DNA of 64,000 nucleotides from a virus. Positions 1-64,000 of the stretch are shown here, in pieces (the stretch's first letter is position 1; each line of letters starts with the position of its first letter). The position numbers and the translations under genes are program-made. The DNA lies in IMG/VR virus record IMGVR_UViG_3300031688_000003, positions 55,272 through 119,271 of that record; one strand, written 5' to 3'. The notes beneath the pieces were generated by a model. The model ran no database searches and had not been told where the DNA came from. It saw nothing but the letters and a program-made list of their open reading frames with translations.

Positions 1-3000
1 ATGATGAGCTAGAAGAAACATTAGGAGATACGTCTTGGGTGGACATAATGTCAAAAATGTCTGAGGAAGAGTTTAACAATTTTGTTGCACCTTATAGTAA
101 AAGAACAGATAGTTTAAACAATCTTAAAAGGTTTACAGGTGATGAGAGATGGTGGGCTGGTAATCTTGCTAATGTTATTTCTGATGAAGAATATGCAAAG
201 GCAAATGAAAATCGTAAATGGACAAGAGACAACCATAGAAAAGGGAACCTTCCTAATTATAGTGAAGTGGCACCACTTGGAAAATCTACAGAAGATGTAT
301 TTTATGATGCTGAAAAAGCTTACTATAATACACCAGTACACACTAAAGAAGAACTTAATGCTGACTTTGATACTGCTTATCCTTATACATTTAATTCAGT
401 TGCTGGAACGGATCCTTTAAATAAGATACCATGGAAGAATGAGATGAAGGATGATCCAGAAAAGTGGGAGGGTTCGTGGTCTGATTATATAAGAAGTACA
501 GATATACAACCTGACTATTATGAAATAGGGGACATAACCCTTGCTGAAGAAAGTAATCCATTTCATTTTGTATATGACGGTGGAGATCAAGATGGAGAGA
601 CAGTTAATACAGCAGTTCCAGATAAAGGGATAAAAGATATACAAGATGTACGTAGTCATGATGAATATATGAAATGGTATGATCATCATAAAAAGAGCGG
701 TGTTCTTAATAATAAATCTAAAAAAGATATGGATTATTGGGAAGCTTTAACTGATAAAGATAATAATGTATGGACATCTAACTTTAAATATACAGATGCA
801 TCACCAAGATATAAGGAACTAGATTTCCTTGAAAACCCTAATATGAATATATCAGATGGGGAAAGAGGGAGATTATCTGATAGATCTGAACAGTCGTTAT
901 CAAGATTTGAAACATTAACGGGTAGAGATAGAAAGATGTATAATGATAACCATTTAAATGAAATGGAATATTTTAATTCAATTGGTATATTTGAAACTCC
1001 TTTAGATAAACCTATTGCCTACTATCCTAAAGAAGAAAGGATGGAGTTAATGAAAGTATTAAATGATTATGAAAAGAAACAAAATTCTGAAAATACAGCT
1101 TGGACAATAGATTATAAAAATTCTGAGTTTTATGGTAAAGAAAGAACATATAAGTATGGTGGTTCACTTCCAAAAGCTCAATTAAAGCAAGTTAAGAATG
1201 CATATGCTTTAACTAAGAGTTTAATTAAAGGTAAGCAGTTAGGTAAGGTTTTAAATAAATCATTAAAACTTAATGAATTTATTCCTAAAGCATCAAAGGC
1301 TCCAATCATACCAAAAAATAAAATAGCTTATGTAACTCCTATAAATACAGATGTAAACATAAACATAGGTAATGATATAATATCTAATAACAAAACTGTA
1401 AATGCTGATAATAAATTTAGTTTACAATCAGATGTCTTTAAGAACAAAATACCATTAACAAGAGTATTAAGTTCTAAAGGTTTAAGATTTACGGATGGTA
1501 AATTATTTAGTTCAACAGAACCACATACACATTATAAATCAGACAGCAGAGGTGAGGAATTTCCTCTTCGTTTAAAATCAACAAATAGAAATACCACACA
1601 TTGGTCTTATGGTCATATAGGTAATCCTGGACATGGGGGTGGAAGTTGGTCAAAGAAGTCTACAGCTATCATTAATGATTATGAAAATTTGTCAAAATCT
1701 GGACTTGCCCTAGATCTTGATCCAACTGATACATGGTTCTATTCTAAAGGTAATTTTGAAATACCTGCTAATTCATTAATCTTGACTAGAGATAAGACGT
1801 TATATAAGAAAATAAAAAAAGAAACAAATATTACAAATATAAAACTATTTGAAAATACTAATAATGAAGATTTTGAAAGTATTGTAAACTCATATTCTAC
1901 AAGAGGAGGAAAAGGAGCATATACTAGACCAACGGATGATATGATAAATCCTAAAGATCAGTTTTTTAATGCAGGAGAAGGTGAAATGATAATGAGAGAC
2001 TATATGATAAAAAACTATAGTAAAGGAGATGATGTATCTTTAACACAGACTGCGGATCACTATAAACCTCATCAGTGGCAAGGACATGATTTTGATTGGG
2101 TACACCCCTTTACTGGTAAAAAATCAGGTATTACAACAATGCATCCAGATTTTGATCATTCTTATATGGATCTTGGAGATCCTTTTGGAGGAGGTCAGAG
2201 TAAGGCACACTCTGGTTCTCCATTATCTACTATAGAAAGAATGGAATATAATTGGGGAGATAATATGACAACTAATCATGGATTATACAGTAGTAACAAC
2301 AGATGGGGCAATGGTGATAGATCAGGAAGCTTAGATATATTAGCAAAATTACCAAAAACCATACAAGTAAATGAAATGGAGAAGGTAATGAAAACCTATA
2401 AAAATCAACGTGAAGGTCTTAGACTTCAACAAGAACTAGCAGAATTAAACGGGTTTAAATCATATAAAGAATTCAAGAACTCAATATCAAAACAAGAATG
2501 GTTAGATTTTAAGAGAGATGGTGGCTCACTAAACAAAGCACAATGGTGGAATCCTAAGAATGCATATGCTTTAGCTAATACTATATCTAAATCATTTAAA
2601 CCAGCTAAATCACTTCTTCCTAAACCTAGTTTTAAAAATATAAACTACCAAAAATTATTACCTTTTACTGAATCAGGTTCTACTCTTGTTCCTCAAACCC
2701 ATATGAGTAGTGGGAAGGAAGGAACTAGTATGGATCTATCAGAGACATTAAATTCTATTTATGCTGATAACAAACCTATGTGGTTTGGTCCTACTGCAAC
2801 AAGTAATAGATATAGAATGACAGATGATAATAATAAATTTATTCCAACAATTCCTGGACAAGGTGGACTTTTTCAAGTAGGTTCTGGAAGACTTGGTAAT
2901 ACAGGTAAACCAGGTTTTGATGAAATACCATTTACAGAAGCAACAATGCCATTTGGTGGTCTGGCAAATGATGGTTACCACCTTAATCTAGAAACTGGAT

Positions 3001-6000
3001 TGCCTAATTACAATGATCCACTAATGGATCACAAACTTTTAACAAAAAATGCTTTTCAAAATAAGATTGATGGTGTTTTTAATCCTAATACTAAGTTTAA
3101 AATATTTAAGAGTGACCTCTCCAAAGGTAATCATGCAATGCACCAGAAATGGTCAGACAAAGAACTTGCTAAAATTAAAGCAGATGGGTATGATGCTATT
3201 CAACTTGTAGATCAAAATGGTAATCAGATAGAAAATATATTACTTAATAAAGAAAAGTTTAAGATAAATAAGATCAATGATATGGATGTACACATTGACA
3301 ATCCTGAATTCAAATATGGTGGATCACTACCTAAGGCTCAATGGTACAATCTAAAGAATGCATATAATATCGGTAAGGGTTTAGTAAATACAATAAAGAG
3401 TCCTTTTATTAATGATTTAGTGCAAGGTAGTAATAAACTCTATAGGGGTATAGGACCAGCTGGATATAATAGTGCAGTAAATACTGGTAAGATACTATCA
3501 AATGTAAACCCAACTGCAGTAAATGAAGGTGCTTTTAATTTAACAAAGAACTTTGGAAATAAAACTTTTTTCACTCCTAATGTTGAAACAGCAAGTAAAT
3601 ATGGTGATGGTTATATAGCTGAAATAAATAATGATGTTAATGATTTTAGTAATAGATATAATTCAGACTGGAGTCAGTTTACAACTGACCCTGTTTTCTT
3701 AAGTCAATCTAACATATATAAAATGAATATGTTAGGAAATTATAAAAGAATACTTTCTCAAAATACAGTAGGAGATCATAGTAAAATAAACTTTTTAGAT
3801 AATGTTAAACTTAGGACAAATTATACATCTAGTACAGGTTTAGATTATTATGGTCATAGAAATGTTAAACATAATATAAAAGGAGGATGGCCTACACAGT
3901 TAGAGGTTGAAAAACTAAAAAAAGATTCAGGTTTAACACTAACACAAGATAACTTAAGAAGTTATGTAGAAAAGATTGGTAAAGTTGGCGGTGGTAAATA
4001 TCCTAAAACAACTTTATATAGATATGGTGATATGGCTACAAATGCAGCTGGTAATAAAGACATGGGTTACTATTCAGCAGATCCACTTGATCCACTTAGA
4101 TACAGTGAAAGAGCAGATAGAACTTTTAATGGAAGTGTTTTTAAAATTGATGTTGAAAATGAATTACTACCAGAATTTTATAAAGGAATAGGATTTGGTA
4201 ACCAAGGTAAAGAACCAGGATTTCAATCAGGAACATTATTTAAAGAATTTGAAGTTCCAGAAGATTTTTTAGGTAAATTTGGAAATCAACAAACTTTCAA
4301 AACTTTATCTGATTATAAAAAATGGCTTAATACAGTTAAGCAATCTGGAGGATCATTAACTAAACATCAAGTTCCTAAATTAATTAAAGGTGCATTAGAC
4401 TTAGGTAAGAAGGTGAAGAATATTATTTCTCCTAAAAATGTTAACTCAATTATAGATTGGAGTAAAGTCAGTCCTGCAATATTAGCTAATAAAAACTTAT
4501 TAAGTGAATATGCTGATATAGAAATGGCAACTAAAGCAAATGCAACATGGATGAAGAATGATGATGGTACTTCTTTCTGGGGTACACCTCAACAGTTTAT
4601 TCAAGTAAATAGTGAGGCCTTTAAAAACTCTTATCCAGAAGGTTATAAAAGAGTATTCAGAGGTGAGTCAGGTACTTTGAAATTAACAGATCCTCTTTAT
4701 TCAGGAGCTGCAGATATAGAATCAGGTAATAAAGGTATATTTACAGCAAATGAAGGTTTAGCTAAACTATATACAAACGATTATAGATTAGGGTCAAATA
4801 GTAGTATTCTTCAATTAGCAATACCTAGTGTTAGTGATGGTAGCAAATACTTAAATATAAACGGTCTAGGTAATGATTGGACAGATCTTAGTTCTATAGG
4901 TACTACAAAAAAGACTCTTGAACTAAATATAAAGAATTTAGAAAATAACATAAAGAAGGATGCAGAAGGATTTCAATGGGCATCTGGCAGTGGTAGTTTA
5001 GAAAGTTATGATGTAAATAAACACTTACAAAGTTATAAAGATTTTTACAATAACTATGATGAGATAGTTGCTAATCCTATCTATAAGAAATTACTTGAGT
5101 TTAAAGAAGCTGCTTGGGAAAATGACAAAATTCTTAATGGGGGAAATTTAGCAGGACGACAAAGTTTTGGAACTGGAGATGTAGGTGACTTTATGGAAAA
5201 ATCAGGTTTAAATAATATAAGATTAAACTATATAGATGATGGTGGTTTTGGAGATGTAACACTTAACAACCAGATACCAGGTAACTATCTAAAATCTCTA
5301 ACAAATAACAATGGTAGATTTAATCTAAAAAACCCCAACATGAATAGACAAAAAGGAGGATCACTACCAAAAGCTCAATTGCAATATTATGATAAAGCTA
5401 AAAAAACATATGATTTTGTTAAAGGATTATGGACTGTTGCTAAGCCTGTTTCAAAACTTGTAATACCAGGAAGGTCAGCTACTGATGTGGCTCATAAAAT
5501 AAAACCATTAATTAATAGTTACCAAAAACCAAATTCTGCTGGTGTTGCAAGTTTGATAAATCCTAACTGGACTGTTGATGAAGGTGGATTATATGAAGGT
5601 ATGGATAGTAGAGTTAGAACATTTATAGAACCAGGCCAGTATGGAATAAATGAACCTATAAGACTAATGGATGGTAATACTAGATTTCATTATGGACAGA
5701 GTCAAGGAAAAGATTGGGACGAATGGTATAGAACATTTCAGCATAATAACCAATCTTTATATCCAGAGATAGCTGAAAAAAATCTTACTCTTGAAAATGG
5801 AACATGGAGACCTAAAACACAGCTTGAACTTGATGATGATATACCAACAGAAGTTTGGGATCCTGTACAACAGAAATTTGTTAAACAAAATTTGAAAACA
5901 AGACCCTTTGCTGATCCCACATCCCTATATAGAGCTGTTAATGCTCCTGATATTCAAACTGCTGAAAAGTTTGGAACTACAATTCCTTCACTCAATTCTG

Positions 6001-7217
6001 GTGCAGATGGGAGAAGGACAGGATATACCGACTTACAAAAAAACACTCCATATGATGTTTTATTTACAACACCCAATGCAGGTTGGATAGGTGGTTCAGG
6101 TGTTGATGATCCATATAATTTATTTAATTTATATGCAAAAAAAGATCAAGGAAAATTTATAGTTAAAATGCCAAGAACAAATGGTGCTGTTGAGAGTTTA
6201 ACTCAAATTAATAATAGGACAGATATTTTAAACAATTCTCAATATCCGTACAGTGGAAACACTGGTTCAGTTTGGAATGAAGCAACTGGTAAATTTGATA
6301 TACCTACACATCTTGGTTCAGGTATATTCAATACAGTCTCTGGTAAGCCTGATTTAAGTTTAATACCAGAAGGATCAATTGTTAATCCAAATTATTCAAG
6401 TTTTAATGGTAACCAGATAACTCCAATATTTGGAACAAAAGGAACAACAGTTAGAAACGCACAAGATGTATTACCAATAGAAGACTATTTCAAAAAACTA
6501 AAAGAAGATCCTAATTGGAAATTTAATAAAGGAGGATCTGTAAAAGCTCAATATGTAGGTGAAACTAAAGAAGATATAGATTGGACAGGTACAACTCAAG
6601 GTGAGATACCAAGCAATGAACCAGACTTAGATCTTTTAAAGCAAGGTGTTGGTTATGCTGAAAGTCTTAATGGTGAGTTGATGATTAATTCTCAATCTAC
6701 TGCAACAGGATTATATGGTCAAAGATTTTCTGAAGTAAAGAAAGGTAAATTATATGATGGAACAAGAGAAGAATTTGCTGTAGATCTTGATGCTCAAAAC
6801 TCTTTATTTGAACAAAGATACAATGGAGAAATAAAAGATATACCAGGATTAAAACAAAGTGGTATAGATCTATATGAAGAGTATAACACACAAATAACAG
6901 ACTTTCCATACTCAACAACTGAAGTTGCTGCACTGGTAAACTTCATAGGTAGACAAGGTACAAGAGACTACCTAGGATACGTTCTAAGAGACGGTAATAC
7001 ATTAGAATCAGTATTCCCTACTAAGTATGGATCAAAAGCAAATCAGTCAAATAAGACTCCAAATGAATATATCACTAAATTTAATGAAGGTTTAAATATA
7101 AAAAAGAAAGGAGGTGAAGTAGATAAGCTTACTGAAAGATTGATAAAGAAATATGAAGAAGGAGGAACACTTACACCTGCAGGAACTAAACATTTAAAGT
7201 CTCTAGGGATGATATAA
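1..7217 (+). CDS. Giant modular virion effector protein: ADP-ribosyltransferase-like modules plus lysozyme-like C-terminus (5' partial)
   Basis: The reading frame is open to the left edge of the window (from base 3), so the GTG at 39 is not the true start and the N-terminus is missing. Residues are numbered from that GTG. Short motifs of the YGGSLPKAQ type at about residues 373, 827, 1093, 1436, 1772 and 2165 divide the protein into modules of 250-450 residues. Several modules look like ADP-ribosyltransferases: an LYRG-type strand with Arg at 1136, 1328, 1541 and 1965, followed by FFTPN-, YYSAD- or IFTAN-type strands, and a GYDAI strand near 1050. The last module (about 2165-2392) resembles a transglycosylase/lysozyme fold, with candidate catalytic Glu2208 in YAES followed by TATGLYGQ. 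By family knowledge such enzymes modify host proteins and open peptidoglycan; carriage in the virion is inferred from the neighbouring RNA polymerase gene. The transferase calls rest on motif shape only. Confidence 0.72.
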   Translation, partial: DELEETLGDTSWVDIMSKMSEEEFNNFVAPYSKRTDSLNNLKRFTGDERWWAGNLANVISDEEYAKANENRKWTRDNHRKGNLPNYSEVAPLGKSTEDVFYDAEKAYYNTPVHTKEELNADFDTAYPYTFNSVAGTDPLNKIPWKNEMKDDPEKWEGSWSDYIRSTDIQPDYYEIGDITLAEESNPFHFVYDGGDQDGETVNTAVPDKGIKDIQDVRSHDEYMKWYDHHKKSGVLNNKSKKDMDYWEALTDKDNNVWTSNFKYTDASPRYKELDFLENPNMNISDGERGRLSDRSEQSLSRFETLTGRDRKMYNDNHLNEMEYFNSIGIFETPLDKPIAYYPKEERMELMKVLNDYEKKQNSENTAWTIDYKNSEFYGKERTYKYGGSLPKAQLKQVKNAYALTKSLIKGKQLGKVLNKSLKLNEFIPKASKAPIIPKNKIAYVTPINTDVNINIGNDIISNNKTVNADNKFSLQSDVFKNKIPLTRVLSSKGLRFTDGKLFSSTEPHTHYKSDSRGEEFPLRLKSTNRNTTHWSYGHIGNPGHGGGSWSKKSTAIINDYENLSKSGLALDLDPTDTWFYSKGNFEIPANSLILTRDKTLYKKIKKETNITNIKLFENTNNEDFESIVNSYSTRGGKGAYTRPTDDMINPKDQFFNAGEGEMIMRDYMIKNYSKGDDVSLTQTADHYKPHQWQGHDFDWVHPFTGKKSGITTMHPDFDHSYMDLGDPFGGGQSKAHSGSPLSTIERMEYNWGDNMTTNHGLYSSNNRWGNGDRSGSLDILAKLPKTIQVNEMEKVMKTYKNQREGLRLQQELAELNGFKSYKEFKNSISKQEWLDFKRDGGSLNKAQWWNPKNAYALANTISKSFKPAKSLLPKPSFKNINYQKLLPFTESGSTLVPQTHMSSGKEGTSMDLSETLNSIYADNKPMWFGPTATSNRYRMTDDNNKFIPTIPGQGGLFQVGSGRLGNTGKPGFDEIPFTEATMPFGGLANDGYHLNLETGLPNYNDPLMDHKLLTKNAFQNKIDGVFNPNTKFKIFKSDLSKGNHAMHQKWSDKELAKIKADGYDAIQLVDQNGNQIENILLNKEKFKINKINDMDVHIDNPEFKYGGSLPKAQWYNLKNAYNIGKGLVNTIKSPFINDLVQGSNKLYRGIGPAGYNSAVNTGKILSNVNPTAVNEGAFNLTKNFGNKTFFTPNVETASKYGDGYIAEINNDVNDFSNRYNSDWSQFTTDPVFLSQSNIYKMNMLGNYKRILSQNTVGDHSKINFLDNVKLRTNYTSSTGLDYYGHRNVKHNIKGGWPTQLEVEKLKKDSGLTLTQDNLRSYVEKIGKVGGGKYPKTTLYRYGDMATNAAGNKDMGYYSADPLDPLRYSERADRTFNGSVFKIDVENELLPEFYKGIGFGNQGKEPGFQSGTLFKEFEVPEDFLGKFGNQQTFKTLSDYKKWLNTVKQSGGSLTKHQVPKLIKGALDLGKKVKNIISPKNVNSIIDWSKVSPAILANKNLLSEYADIEMATKANATWMKNDDGTSFWGTPQQFIQVNSEAFKNSYPEGYKRVFRGESGTLKLTDPLYSGAADIESGNKGIFTANEGLAKLYTNDYRLGSNSSILQLAIPSVSDGSKYLNINGLGNDWTDLSSIGTTKKTLELNIKNLENNIKKDAEGFQWASGSGSLESYDVNKHLQSYKDFYNNYDEIVANPIYKKLLEFKEAAWENDKILNGGNLAGRQSFGTGDVGDFMEKSGLNNIRLNYIDDGGFGDVTLNNQIPGNYLKSLTNNNGRFNLKNPNMNRQKGGSLPKAQLQYYDKAKKTYDFVKGLWTVAKPVSKLVIPGRSATDVAHKIKPLINSYQKPNSAGVASLINPNWTVDEGGLYEGMDSRVRTFIEPGQYGINEPIRLMDGNTRFHYGQSQGKDWDEWYRTFQHNNQSLYPEIAEKNLTLENGTWRPKTQLELDDDIPTEVWDPVQQKFVKQNLKTRPFADPTSLYRAVNAPDIQTAEKFGTTIPSLNSGADGRRTGYTDLQKNTPYDVLFTTPNAGWIGGSGVDDPYNLFNLYAKKDQGKFIVKMPRTNGAVESLTQINNRTDILNNSQYPYSGNTGSVWNEATGKFDIPTHLGSGIFNTVSGKPDLSLIPEGSIVNPNYSSFNGNQITPIFGTKGTTVRNAQDVLPIEDYFKKLKEDPNWKFNKGGSVKAQYVGETKEDIDWTGTTQGEIPSNEPDLDLLKQGVGYAESLNGELMINSQSTATGLYGQRFSEVKKGKLYDGTREEFAVDLDAQNSLFEQRYNGEIKDIPGLKQSGIDLYEEYNTQITDFPYSTTEVAALVNFIGRQGTRDYLGYVLRDGNTLESVFPTKYGSKANQSNKTPNEYITKFNEGLNIKKKGGEVDKLTERLIKKYEEGGTLTPAGTKHLKSLGMI
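1155..7184 (+). repeat. YGGSLPKAQ module-boundary motif, copies in the first giant gene
   Basis: Near-identical nine-residue motifs are encoded at 1155-1181 (YGGSLPKAQ), 2517-2543 (DGGSLNKAQ), 3315-3341 (YGGSLPKAQ), 4344-4370 (SGGSLTKHQ), 5352-5378 (KGGSLPKAQ) and 6531-6551 (GGSVKAQ, shortened), with a weak terminal variant GGTLTPAG at 7161-7184. After three of them a helix-like stretch KNAYAL or KNAYNI follows, suggesting each copy starts a module. The copies use different codons, so they are conserved at protein level and not recent DNA duplications. A linker, a processing site or a packaging tag are all possible; the sequence does not decide. Confidence 0.85.
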
Positions 7218-7248
7218 GAATGGATATAATTAGACAATGTCCTAATAA

Positions 7249-7259
7249 TTTAGTATATT
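7249..7259 (+). promoter_or_regulatory. Candidate promoter element TTTAGTATATT
   Basis: This 11-base motif lies in the 79-base gap before the gene at 7297, 37 bases ahead of its ATG. The same motif with at most one change occurs in the gaps before the genes at 16052 and 44743. The gap is one of the few real intergenic spaces on the left arm. Promoter function is inferred from this recurrence. Confidence 0.4.
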
Positions 7260-7296
7260 ATAAGTGTATAGTGCTAAATATTAATTAATTGAGCAA

Positions 7297-10200
7297 ATGG
7301 CAAAAGAATTTCCAGATAATAAAACTTTAGAAGTTTACCAGCAAGGTGGTGCTACTCAGAGTGTTAACTCATGTCCAGAAGCTATATCTGATGACATGAT
7401 AAATATAGATAATAGAGAACGTTCTATTGTAAGATCTAACTATAGTAAATCAAATACAGAAAGCAAATGTGGAAATTGTATCTTTTTTGACATATCTAAT
7501 AGGATAAAAAAGTGTGCAGATACTAAGTCAGATAATAAAGGATACTGCTGGGATCAAGAGTTTGTATGTGAATCTCAAAATATTTGTGATATGTGGGAAG
7601 AAGGTGGTCCAATCAAGTCTAACAAAGACTCATATGCACAAGATGAATCCTCTAATGAGTTTGAACAAAATAAAGCAGAAGTTGAACAGATACAAACTCA
7701 GAAACAGATGCCTGTGTTTAATGAGTCTCAACAACAACCAATGGCTCCGCAACAAGGTGCACCACCTCAAGCAATGCCTCCTCAACAACAAGCTCCTGCA
7801 CCACAAGAACAAATGCAACCTTCATTTGCATATGGTGGATCTTTAAGGAAGGCTCAAGAGCAACATGAAACAAATCCTATAAATCCTGTAACAGGATTAC
7901 CTTTTGAAGATGATATGTTGGCAGCAAAGAAAGAAAGAGATTTACAAGCTGCAAAAGAAAGAGAAGCAATATTAGCTCAACAAGGTCAAGATAATAATAC
8001 AGATATATATGATGAAGCAAATCCTAAAGAAGCAGGTTCATCACTTAAAGATAAATATAAAAACTGGAGAACTAAAAGAGCAATAAAAAAATATCAAAAG
8101 AGTTTAATCCCAGAAGCTCCATTTATGATGTATAACTCTGATCCTTCACAAGGTGTTCTAGGAGAGATAGGTAATTGGATGAAAAGTGCGAAGAAAGACT
8201 TTACTACTAATTGGGATAATAATAATAAGAAAAGTAACTATCAACAATTTAAAGTTTCAAATCCACATGATGATGTAAGATTCTTTGATCAAGATAATCC
8301 TGATGCACCACTGCTCAACTATGGCCAGAAGAATTCTAATGATTATAACAAGTTCTCTACTGACAGAACATCAGCATTTCCAGAACTATATCAAATATCA
8401 TCTATGGATAATGAAGGTAACATAAGTTACACAGGAGAGAAGTTGTTAGGGGATATGGTTGAAACAGAATACATGCCTGATGCTGTTCACATTCAACATA
8501 CTGAAGATGGAACAGGAGTTACAGGAGCATACATATATACTGGAATGAGTGATGCTGGAAAAAAAGAATATGAGTTTGTTCCTTTTGATAAAGAAAATCC
8601 TACTCAGATTTCAGTTGGACCATCTAAGCAAAAACGTGCTGAACAAGAAATGGCAGATAAGAATATATGTATAAATGCAGGTGGTGAATGGGATGCTGGA
8701 GTATGTACATATCCTGATGAGACAACTAAGAAAGATAATTTACAAAAGAAGAAAAATGAGAACTTTAAAAAGACACCATTAAATATAGAATTTGATAAAG
8801 ATAAACAATTTGGAGGTACTCCAACATTTGCACATATGAGAGATGGAGGTTCTCTGTCAAAGTTTCAAAGTCAAAGTGAATGGACAGATGAACAACTAAA
8901 AACATATCTAAAGTTGCAAAATGAAATGCTTGTTACTGGTGGTGTTGATGGATCTAAAATTGATCTATCTAAAAAAGATACTTGGCCTAGTGTTAAATTT
9001 TCAGTTTCAGATGGTACATATAATACAATGTATCCTTGGTTACCAGATATGTCTACTAAAGAAGGTAAGTCACAAATGTATAATTTACATAAAACTGCAT
9101 CAGATAAATTTCCTGATCAAACATACATGCCTGGTGTATATTGGGGATCAGATGATGAAGGTGGTGCATATCCATATCTAAATGAAACTGTTGAGGGTAA
9201 AGAAGAAAGAGCACGTCATACTGCATCATTGCAACGTGACTTTGCAACATTACAAGAAGCATTAGCATTTGCTAAAAAAGGTGGATATAATACTGAAGGC
9301 TTAAGTGTAAATGGTGTACCTATACAAAACGTTAGTAATATAGGTAGTTCTGCCGATGACATAGACTATGGTGCAGAAGGGAACTTTAATAGAAGAAGGT
9401 TGGGTATTAATAGAAGTGTAGGAACAGATGATTTAACAGGTACAGTTTATGATGCAGCATATAAACCATATCAAGAAAAATTACAAAAGGAATATGATAA
9501 CCATTATGCTACTAAGTCTGGTGTAGATAATTGGTCTATGGAAAAATTTATGAATGAGTATGATCATAGTGGATACAAGCAAGACTGGCAAGAAGTTACT
9601 GCAGATAACATGGAGGATGCTATAAATTATTCAGGTAATCAAGCCTTTGAAGGTTCCATGGGAGGTTATGGTGGAGGTGCAATAGGATATAATTCTGGTA
9701 ATAGTGAATACATTATAGGAAATGATACATTACCTAATCCTCAATTTCAAGATCATGGAAGGAATAAAGAAATGACTACTGATATGGGTTATATACCAGG
9801 ATTGGTTGGAGGAATGGGTGGATTAAAACTAGGAATGAACTTAGCAAAATATGTAGGAGGTTTCAGTGTTCCTTATACACAAGGAGCACTTACTTTTGGT
9901 AATGTAGCTAATGGAATGATGGCAACTAATGGTGTAGTTAACACTCTACCAACTGCAGTTAATAATTTTAAAGAAGGTGACTGGGAGGAAGGGTTGATGA
10001 ATACAGCTTTTGGACTTGGTGAAATGACAGGGTTTGGAAATATGGGTACTAATATTTTACCAAAAACATTTAATCAAGTCAGAGGTCTTAACTCAACAAT
10101 GCCTGCTTTAAATATTAAAGGTCAATCTAAAATTATGGAAAGTTTAAACGCAAATAAGAATTTGAGAACATTCAATGCAAATCCTCTTAGTAAAAGACCT

Positions 10201-12261
10201 TCACAGCTAGGTATACTTAAGGATTATATGAAAACTAATTATACTAATAAGTTGATTAATCCTAACTTTGCCCCAAAAGTATTTCCAACTAACTATACTC
10301 AATTTCCAGGAGTTCCAGGGTTAAAATATGGAGGCTCTTTACCTAAAGCACAAATACAAAATGGTGCACATGATGTAGCAGCTAATTATCAAGTAAATCC
10401 TGCACAGTTTGATTATGATACAAATATGCCTAAGGAAGGAGCAATTAGTGCATATGGAGATGTATGGCAAGGAGGACAATGGGTAGATGCTACTGTAGAA
10501 GAACAAGGTTTTAATACTCCTAATTCAGAACAGTTTGGAAATGTAAAAACTGCATTCTCAGATGAGACAGGTGTTACAAACCGTAATGCAAATTATGATC
10601 CAGATAGAGCATATCCTTTTTCAGCAAATGCAATAAACAAAGATATAAAATCTGCAGCAGCTAATAGCTTTGATGTAAGAAGAAAAGACATAGATATGAA
10701 TACTTATAAACCTGAAGATGGTTCTATAAATAAATCATATGGTGATATATATAATTCTGAGAGTGGAAACTTTGATGATAATCAATTTACACCAATGTTT
10801 GATCAAACAGATGATTTTGCATTTGAAGGAGATAATAATACATTAAGTAGAAGACAACTTAGAGATGTACGTCAAGATAATAGAAGACAAGCTAGAGCTG
10901 AAGATAAAGGCTTTGGATCTTATGAAGATATGCAAACTGATAAGAGTGAAAGAAAAGCAGAGAAAAGACAAAGGAGAAAAGATAAAAGAGATAGATGGGG
11001 TGAAACACCAGGGGCAAGGATGACTAATAAAGTGAATTATGCATTAGATAGTAATCTAGGTCAACTATTTCAAAAAGGATCTAAAGCTGCAGTAGAAGGA
11101 GCAAAAATTATAAATAATCAGTTTGATGGTTATAATGAAGATATGGAATCAGAAAAAGTTTTTGCTGGTAGATCAGCAGGATCTATGTATGGAGTAACAA
11201 GTTCTGATGCATTATCAAGAGGTGAACATGATAAAAACACTGGTATTTTCCAACCAGATGATAAAGTAATTTCAAGATGGGGTAAGTATGGTACTGAACT
11301 ACCTAGAGCACAAGGTCAAATGGAAACTGCTAGTATATATGATATACCAAATAAGGATGGTTCTTATAATGATCAAAATTGGTTTACAAAAGCTAATCAT
11401 GGATTTAGTGAGGGGGTGTATAATGATGCACAAAGAACAAATCATGGGGTGGCACCAATTGTAGGTGGTGGTATAATAGGTAAGATGGCAGACGTAAAAA
11501 GCATATATGATTTTGGTAAGAGTGCATATGATGGTGTAAGTAATTGGATAAATGAAGAAGAGGTAGATGAAATTGCTGGAACACCTGAAGGATATGCTAT
11601 GGATATGGCTAAGTATGGAGGTCACCTGAAAGCACAAAATCAAAAGGAAACTGGACTAAAAGAATTTTGTGTTAATGGACCAATAATTGATTCAGGAGGT
11701 AGAGTTTTTTCTCAATGTCAAAATAGAGATTTTGATTCTAAGCATGACTTAAGTTTATATGGAACAATGTCAATGGGTAAATTAAATGATGAATTTACAT
11801 CATCATTTGGATTAGCTCCAGGATATACTTTCAATCCTAGTGGAGGAACAAATGGTCTTAAAACATACGTTGGTGGAAACTATGGTTTACGTGCTACTGA
11901 AGATTCTAGTGTAGATGATGGATTGAATGGAACTACTGTGGATATGGATAATTATATGAAACTCTTGGCTTCAGTAGGATATACTGGAGAAGTAGGTGGT
12001 AACAATACTCAATATGGGTTTGGTGCTTATGCTGATAAAGATCTAATGGGTGATAATGGTACTACTTATGGTGGCTATGCTAATGTTGGACCTGTTACTT
12101 TTAAGGGAGGAATCAATCCAAACACAGGTCCACAATTTTCTTTAGGTATAGGGGCACATCTTAAACAAAGAGGTGGTGAACAAAAACAAAAAACAGTAAG
12201 TGTAAATTCAGATATGTATTACGAATTAATAGCTGCAGGAGCAGATATAGAAATTATATAA
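7297..12261 (+). CDS. Giant modular virion protein with YGGSLPKAQ motifs and beta-barrel-like C-terminus
   Basis: This 1654-residue protein has no recognised full-length family. Residues about 50-100 hold a Cys cluster (CGNC, GYCW, VCES, ICDMW) that may bind metal, followed by a Gln/Pro-rich linker around residues 135-175. Module motifs occur near residues 179, 516, 1011, 1331 and 1440. A Gly-rich hydrophobic stretch lies near residues 830-910, and a very basic Arg/Lys/Asp stretch (RRQARAEDK, KRQRRKDKRD) near 1190-1235. The final module (about 1450-1635) alternates short polar and aromatic/Gly strands (VGGNYGLR, LLASVGYTGEVGG, YGFGAYADKD, YGGYANVG) like a small outer-membrane beta-barrel. It starts 79 bases after the first giant gene and ends two bases before the third, so it is co-transcribed. 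A virion role is inferred from context and shared motifs. Confidence 0.65.
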   Translation: MAKEFPDNKTLEVYQQGGATQSVNSCPEAISDDMINIDNRERSIVRSNYSKSNTESKCGNCIFFDISNRIKKCADTKSDNKGYCWDQEFVCESQNICDMWEEGGPIKSNKDSYAQDESSNEFEQNKAEVEQIQTQKQMPVFNESQQQPMAPQQGAPPQAMPPQQQAPAPQEQMQPSFAYGGSLRKAQEQHETNPINPVTGLPFEDDMLAAKKERDLQAAKEREAILAQQGQDNNTDIYDEANPKEAGSSLKDKYKNWRTKRAIKKYQKSLIPEAPFMMYNSDPSQGVLGEIGNWMKSAKKDFTTNWDNNNKKSNYQQFKVSNPHDDVRFFDQDNPDAPLLNYGQKNSNDYNKFSTDRTSAFPELYQISSMDNEGNISYTGEKLLGDMVETEYMPDAVHIQHTEDGTGVTGAYIYTGMSDAGKKEYEFVPFDKENPTQISVGPSKQKRAEQEMADKNICINAGGEWDAGVCTYPDETTKKDNLQKKKNENFKKTPLNIEFDKDKQFGGTPTFAHMRDGGSLSKFQSQSEWTDEQLKTYLKLQNEMLVTGGVDGSKIDLSKKDTWPSVKFSVSDGTYNTMYPWLPDMSTKEGKSQMYNLHKTASDKFPDQTYMPGVYWGSDDEGGAYPYLNETVEGKEERARHTASLQRDFATLQEALAFAKKGGYNTEGLSVNGVPIQNVSNIGSSADDIDYGAEGNFNRRRLGINRSVGTDDLTGTVYDAAYKPYQEKLQKEYDNHYATKSGVDNWSMEKFMNEYDHSGYKQDWQEVTADNMEDAINYSGNQAFEGSMGGYGGGAIGYNSGNSEYIIGNDTLPNPQFQDHGRNKEMTTDMGYIPGLVGGMGGLKLGMNLAKYVGGFSVPYTQGALTFGNVANGMMATNGVVNTLPTAVNNFKEGDWEEGLMNTAFGLGEMTGFGNMGTNILPKTFNQVRGLNSTMPALNIKGQSKIMESLNANKNLRTFNANPLSKRPSQLGILKDYMKTNYTNKLINPNFAPKVFPTNYTQFPGVPGLKYGGSLPKAQIQNGAHDVAANYQVNPAQFDYDTNMPKEGAISAYGDVWQGGQWVDATVEEQGFNTPNSEQFGNVKTAFSDETGVTNRNANYDPDRAYPFSANAINKDIKSAAANSFDVRRKDIDMNTYKPEDGSINKSYGDIYNSESGNFDDNQFTPMFDQTDDFAFEGDNNTLSRRQLRDVRQDNRRQARAEDKGFGSYEDMQTDKSERKAEKRQRRKDKRDRWGETPGARMTNKVNYALDSNLGQLFQKGSKAAVEGAKIINNQFDGYNEDMESEKVFAGRSAGSMYGVTSSDALSRGEHDKNTGIFQPDDKVISRWGKYGTELPRAQGQMETASIYDIPNKDGSYNDQNWFTKANHGFSEGVYNDAQRTNHGVAPIVGGGIIGKMADVKSIYDFGKSAYDGVSNWINEEEVDEIAGTPEGYAMDMAKYGGHLKAQNQKETGLKEFCVNGPIIDSGGRVFSQCQNRDFDSKHDLSLYGTMSMGKLNDEFTSSFGLAPGYTFNPSGGTNGLKTYVGGNYGLRATEDSSVDDGLNGTTVDMDNYMKLLASVGYTGEVGGNNTQYGFGAYADKDLMGDNGTTYGGYANVGPVTFKGGINPNTGPQFSLGIGAHLKQRGGEQKQKTVSVNSDMYYELIAAGADIEII
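7831..11637 (+). repeat. YGGSLPKAQ module-boundary motif, copies in the second giant gene
   Basis: Copies are at 7831-7857 (YGGSLRKAQ), 8842-8868 (DGGSLSKFQ), 10327-10353 (YGGSLPKAQ), 11287-11313 (YGTELPRAQ) and 11614-11637 (YGGHLKAQ). Tyr/Asp, Gly, Leu and the final Gln are the most constant positions. Spacing varies from about 110 to 500 residues, unlike a regular structural repeat. Confidence 0.8.
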
Positions 12262-12263
12262 TT

Positions 12264-15200
12264 ATGAAAGTCAAAATAAATAAATTACCTGAAGGGTATA
12301 AAGTTAAAAATGGACAGATTGTAAAAGTCATGTCTATGGGTGGTGTTCCTTATAGTAATACTATAGGGCCTATTCCTGAACAGTTTGCTAATCTAGAAGC
12401 TGAAAAAGGTGAGACTGCACTTACTGATTTAACTAATGATGGAAACTATGAGCTATATAATATAGGTGGTAGAAGACATCAAGATGGTGGAACAAACTTA
12501 AGTTTACCACCTCAATCTTTTATCTTTTCTGATACAGCAAAGATGAAACTTAATAAGGCACAGCTACAAGACTTTGGTATCAACTCTACAAAGAAGATGT
12601 CACCTGCTGCAGTATCAAAGAAATTTCCATTAAATAGATATTACTCTATTCTTAATGATGAGTTTGTAGATGATATAGCAACAAGAAGTTCTGAACTAAT
12701 GTTAGATAAAAACAAAATGCAACTTTCACATTTAGCATTTGTATCAGAAAGTAAAAAGAAATTTGAAGACGGTGTACCATTAGCAGCATACCCATACTTA
12801 ATGTCTAAGGATATTGATCCACAAGAATTTGTTCAGAAAGTAAATAAGCTAAATGAGGAACAAGCTCAAATGCAAATGATTGATCAATTACCACCAGAAC
12901 AACAACAAGAGTTCTTAGCATTACAAGATTTTACAGGAGGACAAGGAGGTCCCCCACAGGGAGGACCACAAGGAGGAATGCCCCCAATGGGACCACCACA
13001 AGGAGGAGGTATGCCACCACAAGGTATGATGCCACCTCAACAAATGATGGCTAAATATGGTGGTGGTTTACCTAACTATCAAGAACTTGGAGCTTATGAT
13101 CAGCAACTAGTATGTTCTCAATGTGGTACACCTGAAGGAGAACCTCATAATATGAGACATATGTTTATGCCAATACCTATTGGTGATTATATTAACCAAA
13201 ATCCAAGAGCTACTCCTCCTGGAGCACCCCGAGGTACTATTACAACTGATGTAGCTTCTTATCCTCCTTTTGATGAGAATGGTAATTTTCAGAATGTAAA
13301 TAAATTAAAAAAAGCTGAATTATTAACACAGAAATATGGTGGAGGTTTACATAAGGCACAAATACAAGAAGAAATTCTATCAATACCACCTATACAAACA
13401 CAAACTGTACCAAACTATAGTAAAACATCTGGTCTTGATATTTCTATACCTGGGAACTTTATGAAAGATCAACACTACACAGGTAGTGAAGCTATGAAGA
13501 ACTGGCAAATAGAAAATGGATATGCATCTCAGTTTGATACATTTAATGTACCTGAAGGAAACGTGTTTTTTCAACAAGGTGGACCACCTGCAGCTCAACA
13601 ACCACAAGGAGGACAAGGTGGTGGAGGAGAGATTGAACAAATAATGCAAATGGTTGGACAAGCTATGGAACAAGGTGCTCAACCTGAAGAAGTTATAGCA
13701 GAATTATTACAGAATCAAATTCCACCAGAAGTAGTAATGCAAATTTTTGGTCAATTAGGAATGCCACCACAGCAAGTAGAACAAATGATAATGGCTGTTA
13801 TGCAACAAGTACAAGGAGGTCAGCAACAAATGGCTGCACCCCAAGGACCACCTCCAGGCCCACCACAGGGTGGAATGCCACCAGAAATGATGGCTGCTAT
13901 GCAACAAGGTCAAGGTCAAGGTCAACCACAAATGAAGTATGGTGGTTTATTTAAAAATCAATCTGAATCTCCTGAAGGTCCATCAATGCACTTACCTTCT
14001 CAAAGGTTAGAAGAAGTAGAAGATATATTCCCTTTTAATGCAGCAGATTTTGCTAGTGAGTATCCACAAATTAGCTATGGTAGAGATATTAATGAAGGAA
14101 TCAATCAAGGATCTTTAGTAGGAATAGCAGAAAGAGCTTTATCTGCTCAAAATGCTACTCCAGATCCTATGTATGATGGAAGATATAAAGATGACCCACA
14201 AGCAGATTATGCACAATCAGGTGGTGCATTAAATAGATTTGTATATGGAGGTGAAGAATATATAGATAGATACACTGACTATGACAATACACCTATGGGG
14301 TTACCTAAAGCACAAGTTGGTAGTGGAACCAAGTATGGTAATGATAACTATAATAATATGATGAATCTATATCAATCAGATGATTGGGATATGGTTAATG
14401 AATATGGTTATCAAACATATGAAAAAATGTATAGTTCAGGTAATTATGATATGGGATCTATGATGTCACAAGAAGAGTATGAAACACAATTTCTTGCTGA
14501 TCAGAAATTTAAATACCTAATGAATGATCCAGGAGCATTATCCGAGATGGAAATTACATTACCTAATGGTACAGTAGTTAAAGGTGATAAACTTTTAGGT
14601 CATAAAGCTTGGGATAATCCTAATTCACATGGTTTTACTATACCTAATGGAATGTATAAAGCAGTATATGAGGAGTTTTCTAAATTGAATCCAAATTTTG
14701 AGTTACCAGCTTTACCTGAAGATATAAGAGCAGATGTAAGACAAAAACAATCTGTGTTCAATAGTCTAGGTGGTTTATCTAAACATGCTGAGAAAATGTC
14801 TGCAGATGGAGATGATAGCTGGTCTAATTTAATTTCCAATGTTAATCTAGAAGCATTTGGTAATGATGATGATGGTGGGTTAGGTGAAGATAGATGGTCT
14901 AAAATTGATGGTAGATATGGTGATACATATAATAGACAGTTAGTTACTATGAATAATGAACCAGGAGAAGAATCAACAAGAGATGTATCTACATGCTTTA
15001 ATGATAAAGAAGGGAATCCAATTCAAGCTAAAGTAGCTGAACAACAGGCGTGTACAGAAAGAGGCGGTAATTATGATGTACAAGTTTGTAGATGTATAGA
15101 AAAAACAGAAATTATAACTAAACCTCCAGAAACACCTGAGTTCTGGAAACAAGATATAATGAAGTTAGATGCATTATCAGGCATAGATATAAATAAATAC

Positions 15201-15989
15201 TATCCAAGTAGACAAAGTTTTACTGGTAACTTTATGGATCCAGCATATAAAGATCCAACTAGAGAGATTGCAGCTATTGGTGAACAAGCACAGATTGCAG
15301 GAGATATGGCAGCATCAATGTCAAGTGGTCCTGGTTTATCATCTATTCTTGCTAAGATTCAAGGAACAGCTGGTGCACAAATTGCTGGTGCTCTTGATAA
15401 AGTTCAAAATGATAACATTAGTATTTACAACGGTGCAGAACAATTTAATGCTGGTGTACAGACTAATACAGATGTGCTTAACCAAGATGCTGGTAAAACT
15501 TTTATGGATGCAGTTAACTTAGTAGATCAAAACTATGATAATGCAAGAAATGAATTAGATGTTCAGATAGCTGATATGCAAGCTAATGCTTGGACTAACA
15601 TGGCTAATACAGCTAATCTAAATAGTTTGACACCTGATTTAAAAGTTAGCCCAGCAAATGCAGGATTAATTAATGCTAATACTAGTAAGGCTTTAAATGC
15701 TAATGTTCCAGTAGATGCTCAATCTAGTATGGATAAAAGATTAGCATTAGAGAAACAATACTATGATGCAAATTGTGGTAATATAAGTGATGATAAAGAA
15801 AAGGCTGCATGTAAGTTGGCAGCATCAAAAGCTGCTGATAAAACTATGAAGGCTTCTAATACAACAACACCACCTGCTACAGTAGTACCACCAGGTTATC
15901 AAGGTGAAGCTGGTAATACACTTAAAGAAACCAAATATGGTAGCGAATTGAGAAGAGAGTTGATGATGAGAAGAGGAGGACAATGGTAG
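12264..15989 (+). CDS. Large virion protein with PQG-rich linkers and YGG motifs
   Basis: This 1241-residue protein starts two bases after the previous stop. Residues 1-200 form a compact domain (KINKLPEGYKVKNGQIVKVM start, then GGRRHQDGGTNLSLPP) that looks like the conserved head of a phage structural protein. Two Gln/Pro/Gly/Met-rich linkers (about 225-265 and 515-555) flank motif copies. Between them lie a Cys pair CSQCG near residue 284 and a Met/Gln-rich helix with repeated PPEVV/PPQQV turns. A second Cys motif (ACTERGGNYD, VCRC) lies near residues 928-945. The C-terminal 250 residues are Ala/Asn-rich and helical, like injection or tail-tube accessory proteins. Function is unknown; a virion-delivered or portal-proximal role is inferred from the shared motif and position ahead of the RNA polymerase gene. 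Confidence 0.62.
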   Translation: MKVKINKLPEGYKVKNGQIVKVMSMGGVPYSNTIGPIPEQFANLEAEKGETALTDLTNDGNYELYNIGGRRHQDGGTNLSLPPQSFIFSDTAKMKLNKAQLQDFGINSTKKMSPAAVSKKFPLNRYYSILNDEFVDDIATRSSELMLDKNKMQLSHLAFVSESKKKFEDGVPLAAYPYLMSKDIDPQEFVQKVNKLNEEQAQMQMIDQLPPEQQQEFLALQDFTGGQGGPPQGGPQGGMPPMGPPQGGGMPPQGMMPPQQMMAKYGGGLPNYQELGAYDQQLVCSQCGTPEGEPHNMRHMFMPIPIGDYINQNPRATPPGAPRGTITTDVASYPPFDENGNFQNVNKLKKAELLTQKYGGGLHKAQIQEEILSIPPIQTQTVPNYSKTSGLDISIPGNFMKDQHYTGSEAMKNWQIENGYASQFDTFNVPEGNVFFQQGGPPAAQQPQGGQGGGGEIEQIMQMVGQAMEQGAQPEEVIAELLQNQIPPEVVMQIFGQLGMPPQQVEQMIMAVMQQVQGGQQQMAAPQGPPPGPPQGGMPPEMMAAMQQGQGQGQPQMKYGGLFKNQSESPEGPSMHLPSQRLEEVEDIFPFNAADFASEYPQISYGRDINEGINQGSLVGIAERALSAQNATPDPMYDGRYKDDPQADYAQSGGALNRFVYGGEEYIDRYTDYDNTPMGLPKAQVGSGTKYGNDNYNNMMNLYQSDDWDMVNEYGYQTYEKMYSSGNYDMGSMMSQEEYETQFLADQKFKYLMNDPGALSEMEITLPNGTVVKGDKLLGHKAWDNPNSHGFTIPNGMYKAVYEEFSKLNPNFELPALPEDIRADVRQKQSVFNSLGGLSKHAEKMSADGDDSWSNLISNVNLEAFGNDDDGGLGEDRWSKIDGRYGDTYNRQLVTMNNEPGEESTRDVSTCFNDKEGNPIQAKVAEQQACTERGGNYDVQVCRCIEKTEIITKPPETPEFWKQDIMKLDALSGIDINKYYPSRQSFTGNFMDPAYKDPTREIAAIGEQAQIAGDMAASMSSGPGLSSILAKIQGTAGAQIAGALDKVQNDNISIYNGAEQFNAGVQTNTDVLNQDAGKTFMDAVNLVDQNYDNARNELDVQIADMQANAWTNMANTANLNSLTPDLKVSPANAGLINANTSKALNANVPVDAQSSMDKRLALEKQYYDANCGNISDDKEKAACKLAASKAADKTMKASNTTTPPATVVPPGYQGEAGNTLKETKYGSELRRELMMRRGGQW
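13056..14315 (+). repeat. YGG-L-KAQ motif, copies in the third giant gene
   Basis: Copies are at 13056-13082 (YGGGLPNYQ), 13335-13361 (YGGGLHKAQ) and 13938-13961 (YGGLFKNQ), with a partial GLPKAQ at 14298-14315. They are more diverged than in the upstream genes but keep YGG and the closing Gln, and sit at the ends of low-complexity linkers. Confidence 0.7.
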
Positions 15990-16034
15990 TAAACATGAAA
16001 GGTTTACCCAATATATTTTATAAAGTTAATAAAT

Positions 16035-16047
16035 TTTAGTATTTTTG
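16035..16047 (+). promoter_or_regulatory. Candidate promoter TTTAGTATTTTTG just before the 16052 gene
   Basis: The TTTAGTATNTT motif occurs in the 62-base gap. Bases 16040-16047 read TATTTTTG, which fits the TAnnTTTG minus-7 box of Bacteroidota promoters. No clear TTG minus-33 element is seen. The box ends four bases before the ATG, so a transcript from it would be nearly leaderless. Confidence 0.42.
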
Positions 16048-16051
16048 TAAC

Positions 16052-19000
16052 ATGGCAACATACATTCCAGGCGTAGAAGATAAAATTCCACAAAGTCAAC
16101 CCTTTGTGCCAGATTATAAATTCCTATCAGATGTCTTACACACAAGACAGGATAGGTTTGATAAGAACTATAAACAATTAAATGATGTTTATGGTAAAGT
16201 GGTATATGCAGATCTAACAAGAAATGATAACAAATATGTTAGAGATCAATATGCAGAACAACTTGCACCACAAATAAAACAAATTTCTGGATTAGATCTT
16301 TCTCTTCAAGAAAATGTTGATGCAGCATATGGTTTATTTAAACCATTCTATGAAGACAAACAGGTTATTAAAGATTTAACTGCTACCGCAACTCTAAAGC
16401 AACAAAGAAAAAAGATGAGTTCTTTTAAAGATAGTTCTATAAGAGAAGTTAGAGAAAAGTACTGGGACTATGGAAGACAAGGATTAGATATTTGGCAAGA
16501 AGATTTTAAAAATGCTGATCCTCAAAAAGCTTTAGGTATGGGTTTACCTCAATACATTGAGGATGTTGACTTAGTTGAACAAGCAATGATATTGTTAGAT
16601 AACTCTGAGTTAGGAGATACAACAAGTGATGTAGATGTATCACAAGATAATAAATGGTTAATTACTCTAAAGAGTGGTTCATTAATTACTGCAGCTCCAA
16701 CAGGTAGAATGATTGAAGTTAAAGATAGTAAGGGTAAAGTAATAATGGTTCCTGAAACTGAGAACCTAGCTCTTAATCATGTAAAGGATAGATTAATGGA
16801 TGATCCTAAGGTTCAAGCTGCTTATCACTTAAGAAACTTTGTTGACATGAGAAATTATGTTAAGGAAAAGTCTGAAGAGTTAGGAGGTGACGATGCTGCT
16901 AAAAAAGCATGGGCAACTGAAACTATGGAAAAATATAAAACAAGATCTGAAGAAGATATTTCAAACCTAAGTAAAGTTAAAGAAACTAAAAAAATTGAAG
17001 TTAGTAGTTGGGAAGCATATGCTAATAAGATAGGTATTGAACCTGGATCTGAAAATGATGTTAGCTTTCTAAATTCAATGGATGAATTAGAATTAATAAA
17101 TAAAGTTATAACTTCTCAAACTCAAAGGTTACAAGATGCTACAGCACCTACTGATGATATTAAGAACTTACTTAATAAAGCTTATAGTCTAGCTATGGGT
17201 ACTCAAATGGGTGATGATATGCTCACTTCTGCTTCTGCATATGCAAAAAAAACTCAGACCCGTGAGATAGAACCCAATCCTAATTACACAGCATGGGTTG
17301 AGCATCAATATGCAATGGCAAGGATTAAATATAAAGAGGCATCTGATGCTGCTAAGGAAGAAAAGGAAAGCGTTTCTCAACCAATACAAGTACCTATATA
17401 TAGATATAAAGCTGGAGACAAGTCTACAACAGGTAAGAATACAACTTCTGATCCTGACCAAAATCTTTTAGAAACAATAATCAATGGTGACGATGCTACC
17501 TCTGATGCAATAGCATATAATAATGAAACAACAACAAATGATATAAACTATAATGTAACTGAGCAAAAAAGAATTCTTAAGCAGGTATATTTAGCAAATG
17601 CTCAAGATTTAAATCTTGATCCTTCTAAATTTACACCAATATTCTCTCCTGATTTAATGGTGGGAACTGGAAAATTAGAAATAGGAGAAATATATTATCC
17701 AGATGAGGTAACTCTAGACAATGGTATGGTAAACAAGGGTATACCACAAGAATATGGAACTGGTGTTATAGGAGAAATGAAAATGTTGCAAGAAAAGATT
17801 GTAGAAGAAAATAAACCTATAGCTCAAAGATTAGTTAATTATCCAAAGTCTACATCAATGACATGGAATGAGTTTAATGATATTGAAGATTCAGATCAAA
17901 TACATGACATGTATATGAACATGCTTAATTTTATAGATAATGCTGATAATTACTTACCTTCTTACATGACATTAGATACAAAAACTAAATCAGATATTGC
18001 ATATAGTATATATAACCTAAGAGGTAATATGTCTATGTTTAATGAAGGTGTTGATAAGATGGCAGCTAATTACATGCAGGTTCAACAACATTTAGTAGGA
18101 ACAGATGAGGACTTTAAATATGCTGCACAAGATGGAGGTTCTATTTTTAATAATGATGGTATACTTATAGATAGAGAAGAATGGAAAAAAAGATATGTAG
18201 ATAAATGGACTAAAATATCAAATGCAGAAATTAGGTCAAACATGACTCAACAGAATTTTCAAGGTGAGCAATTTCTACCTCCTAACATGTTAGACAATAC
18301 ACCTGATGATATTTTGCAGGCTATTAACAAAACTAAGGGTGATGGAACAAACACTCTTCCTGCAGCAGATGCAGACCTTAACCAAATGCAGATTATAAAT
18401 GAAGAAGAGAATCAGATAAATGTTCCATGGTCTCTTACTAGTGGAAAATATTGGCAAGCAAATATGATGGGTACTGAAATGCCAGGTGGAAATGGAATAC
18501 AAGAATACCACATTACTACACCCCAACCAAGATTTGATCAGATTCAAAACGATGCAGATTTATATTATGATTATATGTATGCTGAAATAAATAAAAAAAT
18601 GACAAAAGATGGTGAAAATGCTGCTGAGTTTGGATTTAACTTAAGTGCACAGTTAAATGGTCAACCTGAAACTATAGGTGGAGATTTGTTTCAATCTGGA
18701 GAACATCAGTTTAAGTTTGATGAAAATGCATCTACTGAAGTAAATGCTCCATCAGTAGACTTTGCAAATCAAGTACTAGAAATCTTAGATGGTGATCCAT
18801 CAAGCTTTAGCGTATATGCAGGAGGTAATATAATACTAGAGAAGGGAGAAATACTAGGTGTTCAAAATCCTGAGATGATGAATGTTATCCAACAATGGTA
18901 TTATTCAATGGGAGATAACTACGGTAATAATAAAGCAGACGGAGGTGGTGCACCAAAAGCAGATGGTTTAGACTTCTCCATTTCTTATGCTAAGAATAGA

Positions 19001-19510
19001 GGTGGTTCTGATGCTGATGTTGCTGGATATGAAATACACATTGGTACTGACTGGGCTAACTCAAGTGTATTAGGAAGATATGATAAAGAAACAGATGACT
19101 ATATAACTGGAATGGTAACTGAGGATAAGAGTAAAGCATTTTTAACAGATAATGTAATTACAATTCTATTTGACAAAGCACTTGATAATAATAAATATAA
19201 AACTGGTGATAAAGAAACACAGTGGGTAATGAATGAATTAAGTAACAATGATGGACGTATTGTTAGAAATGTACCAGGTGCAGGAACTATAACAATATTT
19301 AGTACAGGTGATGGTAGATATATGTATAGTGAACAATTAATCCAATATGAAGGTAATAAGAAAATACCATTTGCTGGACAACAAATAGAAATACCTGCTT
19401 CTCAAATAGCAAATGTTCTTGCTACCCAACAACAAAGATTAACCGAAATGGGTACAGCAAATATGGAACAGCTTAAAGCATATAACATATCTAATAAAAT
19501 TATACAATAG
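16052..19510 (+). CDS. Large probable virion protein next to the RNA polymerase gene
   Basis: This 1152-residue protein starts at an ATG behind an AT-rich gap and ends two bases before the RNA polymerase gene. The N-terminal 200 residues are mainly charged helix (DRFDKNYKQLNDVYGKV, then LDLSLQENVDAAYGLFKPF), suggesting an elongated coiled or helical-bundle assembly protein. Middle and C-terminal parts are acidic and mixed alpha/beta with no catalytic motif I recognise. It lacks the YGGSLPKAQ motif, so it is a different class from the three genes upstream. In crAss-like phages large structural or cargo proteins lie beside the RNA polymerase gene, which is the basis for calling it virion-associated. 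Confidence 0.55.
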   Translation: MATYIPGVEDKIPQSQPFVPDYKFLSDVLHTRQDRFDKNYKQLNDVYGKVVYADLTRNDNKYVRDQYAEQLAPQIKQISGLDLSLQENVDAAYGLFKPFYEDKQVIKDLTATATLKQQRKKMSSFKDSSIREVREKYWDYGRQGLDIWQEDFKNADPQKALGMGLPQYIEDVDLVEQAMILLDNSELGDTTSDVDVSQDNKWLITLKSGSLITAAPTGRMIEVKDSKGKVIMVPETENLALNHVKDRLMDDPKVQAAYHLRNFVDMRNYVKEKSEELGGDDAAKKAWATETMEKYKTRSEEDISNLSKVKETKKIEVSSWEAYANKIGIEPGSENDVSFLNSMDELELINKVITSQTQRLQDATAPTDDIKNLLNKAYSLAMGTQMGDDMLTSASAYAKKTQTREIEPNPNYTAWVEHQYAMARIKYKEASDAAKEEKESVSQPIQVPIYRYKAGDKSTTGKNTTSDPDQNLLETIINGDDATSDAIAYNNETTTNDINYNVTEQKRILKQVYLANAQDLNLDPSKFTPIFSPDLMVGTGKLEIGEIYYPDEVTLDNGMVNKGIPQEYGTGVIGEMKMLQEKIVEENKPIAQRLVNYPKSTSMTWNEFNDIEDSDQIHDMYMNMLNFIDNADNYLPSYMTLDTKTKSDIAYSIYNLRGNMSMFNEGVDKMAANYMQVQQHLVGTDEDFKYAAQDGGSIFNNDGILIDREEWKKRYVDKWTKISNAEIRSNMTQQNFQGEQFLPPNMLDNTPDDILQAINKTKGDGTNTLPAADADLNQMQIINEEENQINVPWSLTSGKYWQANMMGTEMPGGNGIQEYHITTPQPRFDQIQNDADLYYDYMYAEINKKMTKDGENAAEFGFNLSAQLNGQPETIGGDLFQSGEHQFKFDENASTEVNAPSVDFANQVLEILDGDPSSFSVYAGGNIILEKGEILGVQNPEMMNVIQQWYYSMGDNYGNNKADGGGAPKADGLDFSISYAKNRGGSDADVAGYEIHIGTDWANSSVLGRYDKETDDYITGMVTEDKSKAFLTDNVITILFDKALDNNKYKTGDKETQWVMNELSNNDGRIVRNVPGAGTITIFSTGDGRYMYSEQLIQYEGNKKIPFAGQQIEIPASQIANVLATQQQRLTEMGTANMEQLKAYNISNKIIQ

Positions 19511-19512
19511 GA

Positions 19513-22500
19513 ATGGCTGAAATAGATGAAACCACACAAGGAAATACTAACCTTCCTCAAGATCAAAATATATCTAATCAAATGGTACAGGAAGAGTCTA
19601 TTCCTGAGAGTAATGTACCTCAAGTAAGTGATATAAATTTTGAAGATATTGCTGATATGATAGGTTCACCTACTGGTAACTTAGCTAGCCTTCAGCTTAG
19701 AGATCCTGTATTTGAGGGGATGTTAAGACAAGCTGCAATACCTATTAACTCAGCACCACCTATGACTGGTTTACATTCTTCATCTAATCCTTTACCTGGT
19801 AAAGCAACACAACATTATAATCCATATGAAGATTCCACGCCACCTGACATGACCACTATAGAGGGTAAGAAAAAGATGATGATGCAAGGAATGCATCAAG
19901 CTATGGTTAATCCAAGACAACAAAAAGCTCCAGGTTATAGATCAGATTTAGAATATGGAATAAGAGAAACAAATTTTGATAGATATTATGCACATAATAA
20001 ATATGATGAATTAGGATTTCATCCTTTTAGAAATAATGAACAAATATATAATGCTAATGCCACACTCTGGGATGATCATGCTAGAGCATGGAAACAAACA
20101 AGCCGTACTTATTGGACTGGTTTCACTTCTAGTTATGATGCTATAGGAGATTGGTTATCTGGTGATGGATACCTTTCTCCAGATAGAGATGGTGCAGAAG
20201 CTTTTGTTGATGCTATGCGTATTGGTAACTCATCAAAAGAAGGAGTAGGAGGTGCAGCAATAAGGTTTGGTTTAAATTCAGGATATACATTTGGTATTAT
20301 ATCTAATATCATGGCAGAAGAAATAGTACTTGCAGGTGTTACTGCACTTTCAGGAACAGGAGCTGCTCCAGTTGCAGCAGCAAGAACTGCTCAGAATGTT
20401 GGAAGACTAAAAACGGCATGGAATGCATTTGGGACAGCATTTAAAACAGGTGTTGGTCAGTCAACTAGAATATCAGCAGGTGCAAAACTTATGAAGGATA
20501 TGAATAAGGTGGAAAATGCTAGACATTTTTTTACTGCTGTAGGTGAGGGTGCTTTAAACTTTGTTACTCCAGGAACAATGCAGGCTATCCGAACTCTTAA
20601 CACTTCCAAAGGAGTTGTAAGAGGTGCTCAAAGTATTAAAAATGCAAATGCAGTATTTGGTGGATTTTATAGAGATATGAGACAAATCAATCTTGCAATA
20701 GCAGAAAGTAAGTTAGAATCAGGAATTGTTTATAATCAAATGATTGATGGTTTATATCATGATTATGTTGCACAATATGGTGATACTCCACCTTCAGAAA
20801 AGATAGATGAGATACGTCAAAAAGCAACTGCAGCTTCTAGTGCTACTATGGGTTTCAATGCTCCTCTTATATATTTATCTAATAAAATTGTATTAGGTAC
20901 ATTATTTCAAGGAATGGGTGGTGGTCTTAGTAGACTAGCATCAAGATATGAAGGTAAAGGTGCAGCACGTCTTTTTAGAAATAGTACAGTTAAACCAGCT
21001 GCAGCAAAAGCTACTACTGATGTAGCTAAAAAAACAATGTATGATGGTGGTTCAACTTTTATAAAGAGACTTAAAAATTTAGGTGTTAAAGGTTCAGCTG
21101 GTTCTGTTGGTGCTTTTGCATTAAGATACACAGGTGCTAACTTTGCTGAAGGTATTCAAGAACTTTCACAAGAGGTTATTGCTAAAACAGCAGAAGATTA
21201 TTACACTGGTTTATTTTTAGATCCAGCATCTATACAAAATATGTTATTGGATGCATCCCTTAAGGATGCAATAAATGCACAAATAAGCCCTCAAGGGTTT
21301 GAGGTATTTATGTCTGGGTTCTTAATGGGTGGTTTAGTTCAACCTGTACAACAAGGTCTAATGGTTGGATTACCTTCACTGTACCAAATGGGTAAAGGTC
21401 ATTATGGTACTAAACAAGATAAAGCAAAGTACCAACAATATAAAAAAACTAAAGAAGAATTTCTTTCTAAGTCTTTAGAAAACTTAAACCTTATTGCAGA
21501 AGATCCTTTAAAGTATTTTGATCCTACAAAATTAAATGCAGTAGAACAGAAGCAAATAAATGAAAGATTATTACAATCTTCATACTCATCTGATATGTTA
21601 TCATTCATGGATGATAAAGATCAGTCTATGTTCTCTCAACTTGATTACTTGTATAAGACTGGTAAATCTTCAGAATTTAAGTATCTATTAGAGGACTATA
21701 CTAAATTATCTGATGCAGAACTCTTAGAAGGTTTTCCTGAATATACAAAAGAGATTAAGTCAGGTAAGTTAAGAGGAAAATTAGAAAAAGCTATCAGTAA
21801 GATTGATGAGTTTAAAAAAGGTTGGGATATGGTAAAGATGAGTTATCCAAACCCATATGATCCATCTGAATTTATGGAGGGTTCTGCTGAATGGAATATA
21901 ACAGCATTACAATCATTAGCATATGATCATTCTACAAAACTATTAATGTATTCACAAGATACTTTTAAAAGAGCACTTGAAAGATCAAATAGTATATTTG
22001 AAAGGTTAAGTGGTGAATCTGTAATAAGTAAGTTTAATACTAATGATATATCTGCATTATTAGATCTTAAGAGTCTTAAAACTGAAATGGAACTTCTTAA
22101 GTCTGAAATTGAACTTGGAGCAACAACATCAGAACAGAAAGAACTTATAGAGACAAAAACAAAAAGGTTAGAGTTACTACAAAATTACTTTGATATAATC
22201 ACTAACCCAGAAAACTTTACTAAAAGAAGTGAAGATAATATTGCTATATCTGCAAAAACAGATATGGAAGCAACAGAAGAGACTGGAGATGACACTATGG
22301 AAATTGGTGGTCAAAGATATAAAGCAGCTAGAAAAGTAACTTCTGAAGTTGGAACTTTTGATAGAAGAAAAATTAATAAGTTAACTCCAGCATTTAATGC
22401 ATATATCAATTTCTTAGCAGAACAGAAAGGAGAATTCATTCATGGTAATGATATGACTGATGTGTTAAAAGATATAGTAGATTATAAATTTCTAAAAGGA

Positions 22501-25500
22501 AGATCACAAACATACTTCAGAGCTATTGAAAATTTGAATAATCCAGAAGCTATGGGTGATACAGCTCAGAGAATTGCTGAAAGATTAAAGATTATATTTG
22601 ATAGAAATAAAGAGGATGTTGAAGTTGCAGTTAAAAAGTATGTAAATGATTTAGAGAAAAATGAATTAATAAATCAATTTGCATCTCAGCTTATTTACCC
22701 TGATGCAGATCAAGTTATTTTATTTTTCCAAGAAGGTATTATACCAACTATATTTCAATCTCCATCTGGACAAATTACAGCACAAGATAATACAGGTAAG
22801 TGGGAAGCTATACAAAACCTAATCAAAGCATACCAAAATAGACCAGGAACAGAAACAACTGTTCAACCTGGAGATGCTGTTACTGAAGATGAAATAAATA
22901 ATGAAGATGAGTTTGATAGACTAGCAAATCAAGCTGAACAGAAAGTTACTGAAATATCAGAATCTACTAATGCTGTATTAGTTACAAAATGGAAATCATA
23001 TGTTCAGTCTAGAGTTGGTACTTCTGGAAAAGTTTTATCATGGAATGATTGGCAGAATACTAAAGAAGCAAAAAATATAAAAGCTATTAGAGCAGAGTTA
23101 GATGTTGTTTATTTAAGTAACTTAACTTTAGATCAACAACAACAAAAATCTTTTGATAAATGGTTAATTGAAAATCAAAGAACACCTGAAGTATATAGAA
23201 TACTTGACTCAAAGGGTGGGTCAATAAGTGATTATATTATTACTGATTCTGACACAGCACAAACTGATAAGTTAGATGCTGGAGATGTATTAACTGAAAG
23301 TCCTACAGGTATAAACATATTAAAGAAACTAGTGTCTAGTCAATCAGGTGATGATGAATTTTTCTATGAAGTTGTAGATAATAATATGAATAATCTACAT
23401 CAACAATATGTAAATGTTGATCCTAGTATAATGGATACATATGCTACTATGGGTGAGGCTTTAAAAGCTCAAGATGCAATTATAAAGTTACTACCTAGTA
23501 ATAGCACTTTCCCATTTCAAGGTAGAGATTTTCATTATAAACAGATATTACAAGATAACAACAAAGAACTTTTTACAGTAATCACAACACCTTCATTATT
23601 TAATAAGGGTGGTAAATTATACTTAAGACCTCTTGAATTTGCAAATGATCCTAAGAAAAGCTTTGAAGTAACTGATGTGGGTAATTATAGTCCATTAGAT
23701 GCTACTAATTTTAAGGCATCATCAAAGCAGGATAACTTATTAAAACTTAGACAATCAGAACCTATTAGACTATATGCTAGAAGAGCAGATAATGAAACAG
23801 CTGAAGATGCTGAAGTAAGATTAACTGATAGATTAAAAGAAATACCTCAAGAACAAGTTCGTGCTTTTACATTAAAGGTCTCTAGAAATGCTAAATGGGA
23901 AAGCTTTTTAAATGAAGAACCAACAAATAGAGGTAAGTTAGGTACTGAAGAGTTTAATAATCCAAGATTAAGAATTGGTTCAGAAGAATTAACTGTTGCT
24001 GTAATGCATGGACGTGAAATACTTGGATACTTACAGGGACCTACTGGATCTATTATTTTAGATGCATATGATAATGTTATAAATCCTTTATCTTTAACTG
24101 AAGATCAAGCAGAAGAGTACTTTCAAATATATAAAACATCTTCTACACAACTTAGAACTGCTGCAGAACAACTTCAAATAATAAAAAATAACTATGCAAG
24201 TAGTATTTTATTAAATAAAAAGCTAAGAGATCTATTAGGAAGTGATCAAGAAGCAGATATTCCTATAGCAAAAATCAAAGGTTTAGATCTTAGAATATCT
24301 CCAGGTGAAATGTCATTTGCTGCTAAAGGTAAAGGAGTAACATTTTCTGAATTACATAGTAGTACAGTTGATGGAAAGAATATATGGGTAGTAGATAACC
24401 GTAGTGATGGTAATGGTGGTATAATTACAAATATTACTGATGATGAAGTTTATGAAAAGACTGATGCATTAGTAAGTGCAGCAACTGATCAGTCAGGATA
24501 TAATCCTTTAAATACTAAAAGTAGATATGTTGCAGCAGTAAGACTTAACAATGGAACATTTACATTTGTAGAATTAAAAGCAGGTGAATTAACTAGTGAT
24601 GAGAAAAGTCAGTTAACATTAGATATTCTAAATGAACAAGATAAAACATTAGCTGAAAACATTGATAAAGAAAATGATGAAGTAAAAGATGCTACTGTTA
24701 ATTTTGCATTCAATGAAAAACTTAAAAATGATTTCTATGTATTTGGAAAAACTGGAGAGTTTATTGATATAGAACTTACAGCTAGAGGTGATGTACAAGT
24801 CATATATAGAAATACAAAGAAAGCTGGAAAAGATGGTAAAGCATTAAGAGTTACATATACTGTAAATGAGAATGAACTTAAAGGTGTTAAAGAATCTGCA
24901 AATCCTTTTAAAGAATTCTTAACTGTAATCAATAACAAAATTAAATTTAAAGATTCATCTATTGAAGTAAAGAGTGGTCTTAAATTAAGCTCAGATAACT
25001 TTAGATCATCTATACCTAAAGAAGCTACAATACAAGATCTTGCATCTGTAGTTACTAACTTTAATAAAGGACTAAGAGAAAACATTAGAATTGAAGCAGT
25101 CATTGCTGATTCAGCTCAGATTAATAATATTTTAAATAATGTAGAGCTCCCATCTTTTGTAAAGAATAGTGTTAAAGAACAAATAGAAAATACAGATCAA
25201 GTACTACTTGAAGCTGAAAGTGAAGCACCTGAGTTGACTCCAGAGTATATGAGACGTTTATTTGCAGAAGGATATGTAAATATAGACACTAACATTATAA
25301 AAGCAATAGCTAGAAAGCTAGCAACTAATATAGAATTATCAGCAGCTGAACGTACAATTTATGCTAATAATAAAAATACACAAGTACGTGATGATATAAA
25401 CTTATTAAAGCTTACATATAGATCAGGTGTAATTGAAGAGGGTGGTTCCACTGATATTGATATTGAAGGTAATCCAGTTGTAGTTGAAAAATCTCCATCA

Positions 25501-28500
25501 AGAAAAATAGCTGATCAAATTAAAGATCTTGAAGAAGAATCTGGTAAGTTAGAAGATAAAATTTGGGAAGATACATATTATAGCATTGCTTCTGATGAAC
25601 AAATTAAAGCAGATCCTAGTGTGATAAAAGAAGGTAACATTGCTGCTAATGATGCTATTGAGAATAGTGAAGAATTAAAAAGTATTGAAGCTAAGATTGC
25701 TGAGTTAAAAAAGAACTTAGCTCCAAAGGTTATTAATGAAAGACTTGGTCAAGAACATATTGAACAAATTGATGAATTTATTACTTGGTCTCAACAGAAC
25801 TTACCTGACTTTATTCAAATACAAGACATAAGAGATTTATCAGCTAGACTAAAAGAGAATGGTAAGACAGCTGGTATGTTTACATTAGAACTAAACACAT
25901 TAGGAAATAATATAGAAGGTAATATATATGTAGGTGCACAAACACCATTTAAATACCACGAAGCATTTCACGGGGTGTTTAGAATGTTACTTAGTGAAGA
26001 AGAGATTAGAAAATATATTTCACTTGCTAAAACAGAGAAGCTTGCTGCACTTAGGAAAGAAGGTAAAAAACTATCACAAGCTCTTAATGAACTTAGAACA
26101 TCACATAGTATCTATAATAAACTATCTAAAACAGAATTAGAACATAGACTATATGAAGAATACTTAGCAGATGCATTTGACGCATTTAAAATGAAGCCTA
26201 AGGGAACTAAAACTTCTTCTGAAATTAAGAGTCTGTTTACAAGAATTATAGAATGGATTAAAGCTGTATTTAATAGATTTAGTAAGAATGAATTAACAAC
26301 TTTATTTGAGAATATTGATTCAGCAAAATACTCTATATCTTCAGTTCAATCTAATAGGTTTACAACTGCTACAGAAACTGGCATAACCTCAGCTGCACCA
26401 AAAGTAATTGCTATAGATAGTTTTGAGAATACATATACAGATCCATTCACAGGACAAGAGATTGTAAGTTTATCTAATATATATATGCCTGCTAATGATC
26501 AAAGACAATTAATTGCTACTGTTTCAGCACTATACAGAAGCTATGTAGAGAGAGGTGATTTATTAACTATGTCTAAAAGAGATGTGTTAAATACAGCTAT
26601 TGCTGATTACACTAAACTTCTTAATCCAAGAAGAACTTACTACACTAGTGAATCAAATGGTATATCATTTAGAAGTATAAGAAAGAAACTTAAAACATAC
26701 TATAAAGCTTTAAAAACAAATAGAGACGTAATTGCTGAGAACGTTACTAATTATTTAGCAATCTTTGATGCCAAATATCAAATTGAACAAGATGCATTTG
26801 AAGAGCATATACATAATGAAGATAACAACATAAGGAAGGTTGACCAGTATGGTAAAGATGCTAGTCAAATAGGAGGAGCTATGTCATTATCAACTGAATT
26901 AAGAACATTTATTGCAACTACAGTATTATCAGAACAAGATTTATTTGGAAATACAGAAACACTAGAGGGAATTCCTATTGTAACTACAGTTGATTTTAAC
27001 TTTGCATATAGTGGTCTTCTAAAAGCTTTATCTGATAAGACAACAGACTTGGAATTATTAAGAGCACTTGCTTTATTTAGTTCATCTAATAAGAATACTG
27101 CAGCTGTAGCTAATAATATATTTAATGAAATAGGTATAATAGATCCAATATCTTTATTAGATGCAGAACAATTACCTGAAATATCAAATCCAAATTTCTT
27201 ACAAAAAGTTATAAAAGGATTTAATATGTTTAGAGTAGACTATATGTTTGCTCATAAAGATGATGATACTGGTATTGTGTTCTTATATGCAGCAAATAAG
27301 AAAGATGATGCACATTCACAAATAGATCATTGGTCTCAGCACTTTGATGAAGTTTATCCTACATTATTAACTGATGATGGAAAGAAAAAAGCTGTATCAT
27401 TACTTAACTTGTTTTACTCTAAACTTCAGAATCCAAAAGAAAGAAGTAGGAATGCATTAGACATAGAATCAAAGGATATAGCTAAAAAGATATATGAACA
27501 AATTGGTATACAACTAAACGCTGAAACTATTAAGTATAGTATATTATCTACCAAAGTAGTTAGAAAGAACTGGGAAGAAGCAATTGTTTCTTTAGGTTTG
27601 TCTGCTGGAGCTGATCCAATTGTATCAGAAGATATTGCTGAGTTAAGAAATTCAATTTCAAGAGGGGAAAACATATTCTTAGATAATCAAACTAACATAC
27701 CTGAGAATGAAGCTGAAGAACAAAGCACACCTGAGGTGGTTGAACAAAGTACAGGTATTAGTAGTAGATTAAAAAAGATGGCTAATACAAATGCTAACTT
27801 TGATGAGACAGTAGGTGCTACAGTATTTAGAGATCCAAAAGGTAATTTAATATATGCTCATCAGATGCCTACATTCCATTTAGTGAAGATTGCTGAAATG
27901 AGTGAAGCTAATTGGGCAAGTACTAAATTAGAAGAGAATAAATTCTTTAATAGAAATTACTTATTAAACAATGATAAGTTCTTGGCTCATGCAAAATCTG
28001 GACAATTAAAGGTATCAAGATTTATAGGAAGTAAGGAAGGTAGACTAACTGAGAATGAACAAGGAACTCTAATAGAGAATAGAGGTTTAAACACTAATCA
28101 AAAAGATGGTGTATCATTTGGAGAATCAACAGGTGCAGAATTTATTGCTGATGTTCTTAACTCTTATGTATATAACTATAATAGAAATAGTCAATCTGTA
28201 CCCTTAAACCCATATGATAAAAATGGTAAGGAGTTATTTTATATAACTGCTCCCGTAGATTTGAAAGTATTATCTGATGCTAGTACTTCAGACTTTGTTG
28301 ATCTACCAATTGAAAAAATGATAGAGCAAGATGAATCAGGAGATATTAAACTTACTGACCATACTCTTGATGCATTGATCAATAACATTTTACAATATGA
28401 ATATGACCGTGTTGCAGATGAATTAAATGCAGAGACAACTGCTAAAGATGTCATAGAAGGATTCAATACAGATATTATAAAGAAAGGAGTACAAACAGGT

Positions 28501-31500
28501 CAAAGAGGAAAGAGGTTTGTAAGATCAAGAGGATTTATTACTTCAAGAAAATCTAAGATTAAAGTATTAGGTGGTATTAAAACACCTCTGATGTCTGAAA
28601 AGACAAGAGCAGATATTGCAATAGGAGAACAAAGAATAATATTAAGGGGTGGAAAGGCTCTTGGAAAGATTGGTTTAGATTCAGGACAAGAATCACCTAT
28701 ATCAATTGACTATAAAGTTGAAGGTGAAACAAAGTTTGAATCATTTATACTAAAGAATAAAGGCCTTGTATCTGTAGATAACATCAACTTAGATGAGTAT
28801 TTAACAAATCTTGGTGAAGCTAAGAGCACTAAACCTTTTGCTGGTAAGAAGAAACAGAACACTGCTAAGTTAGGGGATGTAACTTATTACTTCCAAAGAG
28901 GTGATGATGCTAGATTCTTTAATGGTACAATACAACAATATGCATATGAGTTTATCCCATTAGGAGAAGCAAATATAGAGATAGGTGTTGAAGAAGTTAA
29001 AACTGTATCAACACAACAAACTACTGAGGTTAAAGCTACGGCAGGAACAAATTATAAAATTAAAAAGTATGATACTGGTTTAGAGAGTCTTTTACTTTCT
29101 AGAGGTGGAAAAGAAATAGGACATATAGATATAGACTCAAGTGAAAAAAATATAGCAGACGAAGAAGTTAATGCTATGTATAATGCTAATCCTGAAAGAA
29201 AAACTATTGTTAATATAGAAATAAATAAAGCTGAACAAGGAAAAGGACTAGGAAAATATTTATATAAATTAGCAGCTAAAGAATACGGTACTTTAAGGTC
29301 TGATATTTCTATAAGTCCTGAAGCTTTTCGTGTATATGAAAGTTTAGTTAAAGAAGGGTATGCAAAAAAGATAACTAATATAAAACAAATAGAAGGAAAT
29401 GTTGGAACGTTTTTAATTCAAGATACAGCAGGTCAACAAACTACAGAATCAGATGTAGCTTACTTTGAGTCAGATACATTTGTGGAAGAGACTTTAATCA
29501 ATGCTGCTAAAGAAGGGTTAACCTTTGATCAGGCAGTAGATAGAATAGGTAAAGATAAGTTAAAAGGAATAATAGAAGAAAGAATTCTTACAGATTTCTT
29601 TGACTTCAGACGTTTGCTTACTAATACCAAAGCTACTGCTAAACTTAGTAGTGAGCTTACTGAAGGTTTAGGTATGATAGTTAGACCTGAAAAAGGTAAA
29701 AAAGGTAAAGCTTATCATAAAGTTACAAATGAGGGAAGGAAAGCAATGACACTATATAATCTTAAAGAGAATGATCTAGATTATAATCTTGCTCAAATAT
29801 TCATGCATGGTTATGTAAATGCAAGATCCTTTAATGATTTACTATTAGGTGATCATGCTTTACTATTTGAAAACTTTACTGCTGAAACTAAAAGGGCTAA
29901 AATGCAAAATGCATCAGGACCTAGTGCAGCCTCAGCTATAGTAGCACCTAAGCTTGGTATTAATCATACATTCATGGCTGATAATAGTATTAGTTTATTT
30001 ACTTATCATGATCCAAAAGTTCAGAAGAGATTTTCAAATGGTACGATTGAATCAACAGATGCACAAATGGTTGGTACAGTTAAATCATTTAGACACCTTT
30101 GGTTTGGTGTAGGTAAACTATCTCCAGCACAATCAGATCTATTAGATAGAATAGAAAGAGGTGATGTGATTACTGCTGAGGATATGTGGGGTGATGTGAA
30201 GTTAGGTACTGAAGGTTATATAAAACTTAATGCTATAATAAACTCTAAGAAGTTTGTTTATGGTGATGGTAATGTATTTGCTAAGATGTCATTCTTTATG
30301 TTAAGTAAAGGTCTTACGTCATACAAAAACAAATTTGGAGAATGGGTTGCACTTCCACAAATGGAAGAGCTTCATAATTTAAGAGTAAAGCTTGAAGCTG
30401 CTGAAAAAGGTACTCAAAAAGTATCACTTGCTATACCAACATCAGGTTCTAAAATGATGAAGAAGAATGTAATCACTGCAAAAGAAATGTATGGTTCTAA
30501 ATCTATACTTGAGATACAGGAAGATTATAAAGATGTAAATGGATCACACAGGAGTATAACACAAGGATTAAATCCTAAATGGATGAGACTTCAAGTTATT
30601 AATCCATCAAACAAGCTAGAGGGAATTGATCCACGTCAGATGAAGCAACTAGCTACAACTGAACAAACTGATAATATAGAAGTAGTTATAGGTGGTGTAC
30701 CAATTTCTATAAAGAAAATAAAAGAAGCATATCATAAATCTGTTTCTGATCAAGTTACATTAAGATATAGAAACAAAAGAAATCTTGTGTTTAATTTAGG
30801 AACTGCTTTAGATGAGATAGGGAAGAGTGTAGATATTAATAAAGTAACAGTTAACCTTAGATCATTCTTACGTTATGCTATATCTGGACTTGAAGCTTCA
30901 AAGTCTAAAACACAAATGTTAGAGTTCTTCTCCTTTGATGAAGTAGGTAACCCTAAGTTTAATTTAAATAATCCCATTACAATAGATAAGTTCCAAGAGT
31001 TATTCTTAGGTTACTTTAGTAAAGGTGTTCTTGCTGGTAAACAAGCTGAGATTACAGCAGCATTAGTTTCTAGTCATGGAGCAAAACCTATGAGGAAAGT
31101 TTTAGAGTTAGATGAAAATGGTCAACCTTTAAGAACTCAGGTTATAAGAATGGATGAGTTTAAAGAAATGAAGACTAAACCAGAAATAGCTGATAAGTTT
31201 ATTGAAATTGATAATGAACCAGGTAAATGGGTAGGTCTTAAAGTAGGAGATGTAATACTACAGAAGTTACAACATAATGTATATGATCCAATAACGAAAG
31301 AGTACTATAGTGAATTTATGATGGCAGCACATCATAGAGAAGTTTATAAGAATCTTAAACCTGGGGACATAATTCCTATTGAAATTGCAGAAGCTTTGGG
31401 TATACGTATCCCTTCACAAGATAAACATTCTGCTATGAGTTTAAGACTTGTAGATTTCTTACCTGTCTATTATGGATCCTCTGCAATGTTCTCTGATGAG

Positions 31501-34500
31501 TTAATTGAAATATCAGGAGCGGATTTTGATATTGATAAATTATTCATGCATATTAAAGAGTGGTATTATGCAAAAGGGAAATTTAATGAATACGGTAAAA
31601 GCAATACAGATAAGGGAAGATATGCAGAATATATAAGAAATGTTTTATCTCAAGTAAATAAGAGAGGAACAGCAGTATCTGACGCAGTTACTAATTGGAG
31701 TACAAATGATTCAGCATTCCTAGACGAGGAAGAAACAGCAGATTTGCAAGATGACTTAGCTAGACAAACAGCATCTGAATTAAAAGTAAATGCAAGCTTA
31801 TTTAAAGAAGCATATAGTGCAAAAATTATATCTTATGTATTAGAAATAAATGATAGTATAACAGATGAACAAGTGATAAAACTGTACAATAAGAATGAAG
31901 ATTTATATGGTGCTTTACAAAGTTTAGGTCTTCCTGTTACATTAAAAGAATATAAAGCATATTTTGAGAAGAATGGTGAACCATATGAAGCAGCAATAAA
32001 CAATGATATACTTGATCAAAGGATTGCTTTGATTGGTAATGAAGGGATTGTTAAACCTAAAGACGGAAGACAAATAGGTATTGGAAATGAGCCAGCAGAT
32101 CTAGAACCTTTATATGAAATTAGAGATTATCTTAAAGAAGAGTTTCCTGAGTTAGCTGATTTTGCTAATCCTGAAGATATTGATCCTGATAACATGTTAG
32201 GTCTTCTTGAGACTTGGAATAGTATTAAAACTGGTGAAGGAGGTATTGGTGCAGCTGTAAGACCAAATGTTGTTCTTAATATGTTAGGTGAGAATGGTAT
32301 TAAGGTTCAGAGTAATATTGCTGCAGGAAGAGAGTTGAATCCTCAGATTAGATTTAATAGTACTACATTTAGTGAGTTTGCAACTAAGTATTCTATTGAA
32401 GGTAAGGGTAATGATAAAGCTGTAAGAACACAGTATCTTATATCATCTCTGATTACAATGATGACAGATAATGCTAAAGAGAGATTAGCTGATGTATTAA
32501 GTATAAATAAGAATTCACTTGCAGTTGTAACAACGTTATCTTCATTAGGTGTACCAATTAAGACTAGTATGTTATTACTTAAGAATCCTATTATTAAATT
32601 AGGATATGACTTAGCAATAAATAAAGTATCCCCAATGGACCCTGGTATATCATCTATACTAAAGAAAAGATTAACATTCTTAAATAATGATTATGAAATA
32701 TCTACTGTCCCTGTAACAGATGCTATACTTACTGGAGCTATAATGAATGACTGGGTTAACCCAACTCTTCCTTTAACTTCAGGTTTTGGTACAGATATGA
32801 CAGGTCAAACTCCTGAAGGATATACTGATGAAGAAGCTTCTCTTGAATACTCAGTAATTAAACAATTTGTTAATGCACGTAGATTGACAGACTATACAGG
32901 TAAATTAGGATCACTTGTGGATTTACTTGCTGGGTTTGGTAGAAGCACTCAAGATATAGATAAAGCTGCTAATGACTTTAAAGAACTTGGTGTAGGATTA
33001 TCTGACTCAGAATTTAAGAAACTTAAAGATAAAGACGGAGTTGCAATTCCTATTGATGTAAGACCAATATTTGAAGGTAATGATTTCCGTGCAACTTACT
33101 ATAATATATTTAAAGAATTCACAGAAGATTTATTACCTGCTGTATTTATAACACGTACTGCTGAGTTTGTTAAAATGAAAGAAGCAGTGGTTGCAAATAT
33201 GATAAGTAATAATATGCTAGTAGATGAGAGAAGAGTAAATATTATTGAGAAGGATGTACTTAGTTATTTAACTATGACTTCATACAAGCAGTTCTTACTT
33301 AATTCTCCAGATGGTGCAGAGAAATTAGGTTCATTACAGAACGGTTTAATATATGATGATCTTGGAGGAGAAAACTCTGTTACTATAGATAATGTTATAA
33401 CTAGTGTTAGGAATTACTTCAAAGCAGAAGGTAAAGAAAATTACTTCATAGAGAAGTTTATATATCTAGACTTAGCTTCTAATGATACTAATAAGGCTGG
33501 TATTAATAGAGCTAAAGCAAACAACTGGACACAGATGAGTGATTCTAAAGTTGTAGACTTACAAGCTAGTTTTGCAGAGATCTATAGTGAACCAGCATTA
33601 AGAACACACGCTTATGATCTTATGCATTACCTTTTAGTTAAAGATGGCATGCAATTTAAAAATAACACTTTCTTAAGTGCTATACCTGGGTTTATGTTTG
33701 ATAGAGTATTGAATGCAATATCAGCAGGACATACATTATTGAAATCTACAACTGCAACAGATTCTTCATACAACTTAGTATTTGGTAAATCTTCAGAGAT
33801 GCTAGCTAATGATTTTGTAGAAGGTTATCTTAAGTCAAATCAAAATGGTTGGTTATTACCTATGGTAAAATCTATAACTACTGATGAAGCACAAGCTGCA
33901 CATATAAATAAAGAAGGTAACTTAATTGTTAATATGTTTAATGGTGTAAAATCTTTCACAGAACAGAAGGGTACAAAAGTAATTAAAGGTAAAAAGTATA
34001 AATTCCAACGAGAAGGTAAATCTATATTTGTAGATCAAAAGAGTAAGCAATATAAAGCTCTTGCTAAGAACATGGGTCAACTAGGTGGAATGGGTTTTAA
34101 ATTTGAAAATATAAAGAAAGGAGAAAAAGCTTTAGAATTAGTTCTTCCATTATATGTAAGAAATATATACAAAGATGACTTTGGGACTACATATGTAAAG
34201 AACTTTGAGTTACAACAAACATATAGAGAAAAGAGATTTTCTAAGTCTGGTGATATTATGAACATGTTAGATGGTGAAGAACTTGTAGCTAAAGGTTACC
34301 AGGCAGTATATGTTCCTGTAGAATTAGTTGGTTCAAATCAAGTTACTCCAGTTAGTTTTGCATTAGGAGAAGTTCCTACATACAAGTCACTAAGAGATAA
34401 GTATAAATCAGATCCTATGGATGGGCTTATTAATAGTTTAAATTTAGATCAGATTGAAGAAGATATTAAATCATTTGGTAATATGGACGCTGCTGCAATG

Positions 34501-34896
34501 CAAGATCTTTATAATCAAGCTACTAATTCTGGAGCTTCTGTTAGTAATACTAACAAGTCTGTAAAGATAGATGGTACAAACATAAACAATGAACCTACAA
34601 TTATTGAACCTGAGTTTAATTACACTGTGGATAGTATGCCTAAAGAGATTTCTGATGCAGCTATAGCAAGTACTCAGTTACTAATGTCTCAGCTAAGTGT
34701 AGAACCAAGTAAGGAGTCTAGTAAGTCAGATGTAGAAATAGCAACTGTAAGAGATTGGTGGGCAGATATTAAAACAGATAAGTATGGAGCACAAAAATAT
34801 ACAAAGAGATCTGGTATTGATGGTATATTAAATGAATTTGATACCTTTGACGGCACAGCAGAAAGATTTATAGAAATAATAGAAAATTGTAAATAG
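19513..34896 (+). CDS. Giant virion RNA polymerase-type protein with zincin domain and GNAT insertion
   Basis: This 5127-residue protein carries the catalytic signature of a two-barrel DNA-dependent RNA polymerase: DFDID at residues 4004-4008 inside ISGADFDIDKLFMH, preceded by RIPSQDKHSAMS near 3964, matching the beta-prime pattern of R-P-x-x-x-x-H-S before the metal-binding aspartates. The usual G of DFDGD is I. Upstream, about 3300-3860 (TDAQMVGTVKSFRHLW, KQAEITAALVSSHG), should hold the other barrel. A zincin-like site HEAFH is at 2149-2153 with a candidate third ligand in EEYLADAF near 2215. Residues about 3172-3306 look like an acetyltransferase. The N-terminal 600 residues contain Ala/Gly-rich hydrophobic stretches that might cross a membrane. 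In crAss-like phages such a protein is packaged and transcribes early genes; that role is inferred here. No frame break occurs in over 15 kb. Confidence 0.82.
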   Translation: MAEIDETTQGNTNLPQDQNISNQMVQEESIPESNVPQVSDINFEDIADMIGSPTGNLASLQLRDPVFEGMLRQAAIPINSAPPMTGLHSSSNPLPGKATQHYNPYEDSTPPDMTTIEGKKKMMMQGMHQAMVNPRQQKAPGYRSDLEYGIRETNFDRYYAHNKYDELGFHPFRNNEQIYNANATLWDDHARAWKQTSRTYWTGFTSSYDAIGDWLSGDGYLSPDRDGAEAFVDAMRIGNSSKEGVGGAAIRFGLNSGYTFGIISNIMAEEIVLAGVTALSGTGAAPVAAARTAQNVGRLKTAWNAFGTAFKTGVGQSTRISAGAKLMKDMNKVENARHFFTAVGEGALNFVTPGTMQAIRTLNTSKGVVRGAQSIKNANAVFGGFYRDMRQINLAIAESKLESGIVYNQMIDGLYHDYVAQYGDTPPSEKIDEIRQKATAASSATMGFNAPLIYLSNKIVLGTLFQGMGGGLSRLASRYEGKGAARLFRNSTVKPAAAKATTDVAKKTMYDGGSTFIKRLKNLGVKGSAGSVGAFALRYTGANFAEGIQELSQEVIAKTAEDYYTGLFLDPASIQNMLLDASLKDAINAQISPQGFEVFMSGFLMGGLVQPVQQGLMVGLPSLYQMGKGHYGTKQDKAKYQQYKKTKEEFLSKSLENLNLIAEDPLKYFDPTKLNAVEQKQINERLLQSSYSSDMLSFMDDKDQSMFSQLDYLYKTGKSSEFKYLLEDYTKLSDAELLEGFPEYTKEIKSGKLRGKLEKAISKIDEFKKGWDMVKMSYPNPYDPSEFMEGSAEWNITALQSLAYDHSTKLLMYSQDTFKRALERSNSIFERLSGESVISKFNTNDISALLDLKSLKTEMELLKSEIELGATTSEQKELIETKTKRLELLQNYFDIITNPENFTKRSEDNIAISAKTDMEATEETGDDTMEIGGQRYKAARKVTSEVGTFDRRKINKLTPAFNAYINFLAEQKGEFIHGNDMTDVLKDIVDYKFLKGRSQTYFRAIENLNNPEAMGDTAQRIAERLKIIFDRNKEDVEVAVKKYVNDLEKNELINQFASQLIYPDADQVILFFQEGIIPTIFQSPSGQITAQDNTGKWEAIQNLIKAYQNRPGTETTVQPGDAVTEDEINNEDEFDRLANQAEQKVTEISESTNAVLVTKWKSYVQSRVGTSGKVLSWNDWQNTKEAKNIKAIRAELDVVYLSNLTLDQQQQKSFDKWLIENQRTPEVYRILDSKGGSISDYIITDSDTAQTDKLDAGDVLTESPTGINILKKLVSSQSGDDEFFYEVVDNNMNNLHQQYVNVDPSIMDTYATMGEALKAQDAIIKLLPSNSTFPFQGRDFHYKQILQDNNKELFTVITTPSLFNKGGKLYLRPLEFANDPKKSFEVTDVGNYSPLDATNFKASSKQDNLLKLRQSEPIRLYARRADNETAEDAEVRLTDRLKEIPQEQVRAFTLKVSRNAKWESFLNEEPTNRGKLGTEEFNNPRLRIGSEELTVAVMHGREILGYLQGPTGSIILDAYDNVINPLSLTEDQAEEYFQIYKTSSTQLRTAAEQLQIIKNNYASSILLNKKLRDLLGSDQEADIPIAKIKGLDLRISPGEMSFAAKGKGVTFSELHSSTVDGKNIWVVDNRSDGNGGIITNITDDEVYEKTDALVSAATDQSGYNPLNTKSRYVAAVRLNNGTFTFVELKAGELTSDEKSQLTLDILNEQDKTLAENIDKENDEVKDATVNFAFNEKLKNDFYVFGKTGEFIDIELTARGDVQVIYRNTKKAGKDGKALRVTYTVNENELKGVKESANPFKEFLTVINNKIKFKDSSIEVKSGLKLSSDNFRSSIPKEATIQDLASVVTNFNKGLRENIRIEAVIADSAQINNILNNVELPSFVKNSVKEQIENTDQVLLEAESEAPELTPEYMRRLFAEGYVNIDTNIIKAIARKLATNIELSAAERTIYANNKNTQVRDDINLLKLTYRSGVIEEGGSTDIDIEGNPVVVEKSPSRKIADQIKDLEEESGKLEDKIWEDTYYSIASDEQIKADPSVIKEGNIAANDAIENSEELKSIEAKIAELKKNLAPKVINERLGQEHIEQIDEFITWSQQNLPDFIQIQDIRDLSARLKENGKTAGMFTLELNTLGNNIEGNIYVGAQTPFKYHEAFHGVFRMLLSEEEIRKYISLAKTEKLAALRKEGKKLSQALNELRTSHSIYNKLSKTELEHRLYEEYLADAFDAFKMKPKGTKTSSEIKSLFTRIIEWIKAVFNRFSKNELTTLFENIDSAKYSISSVQSNRFTTATETGITSAAPKVIAIDSFENTYTDPFTGQEIVSLSNIYMPANDQRQLIATVSALYRSYVERGDLLTMSKRDVLNTAIADYTKLLNPRRTYYTSESNGISFRSIRKKLKTYYKALKTNRDVIAENVTNYLAIFDAKYQIEQDAFEEHIHNEDNNIRKVDQYGKDASQIGGAMSLSTELRTFIATTVLSEQDLFGNTETLEGIPIVTTVDFNFAYSGLLKALSDKTTDLELLRALALFSSSNKNTAAVANNIFNEIGIIDPISLLDAEQLPEISNPNFLQKVIKGFNMFRVDYMFAHKDDDTGIVFLYAANKKDDAHSQIDHWSQHFDEVYPTLLTDDGKKKAVSLLNLFYSKLQNPKERSRNALDIESKDIAKKIYEQIGIQLNAETIKYSILSTKVVRKNWEEAIVSLGLSAGADPIVSEDIAELRNSISRGENIFLDNQTNIPENEAEEQSTPEVVEQSTGISSRLKKMANTNANFDETVGATVFRDPKGNLIYAHQMPTFHLVKIAEMSEANWASTKLEENKFFNRNYLLNNDKFLAHAKSGQLKVSRFIGSKEGRLTENEQGTLIENRGLNTNQKDGVSFGESTGAEFIADVLNSYVYNYNRNSQSVPLNPYDKNGKELFYITAPVDLKVLSDASTSDFVDLPIEKMIEQDESGDIKLTDHTLDALINNILQYEYDRVADELNAETTAKDVIEGFNTDIIKKGVQTGQRGKRFVRSRGFITSRKSKIKVLGGIKTPLMSEKTRADIAIGEQRIILRGGKALGKIGLDSGQESPISIDYKVEGETKFESFILKNKGLVSVDNINLDEYLTNLGEAKSTKPFAGKKKQNTAKLGDVTYYFQRGDDARFFNGTIQQYAYEFIPLGEANIEIGVEEVKTVSTQQTTEVKATAGTNYKIKKYDTGLESLLLSRGGKEIGHIDIDSSEKNIADEEVNAMYNANPERKTIVNIEINKAEQGKGLGKYLYKLAAKEYGTLRSDISISPEAFRVYESLVKEGYAKKITNIKQIEGNVGTFLIQDTAGQQTTESDVAYFESDTFVEETLINAAKEGLTFDQAVDRIGKDKLKGIIEERILTDFFDFRRLLTNTKATAKLSSELTEGLGMIVRPEKGKKGKAYHKVTNEGRKAMTLYNLKENDLDYNLAQIFMHGYVNARSFNDLLLGDHALLFENFTAETKRAKMQNASGPSAASAIVAPKLGINHTFMADNSISLFTYHDPKVQKRFSNGTIESTDAQMVGTVKSFRHLWFGVGKLSPAQSDLLDRIERGDVITAEDMWGDVKLGTEGYIKLNAIINSKKFVYGDGNVFAKMSFFMLSKGLTSYKNKFGEWVALPQMEELHNLRVKLEAAEKGTQKVSLAIPTSGSKMMKKNVITAKEMYGSKSILEIQEDYKDVNGSHRSITQGLNPKWMRLQVINPSNKLEGIDPRQMKQLATTEQTDNIEVVIGGVPISIKKIKEAYHKSVSDQVTLRYRNKRNLVFNLGTALDEIGKSVDINKVTVNLRSFLRYAISGLEASKSKTQMLEFFSFDEVGNPKFNLNNPITIDKFQELFLGYFSKGVLAGKQAEITAALVSSHGAKPMRKVLELDENGQPLRTQVIRMDEFKEMKTKPEIADKFIEIDNEPGKWVGLKVGDVILQKLQHNVYDPITKEYYSEFMMAAHHREVYKNLKPGDIIPIEIAEALGIRIPSQDKHSAMSLRLVDFLPVYYGSSAMFSDELIEISGADFDIDKLFMHIKEWYYAKGKFNEYGKSNTDKGRYAEYIRNVLSQVNKRGTAVSDAVTNWSTNDSAFLDEEETADLQDDLARQTASELKVNASLFKEAYSAKIISYVLEINDSITDEQVIKLYNKNEDLYGALQSLGLPVTLKEYKAYFEKNGEPYEAAINNDILDQRIALIGNEGIVKPKDGRQIGIGNEPADLEPLYEIRDYLKEEFPELADFANPEDIDPDNMLGLLETWNSIKTGEGGIGAAVRPNVVLNMLGENGIKVQSNIAAGRELNPQIRFNSTTFSEFATKYSIEGKGNDKAVRTQYLISSLITMMTDNAKERLADVLSINKNSLAVVTTLSSLGVPIKTSMLLLKNPIIKLGYDLAINKVSPMDPGISSILKKRLTFLNNDYEISTVPVTDAILTGAIMNDWVNPTLPLTSGFGTDMTGQTPEGYTDEEASLEYSVIKQFVNARRLTDYTGKLGSLVDLLAGFGRSTQDIDKAANDFKELGVGLSDSEFKKLKDKDGVAIPIDVRPIFEGNDFRATYYNIFKEFTEDLLPAVFITRTAEFVKMKEAVVANMISNNMLVDERRVNIIEKDVLSYLTMTSYKQFLLNSPDGAEKLGSLQNGLIYDDLGGENSVTIDNVITSVRNYFKAEGKENYFIEKFIYLDLASNDTNKAGINRAKANNWTQMSDSKVVDLQASFAEIYSEPALRTHAYDLMHYLLVKDGMQFKNNTFLSAIPGFMFDRVLNAISAGHTLLKSTTATDSSYNLVFGKSSEMLANDFVEGYLKSNQNGWLLPMVKSITTDEAQAAHINKEGNLIVNMFNGVKSFTEQKGTKVIKGKKYKFQREGKSIFVDQKSKQYKALAKNMGQLGGMGFKFENIKKGEKALELVLPLYVRNIYKDDFGTTYVKNFELQQTYREKRFSKSGDIMNMLDGEELVAKGYQAVYVPVELVGSNQVTPVSFALGEVPTYKSLRDKYKSDPMDGLINSLNLDQIEEDIKSFGNMDAAAMQDLYNQATNSGASVSNTNKSVKIDGTNINNEPTIIEPEFNYTVDSMPKEISDAAIASTQLLMSQLSVEPSKESSKSDVEIATVRDWWADIKTDKYGAQKYTKRSGIDGILNEFDTFDGTAERFIEIIENCK
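29014..29444 (+). other. GNAT acetyltransferase-like module inserted in the RNA polymerase protein
   Basis: Residues about 3172-3306 of the giant protein read as a small acetyltransferase: VNIEINKAEQGKGLGKYLYK matches the acetyl-CoA loop Q-x-x-G-x-G, followed by EAFRVYESLVKEGYAKK like the family's C-terminal helix and strand. The segment is bracketed by an exact 11-base direct repeat CAACAAACTAC (29014-29024 and 29434-29444), encoding QQTT on both sides. This suggests a domain inserted into, or duplicated within, a linker. The enzyme assignment is by motif only. Confidence 0.6.
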
Positions 34897-34898
34897 AT

Positions 34899-37800
34899 AT
34901 GGCAACTTGTTATAACAAAAATACTCCACAGTATAAAGCTTTAGAAAAGAAATTTAAAAGCTCATTAAAGATTGACGGTTACATTGATGCATATCAACGT
35001 ACTTCTAAATCAGATCAGATTCCTTCAGTAGCTAATGTTGAGACTATGCTAAAGAGAAGACAAACAATGTTATCTATAAAGAAAAGAGGATATAAGAAAT
35101 CTATATTATCAAATTTGAGCAGAATGAAATTAGTTAATAATCACTATGGTCAATACAAAGTTAATCATAGTAATCCAATTACAAGAACATATAGCCCTAC
35201 TATATTAAACAGAAACTATCAGACTATATTAAAAGTACTACAACATAATAGAATACCTATTGAAGCTGTAACTTTTAAGAACATATCTAACAATATAGTT
35301 TCTACTGAGCCAGGATACTTTGAATCATTTACAGTTGATATAAATGAAAACCTTCTTAAAAATTTAGATGAGTTAAAAGATACTATAGATACTAGTAAGA
35401 CTAATGTAATTAGCATAATCAATCAATTGAAATCTACATTCCCTAATGTACAAGTAGATATTGTTTCAAATAAAGAAGCAGAAGAATACTATAATCTATT
35501 ACCTGCTTCTAAGAGAGCTAAAGTACCTTTCAATTTAATTAACGCATATTACCAAGGTGGTGTAGTTAAGTTAATTGAAAACAAAGTAACTTCAGAGATT
35601 GCAGTAGAAGAAATGTTACATCCTTTTATATCTGCTATAAAGCAGGATAACAATAAGTTATATAAGAGTCTGTTAACTGAAGCAAAGAAGATGTTCCCTT
35701 TACTTAATCAAGAGATTGCTGACTCATATATTGTATCAAGAGGGTTTAGTCAAACAGATAGGGACTTAGAATTAGTAACCCAATCATTAGCATTACACTT
35801 TAAAAAAGAATATCAAGAAGCTCCTACAGAAAATTGGAAATCAAACATAGTAGATTTATTAAAATGGTTTTTAGATTTAGTTGGTAAGGTGTCTGACTAT
35901 ATTGTAGGTGATAAGTTAAGAATAACTGTAGATGTTTTAAAACCTACATCAAACCTAACAGATATTGCTAAGTTGCTAAACACAGATCAACTGCAGATAC
36001 TTTTAAATACAAAGGTTGATGAGCAAGTTAGATACTCATTGGATCCAGAATCTAAAAGAGTTGTAGATTACGTAAAGGGTAAGAGTAATGATGTTCAGAA
36101 AGCTATTATAGACAACTTCTTTAATATTGTTACAAATTTAGACTTTGAAGTAAATCAATTGACTACGGATAACGTTATACTGGAAAGAGATACACATACA
36201 TATGTAAACCTATCTGATTCAAGCATTACATATAAGTCATCAACTACAGCAATCAAAGGTCCACTTACTGATACAGAAGGTGCATATGAATTAAATAGAT
36301 TAATAGGTAATGATTTTGACACTATACTTGAAAGCATTACAATGAATATACCTCTTGAAGAAATGCCTAAGTTAGATGTATTAGCTGAGGATGTAGCCAA
36401 AAGAGCATATGAAGCTTTGCAAAATTATACATTTGGTATGGAAGCAGATGGTAGTGTATTAATACCACAGATAATAGTATCAGATAGAGAGAGTAAAATA
36501 GCAGGAATGATTGATCTATTACGTATTCATCCTGATGGAAGTCTTACAATTATAGATTTAAAGTCAAGTAAAAACTCAAGTGACTCTTTTGGTTATACTG
36601 ATATGGTCTATCCTGTTAGTGAAGGTAGTGTATTTTTTGATCCAAAAGATCCTGGTAAGAAAGTATTTACAACTAGCCAACAACATTCTATACAGACAAA
36701 TCTATATAGAAGAATGCTAGAAAACATGGGGTATACAGTAACCCCTGAGTCACAAACATTTCATGTACTAGTTGGTATAGAAGGTAAAGGTAAGAATCAA
36801 AAGTTCACAGGTGAGTTCAAACTAGATGGTACAAAGTTTCATCCAGCTACACAGAGTAAAACATATGTAGATCAGATAGTTCCTTATAGAGTTAATGAGT
36901 CTTCAGAAAAAGCTTTAGAAGGTGCTCTTGAGAGTGCAGGAATATTTTCACCAGCTGATATTATAAATGATCAACCACAAGAACAAGCTCCTCAAAGTGA
37001 CGCCCCTTCAAATGCTGCATATAGTTCAATGTTTGACGTTGTAAAAGAATTTAAGAAAAATGTTATAACAAGAAAATCTGCAATTGAAAAGTTAAAGAGT
37101 AGTACTTTATTTAATATGTCTCAAACAGAATACTTAGATGAACTACAACAAACTGTTTCTGCTATCAATGTATCAATGTTGAGAGGTACAGCAGATGTAG
37201 TGTTTACTGAGTTACTAAGAGATGGTATAAAAAAGATCAAGGATGTTACTGAATACTTAGGAACTAAAGAGAATTTTAAAAGTCCTGAGTATATCAAACA
37301 TGTACTATATTGGAAAAAGTTTGTTGAAACATACCGTGGATTAGTTGATATATCTAATGCTGATGGTTTAAACAAGACTCAATTACAATATAAAGAATTA
37401 TTACAGACAGGTCTTAATGCACTTGTAGGTGAAAAGCAAAATGATGCAGGAGATAAACTACCAGGTATACTTGATAGTGCTTTAGAAAATTATGTAGTTG
37501 CATGGTCTTTGGATAAAACTAATAGAGATGATATGACAGAGGATGATGTAAGAGCTATGTCTAAACATACTGAGGATATTGGCATGCTAGAACATTTAAC
37601 AGGAGATCTTGACACTTCTGCTGATATGTTATCAGCTCTTATGGCTAAAGAATTTAAGGCTACAAAACAAAAGATGCTTGATAAGGTTGAGGATATTAGT
37701 GATGATATAAGAAATTCTGCAAATAACTTAATGATGGAAACTTTAGGTAATAAAGTTGACTATAAGTTTATGCAAGTTTTTGATGAGGATGGGATATGGA

Positions 37801-40511
37801 CAGGGAGATATGTTAAGAAAATTGGTTATCAGTACTACAGTAAGTTAGATCAATTATCTAAAAATTTAAGTGATACTGACGGAACCCCGTTGAGATATAT
37901 AGAAAAAACAAACCTTGAAGATTATACAGCAAGTGATATAGAGCATAATCAGAAACTTGCTAAAGCAAAAGTAGAGTATTCAAAGTTTATGAATCCTGAA
38001 AAGACTAGTAAGCAAGGTTATTCAGACGGTGAATTTCATAAATTGACAGAGGAGTTTAAAACTGCTAGAAATAAAGTAATGGAGTATAGAAGATCTATAC
38101 AGCAGTGGGTTAGAAAAAATGGTATATCAGATTTAGAAGTAGAGAACTTTAAAGGTAAGTACTATGATACAATAGAGTACTACAAGAAAAGTAAAGATGC
38201 CTATGGTGATTTTACTGGTATGGTTAAGTTAGATACTATGACAGTAATCAAAAAAGACAATGTAGAGAAGAGAGAAATATCTGCATCAGGAGAAGAAATG
38301 AGAGATAGTAAGTATTTAAGTATTATGGATCCTCAGAATTCTTTACAGAGTGCAGAGAAACAATTTTACTTAATGTTTAGAAGAGTATATGAAGATGAGT
38401 TGTTACCTAAACTACCTAAAAATATTGGGTCAATGATGCTTGGTAGAAGTCCAGTTGTTAAGGATAGATTTCAAAAGGAGTTAGAAACTAAACCTGAATT
38501 TATCCAAGGTTTTTGGGCAAAGACTCAAACAGGATTCCAGAATTTCTTTAATACAACTACAAAACAAGAGATAGTTGCATTTGATGAATTTGGTAATTTT
38601 GTTGAAGATACATTGCCTATTTTTTATGTAGGTCAACCTAGAACAGAAGCTGAACTTGTAAAGATACAAGATGAAATAGCTAGCAAAGTAAAACTTAGAA
38701 GTACAGCAAAGACTGCTGAAGAATTACAAGAAATTGATTCTGCTCTAAGTCAACTGAGACTCAATAGAACAAGATTACAAGATCAACCTACTAGAAGTCA
38801 GATGAGTACAGACATGACTGATAATCTTTTAAGATTTGCGGGGATGGCACAAAATTATGAAAGTCTTGGAATAGTTGAAGATACTTTTAAAGCTATAATG
38901 ACTACTATGGCTAAAAGAAAATATGATCCAAAAGAGTATGGGGTATTTTCTAGAATAGGTAAGGGTGTTAATGCTAAATTAGAAAAGGTAGGTATAAGAG
39001 GTACAGGAAGTTCAAGGGGTGATGCCAAAATATTACAGAGAGCACGTAAGTATATGAGTATGACTTTCTATGATAATGAAAAGAGAAGTCTTGAATGGTA
39101 TGATAAACTGGCTGCCAAGATTGTATCTTTTTCATCATTAGGATATGTAGGTTTTAATGTCTTTGGTAATATTAATAACTTTGTGATGGGTAGAGTTAAT
39201 AATGGTATTGAGGCTGCAGGTGCATTATACTTTGATAGAGGTGCTTATGCTTTAGCTACATTAGAGTTTAATAAAAGAATGTCTACTGACATGTTTAATA
39301 AATGGGCTCATAATTATAATGGTGCATTTGGTAAAGGTAAATATAAGAAGTACATTCCTATTAGTAAATTTGAGGGAGCTGTTGATTGGTTTAGAATGTT
39401 AGATGATAAAACAGATATACGTGAAACTGTAAAGACTCCAGGTGTAGAAGGAAGAGCAATGAGAATAGTAGAGTCTGTAGGTTATTCTTTGAATGATGCT
39501 TTTGAATACAATGTACAAACTAAAACTGGTCTGGCCATTCTTTATACTCTTCAGGTAGACAATGGTAAAGCTGAAGGAGAGGGTGGTAGAGAGACTATGA
39601 GTTTGTATGATGCTATGCAATGGAATAATACCTCAGGTACTATGGACCTTAAAGATGGCTTTACTCATATCACACTTAAGAATGGTAAGAGAAAAGTTTT
39701 CAATGATGATGTTAGATATGAGATTAGAAATTATATACGTGAGGTAAATAAGCAAATCCATGGTAATTATGCTAGAGAAGATAGAATGGTTATACAAGCA
39801 CATACTATTGGACAACTTGCTGCACAATTTCATAAGTGGATTGCCCCAGCTATTAAGGCTAGGTTTAGAGCAGAGTACTTTGATGAAAACTTAGGATTTG
39901 TAGAAGGAAGATATAGGTCCATGTTGAATTTTTTAGCATACTCAACACGGAACCTAACTCAAATAGGAAAACTTCAAAGTAACTATAAAGCCTTTAATGG
40001 TAAAGATGGTTTAGTTAAATTAAAAAATGTACATAGAACACTTGGGGAACTAGCAATATTCATGACAGTAGTGTCATTAAATTCATTACTGAAAGATTGG
40101 GATGAAGATGATGATGACTCTAAAAAATCAGCTACTAGAAAAAGATTAGAGAATGCACTAATCTACCAAATGAATAGACTACAAAAAGAATTAGTACTTT
40201 ATTTACCTGTCTTTGGTGGAGCAGAACAAATGCAAATGCTTGATGGTCCAATATCTTCAACAAGATTAGTTGGAGAATTTAGTGGAGCATTTATGGAGAC
40301 ACTAGGTTGGATACCACATTTACCAGCTTATATGTCTAAAGAAGGACAAGAATTTGAAAACTGGAAAAAAGACTCTGGTCTATACTATACAAGAGGTACT
40401 AGAAAAGGAAAAGTAAAGCTTTCTAAAGAATGGGGTGATGTAATACCAGGTTGGTATACTATTAATAGATGGTTAGCATTTGATAATATTAAAAACTTTT
40501 ATGTCAAGTAG
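34899..40511 (+). CDS. Giant virion protein with PD-(D/E)XK nuclease-like domain and degenerate zincin
   Basis: This 1870-residue protein starts two bases after the RNA polymerase gene. Residues 230-330 resemble the zincin segment of that protein, but HEAFH is replaced by EEMLH (237-241), losing the first His. Residues about 450-640 look like a RecB/Cas4-type nuclease: GMIDLL (D539), then IIDLKSS (D553, K555), then a helix with QQHSIQTNLYRRM matching the family's Q-x-x-x-Y motif. Long charged helices fill the middle. A hydrophobic helix (ELAIFMTVVSLNSLL) near residue 1727 precedes an acidic patch DEDDDD. The pairing with the polymerase gene suggests they enter the host together; the nuclease could act on host DNA, phage DNA ends or in packaging, which the sequence does not settle. 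It is the last gene of the left plus-strand operon. Confidence 0.68.
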   Translation: MATCYNKNTPQYKALEKKFKSSLKIDGYIDAYQRTSKSDQIPSVANVETMLKRRQTMLSIKKRGYKKSILSNLSRMKLVNNHYGQYKVNHSNPITRTYSPTILNRNYQTILKVLQHNRIPIEAVTFKNISNNIVSTEPGYFESFTVDINENLLKNLDELKDTIDTSKTNVISIINQLKSTFPNVQVDIVSNKEAEEYYNLLPASKRAKVPFNLINAYYQGGVVKLIENKVTSEIAVEEMLHPFISAIKQDNNKLYKSLLTEAKKMFPLLNQEIADSYIVSRGFSQTDRDLELVTQSLALHFKKEYQEAPTENWKSNIVDLLKWFLDLVGKVSDYIVGDKLRITVDVLKPTSNLTDIAKLLNTDQLQILLNTKVDEQVRYSLDPESKRVVDYVKGKSNDVQKAIIDNFFNIVTNLDFEVNQLTTDNVILERDTHTYVNLSDSSITYKSSTTAIKGPLTDTEGAYELNRLIGNDFDTILESITMNIPLEEMPKLDVLAEDVAKRAYEALQNYTFGMEADGSVLIPQIIVSDRESKIAGMIDLLRIHPDGSLTIIDLKSSKNSSDSFGYTDMVYPVSEGSVFFDPKDPGKKVFTTSQQHSIQTNLYRRMLENMGYTVTPESQTFHVLVGIEGKGKNQKFTGEFKLDGTKFHPATQSKTYVDQIVPYRVNESSEKALEGALESAGIFSPADIINDQPQEQAPQSDAPSNAAYSSMFDVVKEFKKNVITRKSAIEKLKSSTLFNMSQTEYLDELQQTVSAINVSMLRGTADVVFTELLRDGIKKIKDVTEYLGTKENFKSPEYIKHVLYWKKFVETYRGLVDISNADGLNKTQLQYKELLQTGLNALVGEKQNDAGDKLPGILDSALENYVVAWSLDKTNRDDMTEDDVRAMSKHTEDIGMLEHLTGDLDTSADMLSALMAKEFKATKQKMLDKVEDISDDIRNSANNLMMETLGNKVDYKFMQVFDEDGIWTGRYVKKIGYQYYSKLDQLSKNLSDTDGTPLRYIEKTNLEDYTASDIEHNQKLAKAKVEYSKFMNPEKTSKQGYSDGEFHKLTEEFKTARNKVMEYRRSIQQWVRKNGISDLEVENFKGKYYDTIEYYKKSKDAYGDFTGMVKLDTMTVIKKDNVEKREISASGEEMRDSKYLSIMDPQNSLQSAEKQFYLMFRRVYEDELLPKLPKNIGSMMLGRSPVVKDRFQKELETKPEFIQGFWAKTQTGFQNFFNTTTKQEIVAFDEFGNFVEDTLPIFYVGQPRTEAELVKIQDEIASKVKLRSTAKTAEELQEIDSALSQLRLNRTRLQDQPTRSQMSTDMTDNLLRFAGMAQNYESLGIVEDTFKAIMTTMAKRKYDPKEYGVFSRIGKGVNAKLEKVGIRGTGSSRGDAKILQRARKYMSMTFYDNEKRSLEWYDKLAAKIVSFSSLGYVGFNVFGNINNFVMGRVNNGIEAAGALYFDRGAYALATLEFNKRMSTDMFNKWAHNYNGAFGKGKYKKYIPISKFEGAVDWFRMLDDKTDIRETVKTPGVEGRAMRIVESVGYSLNDAFEYNVQTKTGLAILYTLQVDNGKAEGEGGRETMSLYDAMQWNNTSGTMDLKDGFTHITLKNGKRKVFNDDVRYEIRNYIREVNKQIHGNYAREDRMVIQAHTIGQLAAQFHKWIAPAIKARFRAEYFDENLGFVEGRYRSMLNFLAYSTRNLTQIGKLQSNYKAFNGKDGLVKLKNVHRTLGELAIFMTVVSLNSLLKDWDEDDDDSKKSATRKRLENALIYQMNRLQKELVLYLPVFGGAEQMQMLDGPISSTRLVGEFSGAFMETLGWIPHLPAYMSKEGQEFENWKKDSGLYYTRGTRKGKVKLSKEWGDVIPGWYTINRWLAFDNIKNFYVK

Positions 40512-40522
40512 AACAGAAGGTG

Positions 40523-42382
40523 CTAGCTAATTTCACACGCACCTCCTGCACAAGCTAACTCACCTTTAAGATCAGTATTATCTTCTATTTCAACTACATT
40601 ATCTAGATTAATATCCATTAGAGATTTTATTAATTCATTATATTTCTCTTCTGTAATGTCTTCAAATGGAGCTTGAATATATGTTCCACCATCATAGGGT
40701 AAGACAGCTAAACCATTATAGTGTTCTCTGTTATCCCACATCCATTTTCCAGCAGCATCCCATTCATGATCTCTTAAAGAAATAGTAGCAGATACATTAT
40801 GAGTATTTGATCCTGCTCTATGTCCAGTGTTAACCCATTCAGTAGCAACTTTTTTAACTCTTTCAAGTAATTGAAAAGGTGACTCAGTTCTAAGTATAGA
40901 ACCTTTAGGTGCCATTTGTGGAATACTAATACATGCAGTATCATGAGGTCTAAAGTAATCATCTTCTAATAACTCTGGATGATTGATGCTTAAGTAATTA
41001 TAGATTGATTCATTTTTACCTACACGCATTCTTCTGATGTAGAAATCATTATGCCAAGCATGAATACCTGAACTTGTACCTAATGTTAATGATGTAGTAC
41101 CTGCAGGTTTAACGCATGTTGTCCTTGCTGCTTTGTTTATCCCTATCAGTTTTGCTACTCTTGAGTTTTCTCTCTTTACTATACTTGCAGCTTCCTTCAT
41201 ATCCAGCTGGAGCACAGCGGCACTCCCTATTCCTGTCATTGACACACCTATAAGTGCGTCCTTCTCTGTTGTGCTTTGCCATATCTCTCTTAAATAATGA
41301 AAATTAGTATAACCTGCTTGAAGTGTACCAATGAATGCAGCCATTTTAACTCTTTCATTTAGATCCTCTTGTGATTCTATGTTTGAAACATTTACTTCAC
41401 ATAGATTACAGAACTGATATGGTCTTAATGCAATTTCACAACACGGATTTGTTCCCCAATCCTTATCATTGTTTAAATATATACCTGGTTCACCCGCTCC
41501 AGATAACTCAACACGTTTCCATAAGTTCATGAAGAATTCTTTAGTTATTTTATGTCTCATTAATACTGCAGAGTTGTTTGATCTACCTCTTTGTGGATTT
41601 TTTTCCCACCAGTCTCCAGTTTTACATGAAATCATTTCTTCATCATGAGCACTAAACAAACTAATCAAAGCTGCTCTTCTAATACCACCAGCTAATACAG
41701 CATCAGCAATATGGCAAACCATATCATGAACTTCTAAACTAGACAACTGACTACCATCATCTTTAGAATCTAACAGACCTTCAAGCTTTAATAAACATTC
41801 TTTAAGTGGTTGAGGTCCAGGAGCCTTACCACCTGATGTTACTAATCTTGCACCCTTTGCTCTAATGTCAGAATAGTCAAATACAACTTTAGATGACCTA
41901 CCATTAAGATAAGACTTAATTAATACTTTAACAGCATCAGCCCATCCTTCAATTGAGTCTCCAATTAAATATCTTTTAAATCTTTTATCATATGGTTTGT
42001 TAATAGGAGGTAATTTATTAACATGATGTTGTTGAACAGAATAACCAACACCTGTACCACCTAATAGTAAAAACATAGTTTCACTAAATGAGTGAATATT
42101 ATCTATAGGAAGATAAGCACAGTTATAAACTCTATTAGGGCTTATTTCAATAGGTTTACCACCAAATTGCATTGACCTCATTGATGGTAAAACTTTTTTA
42201 TCATATACAAATTTATATGCTTTAGTAATTTCTTCAACTATACCTGGATATTTCTTTATATGCATAGCTTTGTTTCTGTCAACTAACTCACTCCATGTCT
42301 CTCTTCTTTGTACTTCTGGTAAATATTTTGCGTATTTCATATGGACAGTAATGTCACTCAGAATTTTGTTACTTAAATTCAT
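40523..42382 (-). CDS. Adenosylcobalamin-dependent (class II) ribonucleoside-triphosphate reductase
   Basis: This 619-residue enzyme reduces ribonucleotides to deoxyribonucleotides using B12, with no separate radical subunit. Visible motifs: NCAYLP with the N-terminal redox Cys88; NPCCEI at 312-317, where C314 is the expected thiyl-radical Cys between N312 and E316; FCNLCEV with C325 and C328 for the partner Cys; PAGTTSLTLGTSSG, a phosphate-binding loop; and a C-terminal CAGGAC (611-616) fitting the C-x4-C tail that re-reduces the active site. These match the monomeric Lactobacillus-type enzyme (about 740 residues), but this one is shorter, so the allosteric region may be reduced. It is the only minus-strand gene between two plus-strand blocks and converges on the left operon with an 11-base gap. 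No B12 riboswitch is evident upstream. Confidence 0.88.
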   Translation of the reverse strand: MNLSNKILSDITVHMKYAKYLPEVQRRETWSELVDRNKAMHIKKYPGIVEEITKAYKFVYDKKVLPSMRSMQFGGKPIEISPNRVYNCAYLPIDNIHSFSETMFLLLGGTGVGYSVQQHHVNKLPPINKPYDKRFKRYLIGDSIEGWADAVKVLIKSYLNGRSSKVVFDYSDIRAKGARLVTSGGKAPGPQPLKECLLKLEGLLDSKDDGSQLSSLEVHDMVCHIADAVLAGGIRRAALISLFSAHDEEMISCKTGDWWEKNPQRGRSNNSAVLMRHKITKEFFMNLWKRVELSGAGEPGIYLNNDKDWGTNPCCEIALRPYQFCNLCEVNVSNIESQEDLNERVKMAAFIGTLQAGYTNFHYLREIWQSTTEKDALIGVSMTGIGSAAVLQLDMKEAASIVKRENSRVAKLIGINKAARTTCVKPAGTTSLTLGTSSGIHAWHNDFYIRRMRVGKNESIYNYLSINHPELLEDDYFRPHDTACISIPQMAPKGSILRTESPFQLLERVKKVATEWVNTGHRAGSNTHNVSATISLRDHEWDAAGKWMWDNREHYNGLAVLPYDGGTYIQAPFEDITEEKYNELIKSLMDINLDNVVEIEDNTDLKGELACAGGACEIS

Positions 42383-42578
42383 ATTTTGATTGGTTTTAAT
42401 AAAAGGATTAATAATTCCCTGTTAAGGGTAGATACAAGATAAATAAAATATCTTAAATTTTATAGTATATGCATGAACAAATTCACACGTTTTTAATTTT
42501 AAATGTAATATTCTTTTTGTATATTGTATATATACTACAAAAGTATAATAATATTTATAAATAAAAAAATTTAAAACC
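42383..42578. promoter_or_regulatory. Divergent intergenic region between the reductase gene and the middle operon
   Basis: This 196-base, very AT-rich spacer separates divergent genes and must hold promoters both ways. On the minus strand, bases 42537-42544 read TACTTTTG, fitting the Bacteroidota TAnnTTTG box and pointing at the reductase. On the plus strand a TTTATAGTATATG stretch (about 42459-42471) resembles the TTTAGTAT motif seen before other genes, and a run of short TATA repeats lies at 42516-42533. Function is inferred. Confidence 0.4.
42469..42564 (+). CDS. Possible 31-residue single-membrane-span microprotein
   Basis: An ATG right after the AGTATAT motif opens a 31-codon frame ending in TAA, 14 bases before the next gene. 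The product has a polar start (MHEQIH), a hydrophobic core TFLILNVIFFLYIVYIL and a basic/polar tail KYNNIYK, as in a membrane microprotein. AT-rich non-coding DNA can produce such frames by chance, so this is tentative. Confidence 0.25.
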   Translation: MHEQIHTFLILNVIFFLYIVYILQKYNNIYK

Positions 42579-42896
42579 ATGAGTTATAGTTTAATTAAAA
42601 AATACAACTGGACTTACTTTGCAGAGAAAATTCTTAATGCTTTAACAGGATCAAAAAATACTTATATGGCAAATATAGCTGCAGGTGAAACTGAAATGCT
42701 TCCAATAGCTTTTAGATCTATTTCTATAATGAATACACATGCAACAAATACTATTAAAGTTCAAAATTCTACACAAAATATCATTCTTCCTGCACTTACT
42801 ACAGTAACTTTTGATGCAGTTCAAGGCTCTCTCTATTCTGGAGATATAACAATTATAACAGGATTTGGTACAGCAATTGTAGCAGGAACATATTAA
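42579..42896 (+). CDS. Small beta-rich virion surface protein (unknown)
   Basis: This 105-residue protein begins the middle plus-strand operon behind an A-rich leader. It has no signal peptide or long hydrophobic helix, and its alternating Thr/Ile/Asn/Gly composition suggests a beta-sandwich. The segment SISIMNTHATNTIKVQNST resembles in style the NTG-containing strands of the proteins at 48375 and 49122, so it may be a distant relative used as a decoration or fibre subunit. The next gene starts 11 bases later. Confidence 0.5.
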   Translation: MSYSLIKKYNWTYFAEKILNALTGSKNTYMANIAAGETEMLPIAFRSISIMNTHATNTIKVQNSTQNIILPALTTVTFDAVQGSLYSGDITIITGFGTAIVAGTY

Positions 42897-42907
42897 AACA
42901 TTTTTGA

Positions 42908-43672
42908 ATGGCAACTAATATTAATACACAAAAGGTTTTATCAAGAAGAATATCTGGAATTGATGGAATAGGTGGTGCAATAGCTTTCACAGATAAGTAT
43001 TCAATAAGTTTTGATGGAAGTAATGAATATCTTGCTTTGTCTTCAGTTCCATTATTAGGTACACTTGGTACAGGAGATTTTAGCATATCTTTATGGGTTA
43101 ATGTTACTAATCTTACTGGACAAGGAAATCAAAGACTCGTTACATTTGGAGCAGGAGGATCATATCAAACTGCTATGGCTGTTAATAATACTGGTAATTT
43201 AACTTTTTCTGGACCATGGAGTGATCAATTTGCTTGGGGAGGAACAGCTGGAAATTGGAGACATGTGATATATAGAGTAAATAGACAATCAATTTCTAAT
43301 AATGTAGGTTTTGCTGTAGATGGAATAATATATGACAATAAAAACGTTAATACTACAGGAATCACTTTTGATACTACTGGTAATGGATACATTGGTAGAA
43401 ACGCAGGATCATTTAATTTTGCAGGAAATATAGATGAGATTGCTGTTTGGACTAAATACCTTACTAACGCAGAGTGTGTAGAAATATATAATTCTGGAGT
43501 TCCTACTGATTTACAGGCATCAAGTGTTTCAGCTAATTTACAAAGCTGGTGGAGAATGGGTGATCCTGGAGGGCCTGGTTCTTATCCTACTATTGTAGAT
43601 CAGGAATCAGGAAATAATGCTACAATGACAAATATGCTAGGTGCAAATATAACTACTAATGTACCAACATAA
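42908..43672 (+). CDS. LamG/concanavalin-like domain protein, probable receptor-binding or tail surface protein
   Basis: Most of this 254-residue protein fits a laminin-G-type (concanavalin fold) domain: SISFDGSNEYLAL, then DFSISLWVNV, then GNWRHVIYRVN, then GYIGRNAGSFNFAGNIDEI and a closing WWRMGD. These strands appear in the usual order across residues about 30-215. The family binds sugars or proteins, and in phages it is common in tail and fibre proteins that contact the host surface. No signal peptide is present, fitting a virion protein. Its stop overlaps the next start (TAATG), so the two are translationally coupled. Confidence 0.75.
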   Translation: MATNINTQKVLSRRISGIDGIGGAIAFTDKYSISFDGSNEYLALSSVPLLGTLGTGDFSISLWVNVTNLTGQGNQRLVTFGAGGSYQTAMAVNNTGNLTFSGPWSDQFAWGGTAGNWRHVIYRVNRQSISNNVGFAVDGIIYDNKNVNTTGITFDTTGNGYIGRNAGSFNFAGNIDEIAVWTKYLTNAECVEIYNSGVPTDLQASSVSANLQSWWRMGDPGGPGSYPTIVDQESGNNATMTNMLGANITTNVPT

Positions 43673-44721
43673 TGAGAAAATTAATCCTAATATTATTTTT
43701 ATTAATATCTTATACTACTGTTGCTCAAGATAAATGGAAGGAGTTTTGTAAGAAAACATTTAAGTTTTCTACATTTTACGCTGCAGTCAATGGAGGGACA
43801 TCAATTTCAGATGTAGATAGATACTCAATCACTAACGGTTTAGAAACAGAAATAGTTAAAACACCATATGATTACGCTATAACGTTAGGGATAAGAAAAA
43901 TAGCTAGATTTGGATATGAGAATAAAGCCAATACATTTTACGATGGAACAGAAAACTCTTGGTCTGATGCTGCTACAATAGGTAAGAGGGATGGTTTAGA
44001 ATTTCTTTTTGAGATAGATTTACGAAGATTACAAGGACAAGACTACTTAGACCAACATCATTTTTTAAGGTATGTTGCTCCTGACTGGATTACGAAGATT
44101 GAATATTTACAGAATGGATTTGCAGATATACAATATTTTGAAGCATCAGAAAGATATAGATATAAACTCAATAATAAGCTTTCTTTTAACATAGGGAGTG
44201 CTCAAAGGATAGCAGAACCTTATGGATATGATCCTTTAGAGGAATGGTTGCTATCAAATGGCAACTTACATTATACGTATTTAGCTATAGAAGAGGGTTA
44301 TAATTATAATTTATATGCAAATGAATATAGTGACCCTAGTGGTAATATAGTTGCTACTAGCAGTGAGGTATGGAAAGAATTAATAATACCTGTAGTTCTT
44401 TCAGATTATTCTGAGAAGAAACGGAATGAATTAAAAAGACAATGGACATACTCTGTAGTCCTGGGTGCAGATTACTATTATTATAAGAAGGATAAATGGT
44501 TACATGCTTGGGGTAATTTAATGCCTTATCATTATGATGAAGGTAACGAATATTCCTATCACAATTATGTAGATGGTCAATGGTTAGATTACTCTGGAGG
44601 ACTTATATTAGGTTATAAAATTACTAAGAGTTTAGGATTCTTTGTAGAGGGTAAATATAACAAGTATTGGAACAAAGAATGGTATGATTTTAAATTTGGA
44701 CTTAACTACATAATACTATAA
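43672..44721 (+). CDS. Signal-peptide protein with outer-membrane beta-barrel character
   Basis: This 349-residue protein has a clear Sec signal peptide (MRKLILILFLLISYTTVAQ, cleavage after about residue 19). The rest is rich in Tyr, Trp and alternating polar/non-polar residues. The last strands (WTYSVVLGADYYYYKK, YSGGLILGYKIT, GFFVEGKYNKYW, WYDFKFGLNYIIL) look like transmembrane beta-strands, and the chain ends on a hydrophobic strand as outer-membrane proteins do. An exported barrel is unusual for a phage. It could alter the host surface, for example to block superinfection, or be a morphogenesis protein. No family is recognised; the barrel call is by pattern. Confidence 0.55.
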   Translation: MRKLILILFLLISYTTVAQDKWKEFCKKTFKFSTFYAAVNGGTSISDVDRYSITNGLETEIVKTPYDYAITLGIRKIARFGYENKANTFYDGTENSWSDAATIGKRDGLEFLFEIDLRRLQGQDYLDQHHFLRYVAPDWITKIEYLQNGFADIQYFEASERYRYKLNNKLSFNIGSAQRIAEPYGYDPLEEWLLSNGNLHYTYLAIEEGYNYNLYANEYSDPSGNIVATSSEVWKELIIPVVLSDYSEKKRNELKRQWTYSVVLGADYYYYKKDKWLHAWGNLMPYHYDEGNEYSYHNYVDGQWLDYSGGLILGYKITKSLGFFVEGKYNKYWNKEWYDFKFGLNYIIL

Positions 44722-44723
44722 TT

Positions 44724-44734
44724 TTTAGTATATT
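44724..44734 (+). promoter_or_regulatory. Candidate promoter element TTTAGTATATT
   Basis: Identical over 11 bases to the element at 7249 and one base different from that at 16035. It lies in the 21-base gap after 44721 and ends eight bases before the ATG at 44743, inside an otherwise tightly overlapped operon. Confidence 0.4.
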
Positions 44735-44742
44735 ATATATAT

Positions 44743-44988
44743 ATGGTTAAGCACAGTAAACATTACTATGATACTACAAGGAATTTATCATATGAAACAA
44801 TTAAAAAAAATAAAAAAATGAATTGGATTAATAGTTGGAACACTGGAAATAAGAAGTTAAAATATGAAATTGAAATAAGAATAGGTAAAATAACTATTTT
44901 AGACATTAAAGCATGTCTTTTTTGTGATGTAGATTGTGCTGCAAAGAGGTTTAGATTTATTGTATTCAATCTTGGATTTGAGATATAA
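44743..44988 (+). CDS. Small hypothetical protein (81 residues)
   Basis: This basic protein starts behind the TTTAGTATATT element and its stop overlaps the next gene's ATG (TAATG). The N-terminal half is rich in Lys, Tyr, Asn and Trp; the C-terminal half has a short hydrophobic strand, a CLFCDVDC cluster (three Cys) and ends in FNLGFEI. The Cys cluster might bind metal. Function unknown. Confidence 0.45.
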   Translation: MVKHSKHYYDTTRNLSYETIKKNKKMNWINSWNTGNKKLKYEIEIRIGKITILDIKACLFCDVDCAAKRFRFIVFNLGFEI

Positions 44989-45134
44989 TGAGTAGAAGAT
45001 TAAATGTAAAACCTAACATGGCGAGAGCATTGCAAAATGCTGCTGGTAGAAATGTTAGACCTAAACCTGTACTAAGAAATGGTGGCAGACCACTACCTGT
45101 TAAAAAAGTAGGTGGTTGTGGATGTGGAAAGTAA
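44988..45134 (+). CDS. Basic microprotein with C-terminal GGCGCGK
   Basis: A 48-residue frame starting on the TAATG overlap with the previous gene and ending in TAA. It is strongly basic (repeated Arg, Lys, Asn) and ends KKVGGCGCGK, where the CGC pair could bind metal or form a thioester-like tail. Tight packing between two genes supports it as real. Function unknown; a DNA- or RNA-contacting virion microprotein is possible. Confidence 0.5.
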   Translation: MSRRLNVKPNMARALQNAAGRNVRPKPVLRNGGRPLPVKKVGGCGCGK

Positions 45135-45140
45135 TTGAAA

Positions 45141-45281
45141 ATGGGTAAAAAAGTATGTTGGAAATATGGTAAAGGAAAATATTGTGGTACTTTAATTCCT
45201 AGTAAGGAAACAAAGACACATAGATATGCTAGAACTGAGAATGGTAAAATAAAATCTTTACCTAAAAAGAAAAAAAAATGA
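45141..45281 (+). CDS. Basic microprotein with two Cys (46 residues)
   Basis: The ATG lies six bases after the previous stop, and its TGA overlaps the next ATG (ATGA). The product begins MGKKVCWKYGKGKYCGTLIP and ends in a run of Lys (PKKKKK). Length, composition and overlap resemble other phage microproteins. Function unknown. Confidence 0.5.
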   Translation: MGKKVCWKYGKGKYCGTLIPSKETKTHRYARTENGKIKSLPKKKKK

Positions 45282-45562
45282 CAAAAGAATTAAGTGAAGA
45301 TACAGCAATCAAATTAAGTATAAAAACCTTAGGGGGAATTGCTACACTAATTGCTATACTAGTTGGGATGTGGTTTAATTTACACGGTGAGATTGCAGAG
45401 GCTAAAACTCTTCCAGCTCCAGTACCACCAGACGTAAGTAGAATGGAATTTGATATGAAAGATCAAAACATCAGGTTGTCTATTGAAAATACTGAAAAAG
45501 CTGTTGATGACTTAAAAAACAGATTAATTAGAATGGAAGATAAATTAGATAAGCTACGATGA
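45278..45562 (+). CDS. Single-membrane-span coiled-coil protein (spanin- or holin-accessory-like)
   Basis: This 94-residue protein has one hydrophobic segment (LGGIATLIAILVGMWFNL, about residues 14-31) followed by a Pro-rich stretch (PAPVPP) and a heptad-like charged helix (NTEKAVDDLKNRLIRMEDKL). One membrane anchor plus a periplasmic coiled coil is the layout of inner-membrane spanins and XhlA-type lysis accessories. The start overlaps the previous stop and its own stop overlaps the next gene by four bases. The lysis role is inferred from topology and the holin at 49684. Confidence 0.5.
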   Translation: MTKELSEDTAIKLSIKTLGGIATLIAILVGMWFNLHGEIAEAKTLPAPVPPDVSRMEFDMKDQNIRLSIENTEKAVDDLKNRLIRMEDKLDKLR

Positions 45563-45909
45563 AAGTTATTTGGAGAATATTTACTGGGTATTTATTAATA
45601 TTATTATTTTTAATATTTAGTTCAAATGTCTCAGGTCAAATTGTAGTAACTCATTTTAATGCTGCCTGGAATGATCCTAATAAAGTAAGTTACATTGGAG
45701 ATCTAACAGACTGTGATATAGTTTATGTTGATATAGCAGTAGCACCAAAACTACAAACTAAACATAAAATAGTAGTAGTACCAACTGTTATTATCTATAA
45801 AGATGGAGAAGAACAAAAAAGATACCAAGCTGACATATCATTTAGTATGAAAGCTACAAGAAAAGAAATGCAAGATTATATTGACGAATTATTAATGGAA
45901 GACTTCTAA
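45559..45909 (+). CDS. Exported thioredoxin-fold protein lacking the redox cysteines
   Basis: This 116-residue protein has a signal peptide or anchor (residues 1-26), then a thioredoxin pattern: IVVTHFNAAW, the short helix, IVYVDIA, and HKIVVVPTVIIYKDGEE with the conserved cis-proline (P75). At the active-site position normally reading WCGPC it has WNDPN (W37-N41), so both catalytic Cys are missing. It therefore cannot act as a dithiol oxidoreductase and probably serves as a binding or folding partner in the periplasm, perhaps for the Cys-rich exported protein encoded next (TAATG overlap). Fold assignment is good; the role is inferred. Confidence 0.65.
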   Translation: MKVIWRIFTGYLLILLFLIFSSNVSGQIVVTHFNAAWNDPNKVSYIGDLTDCDIVYVDIAVAPKLQTKHKIVVVPTVIIYKDGEEQKRYQADISFSMKATRKEMQDYIDELLMEDF

Positions 45910-48359
45910 TGAAAAACTTACTAATATTATTATTATTACCATTAAGTATATTTGCTCAAGACTCATGGGTAAATTTTAAAGTTCAGTATGATTTTTATGC
46001 ACCACAAGAAGCTAACTTCTTTATGGTAGAAGATACAGTATCAGGGGATACAGTAATGTTTCATCAACCTACAGTAGGTTATGAATATTTAGACACAGTA
46101 ATTAATATAAACTCAGGTAACTATGTTGTTACATTAACAGATAATTTTGGAGATGGTTGGGTTTCAAATCAACCAGCTTGGTTTAAAATGAGTAATGATT
46201 GTCAGGGAGCAATATTAGATTATACACCTTTAACACAGGCTTTCTTTACTCTAGATACTTTAGTAAATATATGGCCATGTGCTCCACCTCAACCACTAGG
46301 ACCTCTAGTACCTACTAACATTATAATTAACTTAGATCAATTTACACCAGAAACCTCTTGGGATATACAAGATTCAAACGGTATTGTATATGCATCTGGA
46401 TCAGGATATGGCTCACTTGCAGCTTACTCTGTAGTAGATACAATAGTAGAGATACCTAAAGGATCATTAAAATTTAACATATATGATTTATATGGTGATG
46501 GTTTAGAAGGTTCTGCATGGCAAGGTGCTGATGGTTCTTATTTTGTAAAACAATGTAATGATACACTAGTGTATGGTACAGATCCAGCTTTTGGTTTTGA
46601 TACTATACACTGTTTTGTTTCTGACTCATGTCCACCTATACTAGGTTGTACAGATGATGACTATTTAGAATATGATTACTATGCTGATATAGATGATGGG
46701 AGTTGTCTTACATTAAAAGTATATGGATGTACTGATATTTCTATGTATAATTTTGATGCTTTAGCTAACACAATGGATATGTTAGATGAATGTGAGTTTA
46801 CTCTTATCCTACATGACCTTATAGGAAATGGATGGGTGGGATCTTATTTACAATTATTTACTCCAGATACATCATATATTTTTACACACACTTCTGGATT
46901 TACTGATATTTATCAAGTAACTATAACATCTCCTGACCCTATATCATTTGTATTTAGTATAGATCCTTTAGCACAGGCTACAACAATAGAATGTGGATTT
47001 ACTTTAATTAATCCAGATGGAGATACTATGATTAATATCCAACCTCCTTTTATTACTCCTTCTTTTGTTTATCCTTTGATTACTGCTTGTGGTAATGAAT
47101 GTGTAGAAATGGTTTATGGATGCACATATACTAATGCAATTAACTATGATTCATTAGCTAACACAGATGATGTTAGTTGTTACTATAACCCAGGGTGTAC
47201 TAACCCTGTCTACTTAGAGTATAATGCTAATTACGATCAAGAAGATGGTTCTTGCAGTACTTTAGTTGTAATAGGCTGTATGGATTCTACAGCATTTAAT
47301 TATGTAGATACAGCAAACACAGAACTACCTAACTCATGTATAGCAGTTGTTGAAGGATGTATGCAAGCTTTAGCTTTTAATTATAATGTGAATGCTAACA
47401 CATCAGATACTTGTATTGCTATTGTTTATGGGTGTATGAGCCAATTAGCATTAAATTATGACTCAGTAGCAAATGTAGATGACAATAGTTGTATAGGGAT
47501 TGTTTATGGGTGTATTGATACATTAGCATTCAATTTCTCTCCTATGGCTAATGTTGATGACGGAGGGTGTATTCCTGTTATATATGGTTGTATTAATCCA
47601 ATTATGTTTAACTTTGACAATAGTGCTAACACTAATGATGGAACTTGTATTCCTTTTATTTATGGTTGTACTGACTCAACAATGTTTAATTTTAATCCCT
47701 TAGCTAATGCAGATAATAATACTTGCAATCCTTTTGTTTATGGTTGCACTGACCCAAGTGCCCTTAACTTTAATCCGTCTGCAAATACAGAAGATTTTAA
47801 TTGTGTTACTTATATGTATGGTTGTATGGATGCAACTGCTTTTAACTATGATACGTTGGCTAATACTGATAATGGTTCATGTGTGGCTATTGTTGAAGGG
47901 TGTGTGGATCAAACAGCGTTTAATTATAATTCAAGTGTTAATGTGGTTGATAGTTTGTCTTGTTTATATAGTGCTAATTGTATTACTGGTGACAGTATTC
48001 CGTATTGGTTGAATGATCCTTGCTATGCTTGGGTAATAGATGTAGATGACTATTGTTGTGATAATGAATGGGATGATATTTGTCAATTAACATATGATTA
48101 CTGTAATAGTTCATGGGTTGGTAATCAACCTGAATCTAGAACAATAAGTGATAATATTAATCTATATCCTAATCCTACTACAGGAGTAGTTAATTTCTCT
48201 GTAAATGTAGACATAAGTGTCTTCAATACGTTAGGAGAAGAGTTAATACATGAAATAAATGTTAAATCAATAGATTTATCATCTTTTAGCAAAGGTATTT
48301 ACCATTTTGCTATTAAATATCAAAATAAATTTGTAAATTATAATATAGTGAAGAACTAA
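45909..48359 (+). CDS. Cys-repeat surface protein with type IX secretion sorting domain
   Basis: This 816-residue protein begins with a signal peptide (MKNLLILLLLPLSIFAQ). Three beta-rich segments with DNFGDGW, DLYGDGL and DLIGNGW motifs follow in residues about 20-340. Repeats of about 35 residues with the pattern GC-x-D-x-x-AFNY-x-x-x-ANTDDGSC run through about 245-687 (with a different segment between the second and third), then a Cys-rich knot (DPCYAW, YCCDNEWDDICQ). The C-terminal 65 residues (from 752, LYPNPTTGVVNFS, to GIYHFAIKYQNK) match the Por/type IX sorting domain that Bacteroidota use to export proteins to the outer surface. A phage carrying such a tail suggests the protein is shipped by the host's own secretion system and displayed on infected cells, or was captured from a host adhesin. 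Confidence 0.85.
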   Translation: MKNLLILLLLPLSIFAQDSWVNFKVQYDFYAPQEANFFMVEDTVSGDTVMFHQPTVGYEYLDTVININSGNYVVTLTDNFGDGWVSNQPAWFKMSNDCQGAILDYTPLTQAFFTLDTLVNIWPCAPPQPLGPLVPTNIIINLDQFTPETSWDIQDSNGIVYASGSGYGSLAAYSVVDTIVEIPKGSLKFNIYDLYGDGLEGSAWQGADGSYFVKQCNDTLVYGTDPAFGFDTIHCFVSDSCPPILGCTDDDYLEYDYYADIDDGSCLTLKVYGCTDISMYNFDALANTMDMLDECEFTLILHDLIGNGWVGSYLQLFTPDTSYIFTHTSGFTDIYQVTITSPDPISFVFSIDPLAQATTIECGFTLINPDGDTMINIQPPFITPSFVYPLITACGNECVEMVYGCTYTNAINYDSLANTDDVSCYYNPGCTNPVYLEYNANYDQEDGSCSTLVVIGCMDSTAFNYVDTANTELPNSCIAVVEGCMQALAFNYNVNANTSDTCIAIVYGCMSQLALNYDSVANVDDNSCIGIVYGCIDTLAFNFSPMANVDDGGCIPVIYGCINPIMFNFDNSANTNDGTCIPFIYGCTDSTMFNFNPLANADNNTCNPFVYGCTDPSALNFNPSANTEDFNCVTYMYGCMDATAFNYDTLANTDNGSCVAIVEGCVDQTAFNYNSSVNVVDSLSCLYSANCITGDSIPYWLNDPCYAWVIDVDDYCCDNEWDDICQLTYDYCNSSWVGNQPESRTISDNINLYPNPTTGVVNFSVNVDISVFNTLGEELIHEINVKSIDLSSFSKGIYHFAIKYQNKFVNYNIVKN
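46641..47970 (+). repeat. GCTD-AFNY-ANTDDGSC protein repeats (about 13 copies)
   Basis: About 13 degenerate units of roughly 30-36 codons, each with GC near the start, a central FNY or FNF, an AN-x-D/E element and a closing Cys. From about 47100 they are strictly tandem; between the second and third units lies a separate DLIGNGW segment. Nucleotide identity between units is modest, so this is an old protein-level expansion. Confidence 0.8.
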
Positions 48360-48374
48360 ATAAAATTAAATACC

Positions 48375-49100
48375 ATGGCAACATACAATATAACATCTAA
48401 ATTAACACTTACTGGGCAAGGGGTAAGTTCAGATGTACTAAATCAAACAAATACACAAACCTTCAACGTTACACAACCTACAGTTGAATCTGGAGCTTTA
48501 GATCTTTCTACATCTAAAACTACATTAGGTACAATGGATGGTATAAAGAACACTGGTACTACATATCTTTATCTTAAGAATACTGGATCAGCTACTCAAG
48601 GAACTGCAGAAATAGGTGTAGACACTGAAACTCAAGGAATAGCATTTCTTGCCTTTATTGGAAACCCTGCAAATGCTGGAACAATTACTCTTATATCTAC
48701 AGATTTAACATCTAAAGTTTATACAGCTGCTGCTGCTGAAAATTTAACAAACAATGAATTTAAAAGTACAGGTAGTATTACTCAAGTAGCAGAATCATTA
48801 CAAAAGTGTATACAAGCTAGTACAGGTCATGCAGGTAAGATTGTTGTATCATCTTTAGTAGGAGTATTAACCTTAACTCAAGCTAAAGGAGGTAGTACTG
48901 GGAATTCTGCTATTACTGTTACGACAACATCTACAGTTTCTTCTGCTGTTTTTACTGGAGGAGGTAGTAATGTACGAAATAAAATGGTAGTATTAAAACC
49001 AGGGCAATTTACAACAATACCAGTTGCAAAAAATGTAGATCTTTCACTATCTAGTTCTTTAACAACAACATGTGAATACGGTTGGTGGACACTTGTATAA
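48375..49100 (+). CDS. Tail or decoration protein with internal tail-type beta domain
   Basis: This 241-residue Ser/Thr/Gly-rich protein lacks Cys-rich or membrane parts. Its first about 90 and last about 50 residues match the layout of the next gene product (shared PTVESGALDL, YLYLKNTG and a TTIPVAKNVDLSL-type end). Inserted at about 92-195 is a domain of the kind repeated in phage tail proteins (AGTITLISTDLTSKVYTA, then AESLQKCIQASTGHAGKIV, VLTLTQAKGGSTGNSAIT). It is probably a surface or fibre protein formed by domain insertion into a copy of its neighbour's fold. Confidence 0.6.
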   Translation: MATYNITSKLTLTGQGVSSDVLNQTNTQTFNVTQPTVESGALDLSTSKTTLGTMDGIKNTGTTYLYLKNTGSATQGTAEIGVDTETQGIAFLAFIGNPANAGTITLISTDLTSKVYTAAAAENLTNNEFKSTGSITQVAESLQKCIQASTGHAGKIVVSSLVGVLTLTQAKGGSTGNSAITVTTTSTVSSAVFTGGGSNVRNKMVVLKPGQFTTIPVAKNVDLSLSSSLTTTCEYGWWTLV

Positions 49101-49121
49101 CAATTAAATAAATAAAAAAAA

Positions 49122-49493
49122 ATGGCAACTATTAACTCTCAAATAATTTTATCTGGAGCTGGAATAACTTCAGAACCTTTATTAATAAATCATACTTCAA
49201 CATTAGTTGTAAGAAATCCTGCAATTGAATCAGGTACTTTAAATGTAACTACAACAGCAGCTACTTTAGTACCTACAAATGCAAGTAAAGTATATCTATA
49301 TGCAAGAAATACTGGTGCAATAAATACTGCTGATAGTATAAATATAAAAACAATAGGTGGTACAAATATTATAGAGTTAGCACCAAGTGATTGGTGTTTT
49401 CTTCCTATTGAACAAAATTTAGGGTTAGATGTTGAATCTGTTACTGCATCAGGAATAAGTACAATTGAATTTTCTTATTTTACAGCAGCATAA
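49122..49493 (+). CDS. Small tail or decoration protein, paralogue of the 48375 product
   Basis: This 123-residue protein aligns by eye with the two ends of the upstream product: MATINSQIILSGAGITSE against MATYNITSKLTLTGQGVSSD, PAIESGTLNV against PTVESGALDL, and KVYLYARNTG against YLYLKNTG. It lacks the roughly 100-residue insertion. All-beta and Thr/Ala rich, it is likely a virion surface subunit. Its stop overlaps the next start as TAATG. Confidence 0.6.
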   Translation: MATINSQIILSGAGITSEPLLINHTSTLVVRNPAIESGTLNVTTTAATLVPTNASKVYLYARNTGAINTADSINIKTIGGTNIIELAPSDWCFLPIEQNLGLDVESVTASGISTIEFSYFTAA

Positions 49494-49684
49494 TGGCTAA
49501 AAAATTTATGGGTATTAATCCTGATCATAAAGGATATTGTACTCCAATGACTAAAGCAACTTGTACACCAAGACGTAAAGCTTTAGCTAAAAGGTTAAAA
49601 CCAGGAGGAGATTTATATAAAGGAAGTATGGGTGGATCAATGATAGAAGGATTAAAAATGAGAAAAAAATTTAATAAAATATAA
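49493..49684 (+). CDS. Small basic conserved phage-type protein
   Basis: This 63-residue protein has GYCTPMTKATCTPRRKALAK, in which two CTP motifs flank a short linker before a basic helix, then a Gly/Met-rich end. Small proteins with this CTP-x-x-K-x-x-CTPRRKALA pattern occur among phage structural and lysis genes, but no function is known to me. It overlaps its neighbours on both sides by TAATG. Confidence 0.5.
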   Translation: MAKKFMGINPDHKGYCTPMTKATCTPRRKALAKRLKPGGDLYKGSMGGSMIEGLKMRKKFNKI

Positions 49685-50079
49685 TGGCAAATATATTAGG
49701 AAAAATATTTTCAGCAGGTGCAGGTGAACTTGTTAAAAGTGTAGGAGGAGTTATAGATAACCTTCATACATCTAAAGATGAAAAGCTAGCAGCTGAATTA
49801 AAAGTAAAAGAGCTTATAGCTAAGTATGAGACTGATATGGAGAAAGAAATATCTAGCAGATGGTCAGCTGATATGGCTTCTGACTCTTGGTTAAGTAAAA
49901 ATGTCAGACCGTTAGTATTAATATTCTTAGTAGTAGCTACAGTGCTATTAATATTTATTGATGCTGGAGTAATAAATTTTGTAGTAGAAGCTAAATGGAC
50001 TGACCTACTGCAGTTAGTATTAATAACAGTGATAGGTGCCTACTTTGGTGGCCGTTCACTAGAAAAAACCAAAAAATAA
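49684..50079 (+). CDS. Phage holin, GTA/3-TM holin family
   Basis: This 131-residue protein has an amphipathic N-terminus, a charged helix (residues 28-60) and the family signature SWLSKNVRPLVLIFLVVATV starting near 68, giving a first membrane helix at about 75-95 and a second at about 107-123 (LLQLVLITVIGAYFGGRS). The pattern of Trp-Leu-x-x-x-x-R-P before the first helix is typical of the gene-transfer-agent type holins that make the inner-membrane hole for lysis. It is translationally coupled to both neighbours. Confidence 0.8.
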   Translation: MANILGKIFSAGAGELVKSVGGVIDNLHTSKDEKLAAELKVKELIAKYETDMEKEISSRWSADMASDSWLSKNVRPLVLIFLVVATVLLIFIDAGVINFVVEAKWTDLLQLVLITVIGAYFGGRSLEKTKK

Positions 50080-50300
50080 TGGCAAAGTATAAAGTAATTA
50101 CAGAGTTTGATCAAACACAATCAAAGGGTAGAGTTTTTAATTGGAGAAAAATTAAAACAAGTCCTAAAGGTCAAGAACAAATGAAAGAAGCATATGATTT
50201 AGGATTAACTAGTTACATTGAAAAAATTGAAGACGTTAAACCTGAAGTTAAGAAAGTTGTAGTAAAGAAAGATAAAAAAGATGATTTAGAATCCTTATAA
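50079..50300 (+). CDS. Small charged hypothetical protein (73 residues)
   Basis: Starts on the TAATG overlap with the holin gene. The first half is a mixed beta/helix segment (YKVITEFDQTQSKGRVFNWRKI); the second half is a Lys/Glu/Val-rich tail (VKPEVKKVVVKKDKKDD). No motif recognised. Its place directly after the holin fits an accessory lysis or structural role, but this is only context. Confidence 0.45.
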   Translation: MAKYKVITEFDQTQSKGRVFNWRKIKTSPKGQEQMKEAYDLGLTSYIEKIEDVKPEVKKVVVKKDKKDDLESL

Positions 50301-50301
50301 C

Positions 50302-50382
50302 ATGGCAAAGTGCAAATGTGGTAAAACAAAAGCTGAAGATGGGACCTGTGATGGTTCACATCAAGAAAGCTGTAAAAAATAA
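50302..50382 (+). CDS. CDGSH-type iron-sulfur microprotein (26 residues)
   Basis: A complete frame from ATG to TAA one base after the previous stop encodes MAKCKCGKTKAEDGTCDGSH plus a six-residue tail QESCKK. C4-x-C6 followed by C16-D-G-S-H20 supplies the three Cys and one His that bind a 2Fe-2S cluster in CDGSH proteins, with Thr9 at the Ser/Thr position. The spacing from Thr to the third Cys is one residue longer than the usual consensus and the usual Pro is missing. Family members are redox or cluster-carrying proteins; a 26-residue version is at the extreme small end. Cluster binding and function are inferred. Confidence 0.6.
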   Translation: MAKCKCGKTKAEDGTCDGSHQESCKK

Positions 50383-50392
50383 ATAATTTATT

Positions 50393-50911
50393 ATGAAAAA
50401 TAACTATAGAATTGCTTTAAATAAAGCACATAAAGGTGTAGAACACCGTAAAATAAAAGCTCAAGATATTGGTGAGTACAACGTAGCACCAGGATATAAT
50501 TCAGCAATAATGGGACCTAGGCAACCAGTTATATCAGATGAGAATGTACAAATTACTAATCCTACACCAATATGGCCTGCTGATAAAACTCGTGCTGCAT
50601 ATGATGCTGGTGCAATTACAAATGATGGAGCTATGGGGATCACTTCAGGAGGTGAAGGATTTATGCCTTCAGGAGAAAGTATGCGTGATAATAGTTATGC
50701 TTCTGTTGATTCAAGATCTATGCTTGGAAATATTGGAACAAGAATAGGTAATATATTTAGATCAAATGAAAAAGATATAGACCCTAGAAGAAAAATAGTA
50801 GAACATGATGGTAGTTCATCTCCCATAAAGAAAAATATCAGGAAACAAGGAGGTACTACTAATTACCAAGCAGCATTAAAAGCCTATAAAAAAGGTGGCA
50901 ATGTCAAATAA
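50393..50911 (+). CDS. Hypothetical, largely disordered protein (172 residues)
   Basis: Starts at an ATG after an A-rich leader. The protein is polar and Gly/Asn/Ser rich with few hydrophobic runs, and ends with a Lys/Gly-rich tail containing GGTTNYQAALKAYKKGGN. The GG plus NYQ element vaguely recalls the YGGGLPNYQ linker motif in the third giant protein, which may be chance. No function recognised. It overlaps the next gene. Confidence 0.45.
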   Translation: MKNNYRIALNKAHKGVEHRKIKAQDIGEYNVAPGYNSAIMGPRQPVISDENVQITNPTPIWPADKTRAAYDAGAITNDGAMGITSGGEGFMPSGESMRDNSYASVDSRSMLGNIGTRIGNIFRSNEKDIDPRRKIVEHDGSSSPIKKNIRKQGGTTNYQAALKAYKKGGNVK

Positions 50912-51134
50912 AAATCCAGTGTCTAATAATAAGTTAAATTCTATTATGAGGCAAAACCGTGTGAGTAGAGTTAAAAAGCTTAATAATTCTAAAAGAACAA
51001 TTCCTAAGTCTGATTGTGCTATGATTATGAAAAATGGAGGTGATACTCATAAAATGCCTGATGGTACAGTACATGCAGGTAGATCACATGCTGAATATTT
51101 AAAGATGTTAAAGAACAAACCCAGCGGCTATTAA
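50901..51134 (+). CDS. Small basic hypothetical protein ending the middle operon
   Basis: The ATG at 50901 is preferred to the in-frame GTG at 50895. The 77-residue product is basic with many Asn/Lys/Arg in the first half; the second half has HKMPDGTVHAGRSHAEYLKM, a short motif of a kind seen in small phage proteins. The last codons form one arm of a transcription-terminator hairpin. Function unknown. Confidence 0.5.
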   Translation: MSNKNPVSNNKLNSIMRQNRVSRVKKLNNSKRTIPKSDCAMIMKNGGDTHKMPDGTVHAGRSHAEYLKMLKNKPSGY

Positions 51135-51145
51135 GCTACTGGGTT
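51118..51145. terminator. Bidirectional terminator hairpin between convergent operons
   Basis: AACCCAG (51118-51124) pairs with CTGGGTT (51139-51145), with further pairing inside the loop (GCT at 51126-51128... against AGC at 51134-51136). On the plus strand it is followed by CTTTC rather than a long T-run. It overlaps the end of the gene stopping at 51134 and lies where the plus- and minus-strand operons meet. Confidence 0.6.
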
Positions 51146-51150
51146 CTTTC

Positions 51151-51194
51151 ATATATAGGAAAAAGTTGGTTTATGGAAGTCAAAACCTATATAT
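51151..51194. repeat. Perfect 9-base inverted repeat ATATATAGG / CCTATATAT
   Basis: Arms at 51151-51159 and 51186-51194 with a 26-base loop, directly after the operon-end hairpin and 13 bases from the end of the minus-strand gene at 51208. It may be a terminator for the minus-strand operon or a protein-binding site. Low GC makes it a weak terminator. Confidence 0.45.
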
Positions 51195-51207
51195 AAGCGT
51201 TCTTTAA

Positions 51208-52068
51208 TTAAAAAATATATCTAATTGTGTTCCAGGGTATAATTTCATTATGTAGTTCTTTAAATTGTTTTATACTCTTTCTTTTAAATCTGTATTCATA
51301 TCTTATATTTTCTCCACCATATTGTGATATTTTAGTTTCTTGAATTTCTGGTTTCCATAGTGTAATCTCTGTCTCAGGATGATTTTCTGTATTAACTATA
51401 TGCTTTTTAAAATTGTGTGTAAGAAATATAACTTCAGACTTAACTTTATCTTTATTCTTTTTTTCTACTAAGCTATTAACTTCTTTAAACAGCATTTCAT
51501 AGTCTTCTAACCAAGTATCTGTAATAATGACTGGAGAAAAATTTATGTGTACGTCATATCCTGCTTCTATAAAAGTATTAATTGCTTTAATTCTATCAGT
51601 AATTTTAGATGTATTAGGTTCATGTATATCAGCCATCTTTTGTGGCATAAGGCTGAATCTGATTCTTATCTTACCTTCAGGATTAAATGATAGTAATTTT
51701 TTATTTACATATTTAGTTGCAAAAGACCCCATAGCAATAGGATGATCTTTAAAAAACTCAAATATTCTTTCCCACTCATGATATTTAGCATGTAAAGCAA
51801 AATCTTCATTACAACTTATATCATATGTAACAAAATCTGCGTGTGTTTGATTAGGTTTTTTAACAGTTGAGAAATATGCATGATTATTAACTTCTGTTAG
51901 GATGTCACCTGTGTTAGTTGCAACAGTTAATCCTTTTGGCTTATGTCTTTTCATGTAGCAATAGCTACAATCATAAAGACAACCGTGTCCAAAACTTGGA
52001 CTTATAAAATCTGTAGATCTACCAGATTCTCTTATTTTAAATGTCTTCCTTCTTATTTTTTGTATCAT
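51208..52068 (-). CDS. Radical-SAM protein of the spore photoproduct lyase type
   Basis: This 286-residue protein has the radical-SAM cluster motif CLYDCSYC (C-x3-C-x2-C, about residues 30-37) preceded by FISPSFGHG, as in the spore-photoproduct-lyase family. These enzymes use S-adenosylmethionine and a 4Fe-4S cluster to make a radical; classic members repair a UV-induced thymine dimer. Here, in a replication/nucleotide-modification operon, it could repair DNA or act on a modified base. At 286 residues it is a little shorter than Bacillus SplB. Its start lies inside the end of the upstream gene (32-base overlap), implying coupling. The family is likely, the substrate unknown. Confidence 0.75.
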   Translation of the reverse strand: MIQKIRRKTFKIRESGRSTDFISPSFGHGCLYDCSYCYMKRHKPKGLTVATNTGDILTEVNNHAYFSTVKKPNQTHADFVTYDISCNEDFALHAKYHEWERIFEFFKDHPIAMGSFATKYVNKKLLSFNPEGKIRIRFSLMPQKMADIHEPNTSKITDRIKAINTFIEAGYDVHINFSPVIITDTWLEDYEMLFKEVNSLVEKKNKDKVKSEVIFLTHNFKKHIVNTENHPETEITLWKPEIQETKISQYGGENIRYEYRFKRKSIKQFKELHNEIIPWNTIRYIF

Positions 52069-52318
52069 CTATAGAAATTTTTAGTAAACATAGGTAACCT
52101 ATAAGATCATCTATAGTATCATATGTTGCTGGACATAAACCAGCATTTTGAATACGTGCAAGTTTATCATCTATCCTTGCACATATATTTTCTTTAGCTG
52201 AACCATTCCCAAATATATTACAGGGATTTGTAGCTGAGTCACCATAACTTTCATTTTTACTTAATAAAAGACTAGTAACCTCACTCATTATTTTTTTAAT
52301 TTTATATTCTGTTCTCAT
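52037..52318 (-). CDS. Nucleotide-modification-associated domain 1 (DUF1599-like) protein
   Basis: This 93-residue protein matches the Nmad1/DUF1599 pattern: KNESYGDSATNPCNIF, then ENICARIDDKLARI, then DTIDDLIGYLCLLKI. The family is linked by genome context to phage base-modification systems and helix-rich nucleotide-binding folds. It overlaps the radical-SAM gene downstream and its start overlaps the end of the upstream zinc-ribbon gene (ATGA). Biochemical role unproven. Confidence 0.75.
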   Translation of the reverse strand: MRTEYKIKKIMSEVTSLLLSKNESYGDSATNPCNIFGNGSAKENICARIDDKLARIQNAGLCPATYDTIDDLIGYLCLLKISIDDTKNKKEDI

Positions 52319-52485
52319 TTTTTAACATTTTTAAAGTCAACATTAAATTCAGGTAAAGATAATCTTGCAGGTAATACAATTTCTAAATAACATTTATTAC
52401 ATACACTACCATCTTCTGAATTTTTAACAGGTGCAGGATTATTTCCATAACCTTCTATAATATTATTACATATAATACATTTCAT
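52315..52485 (-). CDS. Zinc-ribbon microprotein (56 residues)
   Basis: The start is placed at the ATG at 52485, giving MKCIICNNIIEGYGNNPAPV, because the longer frame from 52542 would overlap the upstream gene. Two Cys pairs (CIIC near residues 3-6 and CNKC near 29-32) form a four-Cys zinc site; GYGNNPAPV and VLPARL are features of a widespread small phage zinc-ribbon protein of unknown function. Its stop overlaps the next start by ATGA. Confidence 0.6.
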   Translation of the reverse strand: MKCIICNNIIEGYGNNPAPVKNSEDGSVCNKCYLEIVLPARLSLPEFNVDFKNVKK

Positions 52486-52490
52486 AATAT

Positions 52491-52634
52491 TTATTTTTTT
52501 GTCCATACTGAGTAAACTTTTACGCCATTCTGAGTTACACATTCTAATTTTTTTTCTTCTTTACTTTCTTGAGATAATTTATCTCTATTTAAGTACTTAG
52601 GGTTCTTACTATTTAATTTTCTTTTTTTTGTCAT
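52491..52634 (-). CDS. Small basic protein (47 residues)
   Basis: The frame runs from an ATG at 52634 (MTKKRKLNSKNPKYLNRDKL) to TAA at 52491, five bases before the zinc-ribbon start. It is Lys/Arg/Glu rich and ends ECVTQNGVKVYSVWTKK, which could form a small beta-hairpin. Position and spacing within the operon support it; no function recognised. Confidence 0.5.
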   Translation of the reverse strand: MTKKRKLNSKNPKYLNRDKLSQESKEEKKLECVTQNGVKVYSVWTKK

Positions 52635-52660
52635 TATGGTATTGAGTTAAGGTTAAACAT

Positions 52661-52717
52661 ATAGGGAAGGCTTTTCACTCTAGAGTAGTACACCCTTGCT
52701 AGTCAGCCTTCTTCTAT
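52661..52717 (-). other. Stem-loop with internal palindrome in the longest gap of the right arm
   Basis: Bases 52661-52671 pair with 52706-52717 to give an 11-pair stem with one bulge and one G-U pair (core GAAGGC/GCCTTC). The 34-base loop contains the perfect palindrome ACTCTAGAGT (52677-52686). It sits in the 102-base gap between the DUF932 stop and the next small gene and lacks a U-run, so a simple terminator is less likely than a processing site, leader structure or protein-binding site. Confidence 0.4.
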
Positions 52718-52736
52718 ATGACAATCATGTCAGTGA

Positions 52737-53606
52737 TTAAATTTTAAAATCTTTAAATGTATCATAATCTTGTGCTTCCATGTCAGCTAAACTATTTAAA
52801 TCTACATCAATTATATTATCATCTAAGTGACCTGCTTTATAATTTTTTAATAAAAATTCTGAAACATCTCTGTTTTTAATGTTTAAGTGACTTAATAATT
52901 CAGTAGTCATAAATTTATGAAATTTTTGTTGATTAGACATCCATGACCTTGGATGAGATGACTTAAGAGCATGTGTAACATGATTATAAAATGACCATGC
53001 ATTATTTAATGAACAACTATAATTAAAAGTTGGTTTATTCATTTCTCTTTTTATTGTTGACATTTGTGTTGCATCAATAATTTCTTCTTCAATAAATAAA
53101 CGACCTAGTAACTCAGATTGATCTTTTCTTGAAAGAGTATGATTCTTAAATTGATCTTTATCTTGAATTAATTGATTAAAATGCTTATGTGCATATTTAA
53201 CTTGTGAACCAATTTGACTTTGAACATCTAAATCTGCTGTTCCAGTATGTTTTCTTGCATATGAAGCCATGTCACCATGAATCATACCATTATTGCAAAC
53301 AAATACATATGCTCCTATTCCACACTGAAACCTTGTGCTTTTATCATATGAGTTTGTCCAGGCAAACATCATACCTAAATCATCATCATGTGTACTTACT
53401 ATTTGATAAATACCTTGTACTACTTTTGCACCTGCATTAGATCTGAATGACTTATTCTTTATAACAAAGTTATTCTCTTTTAATAGATTATCTGTATAAT
53501 CTATGATGCTTCTATGTGGAATAACTGTGTAAGTTTTTCCGTGTGTTGGTAGTTCTGCATTGCATAAATCTACCTCAGTAATTGTTGTTGGTTTTGTATA
53601 TCCCAT
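52737..53606 (-). CDS. DUF932 phage/plasmid-like protein
   Basis: This 289-residue protein fits the DUF932 family: YTVIPHRSIIDYTDNLL, then a long middle with GIYQIVSTHDDDLGMMFAWTNSYDK, then GAYVFVCNNGMIHGD, then a helical region ending WSFYNHVTHALK. Members are common beside replication and recombination genes on phages and plasmids; their role is undefined. It lies directly downstream of the DNA polymerase gene (32-base gap). Confidence 0.75.
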   Translation of the reverse strand: MGYTKPTTITEVDLCNAELPTHGKTYTVIPHRSIIDYTDNLLKENNFVIKNKSFRSNAGAKVVQGIYQIVSTHDDDLGMMFAWTNSYDKSTRFQCGIGAYVFVCNNGMIHGDMASYARKHTGTADLDVQSQIGSQVKYAHKHFNQLIQDKDQFKNHTLSRKDQSELLGRLFIEEEIIDATQMSTIKREMNKPTFNYSCSLNNAWSFYNHVTHALKSSHPRSWMSNQQKFHKFMTTELLSHLNIKNRDVSEFLLKNYKAGHLDDNIIDVDLNSLADMEAQDYDTFKDFKI

Positions 53607-53638
53607 ATCCTTATTTTTTACAAATATATAAATTAATT

Positions 53639-55543
53639 TTAATCAAACAAACTTATTTGGTTTGTTTTAACTCCCAGAATGTTATTTATTTCTCTCTCAA
53701 TAGCATCTAAGTAATACTTTTGATTGATGTCATAATTTTCCCATTCTTGTTCTATCATGTTGTTGTTTACTGTTTGTAACCAACGACCAGCTTCTAATTG
53801 TATTTCTCTATTATCAGTCTTATTTACTTTAGTTATTTTAACACCTTTATTAGAAATAAAATATCTATTAATTTTCTGAAGTTCCTCTTCATATGGATGA
53901 CCATCTTTAATTGATCTTGCTATTTGTTTCCAGTTACCCTTGGATTTCCCTCCTATGCAATAATCTAATATGTTTTTATTTTGATTTATTGTATCTTCAG
54001 GTAATATTCCATTAACAAAATATGAGTAGATAGCTTTTGGTATTATAAGTTTTGATTTATTCTTGTGAAGTGCTAAATTCTTAAATTCAAATCTTCCCTT
54101 ACATTTTGTTTCACCATCATTATTTATTGCAATATAATTATTAACATCAGCAAGAACTATCTTTTTATATTGATCATGTTCAAGATTAAGATTAGTTATT
54201 TCTTCCCATTTTTTGCATACTTCCATATATAAGTCAATTTTAGACCTAGGTATGATTGTCTCAACACCATCAGTGTTTTGTAATAAAGGAATAGCTTCAG
54301 GTATTGCAAGCATTATCATTTCATAAAGCATCATTAATGTCAATTGACCATTTACAGTAATAAACATAGTAAACTGCGGGTCATACAGGAAAGAGTTCTT
54401 GTCATTAGATAAACCATATGTACTATTAAGTATAATTTTATATACATAATTCATAGGGTTACTCTTAGGGATTTTCTTTCTCTCCTCAAAGAACCATTCA
54501 TATAGTTCACAAAATGCTTTATTATCTAGATGTGCAGGTGCAATCTTATTCATGATAGCTAAGTTTGGATAGAAACTTGTAACATCAGATGACATTATAA
54601 TATTCTCTTCATCAGATTCATAAACACCAGGTCTAGCTGCTCCATGAGCTCCTCCTAAACCAAAATCTGTCTTAACTCCTTTATACTTAACAGAGTACTT
54701 AAAACCTCCTTTAGTATGAAGCGGGTCCAACTCAACAGCTTTAAATCTTTCTAGAAGATTTTTAAATTCAGGTGTTTCAAACTTAATATAGTCAAGTATA
54801 AGTCCATCAATCTTAATAACACTTCTAAATGTTCTTAGTTTTTTAAGTTCATACTTTGGTATCTTAAGTTCTTTGCTTAAATAATATGCAAATAACTCTT
54901 TACTGATACGTGGTTCAGATGCACTGTATAGATTAATGTTATATTGATCAGTAAGATTTTTTCTTAATTTGATTAAAGGTTTAGATCTATTAAAGATCTC
55001 TTTAGTTGCGTCTACATCATTAATACAATATCCAATTATAAGACTTAATTGTTGTTGAGTCTCTATTTTTGTTTCATGATGTATTGGCATATCAAGAATA
55101 TTATCCCAATCCATAGTATATTCAATCCATTTTAAACTAGAACGTTTAGCAGGATTATCCCAGTGATTAAGTTTAAAAACATCAATTTGTTGTATAGTCA
55201 TGTTCCACTCAGGAAAATCATGAAACTCTTTATTGTTAGAGTTAGTGATTGCTCTCTGTGCATAACCATATATTTCCTCAGCAATAGATTCACCATCCAT
55301 TAGCAATAAGTTCTTATGATTTTTTATTATATTGTGGGTCACTTGTGCATCAAATGCTAATCCATTATAGGATATGTGCCACTCTTTTTCTTCAAGATTT
55401 TGTTTTAGGAATTCACTAAACTTTGGATAATCATTTTGTAGTTTACATATAGAAAAGACGTGTGTCTCTTCAGTTTTATAATGTTTAAATACTGCTACAA
55501 AACAATTACATAAAGTTTCATAATCCATGACCCAGTGATTCAT
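53639..55543 (-). CDS. Family B DNA polymerase with proofreading exonuclease
   Basis: The replicative polymerase. Numbered from a slightly earlier ATG at 55549, exonuclease motifs are DYET (9-12), YNGLAFD (61-67) and YCINDVDAT (174-182). Polymerase motif A is DVTSFYPNLAI (from 322), motif B is KIILNSTYGL (371-380) and motif C is NTDG (425-428), in place of the usual DTDS. A GLGGAHGA loop lies at 297-304. About 635 residues is compact for a proofreading family B enzyme, so thumb and N-terminal parts are reduced. The start at 55543 is preferred because it overlaps the previous stop in the ATGA arrangement common in this operon. It copies the phage genome with the nuclease and ATPase proteins encoded upstream. 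Confidence 0.85.
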   Translation of the reverse strand: MNHWVMDYETLCNCFVAVFKHYKTEETHVFSICKLQNDYPKFSEFLKQNLEEKEWHISYNGLAFDAQVTHNIIKNHKNLLLMDGESIAEEIYGYAQRAITNSNNKEFHDFPEWNMTIQQIDVFKLNHWDNPAKRSSLKWIEYTMDWDNILDMPIHHETKIETQQQLSLIIGYCINDVDATKEIFNRSKPLIKLRKNLTDQYNINLYSASEPRISKELFAYYLSKELKIPKYELKKLRTFRSVIKIDGLILDYIKFETPEFKNLLERFKAVELDPLHTKGGFKYSVKYKGVKTDFGLGGAHGAARPGVYESDEENIIMSSDVTSFYPNLAIMNKIAPAHLDNKAFCELYEWFFEERKKIPKSNPMNYVYKIILNSTYGLSNDKNSFLYDPQFTMFITVNGQLTLMMLYEMIMLAIPEAIPLLQNTDGVETIIPRSKIDLYMEVCKKWEEITNLNLEHDQYKKIVLADVNNYIAINNDGETKCKGRFEFKNLALHKNKSKLIIPKAIYSYFVNGILPEDTINQNKNILDYCIGGKSKGNWKQIARSIKDGHPYEEELQKINRYFISNKGVKITKVNKTDNREIQLEAGRWLQTVNNNMIEQEWENYDINQKYYLDAIEREINNILGVKTNQISLFD

Positions 55544-55653
55544 GGCCATATTACTACAATATTAGAAGATTTTATAGTTCCACCACAACTTGCACATAAC
55601 TTACCACTTGGAGTAGGAGAGCTTTCTCCACAATTACACTCGTATCTATTCAT
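55540..55653 (-). CDS. Zinc-ribbon microprotein upstream of the DNA polymerase (37 residues)
   Basis: The ATG at 55653 opens MNRYECNCGESSPTPSGKLC followed by ASCGGTIKSS, with CxC (6, 8) and CxxC (20, 23) pairs that can form one zinc site. The TGA stop overlaps the polymerase ATG. The tail IVVIWP is hydrophobic. Likely a small nucleic-acid- or protein-binding zinc ribbon; function unknown. Confidence 0.55.
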   Translation of the reverse strand: MNRYECNCGESSPTPSGKLCASCGGTIKSSNIVVIWP

Positions 55654-55661
55654 AATATTAT

Positions 55662-55856
55662 TTATTTAATTTTTTCAAATTTTAACTCTAACCACTCATA
55701 ACATGCCTGTGGTGTTTTTTTCTTTGTAGATGATGATTTTCTCCACGGACCTAACTTTGTTCTTTTATAAACATTAGCTTTCCAAAAGCTTCCTGATGGA
55801 TAAACTTCTATCCACATGTTTCTTTTAAGTAAATATTCTATGTCTGATTCTTCCAT
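55662..55856 (-). CDS. Small hypothetical protein (64 residues)
   Basis: Starts MEESDIEYLLKRNMWIEVYP and continues with SGSFWKANVYKRTKLGPWRK, a Lys/Trp-rich beta segment, then a helix ACYEWLELKFEKI. The beta-beta-helix layout with aromatic and basic residues resembles small nucleic-acid-binding domains, but there is no firm family match. It lies after a terminator-like hairpin and eight bases before the zinc-ribbon gene. Confidence 0.5.
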   Translation of the reverse strand: MEESDIEYLLKRNMWIEVYPSGSFWKANVYKRTKLGPWRKSSSTKKKTPQACYEWLELKFEKIK

Positions 55857-55877
55857 GATTTATAATTTAAGACAAAA

Positions 55878-55900
55878 AAAAGGGACACTAGGCCCCTTTT
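55878..55900. terminator. Hairpin AAAAGGG / CCCTTTT
   Basis: AAAAGGG (55878-55884) pairs with CCCTTTT (55894-55900) around a nine-base loop, and flanking GAC (55871-55873) can pair with GTC (55904-55906). Read on the minus strand the right-hand arm ends in a run of eight U residues, a classic intrinsic terminator after the gene ending at 55920. Confidence 0.75.
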
Positions 55901-55919
55901 CATGTCAATTTATATAATG

Positions 55920-56378
55920 TTATTTAATAACACTCATGTTAGACTCCATCATAGCAGGTTGTGCCTGAACTTGATTTTCTAACTCTTTTTCAATATGTTC
56001 AACAAAGTTGAAGCTGTCTGCATTTAAACAAAAGCCATTAAGGAATGTTTCAATTTCAGATTTTTCAGATAGATAGTATTCAGCATATGTTTCTATTAGC
56101 CTTCTTTCTTCTCTGAAATCTTTTCCATTTTCACGTTTTCCTAATTTTAATTTTTGTGGATCACCATTATCATCAAGCTTTGGTAGCATATGATAAGATT
56201 GTTTACATTGTTTTGAGATCACTGCAAGTATTTTACTGCTTGGATCAAAGATTGCTTCCATATAAGGGCAATCTGGGTTAATTGGAATTGCTTTAAAAGA
56301 CTTGTAAGGACCCCAATTTGATGAGATCAATAACATGCTTTTCTCTACATTGATAGTAGAATTTACTTTTTTTGCCAT
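55920..56378 (-). CDS. Hypothetical protein before an intrinsic terminator (152 residues)
   Basis: The N-terminal half is a likely beta sheet (MLLISSNWGPYKSFKAIPIN, then YMEAIFDPSSKILAVISK); the C-terminal half is acidic and helical with a Gln/Met-rich tail (ENQVQAQPAMMESNMSV). That layout of a beta domain and acidic tail recalls single-stranded-DNA-binding proteins, but I see no binding signature, so the function is unassigned. It ends at the terminator hairpin, so expression of the polymerase genes may be modulated there. Confidence 0.5.
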   Translation of the reverse strand: MAKKVNSTINVEKSMLLISSNWGPYKSFKAIPINPDCPYMEAIFDPSSKILAVISKQCKQSYHMLPKLDDNGDPQKLKLGKRENGKDFREERRLIETYAEYYLSEKSEIETFLNGFCLNADSFNFVEHIEKELENQVQAQPAMMESNMSVIK

Positions 56379-56395
56379 AATTTAAATTTAATTTG

Positions 56396-57016
56396 TTAAC
56401 TCTGCAAAGATATAAACTTTTGCTTAAATAGTTGTAATTCATTAGAGTTATATTTGAAACACTCTTTTTCTAGGTTAGGTAAGTCACATAATTCATGCAC
56501 TTCATGTATGTATTTAATGTCTACAGCTAATAATGCTGCATAATCTTCATGCCAATATATTGGATGTAAGAAACTTTCTACATATTCTGCAATTTTTCCA
56601 TGCTCACCAAAGAATTCAGTAATTAGTTCTTTTGTTTTTAATGATATTTTTGAATACTCTCCTTTAATTAATCTATTTATGTCATATTTATACTTAGTTA
56701 AGTCAAATATAACTGCTATTTTATTTTCATACTCTAAATTAAATTTTGCTTTGTAGCTTTTATTAGTTATTATATACTTCTCTTCAAATAACTTAAAACT
56801 AGATAGTTGTTTATCAGGAATATCATAAATACATACTAAATGATAGTCCTCTATATTATATACATCATCCCAACTCATGTAGGTTTCACAAGGTACAAAC
56901 TTTACCCCCTTCTTTATGTTTAGTAGAGGGTAAAGGAAGACTTTGCTTTTTTGAAAATAATCTTTATATAAGTCTTTCAAACTTTTTGTATTAGTTATAC
57001 TTACAGTGATAAACAT
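56396..57016 (-). CDS. Hypothetical protein (206 residues)
   Basis: No motif is recognised. The sequence is alpha/beta with repeated hydrophobic strands (YHLVCIYDIPDK, YENKIAVIFDLTKYKYDIN) and many aromatic residues, and a helical C-terminus (ECFKYNSNELQLFKQKFISL). It lies between the nuclease gene (three-base gap) and the 56378 gene (17-base gap), so it is part of the replication operon. Confidence 0.45.
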   Translation of the reverse strand: MFITVSITNTKSLKDLYKDYFQKSKVFLYPLLNIKKGVKFVPCETYMSWDDVYNIEDYHLVCIYDIPDKQLSSFKLFEEKYIITNKSYKAKFNLEYENKIAVIFDLTKYKYDINRLIKGEYSKISLKTKELITEFFGEHGKIAEYVESFLHPIYWHEDYAALLAVDIKYIHEVHELCDLPNLEKECFKYNSNELQLFKQKFISLQS

Positions 57017-57019
57017 TAA

Positions 57020-58030
57020 TTATAAATGTACATTTCCTTTTAAGAAATCATATGGTAATTCATATCTACACTCTGTATAATGGAAGTTAATCATTTCTAG
57101 TATTTTATGCAAATTATCTGTCCATTGATTTAATGTAGCACTTGATACATCAAAAGCATAGGTTTGATCATATTTATCTATGACTACAAACTTAAAAGAA
57201 ATTTTATAACTGCTTGCTATTTCCTGAGAAACATTTTTACCAACTAGTATAACATAGATAGCTGCTTGAAGCCAATATCTATAGAACTCTAATGTATCAG
57301 GAAAATCTGTCAAACTTTTACCTGAAGTTTTTAAGTCAATAATAGTAATAGTCTTTGTCTCATGATCAATAACATATCTATCTACATAACCATGAAGTCC
57401 AAACTTATACTTAACAAGATCACAAGTCAAATACTTTTCATTAAATACTTCTAGATTATCCATTTCAAAATCAGTTACCTCATTAGTAAACAATTTCATT
57501 ATAGAATCATTAGATTTCATTAATGAAACTCTTTCAGTAGCTTTAGTTAACATATCATTATCTATTACATCTTTACCTGCTGATGTACGTATAAATTTAA
57601 GATAGTTTTCATTATCTACTGTTTGAATTTTAGCAACTTTCTTTGAATCATCTTTCATAGATTGATATAAATTTTCATTTATCAATGCTTGTATGATTTC
57701 TGGTTCAAGATCTTCTAGAGTTTCAGATATAGTTTCACTAGGAAGGATGGGTAATCTACTCTTAATATCATTAAGAACCCTACGCACTGCATCTGAAGGC
57801 AATTTACCAGGAGTTACAGAAAACTCTTCATAGAGCTTCTCAGGCTGTAACAGCATCAAGTGAAGAAGTTTACCCTCCACTAGATGTTTATCTGTTCTAA
57901 CCTCTTTTTCCTGTAGTATGTACTCTTTATAGAATATTTTAGGAGAAAACAATAGTCTGTTCATTGATGAATAACTAAAGTTGAATTCTTTATCCATGAA
58001 TTCCTTTTCTTTCTGTTTATTTATTTTCAT
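57020..58030 (-). CDS. PD-(D/E)XK exonuclease of the RecB/Cas4/RecE type
   Basis: This 336-residue nuclease starts with FSYSSMNRLLFSPKIFY and GKLLHLMLLQPEKLYEEF, the conserved helix and loop of phage RecE-like exonucleases. The core is GYVDRYVID, then ITIIDLKTSGKS (D and K of the metal site), then a helix with FYRYWLQAAIYVI carrying the family's Gln and Tyr. It should degrade or process DNA ends for recombination-dependent replication. The start could also be an inner ATG at 57997 (MDKEFNFS). It is three bases from each neighbour. Confidence 0.8.
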   Translation of the reverse strand: MKINKQKEKEFMDKEFNFSYSSMNRLLFSPKIFYKEYILQEKEVRTDKHLVEGKLLHLMLLQPEKLYEEFSVTPGKLPSDAVRRVLNDIKSRLPILPSETISETLEDLEPEIIQALINENLYQSMKDDSKKVAKIQTVDNENYLKFIRTSAGKDVIDNDMLTKATERVSLMKSNDSIMKLFTNEVTDFEMDNLEVFNEKYLTCDLVKYKFGLHGYVDRYVIDHETKTITIIDLKTSGKSLTDFPDTLEFYRYWLQAAIYVILVGKNVSQEIASSYKISFKFVVIDKYDQTYAFDVSSATLNQWTDNLHKILEMINFHYTECRYELPYDFLKGNVHL

Positions 58031-58032
58031 AA

Positions 58033-59208
58033 TTAAAATGGTAATGTGTCTAATGCAAGATGTTCCTCATTTATCACCTGACCTAAGTTTTTATCAATAC
58101 ATTTCTTTTTATATTCAGGTTTAAGTTTTAGATCAGTTCTTTTGAATTCAAATACTGAATCAGCATCCATTCCAAAACTACTTTCTATAACAGTTTGATA
58201 TAATGAGTCAAGTACAGAATTCATTACATACTTAGTTAAACCTTTATCTTCAATTAATTTAGTAATAAAAGAATTGTAAGGATGCACGCTATGTCTAGCA
58301 TAGGTTAATGCATATTTCTCAAATTTAGATCTAATAGTTTTAAAGTTAACATGGCTCCATGATTTTCCAGCTCTAAATGTTTGCTCATATTGAAAGAACA
58401 ATAATGCTATAAAACCTTTTGAATCTTCAACATTACAATTAGATATTATTTCCATACCTAACATTATGTTTTCTTGATCAGAACTTTTAAACATTGCATT
58501 TAATTGATCATATACTTTTGCATCAATGGTTAATGAATCTTCAGTTGCAATATCATTTACATATGTATCCATTATCAAATTGTCAGACTCTGCATTTAAA
58601 TAATCCCAAATTTCTATATGTCCAGGTATAACATAACTATGATAACCTCTACTGCTAGTTATATCTTCTAACTTTTGTAGAAATTTTTGAGCTTTTGTAT
58701 TTTGAGTATTCCAATAATATGTAGATGTTGATTTTATTATATAATAGTTGCTTACATCTAATTTAGATATGAAATCATTTTCTAATGTAGTATTTTTAAA
58801 ACCATTTTTTCCTTTATACATTCCCGTTAATAATGCAATAAAGTCTTCTCCAGTTACTAAAGAATCCCAAGTTGTACTAACTAAAGAGTTTATGTATGTC
58901 ACACTAGTTATAATACAATCAGCCTTTTTCATATCTCTTGTTGACTTAGTATTATATTTATCATGTACTATATTTAATTTTTCTCTTGGTAAAGATAGTT
59001 TAGGTGTTCTATATATTAGTTTACCACTTAAATTATTAAAATCAATTTTGTTTAAATTTGCATCTTCAATAATTCCAACATCTATTTCAGTACTATTTTG
59101 CCATTTATCTGAGCTACTTTTATAAATACCTATCTCATTTAAGTAAAATGCATCTAAACACTGATCTTTTTCATTTGCATTAAAGCTTACTTCTATAATT
59201 TTTTTCAT
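58033..59208 (-). CDS. Unknown replication-block protein A (391 residues)
   Basis: No known family. It shares features with the gene just upstream (59205-60266): an N-terminal segment of strand, turn and KADCIITSVTYINSL against ELADVYITHFMING, and a C-terminal LKLKPEYKKK against ELKPEYKLYKK. It may have arisen by duplication and divergence. The middle is helical with several aromatic residues (SWSHVNFKTIRSKF). Start and stop overlap or abut its neighbours, so it is translated with them. Confidence 0.5.
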   Translation of the reverse strand: MKKIIEVSFNANEKDQCLDAFYLNEIGIYKSSSDKWQNSTEIDVGIIEDANLNKIDFNNLSGKLIYRTPKLSLPREKLNIVHDKYNTKSTRDMKKADCIITSVTYINSLVSTTWDSLVTGEDFIALLTGMYKGKNGFKNTTLENDFISKLDVSNYYIIKSTSTYYWNTQNTKAQKFLQKLEDITSSRGYHSYVIPGHIEIWDYLNAESDNLIMDTYVNDIATEDSLTIDAKVYDQLNAMFKSSDQENIMLGMEIISNCNVEDSKGFIALLFFQYEQTFRAGKSWSHVNFKTIRSKFEKYALTYARHSVHPYNSFITKLIEDKGLTKYVMNSVLDSLYQTVIESSFGMDADSVFEFKRTDLKLKPEYKKKCIDKNLGQVINEEHLALDTLPF

Positions 59209-60266
59209 ATTTTCATTTTTTTATATAATTTATACTCAGGCTTAAGTTCTACTTTGAAAGTATATAAGTCTCTGTTCTCAATTCTTATTTCTTTTCTTAC
59301 AATACCTTCTAAATATTGAAAAGATTCATTATTAAGAAGTTCTTGCTCTTCAAGATATTGTATCATTTCAAGTGCACTACGTCTACGTATTTCTTGGATT
59401 TCAGAAACACTTATCCAGAATTGTACATCCTTATTTCTATTAAAGTTATATAGATTATCTAATTCTTGAGATAGTGCCCAAAGTAAATGGTACTTTTCCT
59501 TATACTTTATAGTAGGAAGAATAGAACCAATCATATTATGATCATCATTATTACGAGAATTCTGTAAAGCTGTAATATCTGATATTAGTTGTTCTGTTAG
59601 GTCAACTTTATTTGCAGATTGATTTAAAACTTTTTCAACATGCCATACTTCAGCATTACCCATTTCTACATTGTATGCACAATTCACTGCCATCCCAGTT
59701 AATAACCAAGACTCAACTGGCATTGAGAATGTTGTAAACAAACGCCTGTTGAACCATTGATCAAGTTTATCATCAACTATTATTCTTGCTCTTTCACCAC
59801 CCTTCATATTATTAGTGTCATCAGTATAGTTTGTTATTATTGTAGAACCTTCTTCTACAGAGTCATAATTCCACAATTTAGGAAATAAAGTTGTTGATTT
59901 AACTGTATCTCCATTTTCAAAATTACCATTTATCATAAAATGAGTTATATAAACATCTGCTAATTCATAATCATTTGTTACAGTAACTTTATGTTCTTTT
60001 AATGCAGATTTAATTCTATCTTGTGATACATCACATCCAGGAAATACAAAAGCTTTTTTTAACTTAGTTAAATCAGGAGCTTTAGTTTCATCATCATCTG
60101 ATAATATTGCTTTTAACTTTCTCCAAGTATGTGCGCTTTCATCAGCGTGAACTTTTTCTATATTGCCATTAGACCCACTGACCATGATCCCATAAGGATC
60201 ACAGTCAATGTTAAAGTGGTCAATAGCTGCTTGTAATGTTGGTTGGTTAACATTTTTTGTTGCCAT
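59205..60266 (-). CDS. Unknown replication-block protein B (353 residues), likely paralogue of protein A
   Basis: Begins MATKNVNQPTLQAAIDHFNI. Residues about 70-115 (KKAFVFPGCDVSQDRIKSAL, then ELADVYITH) resemble a BRCT-type fold in outline, with strand, helix and strand ending in an A-D-x-x-I-T element, but without the conserved Trp. The rest is helical with repeated Asn/Leu stretches and the ELKPEYK tail. It sits next to the MoxR ATPase gene, so it could be an ATPase partner. Speculative. Confidence 0.5.
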   Translation of the reverse strand: MATKNVNQPTLQAAIDHFNIDCDPYGIMVSGSNGNIEKVHADESAHTWRKLKAILSDDDETKAPDLTKLKKAFVFPGCDVSQDRIKSALKEHKVTVTNDYELADVYITHFMINGNFENGDTVKSTTLFPKLWNYDSVEEGSTIITNYTDDTNNMKGGERARIIVDDKLDQWFNRRLFTTFSMPVESWLLTGMAVNCAYNVEMGNAEVWHVEKVLNQSANKVDLTEQLISDITALQNSRNNDDHNMIGSILPTIKYKEKYHLLWALSQELDNLYNFNRNKDVQFWISVSEIQEIRRRSALEMIQYLEEQELLNNESFQYLEGIVRKEIRIENRDLYTFKVELKPEYKLYKKMKI

Positions 60267-60267
60267 A

Positions 60268-61521
60268 TTATTTTACAGTCATTTTCATTATTTCAGGATT
60301 CATCATTAATTTGTTGAATTTCTGTTTGTTACCATTGAAGATTGTTCTAATAACTAAGTATTTAAGATCATTAGTAAAGTAATCCTTAGTACATAATGCT
60401 ATTATTCTATCAGTAATCTTCTGAGTTACAGTTTTCTCATTTGAGTATACCACGGCATAGTTAGCTAATCTTGTTGCTAAAGTAGAGGCAATGTCTGCTC
60501 TATAATCATCATCTTTACCAATACAACTACCAAGTTCACCAAGAATATAAGCTTCATTATCATGAGTTAATAAATCTTTTGGATTTACTAATTTATCTAA
60601 CTTGTTATTAATAAATGTAGTAAACATAGAAGCAAACTCATCTCCTACAGATCCTTCCCCAATCATTTGGATTAATGGTAAATCTTTCTCAAAGTTCTCA
60701 ATACTAGATATAGCATTAAAGAATGTTGTAATAGATCTTGCATTAGTCTCTTGTGTAACTAACTCAGGATGCATTAATAAGAAGTTAATACATCTTGTAT
60801 CAATACCTTCTGATTCTGCCCAACGAGCCCATACATCTACATCAAACTTTAAGTTAGCTGTGATATATCTTGTCTTTTGTGCTGAATCCACACTGTTAAC
60901 CATATAATCTCCATTGTCAGGATTAGAAGTTAAAATGATATGCCAGTCTTTTGGAAGAGACCATGAAATGTAAGTCTGTCTATCTACTAACTCCATTACT
61001 GCTTGAATAAATCTCATGTCTGCACGGTTCCAGTCATCAAGAAGAAGTATACCACCTTCTTTTGCATCAGCAATCCATTCAGGTGCACAGTAAGACATTC
61101 TGTTTTTACCAGTTACTTTCCATCCTTGTCTAAGATATTCTTCAACTGCAAGTTCATCAACCCATTGTCCAACTTTTTTAGTTTGAGTTGAATTTGCTGC
61201 TGCTGCTTGTGCTTGTGCAGGTGAATAGCTTAAATCATCTATCTTTTTAGCTACTTGCTTCTCTTTATACATTTGGAATTGTCTAACAGGAAATCCAACT
61301 AAATCACCTAATTCTTCTATCTGAGCAAGATTAAGTTTAACAAATTTTAATTTATTTTCTTGAGCTAATTGTATTACAGCTGTTGTTTTACCAATACCTG
61401 ATTCACCAACTATCTCAATTGCTACTGGTTTTTTACCTCCTTCTTGTAGAAATCTATTGTTTTTAATAACATGATTTGTGAAATCTTTTACTTCATCAAT
61501 GTTTAAATTTACTTGTGCCAT
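60268..61521 (-). CDS. MoxR-type AAA+ ATPase
   Basis: The start is placed at the ATG at 61521 (MAQVNLNIDEVKDF), because the longer frame runs through the end of the upstream gene. The 417-residue ATPase has Walker A GESGIGKTT (residues 39-47), Walker B GGILLLDDWNRAD and a sensor-like segment WHIILTSNPDN. MoxR proteins are chaperone-like ATPases paired with VWA-domain proteins, as with the next gene, where they mature or remodel partners through metal insertion or domain movement. The target here is unknown. Confidence 0.82.
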   Translation of the reverse strand: MAQVNLNIDEVKDFTNHVIKNNRFLQEGGKKPVAIEIVGESGIGKTTAVIQLAQENKLKFVKLNLAQIEELGDLVGFPVRQFQMYKEKQVAKKIDDLSYSPAQAQAAAANSTQTKKVGQWVDELAVEEYLRQGWKVTGKNRMSYCAPEWIADAKEGGILLLDDWNRADMRFIQAVMELVDRQTYISWSLPKDWHIILTSNPDNGDYMVNSVDSAQKTRYITANLKFDVDVWARWAESEGIDTRCINFLLMHPELVTQETNARSITTFFNAISSIENFEKDLPLIQMIGEGSVGDEFASMFTTFINNKLDKLVNPKDLLTHDNEAYILGELGSCIGKDDDYRADIASTLATRLANYAVVYSNEKTVTQKITDRIIALCTKDYFTNDLKYLVIRTIFNGNKQKFNKLMMNPEIMKMTVK

Positions 61522-61540
61522 TTTCTTTTTTTTTATTTTA

Positions 61541-62707
61541 TTAATTAAGTTGTATTTTTTGTCCTGGTAAATCTTCATTTATCTGACATCTTGTACTATG
61601 AACCCATAACGCATTTTGAGGGCATTCTTCTGGTGGATATGCTTCACCATCTGTTAAATATATTAAAGCAGTATACTTCCCTACTTTATTGTAATGATCT
61701 ATTACTGGTTGGAATTCTGTACCTCCCCTACCTTTAACTTCCCAATCTTTCTTTGGATTAAAGTCTTCTATAGAATTTATTTGTGTATCACATTGTGCTA
61801 CGGTAATCTTATGGCCTGTTTTATGCATGTGAACTAACTCATTCATGAATTCTTTGAGTTCATCATTAGACACAGATCCTGATGTGTCAACACCAACAAG
61901 TATATGATTTTTAAATTTAATCTTTAAACCAGGATTAGCAGCATATCTTTTATTATACTTTCTCCTTAACTTCTTAGTATATGAGATAGTAGAATTACCA
62001 ATAAATCTCTTTAAATAACCTTTCCAGTCAAATGATGGTGGTTCAATATGTGTTAACCTATCAATAAGTTCAGCAAGCTCGCCAGGAACATGACCACATC
62101 TTTTAACAGTTTGATCTGCAGTTTCTTTCAATTGATGTTCAACTTGTTTATGTACAAGTTTTTTATCAGCTTCAGATAATTCATCAAATTCTTGCCATGT
62201 TGGATGATCATATGGACTATCACCATTCATTTGTTGCATTACATTATTTAATGCATCACATTCACCATCTTCACAGGCCTGGTCTAATAAGTCATAATAA
62301 ACTTTAGTACCTGCTTTAGTTGGAAGATTTAATTCTGCAAATGTTTCTAATTTTAAACCTCCATCTGGAAGATAATCATCATCTATATATTGATTAATCT
62401 CTATATCTGCTGCTATGTTAAACAACTTAAAGTTTGGAAATCTATCTTTCATTATCATATGTCCAAATGACACATGTAATAATTCATGTTTAAGCAAGCC
62501 TATTTGATGTTTATCAGGTAATCTTGTAAAAAATTCAGGGTTAATTGATAATTGTATACCAATACCTTTTGGACTCACACCTGCTGTAGGAATGTCCTTT
62601 CTAAAGACTTTATTAAGCCCAATTAAAAAGAGCCCATAAAAGGGCTCTGATAATATTAATGTTTTACTAGCTCTTGCAAGCTTGTCCTGCATAAGTTGTT
62701 TATTCAT
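61541..62707 (-). CDS. Metallopeptidase-like and VWA-domain protein, MoxR partner
   Basis: This 388-residue protein has an N-terminal zinc-peptidase-like motif HELLH (74-78) with DIEINQYID downstream, then a VWA domain with the metal-ion site DTSGS (274-278) and a later YLTDGEA. This is the DUF2201-type layout, often next to a MoxR ATPase, and it lies 19 bases ahead of that gene. By analogy the pair forms an ATPase-driven maturation machine; its role in the phage is not clear. Confidence 0.8.
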   Translation of the reverse strand: MNKQLMQDKLARASKTLILSEPFYGLFLIGLNKVFRKDIPTAGVSPKGIGIQLSINPEFFTRLPDKHQIGLLKHELLHVSFGHMIMKDRFPNFKLFNIAADIEINQYIDDDYLPDGGLKLETFAELNLPTKAGTKVYYDLLDQACEDGECDALNNVMQQMNGDSPYDHPTWQEFDELSEADKKLVHKQVEHQLKETADQTVKRCGHVPGELAELIDRLTHIEPPSFDWKGYLKRFIGNSTISYTKKLRRKYNKRYAANPGLKIKFKNHILVGVDTSGSVSNDELKEFMNELVHMHKTGHKITVAQCDTQINSIEDFNPKKDWEVKGRGGTEFQPVIDHYNKVGKYTALIYLTDGEAYPPEECPQNALWVHSTRCQINEDLPGQKIQLN

Positions 62708-63101
62708 AATTTAAATTTATTTTAATATCTTTGATGATCTTTGTTCCTCCTATATGTTTAAGATGATTAGTAGCTAACTCTAGAATCATTTCTTCTATTA
62801 TTTTCATTTCAATATTAGGAATCATTTGAGTTTTTGATATATGTTTTTTAATAACTGGAAATAGATTTTTCCATTCTAAGTTAATACCAAACATATCATC
62901 TACAACTAGAAAAAGACTATTTGATATTGATCTACGTAATTTAACCCTATTCTCTTTATATAATGATTTTAATAATAATGTCATCATTACTTTGTTTGGC
63001 TCTAAGTTTTTAAGAACTTCTATAGCAACATTATAATCATCCTCTATATCATTGTTTAACATTTTTTTTATGTTGTGAAATTCTTCATAGCTTAATTTCA
63101 C
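62700..63101 (-). CDS. Helical hypothetical protein (133 residues)
   Basis: Predominantly helical and Leu/Lys/Asn rich, with a leading EEFHNIKKMLNNDIEDDYNV, a long helix (KNLEPNKVMMTLLLKSLYKE) and a basic stretch. It overlaps the resolvase gene by four bases and the metallopeptidase gene by eight. No family recognised. Confidence 0.45.
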   Translation of the reverse strand: MKLSYEEFHNIKKMLNNDIEDDYNVAIEVLKNLEPNKVMMTLLLKSLYKENRVKLRRSISNSLFLVVDDMFGINLEWKNLFPVIKKHISKTQMIPNIEMKIIEEMILELATNHLKHIGGTKIIKDIKINLNYE

Positions 63102-63583
63102 TTTAGTTTATATGGTTTATTAAACTCTGCATCATCAGGTTTTGACATCTTAACATCAGAATCTTTCTTCTTGTTCTTAGATTCATATTTACCTTCTATT
63201 TTTATTAATACTCCTGGTTCTTCTTTGTTGTATTCAAAGTCTTCTAGGACTGGTATGATAAATGTTGCATTATCATCTTCTATCCAACCATGTTTAGTCA
63301 TTTCATCCTGCACAGTCTGTAAAGGATTAATGTGATCAAACTTATGGCGTGAACCTCTTATAAATTTAAAAGAAACATATACTGGTGTTTCATACTTTGC
63401 AAACTCTTTAGCAAAAGATGCTGCAGTACTCTTATAGATACTGTCTGTATCTTTTCTGTACTTCATTGTTGTTTTACTTGCTATAAAGAATTTTCCTGTC
63501 CACCTTCTGCTATTTTTAGAACTTGGTACATTACCTGGTATAAACCATGATGAAAATGAACCTAATATTGAATCATCTTTCAT
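63098..63583 (-). CDS. RusA-like Holliday-junction endonuclease
   Basis: This 161-residue protein starts with the nucleic-acid-binding segment FIPGNVPSSKNSRRW and contains KFDHINPLQTVQDEMTKHGW followed by IEDDNATF, matching the RusA pattern (D83, D93 and D103/D104 as metal-binding acids, with the N-terminal NxPSSKNS-like loop). RusA resolves recombination and replication intermediates. A Lys-rich acidic tail follows. It fits a recombination-dependent replication block together with the RecE-type nuclease. Confidence 0.72.
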   Translation of the reverse strand: MKDDSILGSFSSWFIPGNVPSSKNSRRWTGKFFIASKTTMKYRKDTDSIYKSTAASFAKEFAKYETPVYVSFKFIRGSRHKFDHINPLQTVQDEMTKHGWIEDDNATFIIPVLEDFEYNKEEPGVLIKIEGKYESKNKKKDSDVKMSKPDDAEFNKPYKLK

Positions 63584-63939
63584 TTGTTTAAAGCTTTTAG
63601 ATTCTTAATTTCTTTTAAGTATTTTCTAATAGTTTTTGAAACAGTTGCATAGTGACAATCTAGATCTATGGCTATTACTTTCATAGGTGTATCCATATTG
63701 TTCAACCAGTATTCAAGTATTTTAGAACGTTTATCTGTTCTTATTGTATACTTACCTTTATCTAAAAGTAATATACTTTCTTTCTCTATTAACTTTTTAC
63801 TTAAAAGTTCTTCAGAAGAAGCTTCAGTTTCTCCACTGTATTTCCACAGTTGATCTGCAGTCTTAACAATAGGACCATTATCTTTTTGCCATTGTTGTTC
63901 TTCTTCCATTTGTATGGCTACGTGATGTCTATTAATCAT
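63580..63939 (-). CDS. Small helix-turn-helix protein (119 residues)
   Basis: The C-terminal part, SKILEYWLNNMDTPMKVIAI followed by DLDCHYATVSKTIRKYLKEI, has the spacing of a helix-turn-helix: a first helix, turn and recognition helix with Thr-Val-Ser. The N-terminal part is charged with no clear fold. It may regulate the replication operon or assist DNA binding. It overlaps the next gene by four bases (ATGA). Confidence 0.5.
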   Translation of the reverse strand: MINRHHVAIQMEEEQQWQKDNGPIVKTADQLWKYSGETEASSEELLSKKLIEKESILLLDKGKYTIRTDKRSKILEYWLNNMDTPMKVIAIDLDCHYATVSKTIRKYLKEIKNLKALNK

Positions 63940-64000
63940 CCCTGTGTTTGTTCATTTCTTCTAGTACTTTTTCTAATGCCCACTTTTCTGCAAAACGTAT
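63932..64000 (-). CDS. C-terminal end of a gene cut by the window edge
   Basis: A minus-strand frame open to the right edge encodes at least IRFAEKWALEKVLEEMNKHR and a few more residues before the TAA at 63932, overlapping the start of the HTH gene by eight bases. It is charged and helical; nothing more can be said. Confidence 0.4.
   Translation of the reverse strand: MRFAEKWALEKVLEEMNKHRDD

What the first reader, a model, noticed from the sequence alone, without database searches (positions are those of the whole stretch)
45909..48359. Phage protein with a type IX secretion sorting tail and a GCTD-type repeat array
Signal peptide, about 13 Cys-containing repeats and a Por-type sorting domain (LYPNPTTG onward) would route the protein to the host outer surface. 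I know of few phage genes using the host's type IX system. It may coat infected cells, block other phages or promote adhesion; it also pins the host to a Bacteroidota lineage with that system.
Basis: partly seen in the sequence, partly recalled or inferred. Interest (0 to 1): 0.75.

Follow-up and report, generated by a model that had tools for sequence, protein, structure and literature searches.

The report
Phage surface protein hijacking host export
Many ocean phages of uncultured Flavobacteriales carry a four-gene set whose largest protein bears the host's own outer-surface shipping label, and related phages have swapped that label again and again between the known type and a short, so far unnamed one that the hosts also use.

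Summary
Confirmed. ORF 45909-48359 (816 aa) has a Q-rule signal peptide, 13 GCTD-type Cys repeats, and a C-terminus passing both curated type IX secretion (T9SS) type A models; its predicted fold matches solved T9SS cargo domains. The record is a crAss-like phage, not a chimera.

The gene belongs to a conserved four-gene cassette: outer-membrane beta-barrel, single-TM coiled-coil protein, thioredoxin-like protein without CxxC, and the T9SS cargo. The barrel has relatives on at least 583 viral contigs; the cassette also sits in a phage contig with myovirus-type genes.

In this phage gene the type A tail alternates with a different ~40-residue tail: at least 11 changes on a tree, and one pair 92% identical in DNA up to the tail boundary. 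The short tail is an uncatalogued C-terminal tag, 2-46 copies per genome, in all 52 sampled genomes of one uncultured Flavobacteriales family. By profile comparison it is probably a shortened relative of type A.

Routing to the infected cell's surface by the host T9SS is well supported but untested; the purpose (probably blocking re-adsorption) is inference. Phage T9SS cargo was reported once before (Cryophage, 2020).

The parts
45909..48359 (+). T9SS cargo gene of the phage (816 aa), the finding
45909..45956 (+). Sec signal peptide, residues 1-16, cleavage before Q17
   Evidence: Q17 invariant in 20 of 20 relatives; Q-rule PMC5837995
45960..46271 (+). N-terminal beta-sandwich domain 1 (residues 18-121); in relatives replaced by another version or absent
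   Evidence: model strands and pLDDT; alignment
46305..46622 (+). beta-sandwich domain 2 (residues 133-238), well conserved among relatives
46644..47963 (+). 13 GCTD-type two-Cys repeats (residues 246-685); two before and eleven after beta-sandwich domain 3 (residues 294-391, 46788-47081)
47973..48104 (+). Cys-rich domain ending YCC..WD..C..Y..C (residues 689-732), the last part shared by both tail forms
48162..48356 (+). T9SS type A sorting domain (residues 752-816)
43672..44721 (+). OMP349: exported protein modelled as an outer-membrane beta-barrel; cassette gene
45278..45562 (+). TM94: one transmembrane helix plus coiled coil (by inspection); cassette gene
45559..45909 (+). TRX116: exported thioredoxin-like protein without CxxC; its stop overlaps the start of the cargo gene
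49684..50079 (+). holin, near the cassette on the same strand (context, not part of the cassette)
   Evidence: phrog_3427 E 5.7e-31

Best explanation
The gene makes a phage-encoded cargo of the host's type IX secretion system. After Sec export, the C-terminal domain is recognised by the host T9SS and the Cys-rich adhesin-like protein is displayed on the outer surface of the infected cell. It works with three partners of one cassette: an outer-membrane barrel, an inner-membrane coiled-coil protein and a thioredoxin-fold protein without redox cysteines, which together remodel the envelope. In related phages the type A tail is exchanged for a short tail that the hosts also use, so the two tails are probably interchangeable export labels. 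The most likely benefit is to make the surface of the infected, and then lysed, cell unfit for further phage adsorption. Shown by sequence: signal peptide, sorting domain, cassette, tail exchange, host use of both tails. Inferred: secretion itself, late timing, the short tail being a T9SS signal, and the benefit. My confidence is about 0.85 for T9SS routing and 0.4 for the adsorption-blocking benefit; the figure below is for the whole.
For: Sorting domain over two curated cut-offs and fold match to solved T9SS cargo CTDs. Q-rule signal peptides on cargo, TRX116 and OMP349, the only convincing ones that a pattern scan found in the record. Conserved cassette across loci with different neighbours and on a contig with myovirus-type genes. 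At least 11 tail changes on the tree and the L271/L314 pair, 92% identical in DNA up to the tail boundary. Tail B is a multi-copy host tag in 52 of 52 genomes of one family, 44 of which have SprA; type A tails were found in all 14 sampled genomes, 11 of them in this family's list. Tail B is profile-related to type A, 0 of 200 column shuffles as high. 22 of 49 tail-B proteins in G001 have a type A paralogue. T9SS-secreted gliding adhesins may serve as phage receptors (PMC13288928).
Against: No expression or secretion data. Function is not indicated by any domain. Tail B matches no curated T9SS model and its similarity to type A is moderate (hhalign probability 62%). Surface exclusion proteins are often made early, whereas this gene lies with late-type genes. 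The host is inferred, not observed; G331:C32 could be mis-binned.
Confidence: 0.45

Rival explanations
1. The cassette serves lysis: TM94 (membrane anchor plus coiled coil) and the outer-membrane barrel act like a spanin pair, and the surface protein weakens or bridges the outer membrane at the end of infection.
For: TM94 looks like an inner-membrane spanin in layout; the cassette lies near the holin in this window and directly beside it in several loci such as L020, L269 and L277.
Against: In many other loci no holin stands next to the cassette. An 816-aa Cys-rich surface protein with an exchangeable sorting tail is not needed for a spanin. OMP349 models as a barrel, whereas classical outer spanins are small lipoproteins (own knowledge).
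Confidence: 0.2
2. The displayed protein is an adhesin that makes infected cells stick to particles, algae or each other, which helps progeny meet new hosts.
For: Beta-sandwich domains and long Cys repeats as in surface proteins; host proteins carry similar GCTD repeats; the N-terminal domain is replaced between relatives, as a binding domain might be.
Against: No carbohydrate-binding or adhesin family was recognised. A benefit shortly before lysis is less direct than a change in adsorption.
Confidence: 0.2
3. The protein is a virion component (fibre or decoration) and the T9SS-like tail is a leftover from a host gene.
For: GCTD repeats occur in a cyanophage gene annotated as virion structural protein and in a 2,198-aa ORF of this phage.
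Against: Conserved Q-rule signal peptides on it and on two neighbours. A tail, A or B, is kept in essentially all relatives that are complete at that end, through at least 11 exchanges, which argues for selection on the tail.
Confidence: 0.08

Closest known systems
T9SS type A cargo proteins (PF18962 / TIGR04183)
   Same: Sec signal peptide plus C-terminal type A domain over curated cut-offs; fold match to the NucA and FspA CTDs.
   Different: Encoded by a phage, inside a four-gene cassette; in relatives the domain is exchanged for a short tag.
Cryophage T9SS cargo genes (PMC7468147)
   Same: Phage genes with type A sorting domains; the authors propose secretion of cargo by the host system and superinfection exclusion among possible roles.
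   Different: Those are an endoglucanase, a glycoside hydrolase family 39 gene and a PA14-domain gene; no barrel / thioredoxin-like / TM cassette and no short tail is mentioned in the passages I read.
T9SS type B cargo with PorP/SprF-like shuttle genes (TIGR04131; PMC12618676)
   Same: A surface cargo gene linked to a gene for an outer-membrane barrel.
   Different: The phage tails are type A or tail B, not type B; OMP349 matched no PorP/SprF family and its Foldseek hits are mixed outer-membrane barrels.
T9SS type C sorting signal (NF033708, ChiA)
   Same: A further C-terminal signal class for the same system.
   Different: Tail B does not match it (one cargo of 20 only at E 0.58).

Membership tests
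T9SS type A cargo | C-terminal domain over curated cut-offs (PF18962, TIGR04183) | tested here: met
   32 and 31.4 bits against 27 and 23
T9SS type A cargo | N-terminal Sec signal peptide | tested here: met
   By inspection, pattern scan and conservation, Q17 invariant; no dedicated signal-peptide predictor was available
T9SS type A cargo | Ig-like beta-sandwich CTD | tested here: met
   Model pLDDT 73-89 in the tail; 8glk_D TM 0.76, 8glj_D TM 0.75
T9SS type A cargo | Secretion depends on SprA and PorV | not testable with these tools
   Needs expression; candidate hosts have SprA
T9SS type A cargo (for short tail B) | Curated type A model match | tested here: not met
   1 of 25 tails at E 0.1, none better; related by profile only
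Type B cargo with dedicated shuttle | Type B CTD (TIGR04131) and a PorP/SprF-family barrel | tested here: not met
   No TIGR04131 match on the cargo; no family match on OMP349
Thioredoxin (for TRX116) | CxxC active site | tested here: not met
   No CxxC at the active-site position in 28 of 28; Pfam thioredoxin match just under the cut-off
crAss-like phages (for the record) | Portal and DNA polymerase related to those of crAss-like phages | tested here: met
   Portal hits csAssE-Sib, cr111_1, Cellulophaga phi17:2 and phi4:1, but the best hit is Leptolyngbya phage Lbo-JY46; polymerase top hit Cellulophaga phi14:2; no tree was built, so this is kinship and not formal placement

The most novel reading that the evidence does not exclude
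The short tail is a new class of T9SS sorting signal used by a whole family of marine Flavobacteriales, and the phage cassette is a self-contained surface-display kit: a cargo that can take either host label, its own outer-membrane barrel as dedicated shuttle or anchor, and a thioredoxin-fold chaperone without redox cysteines for the Cys-rich cargo.
Probability: 0.3. Interest if true: 0.88.

Novelty: new variant of a known kind. Interest (0 to 1): 0.74.

Why it matters
In the papers I could search, phage-encoded T9SS cargo was described from one phage. Here is a cassette whose barrel gene alone has relatives on at least 583 viral contigs, found with crAss-like and myovirus-type backbones, so the question what phages of Bacteroidota do to the host surface becomes directly testable. 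The repeated exchange of the type A tail with a short host tag is a natural experiment that points to that tag as an export signal. If confirmed, it adds a sorting class and gives a destination to 2-46 exported proteins per genome in a marine bacterial family. The tag also helps to predict hosts of uncultured phages.

Tried and rejected
Chimera or host fragment: rejected. Named phages: only the GCTD repeats match, 15% of the protein, in cyanophage S-CAM3 and one single-cell virus. Cultured phages with the barrel or the thioredoxin-like gene: none. Host proof through the phage polymerase in 396 genomes of the order: none, and an empty result without a positive control shows nothing. Profile comparison with the small phage alignments was uninformative; the larger host alignments gave the signal. 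Foldseek of the barrel did not single out PorV or PorP. Foldseek of the whole cargo lists low-TM matches to ferlins first, which I ignored. Type B and type C signals for the short tail: not supported.

Full report
OBSERVATION. The ORF at 45909..48359 (+) is 816 aa. The C-terminal 65 residues pass the curated cut-offs of PF18962 (32 over 27 bits) and TIGR04183 (31.4 over 23 bits). It is the only such domain in the 119,271-base IMG/VR record of which the window is the last 64 kb. The signal peptide ends before Q17, which is invariant in 20 relatives, as the Bacteroidetes Q-rule says (PMC5837995). There are 13 GC...C repeats at residues 246-685. The AlphaFold2 model is poor overall (pLDDT 50), mainly because the repeats are not predicted, but most of the tail has block means of 73-89. 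Foldseek matches it to the NucA and FspA cargo domains solved in T9SS complexes, TM 0.76 and 0.75 over 75 residues, probability 1.00.

THE RECORD IS A PHAGE. It has terminase, portal and major head protein, DNA polymerase, ribonucleotide reductase and holin. Portal relatives include crAss-like and Cellulophaga phages; the best polymerase hit is Cellulophaga phage phi14:2. A second IMG/VR record carries the same region at 99-100% protein identity (L002).

A FOUR-GENE CASSETTE. In most of the 36 viral loci found with the protein the same four genes stand together: OMP349 (43672), TM94 (45278), TRX116 (45559) and the cargo (45909). The order is partly permuted and the neighbours differ. Of the 80 best loci, 59 carry the cargo with an identified tail, 24 type A and 35 tail B. 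Cassette cargoes without a detected tail nearly all run off the contig; L278 is the exception and stops before the tail. The other tail-less hits are large or partial ORFs with lower scores. On G331:C32, a 43-kb contig binned with a genome of the host family, the four genes are present with a type A tail, while nothing else among its predicted proteins matches the window's phage. Its other genes include a baseplate hub, a DnaB-like helicase and an RNR small subunit, which I read as myovirus-type, T4-like. So the cassette crosses phage backbones. A pattern scan of the record gave seven signal-peptide candidates; by eye only OMP349, TRX116 and the cargo are real ones.

PARTNERS. OMP349 models with 14 long strands (mean pLDDT 70.5) and its Foldseek matches are outer-membrane barrels of several families; no solved homologue was found by sequence. 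TRX116 is thioredoxin-like just under the Pfam cut-off in the window protein and in seven relatives; the active-site Cys pair is absent in 28 of 28 and the cis-Pro is kept. TM94 is a transmembrane helix plus coiled coil by inspection.

TWO TAILS. After the Cys-rich domain, relatives carry either the type A domain or a 38-40 residue tail, KxLxxITDLLGRPxKExKNxLLFYIYDDGTVEKKxIK. On a tree of 82 cores without tails the state changes at least 11 times, and starred branches alone force 11. It is a quick tree with SH-aLRT support only, and recombination inside the cores could inflate the number. Independently of any tree, L271 (type A) and L314 (tail B) are 92-93% identical in DNA through the cassette up to the tail boundary, where the match stops. 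On the tree the window's protein (L002) stands beside L003, which has tail B.

TAIL B IS A HOST TAG. The genome-collection scan confirmed 314 hits; the 78 loci listed come from Bacteroidota records, mostly uncultured marine Flavobacteriales. The tag sits at the very C-terminus of 126 ORFs, 102 of 115 complete ones with a crude signal-peptide pattern; upstream regions fall into 25 clusters, and none has YPNP. All 52 genomes of the family of G001 carry 2-46 copies, against 3 of 296 drawn across the phylum, one of them G001 itself. 44 of the 52 have the T9SS translocon protein SprA; the other eight may be incomplete, which I did not check. All 14 genomes sampled for type A tails have 33-136 of them. 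No Pfam or NCBIfam model covers tail B. In G001, 49 tail-B and 53 type A ORFs do not overlap, and 22 of the 49 have a paralogue with a type A tail; in several pairs the alignment runs to the tail boundary. Profile comparison of tail B with type A gives score 25.6, probability 62%; 0 of 200 column shuffles reach it (maximum 19.2) and the reversed profile scores 12.6. My reading is that tail B is a shortened type A signal that keeps the LGR strand and the last strand with its Lys residues. This fits the report that the last 22 residues of one type A domain suffice for secretion and that the final Lys residues matter (PMC10202324). It remains an inference.

FUNCTION. Routing to the surface follows from established T9SS biology if the host has the system. 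The benefit is not shown. The position on the strand of the structural genes and near the holin suggests late expression. T9SS-secreted gliding adhesins may be phage receptors (PMC13288928). A late surface protein with its own outer-membrane barrel would most simply alter adsorption, sparing progeny from debris or excluding rivals. Lysis and adhesion remain open.

PRIOR ART. [quoted passage not shown] I found no report of this cassette, of the short tail or of the exchange in eight searches of the held library; most subscription papers are not in it.

LIMITS. No expression data. G331:C32 may be mis-binned. The host family is named only through record titles; it includes MAG AC_MB403 and a 'Cryomorphaceae bacterium BACL11' MAG. 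Counts of viral contigs are lower bounds and include near-copies.

Noticed in passing
L069, L070, L095 (CAMBDW01, genome G007): A MAG titled Chryseobacterium gleum lies in the uncultured tail-B family; its species label looks wrong.
   Followed up: partly
L040:12648-19241 (record 32648-39241): A 2,198-aa ORF among the phage's structural genes carries at least three GCTD repeats and a leucine-rich-repeat-like stretch.
   Followed up: no
window 3-40511: Six very large ORFs in a row (1,152 to 5,127 aa); the five that were scanned gave no PHROG match and the 5,127-aa one is over the tool's length limit.
   Followed up: no
window 40523-42382: Adenosylcobalamin-type ribonucleotide reductase on the minus strand in the midst of plus-strand genes.
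   Followed up: no
window 42908-43672: A 254-aa protein with a concanavalin-like (LamG-type) domain whose C-terminal half also matches a 'tail terminator' PHROG.
   Followed up: no
L261:3373-5412: A trypsin-like protein with tail B on a viral contig: another phage cargo, or cellular DNA in the collection.
   Followed up: no
G331:C32 (L229, L230): Phage contig with myovirus-type genes and a Nol-like carbamoyltransferase, binned with a genome of the tail-B family.
   Followed up: partly
G001 (L120-L216): A nearly complete host genome with 49 tail-B and 53 type A ORFs found by profile, useful as reference for the unnamed tag.
   Followed up: yes
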